From an uncultured Prevotellaceae bacterium (GTDB lineage Bacteria > Bacteroidota > Bacteroidia > Bacteroidales > Bacteroidaceae): a stretch of 25,227 nt of DNA. The position numbers were made by a program, and so were the translations under genes. Positions 1 to 25,227 of the stretch are shown piece after piece. Position 1 is the first letter of the stretch. Each line of letters starts with the position of its first letter. Location: contig CAMJLI010000012.1 of NCBI GenBank assembly GCA_946406585.1, forward strand, positions 1-25,227. Reading direction: 5' to 3'. The notes beneath the pieces are model-generated. The model searched no databases, was not told the DNA's origin, and saw nothing but the letters and a program-made list of their open reading frames with translations.

Positions 1-431
1 AACCGGACAATGGGACATGGCAACAATTCTCACTTGAAGACAACACCGACAAGTACCAGGCGGTGCTGAAACAACGACCAGGCTCTGTCATTCCTCTGGC
101 AAATCTCGCACAGAGCACCACCGAAATGCGCACCGACTCGCTCACCCTGCTGGTGTGCCTCGACAAGGAGGGGAAGGCATCAGGACTCCTTTACGAAGAT
201 GAAGGAGATGGCTTCACCTACCGCAACGGGGATTATCTCCTCACAAGGCTTGAGGCTTCACTCAACAAGAAAAGCCTCACTGTCACCCTCACAGAAGCCG
301 AGGGTCAACGCAAGGCTCCTGCCCGTTGGCTGCGCATCGCTTGCGTCAAGGATGGGAAAGTGTATTATTCTCCTTGGCAAGGCGGCAACACGGCAAGCAT
401 GAAAATAAGGAAAAATAAGAACCAAACTTAA
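1..431 (+). CDS. GH31 family glycosidase, C-terminal fragment (5' end outside window)
   Basis: The reading frame is open from base 3, so this is the last ~142 residues of a longer protein. The visible part matches the C-terminal beta-sandwich region (DUF5110-like) of family 31 glycosidases: a segment with RPGSVIPL, then LTLLVCLD, then LLYEDEGDGFTYRNGDYLL. The acidic YEDEGDG turn is typical of GH31 enzymes and a similar LYEDEGD occurs in the complete GH31 gene at 3617. No catalytic residues are in view, so specificity cannot be stated. Unlike the neighbouring GH31 it lacks a C-terminal sorting tail and ends in a short basic, Asn-rich stretch. It lies 11 bases before the GLUG-repeat gene and is probably cotranscribed with it. 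GH31 is favoured by the combination of motifs; another family with a similar C-terminal domain is the alternative. Confidence 0.75.
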   Translation, partial: PDNGTWQQFSLEDNTDKYQAVLKQRPGSVIPLANLAQSTTEMRTDSLTLLVCLDKEGKASGLLYEDEGDGFTYRNGDYLLTRLEASLNKKSLTVTLTEAEGQRKAPARWLRIACVKDGKVYYSPWQGGNTASMKIRKNKNQT

Positions 432-442
432 TAATTATCATC

Positions 443-3307
443 ATGAACATTAATTTCAAAATTGTGCTGGTGATGGCCCTGGGTTGGCTTTACGGCACAT
501 GTGCGTTCGCACTCGAAAAGGTGGATGGTGTCTACCAGATTGCAAGTGCCGCCGACCTCGTAGAGTTTGCCGCACTGGTGAATGGCGGTGAGAATGCCGC
601 CAATGCTGCATTGACGGCCGACATCGACATGACCGACGTGGCATGGACGCCAATAGGCAACAGCAACAGCCGCTTTGCAGGAACTTTCGATGGGCAATAT
701 CATACCATCGACCATCTAAAATATGAGTCGGCAGAAGAGCGCATCGGCATCTTCGGCGTGGTAGACGGTGGCTGTGTCATCAAGAACTTCATTGCAGGAC
801 CCGCCAACGAGATTCGCGGCACCAGCAAGGTGGGTGGAATCATCGGCTGCTCCGACGGCAGCGGATGGGTGACGCTCGAGAATGTGGGACATGAGGGATA
901 TGTCTATGGCACAGGCAACAATGTATGCGCCATCATCGGAGTGGTGATGAATGGCGGTCCCGCCACTCGCATCACCAATTGCTACAACATGGGCAATGTC
1001 TCTGGTGGCGGCGAGAGCGCTATCATTGCAGGATGGTTTGGCGGACATGGCAGCGTGGAGGTTCGCGGATTCTGGAACACGGGTGTCATGGAGAGCGGAC
1101 AGGATGGCTCCAACTCGCTTTGGAGAAATGGCAGCGGCATCACCACCGAGCGCATCTTCCATCTCTATGGCGACCAAGGTGCTTCCGTCATCGAGGAGGG
1201 AGACCTCACTTCAGGAAAACTGGCGTTTGCACTCAACGACTACAAGGATGCAGGATTCTGGAAGCAGAATCTCACCGACCCCGTCGACCTGCATCCCACC
1301 TTCTTGCCCGGACACCTGTCTGTATATGCAAATGGCGAACTCGCCTGCGACGGTTCGGCAAAAGAGGGCTCGTCGGTCACCTATTCCAACACCGAGGGCT
1401 CTGTGCGCGACGAACACCAGTTCGTGGCAGGCTTCTGCTCAGTGTGCGGCTTGATGCAAGAAAACTTCTGCCAGATGGAAGACGACCATTATATCATTGA
1501 TGATGGTGACAAACTCAACTGGTTCGCATACATGGTGAACAATGTGAACGGTGCAGCCAACGCACGCCTCACAGCCGACATCTACATGACAGCCAAGGCT
1601 TTCACACCCATCGGACAAGATGCCCATGACTTCAAGGGACACTTCGATGGCGGTGGTCACCGCATCCTGAATCTTGTAACCAATGCCGACCGCAACAACC
1701 AGGCTCTCTTCGGACAGGCTGTTGGGGGCGCTGTCATCGAGAACGTCATTATCGATGCTTCCTGTCTCATACAGGGAACGGCCTTCACTGCCGGTATATT
1801 GGGACATGTGTGGGGCGACGGTGTCATAGTGCGCAATTGCGGCAACGAGGCCAACATCTATGGCTCGGCACAAAACGCTGCCGGCATCGTGGGTTGTTCG
1901 GAAAAAGAGGTGCATATCTCCAACTGCTACAATCTCGGCGAAATACAAGGCTCGCACGAGAATGCCGGAATCTGTGCCTGGATGGGTGCCAACAATTCAA
2001 CCATAAAGAACTGCTACAGTACGGCTACAGGCATCAATGGAGCTGGTCTGTGGCGCAAGGATGAGGTGGTAGGAGAGAATGTCTACCAGATAGAGGGCAT
2101 TCAGGGAACAGCCTTCTCCGAAGAACAGATGAAGAGTGGCGAACTGGCATACATGCTCAATGGAAAGCAGAGCGAGACAGTGGAATGGTATCAAGTGATA
2201 GGCACCGACAGCCATCCCATGCCAATATTCATCGAGGGTGGCGTGGTATATGCCAATGGCGCGCTCGACTGTGCTGGCAACGCCAAGGAGGGTGCTGACG
2301 TGACATACTCCAACACCGAGGGAGCCACTCGCGACGACCACCATTTCGACAATGGCATTTGCAGCGTGTGTGGAACACCCGACACCGAATACATCAAGGC
2401 TGAGGATGGTAACCTTATGCTGGCTTCCGCTGCCGACGTGGTGTGGTTTGCAGCCATGGTGAACAAGGTGGATGCTTCGCTCAATGCGGCGCTTGCAGCC
2501 GACATCGATTTCAATGGTGTGGATTTCCAAGGCATTGCCACAGCCGCAGCACCTTTCTCAGGCACCTTCGACGGGCAGAGACACATCATAAGCAACCTGG
2601 TGATCGATATGCCTGAAGAGCCCAATGTGGGATTCTTCCGCGAGATTACCGCTGGTGCACATATCATGAACCTCACCATCGATGCCACATGCTCCATCAA
2701 TGGAAAGAACTTCGTGGGTGCTTTCATCGGACATGTCAGTGGAAATGGCAAAGCCACTCTTGAGCAACTTGGCAATGAGGCTTCTGTCAGCACCATCGAC
2801 CAGAATGCAGGAGGCATCGTGGGATGCAACACCTCCGGAGAACTCAAGCTCACGCTTCTAAACTGCTACAATGCTGGTGCCATCTCCAGTGGATGGGAAG
2901 CAGGCGGTCTGTCGGGATGGTTGGGCAATGATGCCATCACCACCAACTGCTACAACATGGGTGTGGTGAACAATGGCGAGTCCTATGCACGTGGCAACAA
3001 CATCCAAATCACCAATTGCTTCGACCCTGTCACCGACTGGCCTGCCCTGCCTGTCACTCCGATAGAGAATTTCACCAACGATGTGGTGTACAACCTTCTT
3101 GCCGAGGCTGCTCCTGGCATTTGGTTCCTCAGTGCAGAGACCGATGGGCATCCAGTGCTCTACGACACAGGTATCGTGAGCGGCATCAGAAGGACGACCG
3201 TTAACAATGACAATGGAAATGTATATTATGACTTGCAAGGACGTAAAGTAGTTCGCCCCTCAAAAGGCATTTATATCTTGAATGGACATAAGATTGTTGT
3301 TAGGTAA
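443..3307 (+). CDS. Secreted GLUG-type repeat protein with C-terminal sorting tail
   Basis: A 954-residue exported protein, probably surface-located, of unknown molecular function. An N-terminal signal peptide (about residues 1-23, hydrophobic core ending CAFA) is followed by three large repeat units, each starting with an aromatic/Leu-x-I/L-A-S-A-A-D-type strand, then A-A-L-x-A-D-I-D-M, then G-x-F-D-G-x-x-H-x-I. These are hallmarks of the GLUG/beta-helix type repeat found in bacterial adhesins and surface proteins. Two linkers (from residues 294 and 602) carry VYANG, VTYSNTEG and an H-x-F-x-x-G-x-C-S-V-C-G motif (cysteine pairs 332/335 and 640/643). The protein ends in YYDLQGRKVVRPSKGIYIL plus a basic end, a tail resembling type IX secretion sorting domains. 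No catalytic motif is seen. It may bind glycan or a surface; that is inference from the neighbourhood. A strong terminator follows. Confidence 0.8.
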   Translation: MNINFKIVLVMALGWLYGTCAFALEKVDGVYQIASAADLVEFAALVNGGENAANAALTADIDMTDVAWTPIGNSNSRFAGTFDGQYHTIDHLKYESAEERIGIFGVVDGGCVIKNFIAGPANEIRGTSKVGGIIGCSDGSGWVTLENVGHEGYVYGTGNNVCAIIGVVMNGGPATRITNCYNMGNVSGGGESAIIAGWFGGHGSVEVRGFWNTGVMESGQDGSNSLWRNGSGITTERIFHLYGDQGASVIEEGDLTSGKLAFALNDYKDAGFWKQNLTDPVDLHPTFLPGHLSVYANGELACDGSAKEGSSVTYSNTEGSVRDEHQFVAGFCSVCGLMQENFCQMEDDHYIIDDGDKLNWFAYMVNNVNGAANARLTADIYMTAKAFTPIGQDAHDFKGHFDGGGHRILNLVTNADRNNQALFGQAVGGAVIENVIIDASCLIQGTAFTAGILGHVWGDGVIVRNCGNEANIYGSAQNAAGIVGCSEKEVHISNCYNLGEIQGSHENAGICAWMGANNSTIKNCYSTATGINGAGLWRKDEVVGENVYQIEGIQGTAFSEEQMKSGELAYMLNGKQSETVEWYQVIGTDSHPMPIFIEGGVVYANGALDCAGNAKEGADVTYSNTEGATRDDHHFDNGICSVCGTPDTEYIKAEDGNLMLASAADVVWFAAMVNKVDASLNAALAADIDFNGVDFQGIATAAAPFSGTFDGQRHIISNLVIDMPEEPNVGFFREITAGAHIMNLTIDATCSINGKNFVGAFIGHVSGNGKATLEQLGNEASVSTIDQNAGGIVGCNTSGELKLTLLNCYNAGAISSGWEAGGLSGWLGNDAITTNCYNMGVVNNGESYARGNNIQITNCFDPVTDWPALPVTPIENFTNDVVYNLLAEAAPGIWFLSAETDGHPVLYDTGIVSGIRRTTVNNDNGNVYYDLQGRKVVRPSKGIYILNGHKIVVR
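533..3170 (+). repeat. Three tandem ~310-residue modules inside the GLUG protein gene
   Basis: The coding sequence is built from three related units. The two linkers (starting at 1322 and 2246) and their CSVCG motifs (codons for residues 332 and 640) are spaced exactly 308 residues (924 bases) apart, and DNA similarity is visible across the linkers, for example TCCAACACCGAGGG in both. The first unit is about 11 residues longer before its linker alignment; the third lacks the cysteine linker and runs into the tail. Boundaries are approximate. Confidence 0.7.
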
Positions 3308-3330
3308 GATAGTTCTAATACCATGATCGA

Positions 3331-3368
3331 AGGGAATGTTGGTGGAGCCAACATTCCCTCTTTTTTTT
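3331..3368 (+). terminator. Rho-independent terminator after the GLUG gene
   Basis: A perfect 12-bp stem (3331-3342 paired with 3348-3359, AGGGAATGTTGG and its complement) with a 5-base loop is followed by eight T residues. It lies 24 bases after the stop codon of the GLUG gene and closes unit 1. Confidence 0.92.
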
Positions 3369-3485
3369 GTTGTCATGTCCAACGACATTTTTACCCTGCA
3401 AAAGGCGTTTTTTACCAAAAATCATCTCCGTAAATCGAATATTCCACTTATACAAGTAATTAGGTGAACTTATCCTAACTCGTTG

Positions 3486-3507
3486 ATTGTCAATTAGGCG
3501 TGACAAT
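3486..3507. promoter_or_regulatory. Inverted repeat, possible operator
   Basis: ATTGTCA (3486-3492) and its exact complement TGACAAT (3501-3507) flank an 8-base spacer. The centre-to-centre spacing suits a dimeric DNA-binding protein. It lies about 60-80 bases upstream of the -7-like box of the GH31 unit, in an otherwise AT-rich gap (3369-3616) with no open gene. The arms are short, so chance is possible. Confidence 0.25.
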
Positions 3508-3566
3508 ATATCCATTTATATCATAATACTTTCCTTATTAAATAGCCATTTGTCGACATCATTCAC

Positions 3567-3574
3567 TAATTTTG
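3567..3574 (+). promoter_or_regulatory. Bacteroidetes -7 box (TAATTTTG) for the GH31/GH38 unit
   Basis: TAATTTTG fits the TAnnTTTG consensus of the major Bacteroidetes sigma factor and sits 43 bases before the GH31 start codon, giving a leader of roughly 35 bases. A TTTG lies at 3549-3552, but at 14 bases it is too close to be a standard -33 element, so this may be an activator-dependent promoter. An ATAC lies 41 bases upstream (3526), the same offset as ATACAA in the two other promoters of this kind here, though only four bases match. Confidence 0.5.
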
Positions 3575-3616
3575 CATCATCGATTTGAAAACACAAATAT
3601 AGTTAGTTAGTTTTTT

Positions 3617-6046
3617 ATGTTGGTAGGTTTTGGTAAATGTTTGTTATTGTCGCTCTTGTTGGTTATTGGTCCTTTCCAATCTGCAAGGGCGGTTTCAGGG
3701 TATGATCCAGTGGCAAACCCCGAGGCGGTAGTTGCCTCGGGGCGAGCCCGGTTCACGGTTCTCACGCCACGTATGATTCGCATCCAATACAGCAGCAGGG
3801 AGTTGTTCGAGGACAGGGCAACTTTCGCAGTGGTGAATCGCAACCTGCCAGTGCCGCAGTTTTCTACACGAGAAGAGAATGGTTTCTTGTATATTGAGAC
3901 AGAGTACCTCACGCTGAAATATAAAATAGGGAGTAACATATCGCCTTCGTTGAAGTCGCCAAACAACCTTTCCATCACCATGGCGCTGAACGGTCGCGAT
4001 GTGATATGGTATCCGGGAAAGGAGGACGCACTCAACCTGAAGGGCACCAAGCGCACACTCGACACTGCAAGTGGCGACAACCAGCGCCCTGACCTCGAGG
4101 ATGGCATAATCTCACGTGCTGGATGGGCGCTCATTGATGAGTCGCCGAAAACCAAGCGCGGCGACGGTTCCACCACCTTCGCCTTCGACCAGCAGGTGGA
4201 AGGCATTGAGTGGCTCGCACGGCCAATCGACAACAATGCGTTCGACTGGTATTTCATGGGCTACGGACACGACTACAAGGAAGCCATTGGAGACTACATA
4301 AAGATTGCAGGCAGGCAACCACTGCCGCCTCTCTTTGTCCTTGGCTACTGGTACAGCAAGTATCAGCGCTATTCACAACAGGATTTCATCAATCTTGTCA
4401 ATGAGATGCGGCAAAACGACATTCCGCTCGATGTCATGATTTTCGACATGGACTGGCACCTTGACGGATGGACGGGTTGGACCTGGAACAAGAGTCTCAT
4501 ACCCAACCCCCCAGGACTCATCAACTGGATGCACAACCAGGGCATCAAGGTGGGTCTGAACCTGCATCCTGCCGATGGCGTGGCAAATTATGAAGACCAT
4601 TTCAGGGAGATAGCCGCCGACATGGGCATGACAGGCGACAGGGTGCCTTGGATGATAGAGGACTCCACGTTCTATCGCTCGTTCTTCAAGCACATCATCC
4701 GTGAGCGCGAGAAAGAGGGTGTCGACTTCTGGTGGCTCGACTGGCAGCAAAACCTCACCAGTCATTACACCGAGGGACTGGGTGAGACATTCTGGTGCAA
4801 CCATGTTTTCTTCAACGACATGCGCAACAACCGACCCGACCGCAGGCCGTTCATCTTCCATAGATGGGGCGGACTGGGTAGTCACCGCTATCCCATAGGG
4901 TTCTCTGGCGACACTTATTCCACATTTGGCTCGCTGGCATTCCAGCCCTATTTCACGGCTACGGCATCGAATGTGTGCTTTGGCTATTGGGGACATGACT
5001 TGGGTGGACACCTGCAGATTGCGCCAACCGACCCCGAACTGATGTTGCGGTGGTTGCAATTTGGAGTGTTCTCTCCGATTTTCCGCACTCATGGGGCGAG
5101 TCAGGAGGGGAATGAGAGGCGAATTTGGAAATTGGACAATTTCCCCATGTTGCTCGACTGTGTCAATCTGCGCTACCAGCTCATGCCATATATCTATACC
5201 GCAGCACGACAAGCCTACGACACGGGTGTTTCCATCTGCCGTCCGCTCTACTATGAATGGCCGGAAGAGAACGAGGCGTATCGGCAGGAGGGAGAATACA
5301 TGTTTGGCGACGATATCCTCGTGTCACCTGTGGTGACGGCAGCCAACAATTCCAAGAAGACGTTCCACAAGACATGGCTGCCAGGCGGAATGTGGTATGA
5401 TGTGACTCATAATGAGATGATTCAGGGTGGCACCACCATAAGCCATTATTACGGGTTGGGAGACATCCCTTATTTCATAAAGGCGGGAGCCATCGTGGTG
5501 GAAAATCCAAAAATGACAAATCTCAAGAAAAGTCCCGACCAACTCATCGTGAAAGTGATTCCGGGTGAAGTAGGGGAGGCCTCGCTCTATGAAGACGAGG
5601 GCGACACTCAGGCTTACGCCGAGGGGGCTTTCACCACCACCACGTTCCGACAGATGCGCTCCGCCTCGGAATTGTCGCTCACTATCGATCCAAGGCAGGG
5701 GACATTCGATGGAATGCCTTCGCAAAGGGCGTACAAAGTGGTCTTCATACTTGAGGAACAGCCGCTCACCGTGACAATCGACGGCTCGGAAACCGACGAT
5801 TGGTCATATGATGCAGAAATGCAGCAAGTCACGGTGAATGTGCCTGCAACAGCTTGCGACCAACAGATAACTGTCACGCTTCAGCGTTCAGCCAGCGGCA
5901 TCTCGCAGATGGGTGACGCCACCATTGTGGAGCAGCGGTATTTCGACCTTCAAGGACGTGAGCACACCTATGCACCTCAAGGCCCGCATATCGTGCGCCG
6001 GATATGGAACAATGGCAAAGTGTCTACGCAAAAAGTCATTCAATGA
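3617..6046 (+). CDS. GH31 family alpha-glycosidase, secreted, with sorting-type tail
   Basis: An 809-residue exo-acting retaining alpha-glycosidase predicted to remove alpha-linked caps (glucose, xylose, galactose or related) from glycans. A signal peptide covers about residues 1-25. An N-terminal beta-sandwich is followed by the (beta/alpha)8 barrel with DVMIFDMDWH (Asp277 and Asp279), then WWLDWQQ, in which Asp375 is the expected nucleophile, and GFSGDT, in which Asp432 is the expected acid/base. The barrel ends near YWGHDLGGH. A DUF5110-like domain with SLYEDEGD follows, and the last ~50 residues (YFDLQGREHTYAPQG and a basic end) look like a type IX secretion tail. The length is normal for the family plus the tail. 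It is first in an operon with a SusE/F-like protein and a GH38 mannosidase, so it probably works on the same glycan. Family is secure; substrate is not. Confidence 0.9.
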   Translation: MLVGFGKCLLLSLLLVIGPFQSARAVSGYDPVANPEAVVASGRARFTVLTPRMIRIQYSSRELFEDRATFAVVNRNLPVPQFSTREENGFLYIETEYLTLKYKIGSNISPSLKSPNNLSITMALNGRDVIWYPGKEDALNLKGTKRTLDTASGDNQRPDLEDGIISRAGWALIDESPKTKRGDGSTTFAFDQQVEGIEWLARPIDNNAFDWYFMGYGHDYKEAIGDYIKIAGRQPLPPLFVLGYWYSKYQRYSQQDFINLVNEMRQNDIPLDVMIFDMDWHLDGWTGWTWNKSLIPNPPGLINWMHNQGIKVGLNLHPADGVANYEDHFREIAADMGMTGDRVPWMIEDSTFYRSFFKHIIREREKEGVDFWWLDWQQNLTSHYTEGLGETFWCNHVFFNDMRNNRPDRRPFIFHRWGGLGSHRYPIGFSGDTYSTFGSLAFQPYFTATASNVCFGYWGHDLGGHLQIAPTDPELMLRWLQFGVFSPIFRTHGASQEGNERRIWKLDNFPMLLDCVNLRYQLMPYIYTAARQAYDTGVSICRPLYYEWPEENEAYRQEGEYMFGDDILVSPVVTAANNSKKTFHKTWLPGGMWYDVTHNEMIQGGTTISHYYGLGDIPYFIKAGAIVVENPKMTNLKKSPDQLIVKVIPGEVGEASLYEDEGDTQAYAEGAFTTTTFRQMRSASELSLTIDPRQGTFDGMPSQRAYKVVFILEEQPLTVTIDGSETDDWSYDAEMQQVTVNVPATACDQQITVTLQRSASGISQMGDATIVEQRYFDLQGREHTYAPQGPHIVRRIWNNGKVSTQKVIQ

Positions 6047-6112
6047 TGCAGAGTACCAGATAATTGTTTCTTCCCTACATACCCCAATCACATTTTCAAA
6101 AAAAACTACGTT

Positions 6113-7024
6113 ATGTCAAAGAAAGCAATCTTCATATATTCCATCTTCTTTCTTGTTCAGATGCCAGTGCTTGCACAAAGCCTCGACGCTCTATGGGCAA
6201 CGGGCAGTGCTGTGCCAGAGGGCACGCGTCAGCTGACAAAGCGCCCCGACGGACAGTTCCGATTCGCTGGGGCGCTGAATGATGGCGAGTTGAAAATCAT
6301 GACCACGGAAACATTCCAGAAAGGAGTTACGATGTTCCTGAAGCCACAGTTGGTGGACTCTTACCTCATCAACAAGGGCATCAACTATGTACTCACTTCC
6401 GACGAGACACAGCCAGGATGGGTGGTGTCGTTCCAAGAGGATACATATCGCTTTCTCGTTGACCCTGTGGCAAGGAAGGTCACAGGTGAGCTGATGTTGC
6501 CTTGGAACGAACTATTCATCGCAGGAGGCGCTTTTGAGGGAGGTGCAAACAATGTGGAGTGGAACCGCAATGGAATGTTGCCTTTTGAACGCGACCATGA
6601 CAATCCTTATGTCTTCTCTTGGACTGGACAATTGGGCGAGCAGGATGGAGTCGTGGAACCCGGACGGTTCAAGTTGGAGGGACAGATGACATGGGGACCT
6701 CGTGAACTGCATCCCTATGTTCAGGATGAGGATCTGCTTGCCTCCACCCAGGTGCGTCAGGGTGGCGACGACACCAAGTGGCATGTCTATGTGAAAGGCA
6801 CATACCACATAGTGGTCGACCTCTTCAACGAGACCTTCCATGCCGAACTGGTGGAAGAGGCTGACTCGCACCAGTTGGATGGAGTGGAAGAAAAGGTGTC
6901 GCACACAGATGACAGCACTCAGTCCGTCTATAATGTAAATGGCGTGCAATTGCCTGGACTACAGAAGGGCTTGAATATCGTGCGTACAGCCGACGGAACG
7001 GTGAGAAAGGTCTTTCGCAGGTGA
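6113..7024 (+). CDS. SusE/F-like glycan-binding protein with sorting-type tail instead of lipobox
   Basis: A 303-residue exported protein resembling the tandem beta-sandwich starch-binding domains of SusE and SusF. Two domains can be traced. Domain 1 (about residues 24-120) starts LWATGSAVPEGTRQL and has FRFAGAL..GELKI. Domain 2 (about 125-250) has LFIAGGAF, PYVFSWTGQL, GRFKLEGQMTWG and a final YHIVVDLFNETFHAELV strand typical of this group. Known SusE/F proteins are lipid-anchored, but here the signal peptide (ending PVLAQ) has no cysteine and none is seen in the protein. Instead the C-terminus has SVYNVNGVQLPGLQKGLNIV and a basic end, like the sorting tails on neighbouring enzymes. It lies 66 bases after GH31 and 28 bases before GH38. 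Role inferred: capture of mannan pieces at or outside the cell surface. The aromatic binding residues cannot be assigned with certainty. Confidence 0.7.
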   Translation: MSKKAIFIYSIFFLVQMPVLAQSLDALWATGSAVPEGTRQLTKRPDGQFRFAGALNDGELKIMTTETFQKGVTMFLKPQLVDSYLINKGINYVLTSDETQPGWVVSFQEDTYRFLVDPVARKVTGELMLPWNELFIAGGAFEGGANNVEWNRNGMLPFERDHDNPYVFSWTGQLGEQDGVVEPGRFKLEGQMTWGPRELHPYVQDEDLLASTQVRQGGDDTKWHVYVKGTYHIVVDLFNETFHAELVEEADSHQLDGVEEKVSHTDDSTQSVYNVNGVQLPGLQKGLNIVRTADGTVRKVFRR

Positions 7025-7052
7025 ATTATGATTACCTACTAAACTTTATTTC

Positions 7053-10000
7053 ATGATGAAGAAAATTTCAGTAGCAGTGATGGCAGTATTGCTGACAACG
7101 GGTGCCTTTGCCCAAAAGAAGGAAATGAAAGCCTACATGGTGGCTGATGCACATCTCGACACGCAATGGAACTGGGACGTGCAGTCCACCATACGTGAAC
7201 ATATCCGAAACACTCTCAACCAAAACCTCTTTCTCTTCAAGCAATACCCCCACTATGTCTTCAATTTCGAGGGGGCTGTCAAGTATTCTTGGATGAAAGA
7301 GTATTACCCCTATGAGTATGAGGAGATGAAGCGCTATGTGGCGCAAGGCAGATGGCATGTGACAGGGAGCAGTTGGGACGCCAACGAAACCATCATCTGT
7401 TCGCCTGAGTCGTGGCTTAGGAACGTGCTGCTTGGCCAGACGTTCTATCGCACGGAGTTCAATACCGAGGGGACAGACATCTTCCTGCCCGACTGCTTTG
7501 GCTTTGGCTACACCTTGCCCACGCTGGCGGCGCATTGCGGCCTCATCGGTTTCTCGTCGCAAAAGCTCATGTGGCGCACAAAGCCTTTCTATGAGGGTGG
7601 CAAGCGCTATCCGTTCACCGTTGGCCTATGGCAGGGCATCGATGGCAGTCGCATCATGATGACGCACGGATTCAACTATGCACAGAGATGGGAAGATGCC
7701 GACTTGTCGAAGAACGAGAATCTGATAAGGGAAATCAAGGAAAGTCCTCTCAATGTGGCATATAGGTATTATGGCACCGGTGATGTTGGTGGTTCGCCCA
7801 ACTTGGAGTCTGTGAGGGCGGTGGAGAAGGGCATCCACGGCGATGGGCCGGTGCAGGTCATCAGTGCCACGAGCGACCAGATATACAAGGATTTCATGCC
7901 TTTCGACAAGCATCCGGAACTGCCGGTCTTCGATGGCGAACTGCCAATGGACGTGCATGGCAATGGCTGCTATACGTCGCAGGCTGCGATGAAGCTCTAC
8001 AACAGGCAGAACGAACATTTGGGCGATGCTGCCGAACGCTCCTCCGTGATGGCAGAATGGTTGGGTGGCGCTTCCTACCCCAGTGCATTGCTCACCAATA
8101 CCTGGCAACGCTTCATCTGGCATCAGTTCCACGATGATGTCACCGGAACGTCTATCCCACGTGCCTATGAGTTCTCTTGGAACGATGAGTTGCTTGCACT
8201 GAAGAAGTTTTCCGATGTCCTCACACATGGCGTGTCAGCCATTGCCGCCCGCATGGACACGCAGGTGAAGGGTATGCCTTTGGTAGTGTATAACAACGAG
8301 GCTTTCGTGGCTCGTTCGGTGGCTGAAGTGAAGGTGCCCGAAGGACGCGACTATGTCGTGGTGTCGCCGGAGGGCAAGAAGGTGAAGTCGCAGGTCGTGG
8401 AGCGCGATGGTGAGTGTTTCCTGTTGTTTGATGCTCAGGTGCCTTCGGCAGGTGCCGCGGTCTATGACGTTCGTCAGGCAGGTAAATACAAAGGCAACAC
8501 CAAATCTTCAGGACGGCATATTGAGTCGTCGAGATATTTACTCGAAGTGAATGAGTATGGAGACATCGTGTCGCTCATCGACAAAAAGGCCGGCAAGCAA
8601 CTGGTGGCACCTGGGAGAAGCATCCGTTTGGTGGTGTTCGATGACTGTCGTTCCACACAGTGGCCGGCATGGGAGATACAGAAAGCCACGCTCGACAAGC
8701 AGCCGCAGCCCGTTCACGACGATGTCAGGGTGACCGTCGAGGAAGGTTCGCTGCGCCACACCATCATAGTGGAAAAACGATATGGCGACTCCAAAATCAT
8801 GCAGCGCATACATCTTTATGAAGGCAACTTGTCGGAGAGGATAGATGTGGAGAATGTGGTGGATTGGAGTTCTGCCAATGCATTGCTCAAGGCAGAGTTC
8901 CCGCTGAGTGTGGCCAACGAGGAGGCATCATACGACATCGGACTGGGACATGTGCGCCGCGGAAACAACAAGGACAACTTGTTTGAGGTGTATGCCCACC
9001 AATGGACTGACCTCACCGACCGCTCCGGCAACTATGGAGTGACACTTCTCAATGATTCGAGATATGGTTGGGACAAACCGGATGACAACACCATGCGACT
9101 CTCCCTGCTCTATTCTCCGAAGACAGGAAACGGGTATTCCTACCAAGCCCGTCAGGATTTCGGACACCATGTGTTCACCTATAGCATCGTGGGGCATGAA
9201 GGTGCATTGGATGCTCCCAAGGCAGTGCGTTGTTCCGACATGCTCAATAGTCCGTTGCGCACCTTCATTGCCGACAAGCACAAGGGTGACTTGGGCAAAA
9301 CTTTCTCTTTCGTCTCTACAGACAACGAACATATAGTGGTGCGCGCCCTGAAAAAGGCAGAGGTGAGCGATGAGTATGTGGTGCGTGTCTATGAGATGGG
9401 TGGAAAACAGGCGCAGAAGGCAAGTCTTGTCTTCGCCGGCGACATAGTGAAGGCTGTGGAGGCTGACGGAACGGAGCGCACCTTGAAGAATGCTTCTTTC
9501 AATGGCCGCTCACTTAATGTGGAGATAAATCCCTTTGGAGTGAGAACCTACAAGTTGACGCTTGGCAAACAAGCACAGGAAAAGGTGGAAACACAGGTGC
9601 TGCCTTTGTCTTTCGACCGTCACTGTTTCAGCTTCAATGAATTCAGGAATGCAGCCAATTTCGAGGGAGGCTATTCCTATGCAGCAGAATTGATGCCTGC
9701 CAAGGGCATTACTGTAGGGGATGTGCCTTTCCGCTTTGGCGAGATGGATGCCGCCAATGGCATGTCCTGCAATGGCAACGTGCTCAAGTGGGAGTCGGAC
9801 AAGGATTACAGGCACTTGTACCTTCTTGTGGCTTCCGACCTCGGCGACCGCATGGCAGAGTTCGTGGCGGGAAAGACAAAACAGCAATTCCAAGTGCCAT
9901 TCTACTCCGGGTTCATAGGGCAGTGGGGGCACGACAACCACACCGAGGGCTTCTTGAAGGATGCAGAGGTGGCATACGTGGGCAGTCACCGTCACTCACC

Positions 10001-10628
10001 GAATGGAGACGAACCTTATGAGTTCACTTACATGTTCCGCATCCGCATCGACCTGCCCAAAGGGGTGAGACAGGTGTCTCTTCCCGACGACAGCCATGTG
10101 GTGGTGTTCGCTGCCACCTTGGCAAACGACAGGGATGACGTTGCACCTGCCGCCGCTCTTTTCAAGACTTCTTTGAAAGAGAATGGAAAGACGCTTGGCG
10201 GACAACAGGAGGAACAGCCTGCCAATCTGCTGAAGGATGCTCGGATAATCGCCGTATCTGGCGAGGTGAACGATGCCGAAAGAGCAATCTTCCTGGTGGA
10301 TGGTAAGGACGACACCAAATGGTGTGATGCAGGAAAGAAGCCCAACTTTGTGACGTTCGACCTTGGCAAGCCTGTCGAGGTGAGTCGTTGGCGACTCATC
10401 AATGCGGCATGTGAACATTCTTCGTATGTCACCCGCACTTGTCTGTTGCAAGGGCGCAACAGCGAGACAGAGGAGTGGCAGACGCTCGACATGTTCGACG
10501 GCAACCGGAACAATGTGGTCAACCGTGCTTTCCAACCCACAAGTGTGCGCTATGTGAGGCTCTTTGTGGTGAATCCCACACAGGGCAACGAACCTGCTGC
10601 ACGCATATATGAATTTGAGTTGTTCTGA
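7053..10628 (+). CDS. GH38 alpha-mannosidase with C-terminal F5/8-type (CBM32-like) domain
   Basis: A 1191-residue zinc-dependent retaining alpha-mannosidase that removes alpha-mannose from mannan or N-glycan-type chains. A signal peptide (about 1-20, TTGAFA-Q) suggests periplasmic location; there is no lipobox or sorting tail. The catalytic region has DAHLDTQWNW, giving zinc ligands His34 and Asp36; LPDCFGFGYTLP, with nucleophile Asp147; and WHQFHDDVTGTS, with probable ligand His360. The helical and large C-terminal beta domains follow to about residue 845. A further beta domain occupies about 850-1045, and residues ~1057-1191 resemble a discoidin/F5/8 type C module (DTKWCD, VTFDLGKPVEVSRWRL, RYVRLFV). 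It is last in its operon and is followed by a terminator. The length suits the large Bacteroidetes GH38 enzymes, some of which serve in yeast-mannan loci. Linkage preference cannot be read from sequence. Confidence 0.93.
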   Translation: MMKKISVAVMAVLLTTGAFAQKKEMKAYMVADAHLDTQWNWDVQSTIREHIRNTLNQNLFLFKQYPHYVFNFEGAVKYSWMKEYYPYEYEEMKRYVAQGRWHVTGSSWDANETIICSPESWLRNVLLGQTFYRTEFNTEGTDIFLPDCFGFGYTLPTLAAHCGLIGFSSQKLMWRTKPFYEGGKRYPFTVGLWQGIDGSRIMMTHGFNYAQRWEDADLSKNENLIREIKESPLNVAYRYYGTGDVGGSPNLESVRAVEKGIHGDGPVQVISATSDQIYKDFMPFDKHPELPVFDGELPMDVHGNGCYTSQAAMKLYNRQNEHLGDAAERSSVMAEWLGGASYPSALLTNTWQRFIWHQFHDDVTGTSIPRAYEFSWNDELLALKKFSDVLTHGVSAIAARMDTQVKGMPLVVYNNEAFVARSVAEVKVPEGRDYVVVSPEGKKVKSQVVERDGECFLLFDAQVPSAGAAVYDVRQAGKYKGNTKSSGRHIESSRYLLEVNEYGDIVSLIDKKAGKQLVAPGRSIRLVVFDDCRSTQWPAWEIQKATLDKQPQPVHDDVRVTVEEGSLRHTIIVEKRYGDSKIMQRIHLYEGNLSERIDVENVVDWSSANALLKAEFPLSVANEEASYDIGLGHVRRGNNKDNLFEVYAHQWTDLTDRSGNYGVTLLNDSRYGWDKPDDNTMRLSLLYSPKTGNGYSYQARQDFGHHVFTYSIVGHEGALDAPKAVRCSDMLNSPLRTFIADKHKGDLGKTFSFVSTDNEHIVVRALKKAEVSDEYVVRVYEMGGKQAQKASLVFAGDIVKAVEADGTERTLKNASFNGRSLNVEINPFGVRTYKLTLGKQAQEKVETQVLPLSFDRHCFSFNEFRNAANFEGGYSYAAELMPAKGITVGDVPFRFGEMDAANGMSCNGNVLKWESDKDYRHLYLLVASDLGDRMAEFVAGKTKQQFQVPFYSGFIGQWGHDNHTEGFLKDAEVAYVGSHRHSPNGDEPYEFTYMFRIRIDLPKGVRQVSLPDDSHVVVFAATLANDRDDVAPAAALFKTSLKENGKTLGGQQEEQPANLLKDARIIAVSGEVNDAERAIFLVDGKDDTKWCDAGKKPNFVTFDLGKPVEVSRWRLINAACEHSSYVTRTCLLQGRNSETEEWQTLDMFDGNRNNVVNRAFQPTSVRYVRLFVVNPTQGNEPAARIYEFELF

Positions 10629-10654
10629 ACTCTGTTTCAACAGTCAATTCAGCC

Positions 10655-10700
10655 GAACCCTAGAAGCACCTTCATCTGCTTTTAGGGTTCATTCTTTTTC
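10655..10700 (+). terminator. Rho-independent terminator after GH38
   Basis: A 14-bp stem (10655-10668 with 10677-10690, GAACCCTAGAAGCA against TGCTTTTAGGGTTC, one G-T pair) with an 8-base loop is followed by ATTCTTTTTC. It lies 27 bases after the GH38 stop and ends unit 2. The left part of the 10629-10937 gap otherwise holds only a short near-palindrome (10706-10720). Confidence 0.88.
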
Positions 10701-10772
10701 ATGGAGCAACATGTTGTTGCGTTCAAAACGAATATTTTCATTATACATCCAATCTCGTTTCTGACTCGTAAA

Positions 10773-10802
10773 TTGCTGAAAAACAGGCCATATATAGTTT
10801 TG
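10773..10802 (+). promoter_or_regulatory. Upstream promoter candidate for the GH76 unit (TTG-N19-TAGTTTTG)
   Basis: TTG at 10773-10775 and TAGTTTTG at 10795-10802 are separated by 19 bases, which fits the Bacteroidetes -33/-7 promoter layout. Transcription from here would give a leader of about 130 bases before the GH76 start at 10938 and would run through the second promoter-like box at 10861. Confidence 0.45.
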
Positions 10803-10819
10803 TGGGAGCGTTTTTCATA

Positions 10820-10868
10820 ATACAATCACTTTTTATTATGTAAAGTCGGAGTAAAACGAGTAAATTTG
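10820..10868 (+). promoter_or_regulatory. Second promoter candidate for the GH76 unit with upstream element
   Basis: TAAATTTG (10861-10868, followed by CAAAA) fits the -7 consensus. There is no TTG at -33; instead ATACAA (10820-10825) lies 41 bases upstream of the box and TATTATG (10834-10840) lies 27 bases upstream. The same two elements at nearly the same distances precede the susC-like gene (ATACAA at 41, TATTATG at 26). This suggests a site for a shared activator such as a hybrid two-component or AraC-type regulator, which is an inference. Confidence 0.55.
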
Positions 10869-10876
10869 CAAAAGTA

Positions 10877-10909
10877 ATGATGAAACAACTGTGCCTTGGC
10901 ACAACATAG
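10877..10909 (+). other. Tiny leader ORF containing a palindrome
   Basis: Just after the -7 box at 10861 there is a 10-codon frame reading MMKQLCLGTT, ending 28 bases before the GH76 start. Inside it TGTGCC-TT-GGCACA (10890-10903) is a perfect 6-bp inverted repeat that could be an RNA hairpin or an operator. Neither translation nor function can be shown from sequence alone. Confidence 0.2.
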
Positions 10910-10937
10910 CTTAAACACACTTTTCAACTATCAAAGG

Positions 10938-13694
10938 ATGAGACTCTTTTTTACCACATTCCTGATGCTTGCCGTGGCTGCAAATGCCGCGGCTGCCGTA
11001 GAGAATGGAAAGACTTACCGCATCGTGCCTGATGGCAATGGCAAGTCGTCGCTTTTCGTGAAGAATGCTTCCAAGGCAGACAAGACGCCAGTGGTGGTGT
11101 GGACGGAAACAAACGTACCTGCCCAACAGTGGACCATCGTATCCCTCGAAGGTGAGACGGTGGCACTGAAAAACGTCTATACGGGACTGTATCTCGACAC
11201 CAAAGACAACATGCTGGTGCAAAACATGCACCCTGCAGCATGGAACCTCGATGTCGTGGATGAAGGCAACAACGAATACAACATGAGGCAGAATGCATTT
11301 CTTGGCGTCACGGGAACGAACGACGGACAACAACCTTCGTTGGGCAGGCAGATGGTGTGGCATTTCGTGGAAGTGGAACCGCAGATGTCGTTTGACGACC
11401 ATGCCAGGCAAAGGATGCTCGATGCTTTCCTCGCTCAATTTCTTCAAGACAAGGGAAATGGCTACCGCACCTTCGTCAACGGGGGATGGGGTGAGGCGGA
11501 GACCCTTGAGGCAGTGCTCGACTTCTATGAGGCTTCTGGCGACCGCCGTTACCTTGGGGTGTTCGAGGCGTGCTACGACTACATGCGCTATCATGTGGGT
11601 CCCAATTGGGATGGTGGTGCCGTTGTGGCGGGATACAACTGGTATGGATATGATTTCAATGATGATGTCATGTGGCTCATCATTGCTGCTGCCAGGGCTT
11701 ATCTCATCACAGGAAAACAGAGTTACCTCAACGATGCAAGGCGCAATTTCGACTTGATATGGAACAGGGCATACCTGGGCTATGTCGGACTGTTGCGTTG
11801 GGCTGAGCACACAGGCGACAGGAATGGTGCCAATTCGTGCATCAATGGTCCTGCCGAGGTGGCGGCATGCTACATCGGACTGGGCACGGGCGATGAGTCA
11901 TACTTCGAAAAGGCACGTGAGTTGTACTCCAACCAGAGGAAGTATCTTTTCGAAACCTATACGGGCAAAGTCTACGACAGCGTGGTGTTGAATCCTGCTG
12001 ATGGGTCTATAACCGACCGCAACACCTGGGCTTCTACTTACAACCAGGGCACCATGCTGGGGGGAGCCTTGTTGCTCTACAAGCATTATGGCGATGAGCA
12101 ATACAAGACAGATGCCTCGCGCATAATCGCCTATGCCAAGACCGCTCTCTGCAATAGCGACGGAGTGGTGCGTGTTTGTCAGAATGCTGATGGTGATTTC
12201 CAAGGATTCAAGGGCATACTGATGCGCTACGCTGGTTTGTATGCTGCTCATTTCAACGATGCAGAATATCAGGCTTGGATACAAGCCAATGCCTTCCATG
12301 CCTACAACAATGTCAATTCCAAGGGCTTCGGACATTCTGCATGGCTCGCCAAGGCTGACGAAAACCTGAGGTATGGCAATGTGGACTATGGCGCTTCAGG
12401 GTCGGCTTTCGGAGCTTCTACAGCCATCACGGCGGCTTGTGCCACAGCTCTCCAACAAAGGATGGGACAAACCATTTCCTATGAGGCCGAGGATGCACAG
12501 CGCACCGGTTCGGCTTCCGTGCATGTTGATGGCAACACCGGAGGAAAATATGTGTCGGGACTGGACAACGGCAATGGAATGCTGAGGTTCAATTGCCAGA
12601 TTCCAGCCGAGGGGGACTATTTGCTCGATGTGTATTTCCTTTCTTACCAGTCGCGAAACTTGCAAGTCACCGTCGGTGACAGGAAATACACCTTCACCTG
12701 TCCGAGCGTCTCCACATGGGACAACATCGCTGACGAGGGAAGGGCGACGCTGAAAGTCAACCTGAAGGCAGGACAGACTTTCTGCATCCTCGCCAATCCC
12801 AATGGGTCGGCTCCCAATATTGACAAGATTTCTTTCACTCGGGTGCTTGAAGCGCAGGACACCAAGACAAAGATGATGGCGGGGGATGCCGAGGTGGCAG
12901 AAAAGGGCATGCTGTCGTTTGCCTACGACGCTCCGCAGGCCGGACATTATCGGGTTGACGTGACCTACAAGCATTCCGAAAACCGTAACGTGTATCTCGC
13001 CGTCAATGATGCTGATGCTTTGATGACTGTCTTCGCCACCACCGGTGGGATGAAGGCCGTCCGCCCGCTCTTCGTCACGTTGCAGAAGGGTAGGAATACG
13101 TTGCTCTTCACAGCCACACCCGACTTGCCGGAGGTTGAATCTGTCGAATTGTCATTCCTTGCCCCTGTGCCTGATGTGATGGAGGCAGAATTTGCTTCTA
13201 CCAAAGGACAGGTGGCCATCGCCAAGGATACGCATGCCTCTGGAGGAAAATACTTGAGAGACATGGGAAATGGCGCCGACAATACTGCTACTTTCAGATA
13301 CGATGCTCCTGTCGGGGGAAAGTATGAATTGCAAATCACTTATTTCTCTGCACAGAACAGGCAGATGTTTGTTAGAGTGAACAATGGTGACAAGGCCACC
13401 GCTGTCTTTGAGGGAACTGGCAGTTGGAGCGCCGTCTCTGCCACGACGAAGTCCGTGGAGGTGACCCTGAAGTCGGGAACCAACATCATAACATTGGGTA
13501 ACGACTCGGAAAGGACGCCTTATGTTGACAAGATTGCATTGTCGCTGAAGGATGAGAGCAGCGTGCAAGCGATAGAAGCAGCAAGCAACCGCGAGGTGGC
13601 TTGGTTCACGATAGGGGGCATGACGGCTGGTTCTCACCCGCATCAAGGCTTGCTCGTCAGTAAAAACCAGAAAATCATTTTTAAATCAAAATGA
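10938..13694 (+). CDS. GH76 endo-alpha-1,6-mannanase with N-terminal lectin-like and three C-terminal binding modules
   Basis: A secreted enzyme predicted to cut the alpha-1,6-mannan backbone. The ATG at 10938 gives 918 residues and places a clean signal peptide at the N-terminus (LMLAVAANAAAA); a TTG 42 bases upstream is less likely because it precedes that signal. Residues ~20-150 resemble a ricin-type lectin fold (YTGLYLDTKDN, QQWTIV). The (alpha/alpha)6 GH76 domain spans ~150-510 and carries YGYDFNDDVMWLIIAAARAY, with the catalytic pair Asp242-Asp243. Three related beta-sandwich modules follow: ~513-635 (ISYEAEDAQRTG), a degenerate one at ~645-745, and ~748-871 (MEAEFASTKG), resembling CBM35/CBM6. 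The end (WFTIGGMTAGSHPHQGLLV, then a basic tail) resembles a weak sorting domain. The gene overlaps the next by 4 bases (ATGA). Family GH76 is secure; exact linkage is inferred from the family. Confidence 0.92.
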   Translation: MRLFFTTFLMLAVAANAAAAVENGKTYRIVPDGNGKSSLFVKNASKADKTPVVVWTETNVPAQQWTIVSLEGETVALKNVYTGLYLDTKDNMLVQNMHPAAWNLDVVDEGNNEYNMRQNAFLGVTGTNDGQQPSLGRQMVWHFVEVEPQMSFDDHARQRMLDAFLAQFLQDKGNGYRTFVNGGWGEAETLEAVLDFYEASGDRRYLGVFEACYDYMRYHVGPNWDGGAVVAGYNWYGYDFNDDVMWLIIAAARAYLITGKQSYLNDARRNFDLIWNRAYLGYVGLLRWAEHTGDRNGANSCINGPAEVAACYIGLGTGDESYFEKARELYSNQRKYLFETYTGKVYDSVVLNPADGSITDRNTWASTYNQGTMLGGALLLYKHYGDEQYKTDASRIIAYAKTALCNSDGVVRVCQNADGDFQGFKGILMRYAGLYAAHFNDAEYQAWIQANAFHAYNNVNSKGFGHSAWLAKADENLRYGNVDYGASGSAFGASTAITAACATALQQRMGQTISYEAEDAQRTGSASVHVDGNTGGKYVSGLDNGNGMLRFNCQIPAEGDYLLDVYFLSYQSRNLQVTVGDRKYTFTCPSVSTWDNIADEGRATLKVNLKAGQTFCILANPNGSAPNIDKISFTRVLEAQDTKTKMMAGDAEVAEKGMLSFAYDAPQAGHYRVDVTYKHSENRNVYLAVNDADALMTVFATTGGMKAVRPLFVTLQKGRNTLLFTATPDLPEVESVELSFLAPVPDVMEAEFASTKGQVAIAKDTHASGGKYLRDMGNGADNTATFRYDAPVGGKYELQITYFSAQNRQMFVRVNNGDKATAVFEGTGSWSAVSATTKSVEVTLKSGTNIITLGNDSERTPYVDKIALSLKDESSVQAIEAASNREVAWFTIGGMTAGSHPHQGLLVSKNQKIIFKSK

Positions 13695-14671
13695 ACAGAA
13701 TATATTGCTATTTTCCCTTCCTAATGTTGCTGCTTTGCTGTAGCCTGTCATGCACGGCACAGCATCGGCGCAGTGGCAATCCCATCTTCCCTGGGTGGTA
13801 TGCCGACCCAGAGGCTGTAGTGTTCGGCAATCGGTGCTGGGTGTTCCCCACCTATTCTGCGGAATACGACAAGCAGTTGTTTTTTGATGCCTTCTCGTCG
13901 CGTGACCTCATGAAATGGAAGAAGCATCCCAAGGTGCTGACAAGCGACAACGTAAGTTGGGCGCGGAGAGCCATGTGGGCTCCTGCTTTGGTGGAAAAGG
14001 ACGGCTTGTATTATCTCTTCTTCTCTGCCAATGATGTGCATGAGGGAGAGGTGGGTGGCATCGGCGTGGCGGTGAGCAAAAAACCGCAAGGCCCCTACAA
14101 GGATGCCCTCGGAAGACCGCTCATACAGCAGATAGTGAATGGCGCACAACCTATCGACCAGTATGTGTTCCGCGATGATGATGGTCAATATTACATGTAC
14201 TATGGTGGTTGGGGGCATTGCAATGTGGTTCGGTTGGCCGACGACTTGCTAAGTCTCTTGCCCTTTGCCGACGGTTCGGTATACAAGGAGGTGACACCCG
14301 ACAAATATGTCGAGGGTCCTTTCATGATGAAATACCACGGAAAGTATTATTTCATGTGGAGCGAAGGAGGGTGGGGGCAGCCCGATTATTGTGTTAGTTA
14401 CGCCATCAGCGACTCGCCACTCGGTCCTTTTCACAGGATAGGGAAGATACTTGAACAAGACCCCAGCGTGGCAACGGGTGCCGGACATCATTCGGTGGTG
14501 AAGGGGCGTGGAGAAGACGAGTGGTACATAGTATATCACCGGCGACCGCTCACGGAAAAGGCTGCCAATTCGAGGCAGACATGCATCGACCGCTTGTATT
14601 TTGACGAGAAAGGATTCATCAAACCCGTGAAAATCACTTCCGAAGGTGTGGAGGCTACAAGGTTGAAATAA
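13691..14671 (+). CDS. GH43 family glycosidase (beta-xylosidase/arabinofuranosidase/galactofuranosidase type)
   Basis: A 326-residue single-domain five-bladed beta-propeller enzyme of family GH43, with inverting hydrolysis of furanose or xylose side chains expected. Catalytic candidates are in the right order: Asp39 in WYADPEA as base, Asp156 in QPIDQYVF as pKa modulator, and Glu208 in YVEGPFMM as acid. The N-terminus has a hydrophobic segment ending CCSLSCTAQ; Cys21 could be lipidated but the lipobox is weak, and cleavage after TAQ is an alternative. There is no binding module or sorting tail. Its start overlaps the stop of the GH76 gene (ATGA), indicating translational coupling and a shared substrate. 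Some GH43 subfamilies release beta-galactofuranose, which decorates some fungal galactomannans; this is only a possibility here. Confidence 0.85.
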   Translation: MNRIYCYFPFLMLLLCCSLSCTAQHRRSGNPIFPGWYADPEAVVFGNRCWVFPTYSAEYDKQLFFDAFSSRDLMKWKKHPKVLTSDNVSWARRAMWAPALVEKDGLYYLFFSANDVHEGEVGGIGVAVSKKPQGPYKDALGRPLIQQIVNGAQPIDQYVFRDDDGQYYMYYGGWGHCNVVRLADDLLSLLPFADGSVYKEVTPDKYVEGPFMMKYHGKYYFMWSEGGWGQPDYCVSYAISDSPLGPFHRIGKILEQDPSVATGAGHHSVVKGRGEDEWYIVYHRRPLTEKAANSRQTCIDRLYFDEKGFIKPVKITSEGVEATRLK

Positions 14672-14707
14672 GATTACTAAAATAGGTGATAAAAACATCC
14701 ATACAAA

Positions 14708-16720
14708 ATGCAAAAACATAGAAAAGAGCTTTTATTGGTCCTGATGATGGTGGTGGGCATGCACAGGGCTTATGCTGTAGACTTCTCCTACCAGATAGCA
14801 TTGAAGAATCCTGGCAATCCTGCCATGGTTTACAATCTTCACAAAAACGATGCTGAACTGCTCTCACGGCAAGCCATACCTGTAAAGGTAACAGAAAAGG
14901 TGGAGAAAACTGGGGAGGACTACAGGTTGTCGGTGACACTCACTGCACACGAGAAGGTATATTTCAATTTGGGAATAAAGGCAAATACCAGGTTCGACAC
15001 CAATCAATGTGAGTTCTACCTGCCAGGGTTCTGGTACCACAAAAACCTGCGTTCACCCGAGCAGGCTCCTTCTTTCCATACTTCCAAGAGTTGGAATTTC
15101 AGGGAAGACCGTCTCTCGGCACCCCTCTCGGGTGTCTTCGACGTGCAGTCGGGCAAATCTCTCTCCGTGATGCGGGTTCTCGACAGTCGGCAGGCAGATG
15201 CCTTGCTCACTCATCAGGGGGGAGAGGTGATCCTAAGTGGTAAAAGCACGGTGGGGTATTTGGGTTTTGACAACGAGACTGGTCAGGCCAAAATATCTTT
15301 CGGATATCCTTTCGTGGAAACACCCAAGAGATACATCCGCAAACTAACCCTCGTAAGTCCCATTTGCACTTTCGCCAAACTTGAGAAAGGAGAGCAGATC
15401 ACTCTCACATGGCTCATTCATGAAGGTCAGGCGACCGACTACGGACAATATGTTGCCGACACCTGGAACTACTGTTTCGACCGTCTGCAACCCATGGCAA
15501 TGCAACCGCTTTATTCGCCCGACCAGGTGAAGGCACAGCTGTCCAACTATTTCAAAATGGCATACGTAGACAAATATCCTCTCAAGTACCATTCCGGCAT
15601 AAGCATCAGGTGCGACGACTGCAAACCCGTTGACCATGTGCAGTTGGGCTTCTGTGGACGAGTGCTGCTCAATGCCTTCAACTGCCTTGAGTATGGAGAG
15701 CAGACAGGTGACGCACAACTCGTCAGGATGGGGCAGGCCATCTTCGACAGTTGGCTGGAAAACGGTTTCACCGCCAAGGGATATTTCAAGGAAGACATGC
15801 ACATCGCCCAGGGCATTCCAGCCGATGCCGATGTGATACACAGCATTCGCGAGCAATCGGAGGCTGTCTATGCCGTCCTCCACTATCTGGCGTATGAGCG
15901 CAAGCAAGGACGCACGCACAAGGAGTGGGAAGGGAAGATGAGAACCCTCCTTGATGCCATGATGGGCTTGCAGGAGGATGACGGGCATTTCCCGAGGAAA
16001 TATCGCGATGATGGCACGCACGTAGATGCTTCGGGCGGTTCCACTCCGAGCGCCACTTCCACCTTGGTGATGGGCTACAAGTATTTCAAGGACAAGAGAT
16101 GTCTGAAAGCAGCGAAACTCTCCGTTGACTACCTGGAAAAGAACATCATATCGAAAAGCGACTATTTCTCTTCCACCCTCGATGCCAACTGTGAGGACAA
16201 GGAGGCTGCCATCAGTGCTGTCACTGCCACCTATTACCTTGCCATGGTGACCAAAGGCAAGGAGCGCGGGCACTATGTGGACCTGTGCCGGCAGGCGGCT
16301 TATTTCGCACTGTCATGGTACTACCTTTGGGATGTTCCTTTCGCACCCGGACAGATGTTGGGCGACCTCGGTTTCAAGACCCGTGGATGGAGCAATGTCT
16401 CTGTGGAGAACAACCACGTGGATGTGTTTGTCTTCGAATTGCATCATATCGTGAAATGGTTGGCAGAGACTCTTGGTGAGAAACGGTTCGGACAGATGGC
16501 GGATGTAATACACACTTCGCTATGCCAGCTCCTGCCCACACAGGACAGGCTCTGCGGAATAGGTGTGCCAGGATACAATCCGGAAGTGGTGCAACACACC
16601 CATTGGGATTATGGGAAAAATGGGAAGGGGTTCTACAACGACATCTTCGCCCCGGGATGGACCATAGCCTCGCTGTGGGAGTTGTATTCTCCACGGCGAA
16701 CAGCAGATTTCCTTCGTTGA
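14708..16720 (+). CDS. Secreted protein of unknown family, likely (alpha/alpha)-barrel glycosidase
   Basis: A 670-residue exported protein (signal peptide about 1-23, ending HRAYA) that I cannot place in a named family. Residues ~25-245 look beta-rich (QIALKNPGNPAMVYNL, ITLTWLIHEGQ). Residues ~260-660 look like repeated helix pairs, as in six-hairpin glycosidases: LGFCGRVLLNAFNCLEYGEQ, SIREQSEAVYAVLHYLAYE, LLDAMMGLQEDDGHFPRKY, SAVTATYYLAM. Conserved-looking acidic clusters, DANCEDKEAA (Asp492, Glu496, Asp497, Glu499) and SVENNHVDVF (Glu567), are candidates for catalysis. Nine or more cysteines are present. No lipobox or sorting tail is seen, so the periplasm is likely. It lies 36 bases after GH43 and is the last gene of the GH76 unit, so a role in mannan side-chain or oligosaccharide processing is inferred. 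Other possibilities are a polysaccharide lyase or a non-catalytic relative. Confidence 0.7.
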   Translation: MQKHRKELLLVLMMVVGMHRAYAVDFSYQIALKNPGNPAMVYNLHKNDAELLSRQAIPVKVTEKVEKTGEDYRLSVTLTAHEKVYFNLGIKANTRFDTNQCEFYLPGFWYHKNLRSPEQAPSFHTSKSWNFREDRLSAPLSGVFDVQSGKSLSVMRVLDSRQADALLTHQGGEVILSGKSTVGYLGFDNETGQAKISFGYPFVETPKRYIRKLTLVSPICTFAKLEKGEQITLTWLIHEGQATDYGQYVADTWNYCFDRLQPMAMQPLYSPDQVKAQLSNYFKMAYVDKYPLKYHSGISIRCDDCKPVDHVQLGFCGRVLLNAFNCLEYGEQTGDAQLVRMGQAIFDSWLENGFTAKGYFKEDMHIAQGIPADADVIHSIREQSEAVYAVLHYLAYERKQGRTHKEWEGKMRTLLDAMMGLQEDDGHFPRKYRDDGTHVDASGGSTPSATSTLVMGYKYFKDKRCLKAAKLSVDYLEKNIISKSDYFSSTLDANCEDKEAAISAVTATYYLAMVTKGKERGHYVDLCRQAAYFALSWYYLWDVPFAPGQMLGDLGFKTRGWSNVSVENNHVDVFVFELHHIVKWLAETLGEKRFGQMADVIHTSLCQLLPTQDRLCGIGVPGYNPEVVQHTHWDYGKNGKGFYNDIFAPGWTIASLWELYSPRRTADFLR

Positions 16721-16728
16721 AAAACGTC

Positions 16729-16775
16729 ACACACCCTATATTAACGTTATACACGGATATAGGGTGTGTTTTTTT
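16729..16775 (+). terminator. Rho-independent terminator after the GH76 unit
   Basis: A perfect 12-bp stem (ACACACCCTATA at 16729-16740, complement at 16758-16769) encloses a 17-base loop and runs into seven T residues. It begins 8 bases after the stop codon of the 670-residue protein and separates unit 3 from the susC-like unit. Confidence 0.9.
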
Positions 16776-16825
16776 AAGTAGTTGATTATCTGATACTTTG
16801 GTTTTTGTATTATCATATACGAATT

Positions 16826-16874
16826 ATACAAACATCATTATATTATGCGCGAGGGGAGATAAGTGCTAAATTTG
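16826..16874 (+). promoter_or_regulatory. Promoter of the susC-like unit with upstream element
   Basis: TAAATTTG (16867-16874, followed by CAAAA) fits the -7 consensus and would start transcription near 16881, leaving a ~33-base leader before ATG 16914. ATACAA (16826-16831) and TATTATG (16841-16847) lie 41 and 26 bases upstream, mirroring the GH76 promoter. No TTG is present at -33. The leader has AAGTCTAA twice (16886-16893 and 16896-16903). The position of the box rules out translation from the in-frame GTG at 16863. Confidence 0.6.
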
Positions 16875-16913
16875 CAAAAAAATCTAAGTCTAAGAAAGTC
16901 TAACAATATTGAT

Positions 16914-19900
16914 ATGATGAAAAAGCATTTATCCAAGTATTGCCGTTCTTGGCTACCGGCGGGCACTGCCATGCTGTGCATCTTCACCATGCTGGTGGCT
17001 GAACCGCTTTTTACGCAGACTGTTGCACAAGTTCAGCAGACTACGAAGATGACACAAGTGACCGGACTCGTCACCGACCAGGCGAAAGAACCACTGGTGG
17101 GTGTTACCGTATCCGCAGTGGGTACGAGCAACCTTGCCATCACCGACGTTGATGGCATGTTCCATATCGATGTGCCGGCACAAAGCAGTGCCATGCTCGA
17201 GTTCTCTTATGTGGGATTCAAGAAGACTCAGGTTAAGGTGAATGGCTCAAAACTCCTCAATGTGATGCTTGAGGAAGAGGCCAATGAGTTCAACGAGGTG
17301 GTGGTTACTGGTTATAGCAGCCAGAAGAAGGCGTCCATCATCGGCTCCATCGAAACCATCAACCCAACAGAATTGAAATTTGGCACCACGCGAACATTGT
17401 CAAACAACCTCGCGGGCAAATTGAGCGGTGTGATTGGCATCCAGCGCTCTGGTGAACCGGGATACGACGATTCCAATTTCTGGATTCGTGGTATTTCCAC
17501 CTTCTCCGGCAACAACAACCCGCTCATACTTATTGATGGTGTGGCGCGCGACCTAAATAATGTGGACGTGTCGGAGATTGAGTCGTTCTCCATCTTGAAG
17601 GATGCTTCTGCATCTGCCATGTATGGTGTGAGAGGTGCCAATGGTGTCATCGTCATCACCACAAAGCGAGGTAAGATTGGAGCACCACAGGTGAGGTTCC
17701 ATCTGGAGCATTCCATCAACGAACCCACGAAGATGCCAGAGTTCCTCAGTGCACCCGACTACATGACACTGCTCAACCAACTGGCATTGCAGGATGGCCT
17801 GGCACAACCTTTCACGCAATTGCAAATCGACCGTACAAGGTCGGGATACGACCCGGACCTCTACCCTGATGTCAATTGGGTGAAAGCCATCACCAAGGAC
17901 TATGCCTACACCACTCGCGGCAACCTCGACATCAGCGGCGGTTCCGACTTCCTGCGCTATTCCATCGTCGCTTCCTATTTCAAGGAGACGGGCATACTGC
18001 AGCAGGACAAGAGCCTGCTCGTGGACAATGCCACCAACAACCAGCAGTTCAACCTCCGCACAAACATCGACATGGATGTGACGAAGACCACAATGCTCAG
18101 GGTGAACATCGGTGGATACCTCAACAGGTTCAAGAAGCAGCGTTGCAACACCGATGGCGCCTTTGGTGAGGCATTCCGCACCTTGCCTTTCGTTCATCCC
18201 GCAAGATATAGTGATGGTGCCATACCTGTGATTTCAAACAGGGCAAACCCATGGCGCACGGTAACACAGCAGGGCTACGACTTCATCACATCGTCGAAAC
18301 TACAAACGCTCTTCAGCGTGGAGCAGGACCTGAAGATGATAACCAAGGGCCTGAAGGCGAAGGCTCTCTTCAGCTTCGACAGATGGAACCGCAGCTCGCG
18401 CGGACGTACTGCCAACCCGGGCACCGTCTTCCCTGCCACAGGGCGCGACGAGGAGGGCAACCTCATCTACAGCCAGTTTGAGACTGGCGACGAGTCGATG
18501 GGCAGTTACAACAACGGTGAATACGGCAACACCAATGTCTATTTCGAGGCTGACGTGATGTACAACCGCCGTTTCGGGAAGATGGATGTGGATGCCATCA
18601 TGCTTTACAACCAGCAGGCATACGACGACGGCAACATCCAGGACTTCCGCAAGCAAGGTATTGCAGGACGACTCTCTGGCACCTACGACAACCGCTATGT
18701 GGCTGAATTCAACTTCGGATACAACGGTTCGGAAAACTTCGCCAAAGGCAAGCGCTTCGGCTTCTTCCCATCATTCGCCATCGGTTGGCTCCTCAGTGAA
18801 GAACCTTTCATGGAGAAGACGAAGAAGATATTCCACAAGATCAAGTTCCGCGCCAGTATCGGACAGGCGGGTGATGACAACATCGGTGGACGACGCTTCG
18901 CATATCTCGGAACTCTTTACACCGACCAGGAAGGTTATTCTTGGGGCACCACAGGCCAGCGCAGCTATAGCGGCATCACTGAGGGTGACATAGGTGTGGA
19001 CAACCTCACTTGGGAAACCGTCACCAAGAAGAACATCGGCTTCGAACTGGGACTGTTCAACATGATCGACTTCAACTTCGACCTTTTCAAGGAGAACCGC
19101 AAGGACATCTTCATGCAGCGAACCATCATCCCCACACAGAGCGGTTTCGTCACCTCGCCTTGGGCAAATTACGGCAAGGTGTCCAACCATGGCGTGGAAA
19201 TGACTATCAATGTCCACAAGCAGTGGAACAAGAACTGGTTCACTTCGGCTTACGGCAACTTCACTTATGCCAAGAACAAGGTGATAGAGAAGGATGAGCC
19301 AGAAGTGCTCAAGGGCACGCACCGCTCACAGACAGGACGCTCGATGAACGAACTGTGGGGACTGACGGCAGAACGTCTCTTCATGGAGAGCGACTTCAAT
19401 GCCGACGGCTCGCTCAAGGACGGAATCCCTTCGCAGGAGAGTGTGGGTGCCGTGACCTTGCACCCGGGTGACATCAAGTATGTCGATGTCAATCATGATG
19501 GCTTGATCACTGAGGAGGATGAGGGATACATCGGTGGAACAGAAGACCCGAGAATCGTTTACGGATTCGGTGGCGTGGTCAGCTACAAGAACATCGACTT
19601 CAATTTCTTCTTTCAAGGAGCTGGCGACATGTACCGCGTGATTGGCGGACAGCCCTACTTCCTGCCGGGTGGCGGTACCACGACAGAAGGCAATGCCTAT
19701 TCATACAACATCGACGACAGGTGGACCGACACCAACAAAGACCCTTATGCTTTCTGGCCAAGGCTCAGTTACGGTCCCAATGTCAACAACTACCGTCGCT
19801 CCACTTGGTGGAAGAAGGACATGAGCTTCCTCAGATGCAAGACCATAGAGGTGGGATACACCTTCCCCAAGGCATGGTTTGAGAAACTGTACGTGAAGAG

Positions 19901-20039
19901 CTGCCGCGTGTTTGTGAGCGGAAACAACCTCTTCTGCCTCTCCTCGTTCAAACTATGGGATCCTGAGTTGGGCACCAACGACGGACTGAGATACCCCATG
20001 AACCGTTCTGTGATGTTCGGAATTGATGTGAACTTTTAA
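16914..20039 (+). CDS. SusC-like TonB-dependent outer membrane glycan transporter
   Basis: Imports oligosaccharides across the outer membrane together with the SusD-like lid protein. The ATG at 16914 (or the adjacent 16917) gives about 1041 residues; it is chosen because the promoter box lies between it and the upstream GTG. After a long signal peptide comes a carboxypeptidase-D regulatory-like domain (VTGLVTDQAKEPLVGVTVSA), a junction rich in acidic residues (EFNEVVVTGY), and the plug domain with the SusC signatures NNPLILIDGVARD and ILKDASASAMYGVRGANGV. The remainder is beta-barrel, with a Ca-binding-like loop (DVNHDGLITEEDE) and a C-terminal aromatic residue (FGIDVNF). Length is normal. 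It is followed after 30 bases by the susD-like gene. The substrate, probably alpha-mannan oligosaccharides, is inferred from the neighbouring GH76 and GH38 genes. Confidence 0.96.
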   Translation: MMKKHLSKYCRSWLPAGTAMLCIFTMLVAEPLFTQTVAQVQQTTKMTQVTGLVTDQAKEPLVGVTVSAVGTSNLAITDVDGMFHIDVPAQSSAMLEFSYVGFKKTQVKVNGSKLLNVMLEEEANEFNEVVVTGYSSQKKASIIGSIETINPTELKFGTTRTLSNNLAGKLSGVIGIQRSGEPGYDDSNFWIRGISTFSGNNNPLILIDGVARDLNNVDVSEIESFSILKDASASAMYGVRGANGVIVITTKRGKIGAPQVRFHLEHSINEPTKMPEFLSAPDYMTLLNQLALQDGLAQPFTQLQIDRTRSGYDPDLYPDVNWVKAITKDYAYTTRGNLDISGGSDFLRYSIVASYFKETGILQQDKSLLVDNATNNQQFNLRTNIDMDVTKTTMLRVNIGGYLNRFKKQRCNTDGAFGEAFRTLPFVHPARYSDGAIPVISNRANPWRTVTQQGYDFITSSKLQTLFSVEQDLKMITKGLKAKALFSFDRWNRSSRGRTANPGTVFPATGRDEEGNLIYSQFETGDESMGSYNNGEYGNTNVYFEADVMYNRRFGKMDVDAIMLYNQQAYDDGNIQDFRKQGIAGRLSGTYDNRYVAEFNFGYNGSENFAKGKRFGFFPSFAIGWLLSEEPFMEKTKKIFHKIKFRASIGQAGDDNIGGRRFAYLGTLYTDQEGYSWGTTGQRSYSGITEGDIGVDNLTWETVTKKNIGFELGLFNMIDFNFDLFKENRKDIFMQRTIIPTQSGFVTSPWANYGKVSNHGVEMTINVHKQWNKNWFTSAYGNFTYAKNKVIEKDEPEVLKGTHRSQTGRSMNELWGLTAERLFMESDFNADGSLKDGIPSQESVGAVTLHPGDIKYVDVNHDGLITEEDEGYIGGTEDPRIVYGFGGVVSYKNIDFNFFFQGAGDMYRVIGGQPYFLPGGGTTTEGNAYSYNIDDRWTDTNKDPYAFWPRLSYGPNVNNYRRSTWWKKDMSFLRCKTIEVGYTFPKAWFEKLYVKSCRVFVSGNNLFCLSSFKLWDPELGTNDGLRYPMNRSVMFGIDVNF

Positions 20040-20069
20040 TTAGTAGTGCAATCGTTTAGCATTTAGGAA

Positions 20070-22004
20070 ATGATGAAAAAGATAAAGATTTATATATTCG
20101 TGGTGGCAGCATTGATGGCGATGCCGCTCACGCAGTCCTGTTCCGACTATCTGGACAAGGAGCCTGACACAGAATTGACCACCGAAATGGTGTTCGAGAA
20201 CCGCGACAAGGTGTATTCTTGGTTGAGTTACGTCTATAACATCATCCACAATCCCGACAAGTGGGCTCTCACAGCCGATGGATATGAGGTGTTCGCAGAC
20301 GACATCACACCCTCTGCCAGATGGCAGCAGTGGGACTGGGGTGGGGTGATTCCCAAGATCCTCGGACAATGGACCATCAACTCCACATGGGGAGGCAACC
20401 TCTGGCACATGATGCCGAGATACATCCGTCATGGATACATCTTCAACAACATGGTGAAGGCCATGCCCGACCACGACTTGCCTCAATCGGAAATCGACAA
20501 CATGAAAAACGAGGTGAAGTTCCTGTGTGCCTATGCATGGTGGCAGATGGCGGAAAACTACGGAGGAATACCATTCACTCCCGACTACATCGCACCTACT
20601 GATTTCGAACTCTCCGACCTCATGGTGGGGCAGTCGAAGTTCGACGACGTGGTGGACTACTGCGACAAGCAGATGTATGAGGCTGCCATGGCTCTGCCTG
20701 CCGTCTATGACGACCCGGCAAAATATGGACGCATCAACCGCATCATGGCTCTCACCGTACGCTCGCGCATGTTGCTCTTCGCTGCCAGTCCGCTGGTGAA
20801 TGGCAACAAATGGTACGTGAACTATGTCAACGACAAGGGAGAGCAGATTTTCAATTCCACCTACGACCCACAGAAATGGACAAAGGCCGTGGATGCTTGC
20901 AGGCTTTGCATCGAGGAGGCTGAGAAGGCTGGATATGCTCTCTATACCGAGGCAGGTCCTCAAGGCGGCATCGACCCGTTCCTCTCCACATACAACGTAC
21001 ACATCAAGAAATGGAGCGAGGGCAACCGCGAAATCACCTTCCCCGTGACCAAGGGCAACAGCTATCGCGACACATTCCTGCGCACGGTGTCGGTGCGTGA
21101 ATACGGCGGCGGCAACGGACTGGGTGTGTATCAAGGACTCGTGGATGCTTTCTTCACCAGGAACGGACTGCCAATCTCCGACCCCAACTCAGGATATGTG
21201 GAGGAGGGCTTCTCCACAGTGGTTGACAACCGCTCCAATGTCACTGCGTGGGAGTTTGGAACAGGTGTGCCTGGAGAGGTGACCTCACGTGGCACCTACA
21301 ACATGTATTGCAACCGCGAACCGAGATTCTACAATGCCGTGTCATTCCACGGCTCATGGCTCGCAGTGGGCAACAGGAAGTACAACTTCTTCAATGGCGG
21401 ACGCGACAATGTGCAGACATCGTCGCCACACGACGCTCCACAGAATGGATATCTGGTGAGAAAGGGACTTAATGTGCTCGACAATTATCTCACTGGTTCC
21501 GTCACCGACAGACAAGGTTTCACCTACCGCCTGGCATTCACTTATCTCGACTATGCCGAGGCTCTCAACGAAGCTTCCAATAGCAGCGATGCACGCCAGT
21601 TGGCTCTTGACTACGTGAACCGCATCCGCGAGCGCGCAGGGGTGAGGAAGTATACTTTGAACGCAGTGCCTCTCACCGATGATGAGTATATTCAGGTGGA
21701 AAACACACAGGAGGACGTGAGAAGGGTGGTGCGTGCGGAGCGACGTGTGGAACTCTGCTGCGAGAACAACCGCTGGTACGACATCCGCAGATGGAAGGAT
21801 GCTGAGAACTTGCCTGAAATGTGCGGCGAAGACTATGGCATGAACTTCCAAGGGCGCACCCAACAGGATTTCTTCAAGCGTACGGTCTATCAGACACGCG
21901 TGTGGAAACGCCAATACTACTGGATGCCTATCTACATTGATGAATACGAGAAGAATCCCAACCTCCGTGAGGCTCCCTTCTGGGTTGTGGAGAAAGGGGA
22001 ATAA
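20070..22004 (+). CDS. SusD-like (RagB/SusD) surface glycan-binding lipoprotein
   Basis: A 644-residue outer membrane lipoprotein that pairs with the SusC-like transporter and delivers glycan to it. The signal peptide ends in a lipobox (MPLTQSC, Cys24 lipidated), followed by SDYLDKEPDTELTTEMVF, the typical mature SusD N-terminus. Helical tetratricopeptide-like regions follow (SEIDNMKNEVKFLCAYAWWQ), and the C-terminal part has the family motifs YLDYAEALNEA, VNRIRERAGV, VRAERRVELCCENNRWYDIR and YWMPIYIDEYEKNPNLR. The length is slightly above the usual 500-600 residues. ATG 20070 and 20073 are adjacent; either leaves the signal peptide intact. The susE-like gene follows after 35 bases. The family call is secure; binding residues are not assigned. 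Confidence 0.95.
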   Translation: MMKKIKIYIFVVAALMAMPLTQSCSDYLDKEPDTELTTEMVFENRDKVYSWLSYVYNIIHNPDKWALTADGYEVFADDITPSARWQQWDWGGVIPKILGQWTINSTWGGNLWHMMPRYIRHGYIFNNMVKAMPDHDLPQSEIDNMKNEVKFLCAYAWWQMAENYGGIPFTPDYIAPTDFELSDLMVGQSKFDDVVDYCDKQMYEAAMALPAVYDDPAKYGRINRIMALTVRSRMLLFAASPLVNGNKWYVNYVNDKGEQIFNSTYDPQKWTKAVDACRLCIEEAEKAGYALYTEAGPQGGIDPFLSTYNVHIKKWSEGNREITFPVTKGNSYRDTFLRTVSVREYGGGNGLGVYQGLVDAFFTRNGLPISDPNSGYVEEGFSTVVDNRSNVTAWEFGTGVPGEVTSRGTYNMYCNREPRFYNAVSFHGSWLAVGNRKYNFFNGGRDNVQTSSPHDAPQNGYLVRKGLNVLDNYLTGSVTDRQGFTYRLAFTYLDYAEALNEASNSSDARQLALDYVNRIRERAGVRKYTLNAVPLTDDEYIQVENTQEDVRRVVRAERRVELCCENNRWYDIRRWKDAENLPEMCGEDYGMNFQGRTQQDFFKRTVYQTRVWKRQYYWMPIYIDEYEKNPNLREAPFWVVEKGE

Positions 22005-22039
22005 TAGTGGTTTGGAATATAGTTAAGCAACAAAGACTT

Positions 22040-23167
22040 ATGAAATACTTGCATTATGTTTTCAGTACACTGTGCCTGATGGCATTAGTGTCGTGCAACG
22101 AGGACCCGGAGTTCTTCACTTTGGAATCACATCCTGACGAGATGCACATAAAGAGTTCTGTAGAGTCGGTGGTTCTCAACAAGGGAATTGCCAATCAAGA
22201 GGCCATCACCTTCACTTGGGATGCCGCCTCAAGTCCCTTGTCGAGTGCCGATGAGGTGACCTACAAGCTATGCTTCTATCCCACAGCAATAAAAGACGAC
22301 AAGTCTGACTACATCGACGTGGGAACAAACCGCACCCTGACGCTCACACACGACCAACTCAATTCCATGGTGGCAAAGTGGGCTCTCCCGGGCATGCCGG
22401 TCAACGTGACTGCCCAGGTGCTGAGCAATGTCCATAACGAGAGCAAATACGTGAAGCCTGAGGTGTCAACAGTGGAGTTCACTGCCACAGGATATGAGAA
22501 ATACCCGGTGAGCCTGTTCATGACCATCACCGACGATGCTGGGAATGTGTCGTCGCAGAGACTTGAACAAAGGCAGTTGGGAACGGGCATCTACGAGGTG
22601 TCGTTCAACATGGTGCCTTGCAACTTCCACTTCACCACTACTGCCGAACCTTATCCTGCTTATGGCTCTGCTGGCGGAGACAAATTGGAATATGTGGTTG
22701 ATGGCAACATCAAGGAGTTCAGAAACGAGGCTGTTGGCATGCGCACCATCATCGTGGACACCAACCCGGAATACAACGACTGCAGGGTGCTCAACATCGT
22801 CCAACTGCCCACGCCAGGACTGATATGGATTTGCGGCAATGGCTGTTCGGTGGGATGGAACACCAACACTTCTTCTGGAAGAATGGAAATGGTGGGCTCG
22901 GTACGTGAACCTTACCTCTATGCCTGGACCGGTGACTTCACTGCCGGTGGCGAATTCAAGATAGGTCTTGGCAATGGATGGGGCGACCAGTTCTTCTATG
23001 CTCCTGTTGCTAATGCCGACCCGCTCACCAACCATGAGTTGCCAATGTATCGCTTCCAGGATGATGGTGGCGACCTGAAATGGGTGCCTTCCGTGAGTGG
23101 AAGATACACACTGACGCTCTGTCTCCTCGCTGATGACATGTGGACGAAATTCGAACCAGCTAATTAG
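22040..23167 (+). CDS. SusE-like outer membrane glycan-binding lipoprotein
   Basis: A 375-residue lipoprotein expected on the cell surface beside SusC/SusD, holding glycan chains. ATG 22040 is preferred over the in-frame GTG at 22007 because it begins the signal peptide directly (LCLMALVSC, lipobox with Cys19). Residues ~20-165 form a fibronectin-III-like domain typical of SusE (AITFTWDAASSPLSSADEVTYKL, VNVTAQVLSNV). The C-terminal region (~270-375) resembles a SusE/F glycan-binding domain: LIWICGNGCSVGWN, PYLYAWTGDFTAGGEFKIGL, FEPAN. Several Trp residues (for example in GCSVGWN and GNGWGDQ) are candidates for sugar stacking. The gene ends 8 bases before the downstream GH43 start and is almost certainly cotranscribed with it. 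It differs from the other SusE/F-like protein at 6113, which lacks a lipobox. Confidence 0.8.
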   Translation: MKYLHYVFSTLCLMALVSCNEDPEFFTLESHPDEMHIKSSVESVVLNKGIANQEAITFTWDAASSPLSSADEVTYKLCFYPTAIKDDKSDYIDVGTNRTLTLTHDQLNSMVAKWALPGMPVNVTAQVLSNVHNESKYVKPEVSTVEFTATGYEKYPVSLFMTITDDAGNVSSQRLEQRQLGTGIYEVSFNMVPCNFHFTTTAEPYPAYGSAGGDKLEYVVDGNIKEFRNEAVGMRTIIVDTNPEYNDCRVLNIVQLPTPGLIWICGNGCSVGWNTNTSSGRMEMVGSVREPYLYAWTGDFTAGGEFKIGLGNGWGDQFFYAPVANADPLTNHELPMYRFQDDGGDLKWVPSVSGRYTLTLCLLADDMWTKFEPAN

Positions 23168-23175
23168 TCTTGATC

Positions 23176-24432
23176 ATGAATAGCAAATTCAGGAAATACA
23201 TCATGACTTTCACTCTGGCATTGGGCACGCTCTTGTGTGCTCATGCCGGAGATGGCACATACACCAACCCGGTGACAAAGTGGAGCCTGCCCGACCCTAC
23301 GGTCATAAAGGCTGCCGATGGGTATTTCTATCTCTATGCCACTGAGGACACCCACAATGTGCCCATCTACCGCTCCAAGGACCTTGTGGTGTGGAGATAT
23401 GTGGGCACGGCGTTCACTGATGCCACCCGCCCCATGGACTTTGTGCCAAAGGGTGGAATATGGGCTCCCGACATCAACTATATTGATGGCAAATACGTGC
23501 TTTACTATTCCAAGTCGGAGTGGGGCAAGACATGGGAGTGCGGCATTGGCGTGGCTGTGAGCGACCGCCCGAACGGTGGCTTTCACGATGCTCACAAACT
23601 GTTCATATCAAGCGAGGTGGACATAGAGAACTGCATCGACCCGTTCTTCATCAGGGTGGACTCGTGCAACTATCTGTTTTGGGGCTCGTTCCACGGCATT
23701 TATGGTGTCCAACTCTCCGACGACGGCCTGTCCATAATGGAAGGTTCCAAACCAAGGAAAATAGCTGGTGGACTCATCGAGGGCACCATGATTGTGAAGC
23801 ACGACAATTTCTTCTATCTCGTTGGTTCGGCTGGCACTTGCTGCGAGGGGGCCAATAGCACCTATAGGCTGGTCGTGGCTCGTTCGCGCAGTCTTTTCGG
23901 ACCATACGTGGACAGGAATGGGAAAGGGGCAATAGGCGACAATTTCTCTCCGCTGCTCAACAAAAGTCCGGAGGTGTATGGACCGGGACACTGCTCTGAG
24001 TTCGTCACCGATGATGCCGGACAGACATGGATGCTCTATCATGGCTATCAGGCTTCCAACGTAGATGCTGGCCGTGTGGTCTACCTCGACAAAATCACGT
24101 GGGGCAGCGATGGATGGCCGCAGGTGCAGGGCATGCGCCCCTCCACAGAGGCTGATGCCCCTGTCTTTGGCACTGAGGCTGGCATCTCTGAAAAAAAAAC
24201 TGAACAATCTTACCTTATCAATAGTGTCGACGCCGGTGGCTATTTCCGTATCGACAGTCCTGACGACAACCTCTTCTCGTGGCAACTTTACAATGTCTCG
24301 GGAAGGGTGGTGCTCAATGGGATGTCGAGAAATATGGCCGTCGTCGACACTTCGTCGATCCAGCGGGGGCTGTACATGATAAGGGTGAATGGCTCTGCCG
24401 GCACTTATTGTGGAAAAGTGTGGAGACAGTGA
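23176..24432 (+). CDS. GH43 family glycosidase with type IX-like C-terminal sorting domain
   Basis: A 418-residue secreted GH43 enzyme, part of the susCDE operon. ATG 23176 is chosen over the TTG at 23170 because it starts the signal peptide (TLLCAHA-GDG). Catalytic candidates are Asp40 in SLPDPTVI as base, Asp155 in NCIDPFF as pKa modulator, and Glu202 in LIEGTMIV as acid. GIWAPDINYIDGKYVLYYS and GPGHCSEFVTD are typical of the endo-arabinanase and related branch of GH43. From about residue 340 a linker leads to SWQLYNVSGRVVLNG and GLYMIRV, a type A sorting-like domain used by the type IX secretion system, so the enzyme may act outside the cell. A run of nine A residues (24191-24199) lies in the linker. 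Release of side chains from mannan is inferred from the operon; the sugar is unknown. Confidence 0.86.
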   Translation: MNSKFRKYIMTFTLALGTLLCAHAGDGTYTNPVTKWSLPDPTVIKAADGYFYLYATEDTHNVPIYRSKDLVVWRYVGTAFTDATRPMDFVPKGGIWAPDINYIDGKYVLYYSKSEWGKTWECGIGVAVSDRPNGGFHDAHKLFISSEVDIENCIDPFFIRVDSCNYLFWGSFHGIYGVQLSDDGLSIMEGSKPRKIAGGLIEGTMIVKHDNFFYLVGSAGTCCEGANSTYRLVVARSRSLFGPYVDRNGKGAIGDNFSPLLNKSPEVYGPGHCSEFVTDDAGQTWMLYHGYQASNVDAGRVVYLDKITWGSDGWPQVQGMRPSTEADAPVFGTEAGISEKKTEQSYLINSVDAGGYFRIDSPDDNLFSWQLYNVSGRVVLNGMSRNMAVVDTSSIQRGLYMIRVNGSAGTYCGKVWRQ

Positions 24433-24448
24433 CCACCCCTGACGGCAG

Positions 24449-25227
24449 CTATCGCAGCTCGCGGTATTTGAAATTGCTGAAGGTGGCGTAACCCTCGCCT
24501 TCGCAGAACAGACCGGGCAGGATGCTTTGGAAATCATACAGCGTGTTGTGATTGAATCCGGAGACTTCCTGTCCCCATGTCTCTCGCTGCCATTCCTTTC
24601 CGTCATGGCTCCAGTATGCTGTCACCACATGGGCATCGTTGCGCAGTCGGAGCCACAGGTGTGTGCCGCCAGACTGTCCCACGCCATTTGATTTGTTGCG
24701 ACGGTAGCGGTAGCGCCGGCTGCTGTCGAAACCCGTCCCTACGTTGTATTCGGCATTGTAGTAGAGGCATAGACCTGCCTTCACGTTGCCGTGGAGCTCT
24801 ATTTCTGCTTCTATCTCATAACTATGGGCGCCAGCAATGAACATCATGGGCGACGACGAACTAAGTGAAGTCCCCTGTCCTTGCAGTGTGAGCGTGTTGT
24901 TTTCCACCTTGGTGCGCATGGGTGAGAAATACTTGTAGAAACGCCAGTCGAGACCAATGCGGAATTCTTGCAAATGAGCCAGGCGGTTGGTTTCCTGGCC
25001 TTCTTTTGTTGTCGTTTTTGCAGGACTTGGCAAGGGCTGGTTGGCATCACCACCGTCCGAGACAATCCATCCGTCTTGAGTGAAGTGCACTGGTTCCATC
25101 AGTGTCTGTCGCCCTAAATTGTAGAATCCGTTCTCGTATGCATGATAGACGCAGTACCACTGGCCTTCTGGCGTGTCGATGAGAGAGCCGTGGCCACGCG
25201 ACCACCATCGGTCGCTGTTGTTGTATG
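24449..25227 (-). CDS. GH43 family enzyme, C-terminal part (5' end outside window)
   Basis: A minus-strand gene whose frame is open to the window edge; about 258 residues are visible. The upstream part reads RGHGSLIDTPEGQWYCVYH and later NLGRQTLMEPVHFTQDGW, the usual end of a GH43 beta-xylosidase-type propeller. It is followed (about 45 residues after the edge of the window, from FRIGLDWRFYKYFSP on) by a concanavalin-A-like C-terminal domain (DUF1349/GH43_C2 type) with SYEIEAEIELHGNVKAGLCLYY and WSHDGKEWQRE. The catalytic acids lie mostly outside the window. An internal ATG at 25099 would be a truncation and is not the start, because homology continues upstream. The gene is convergent with the GH43 at 23176, 16 bases between stops. 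It is a different GH43 subfamily from the two plus-strand members. Confidence 0.83.
   Translation of the reverse strand, partial: YNNSDRWWSRGHGSLIDTPEGQWYCVYHAYENGFYNLGRQTLMEPVHFTQDGWIVSDGGDANQPLPSPAKTTTKEGQETNRLAHLQEFRIGLDWRFYKYFSPMRTKVENNTLTLQGQGTSLSSSSPMMFIAGAHSYEIEAEIELHGNVKAGLCLYYNAEYNVGTGFDSSRRYRYRRNKSNGVGQSGGTHLWLRLRNDAHVVTAYWSHDGKEWQRETWGQEVSGFNHNTLYDFQSILPGLFCEGEGYATFSNFKYRELR

Follow-up and report, generated by a model that had tools for sequence, protein, structure and literature searches.

Protein X, a predicted two-domain protein from an alpha-mannan locus of an uncultured Prevotellaceae bacterium and a candidate partner of GH43 enzymes

Protein X is encoded among glycoside hydrolase and Sus-type genes in the window, by which we mean the whole stretch of 25,227 nucleotides from an uncultured Prevotellaceae bacterium that was analysed here. 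We consider it very likely that X is a carbohydrate-active enzyme and likely, with somewhat less assurance, that it is a hydrolase, not a lyase or an epimerase. The best explanation overall, held tentatively and a little short of an even call, is that X is an exported protein of glycoside hydrolase type, working alongside GH43 enzymes on short chains of furanosides, in this case those of galactomannan.

Gene X and its setting in the window

The open reading frame of X begins with ATG and ends with a stop codon after 670 residues (Table 1). The preliminary description had placed a 670-residue reading frame co-directional with GH76 and GH43 genes, and the coordinates, orientation and Pfam assignments all agree. 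Three minus-strand reading frames overlap the gene, one (15344-16273, 309 aa) lying within it and two reaching it with their ends, and one minus frame read out across the region contains stops; the plus frame is preferred because it has thousands of homologues. The N-terminus, as judged by eye, has a hydrophobic stretch followed by AYA/VD, which has the look of a type I signal peptide, and the mature protein is presumably periplasmic.

The GH76 stop and GH43 start codons overlap by four bases (ATGA, 13691-13694), while 36 bases separate that GH43 gene from X and 142 bases separate X from the SusC gene. Between 13600 and 17000, promoter-like sites (4 against 3.5) and terminator-like sites (3 against 3.0) occur at the level of shuffled sequence. 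Among the 13 window ORFs scanned, Pfam matches identify the GH76 gene (E 3.7e-37) and the GH43 gene upstream of X (E 5.1e-52), and also support GH38, GH31, SusC, SusD, SusE and two further GH43 genes, one of which lies on the minus strand and is cut by the window end. The named locus L109, from the uncultured Prevotellaceae RUG112, has the same gene order as the window.

Table 1. Coordinates of protein X, its parts and the neighbouring genes in the window
Feature	Coordinates	Strand	Basis
GH31	3617..6046	+	Pfam
GH38	7053..10628	+	Pfam
GH76, also carrying ricin-type and CBM35 modules; residues 256-257 are a DD pair	10896..13694	+	Pfam
GH43 directly upstream of X; nearest PDB sequence 3qz4	13691..14671	+	Pfam, PDB sequences
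Protein X, uncharacterised two-domain protein, putatively exported, 670 aa	14708..16720	+	ORF and AlphaFold2 model
Probable signal peptide of X, residues 1-24	14708..14779	+	Read by eye; model has helix 2-17
N-terminal beta domain of X, residues 25-241, predicted galactose-mutarotase-like sandwich	14780..15430	+	Model
Predicted (alpha/alpha)6 barrel of X, residues 271-669, six long loops between hairpins	15518..16714	+	Model
Asp492-Glu499 (DANCEDKE), leading into and opening helix 496-514	16181..16204	+	A4 alignment
Asp572, invariant acid absent from the preliminary description	16421..16423	+	A4 alignment
SusC-like TonB-dependent transporter	16863..20039	+	Pfam: plug and carboxypeptidase-like domains
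SusD	20070..22004	+	Pfam
SusE-like protein	22007..23167	+	Pfam
GH43-A, endo-arabinanase-like, T9SS tail; in other loci, its homologues regularly accompany X	23170..24432	+	Pfam, NCBIfam, locus counts

Two other proteins of the window bear mention. A plus-strand gene at 6113-7024, between GH31 and GH38, encodes 303 aa with a sub-threshold match to SusF_SusE (21.9 against 27.5 bits), and is perhaps an extra surface glycan-binding protein. Upstream of GH31, a plus-strand gene at 443-3307 encodes 954 aa that match nothing in Pfam or the PDB at E<=0.1 and have a single NCBIfam match, weak and implausible. This protein may represent a second unnamed family; in L061 a relative of it (44%) immediately precedes X, and in L130 another (34%) is two genes away from a remote relative of X.

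Distribution, predicted fold and conserved acids

X has no match in Pfam at E<=10, in NCBIfam at E<=1 or among PDB sequences at E<=1 (phmmer), which bears out the earlier statement that no family could be recognised. Homologues are nevertheless abundant, with 6,546 clusters matching at E<=1e-3 among 7,994 candidates scored. Among the 120 X-homologous clusters listed, none carries a precomputed Pfam domain and those that are named are called hypothetical; the match list of the orthologue P0129 has three source names that are not hypothetical, namely six-hairpin glycosidase (P0265, the X orthologue in Dysgonomonas gadei), glycosyl hydrolase (P0311) and thioredoxin-domain protein (P0280, also an orthologue), the last of which speaks against a carbohydrate-active enzyme. 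No description of the family appears among the literature matches listed, drawn from open-licence PMC titles and the starts of abstracts. Since, to the extent tested, more than 6,500 clusters are covered by neither Pfam nor NCBIfam models, locus annotation appears to miss a recurrent gene.

The nearest genome (G001) has 42% of the window's sampled words in common with it and X at 95%; L109 carries X at an identical position and identity. Matches to X occur in 44 of 251 genomes of the same taxonomic family, 24 of them near-full-length orthologues with E below 1e-200, and in 54 of 119 genomes of the genus of genome G457, where orthologues are found in 53 genomes as 59 copies. Across the class and the phylum, two of 295 and two of 296 genomes respectively have a match, and the nearest genome is one of the two both times.

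The AlphaFold2 model of X (pLDDT 89.6) consists of a mutarotase-like beta sandwich joined by a linker helix (residues 245-260) to an (alpha/alpha)6 barrel. As a prediction, it agrees with the beta-rich front, helical-hairpin back and two-domain (alpha/alpha) barrel architecture initially proposed from sequence. Six long loops of the barrel (285-318, 353-379, 422-445, 482-495, 536-577 and 605-648) alternate with helix pairs joined by short turns and, since this is the usual (alpha/alpha)6 pattern, their connectivity suggests that they form the active face. Around the proposed active site, residues 488-493 and 635-641 have a model pLDDT of less than 50.

Conservation was assessed in an alignment (A4) of 110 sequences picked for diversity from 353 proteins, themselves retained from 370 by length (560-740) and by excluding P0121-P0130; a second alignment (A5) comprised 45 of 80 named orthologues and the window. 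Four acids, Asp492, Asp497, Glu499 and Asp572, never vary among the 110 A4 relatives, down to 15% identity, and nor does Cys495; the four acids are also kept in two further distant relatives, P0126 and P0127. Five acids had been singled out in the preliminary description, and all five are present; Asp492, Asp497 and Glu499 proved invariant, whereas Glu496 and Glu567 are kept only within the orthologue clade (weighted 0.206), which rules these two out as catalytic acids across the superfamily. The named orthologues occupy 80 loci that were found with the patterns DANCEDK and Y[LM]PGFWY[HR], so that the invariance of residues 492-498 in those loci is partly built in; A4 was not chosen in this way. 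The long loops, taken with the first turn that follows the fourth of them, make up 189 of 396 residues and contain eighteen of the 20 barrel positions conserved at >=97% (weighted), but mean conservation of the barrel loop face does not differ significantly from the rest (p 0.076).

GH43 genes as neighbours of X

Neighbours of X were surveyed in the 80 named loci, which are the best 80 of 358 relatives, within four ORFs on the same strand; neighbour clusters were named from their similarity to genes of the window or from a single member that was scanned. SusC-like genes are found near X in 49 loci and GH43 in 47, with a second GH43 cluster in 8, followed by SusD in 26 (a second SusD cluster in 9), GH76 in 21, SusE in 20, GH38 in 10, GH125 in 7 and GH92 in 4. 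Homologues of GH43-A, defined by at least 40% identity to window 23170-24432 over at least 60% of the domain, lie on the strand of X in 42 of the 80 loci; where at least 9 kb is available on both sides, they accompany X in 34 of 53 loci and are absent from 19.

The two genes also tend to occur together in the genus of G457, where 48 of the 119 genomes have both, five X only, four GH43-A only and 62 neither (GH43-A at E<=1e-60, with at most 18 candidates per genome scored), counts which, like the Fisher test on them, ignore kinship. GH43-A lies within 10 kb of 37 of the 59 X copies, always on the same strand, and within 300 bases of 24; these, like the neighbour counts in the named loci, are raw counts in which chance proximity is included. 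GH43 genes are themselves numerous, with 2 to 32 matches per genome in 21 genomes among the matches listed. In genome G303 a single stop-free ORF (P0128) encodes X together with a GH43 domain. G833, G846, G866 and G903 seem to have further fusions of this kind, their X lying in frames of 981-1022 aa; in G846, G866 and G903 the frame of the GH43-A match beside X is equally long.

Fifteen further loci were inspected, and six of them (L114, L115, L117, L119, L121 and L124) share one gene order, in which SusC, a SusD-type gene, a large GH43-type gene and two or three small GH43-type genes end in X. Galactose mutarotase (GalM) follows X in L113, L116 and L117 of this set, and is near X in 8 of the 80 named loci and in 11 of 95 loci overall. 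GH43-A is fused to galactose mutarotase in 6 of the 80 named loci (L093, L101, L102, L104, L105 and L106); in L105 the fusion at 11859-14105, next to or near X, is supported by both Pfam and NCBIfam.

The locus had first been described as one for alpha-mannan. That covers only part of the picture: 8 of 21 genomes with X gave no GH76 match, so that mannan does not unite the X loci, and GH43 is the more regular companion. A different arrangement occurs in L052, L056, L063, L070, L077, L079, L082 and L084, with SusC-like genes, a distant GH43 and, directly before X, a protein of 677-730 aa, the one scanned (in L079) being a BNR-repeat, sialidase-like protein.

Known enzyme families and the probable role of X

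Several known families were compared with X. GH76 enzymes have an adjacent catalytic Asp-Asp pair, and the idea of kinship with them was prompted by a match of the A4 profile to Aman6. A single hairpin region lies at the core of that match, but the two alignment registers disagree: by hhalign the DD pair of the window GH76 faces Asp373-Ala374 of X, Asp373 lying outside the invariant and >=90% columns of A4, while the HMMER register, extrapolated, places the pair at Gly444-Ser445. As the two differ by a hairpin, the absence of the pair from X is a test of moderate strength. X has no PF03663 match at E<=10 (cut-off 25.9 bits); three remote relatives score 14.5-20.7 bits for this model, which two clusters carry among the 120 listed for P0122. 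Unlike the GH76 alpha-1,6-mannanases of known structure (4boj, 4v1s, 6u4z), X lacks a counterpart of the pair and has a sandwich before its barrel. The GH43 domain (PF04616) is a five-bladed propeller, and X, which lacks PF04616 and is modelled as a sandwich and a helical barrel, is not a GH43 protein. Membership of GH127 (beta-L-arabinofuranosidase) was also rejected, X having no match to PF07944; its remote relatives P0122 and P0127 score 14.7 and 17.9 bits against a cut-off of 24.9. The barrels of GH88 and AGE enzymes resemble that of X in fold, and relatives of X give sub-threshold Pfam matches to GH127, GH88 and GlcNAc 2-epimerase, whereas X itself has no Pfam match.

AGE enzymes combine an (alpha/alpha)6 barrel with a catalytic His pair, whereas in A4 just a single His, H570, comes close to invariance. 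We regard it as very improbable that X is such an epimerase or isomerase, or else a non-catalytic binding protein: it has a probable signal peptide and sits among hydrolase genes, and four invariant acids speak against mere binding. Only slightly better placed is a polysaccharide lyase resembling PL27, which would remove a sugar linked to uronic acid. The L-rhamnose-alpha-1,4-D-glucuronate lyase BACCELL_00875 (5no8, 5nok) is the top whole-length Foldseek match of the model, with the same domain order and fold over residues 24-665 of X, at 9-10% identity and an rmsd of 6.0. The beta-sandwich followed by an (alpha/alpha)6 barrel that PMC8377490 gives for this enzyme is also the architecture of X in its predicted model, and GH88 occurs near X in one locus (L125). 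The A4 profile, however, matched 16 PDB sequences at E<=5, none of them PL27, no PF07470 (GH88) match was found at E<=0.1 in the 13 window ORFs scanned, and the acid-rich invariant set (D492, D497, E499, D572) is more hydrolase-like. A hydrolase reading is preferred, and here membership of GH182, with the activity of its founder, deserves serious thought even if we rather doubt it. In PMC10115798, that founder, BACFIN_04787 from a Bacteroides PUL of B. finegoldii (2023), is an exo-acting galactofuranosidase of a then-unidentified family which, together with GH43_31, completely hydrolysed beta-1,5/1,6-galactofuranan. X is likewise unnamed in Pfam, associated with GH43 and frequent in the genus of G457, and the same paper reports galactose release from mycobacterial arabinogalactan by a culture of Dysgonomonas gadei, the species that carries the orthologue P0265. 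X and BACFIN_04787 are likened here by description, not by sequence, and no NCBIfam model matches X, P0129 or P0130 at E<=1, which weighs weakly against membership if NCBI has modelled GH182. It is an even call whether X belongs to an unregistered family, a judgement made by comparison with Pfam and NCBIfam; X may already be in a CAZy-numbered family, GH182 included.

The sugar is a separate matter. Alpha-L-arabinofuranose and beta-D-galactofuranose have their ring stereochemistry in common, GH43-A is closest to endo-arabinanases, and an alpha-L-arabinofuranosidase-type gene, together with GH43, occurs near X in L118 and L122, beyond one opposite-strand gene. Action on L-arabinofuranose side chains is unlikely all the same, for the GalM neighbours and GH43-GalM fusions point to galactose and the alpha-mannan neighbours fit galactomannan better. 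GH43 does not fix the sugar, since GH43 enzymes act on several, but its regular presence with alpha-mannan genes and mutarotase as occasional companions suggests a fungal galactomannan whose side chains are furanoses, probably galactofuranose; galactofuranose as the target of X is a possibility to which we lean, at slightly less than even strength. According to PMC6968653, side chains of beta-(1-5)/(1-6)-galactofuran decorate the alpha-mannan core of fungal-type galactomannan, and PMC9213526 places one GH43 in a Salegentibacter alpha-mannan PUL as well.

In the mechanism that we propose, X would be exported and would act on carbohydrates as an enzyme, most likely a glycoside hydrolase; it would take its catalytic acids from among Asp492, Asp497, Glu499 and Asp572, at the barrel's loop face, and would cooperate with GH43 enzymes on short furanoside chains. 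The substrate here would most likely be fungal-type galactomannan, of which GH76 and GH38 would dismantle the alpha-mannan while GH43 and X would remove the beta-1,5/1,6-linked galactofuranose side chains. A bolder form, which we think rather unlikely, is that X founds its own glycoside hydrolase family, marked by the acids of LDxxCxDKE...D and by a regular, sometimes fused GH43 partner, and that this family is dedicated to galactofuranose glycans and supplies a missing galactomannan or galactofuranose debranching step in gut and rumen Bacteroidota. To our knowledge galactofuranose is not made by mammals. A galactofuranosidase activity of X, if real, would account for the removal of a non-mammalian sugar by gut bacteria and would offer a tool for galactomannan and mycobacterial galactan. 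Should X instead prove to be GH182, that family would extend to Prevotella-type mannan loci, with its likely catalytic acids and GH43 partner named.

Remote relatives of X (P0121-P0127) are 17-20% identical to it over the alignment. Ten of their neighbours were scanned; five have no Pfam family at E<=1e-4 (one in L129, two each in L131 and L132), and the other five are a GH78 (L128), a GH78 fragment-like gene, an RG-I-lyase-type gene (L130), an oxidoreductase and a lipocalin-like gene. The GH78 and RG-I-lyase-type neighbours suggest that the superfamily probably has more than one substrate. Remote relatives at L026, L028, L029, L030, L031, L032 and L002 form at least three further unnamed groups, and in some relatives of X (P0149, P0216 and P0248) the protein also includes a GH43, GH2 or other domain.
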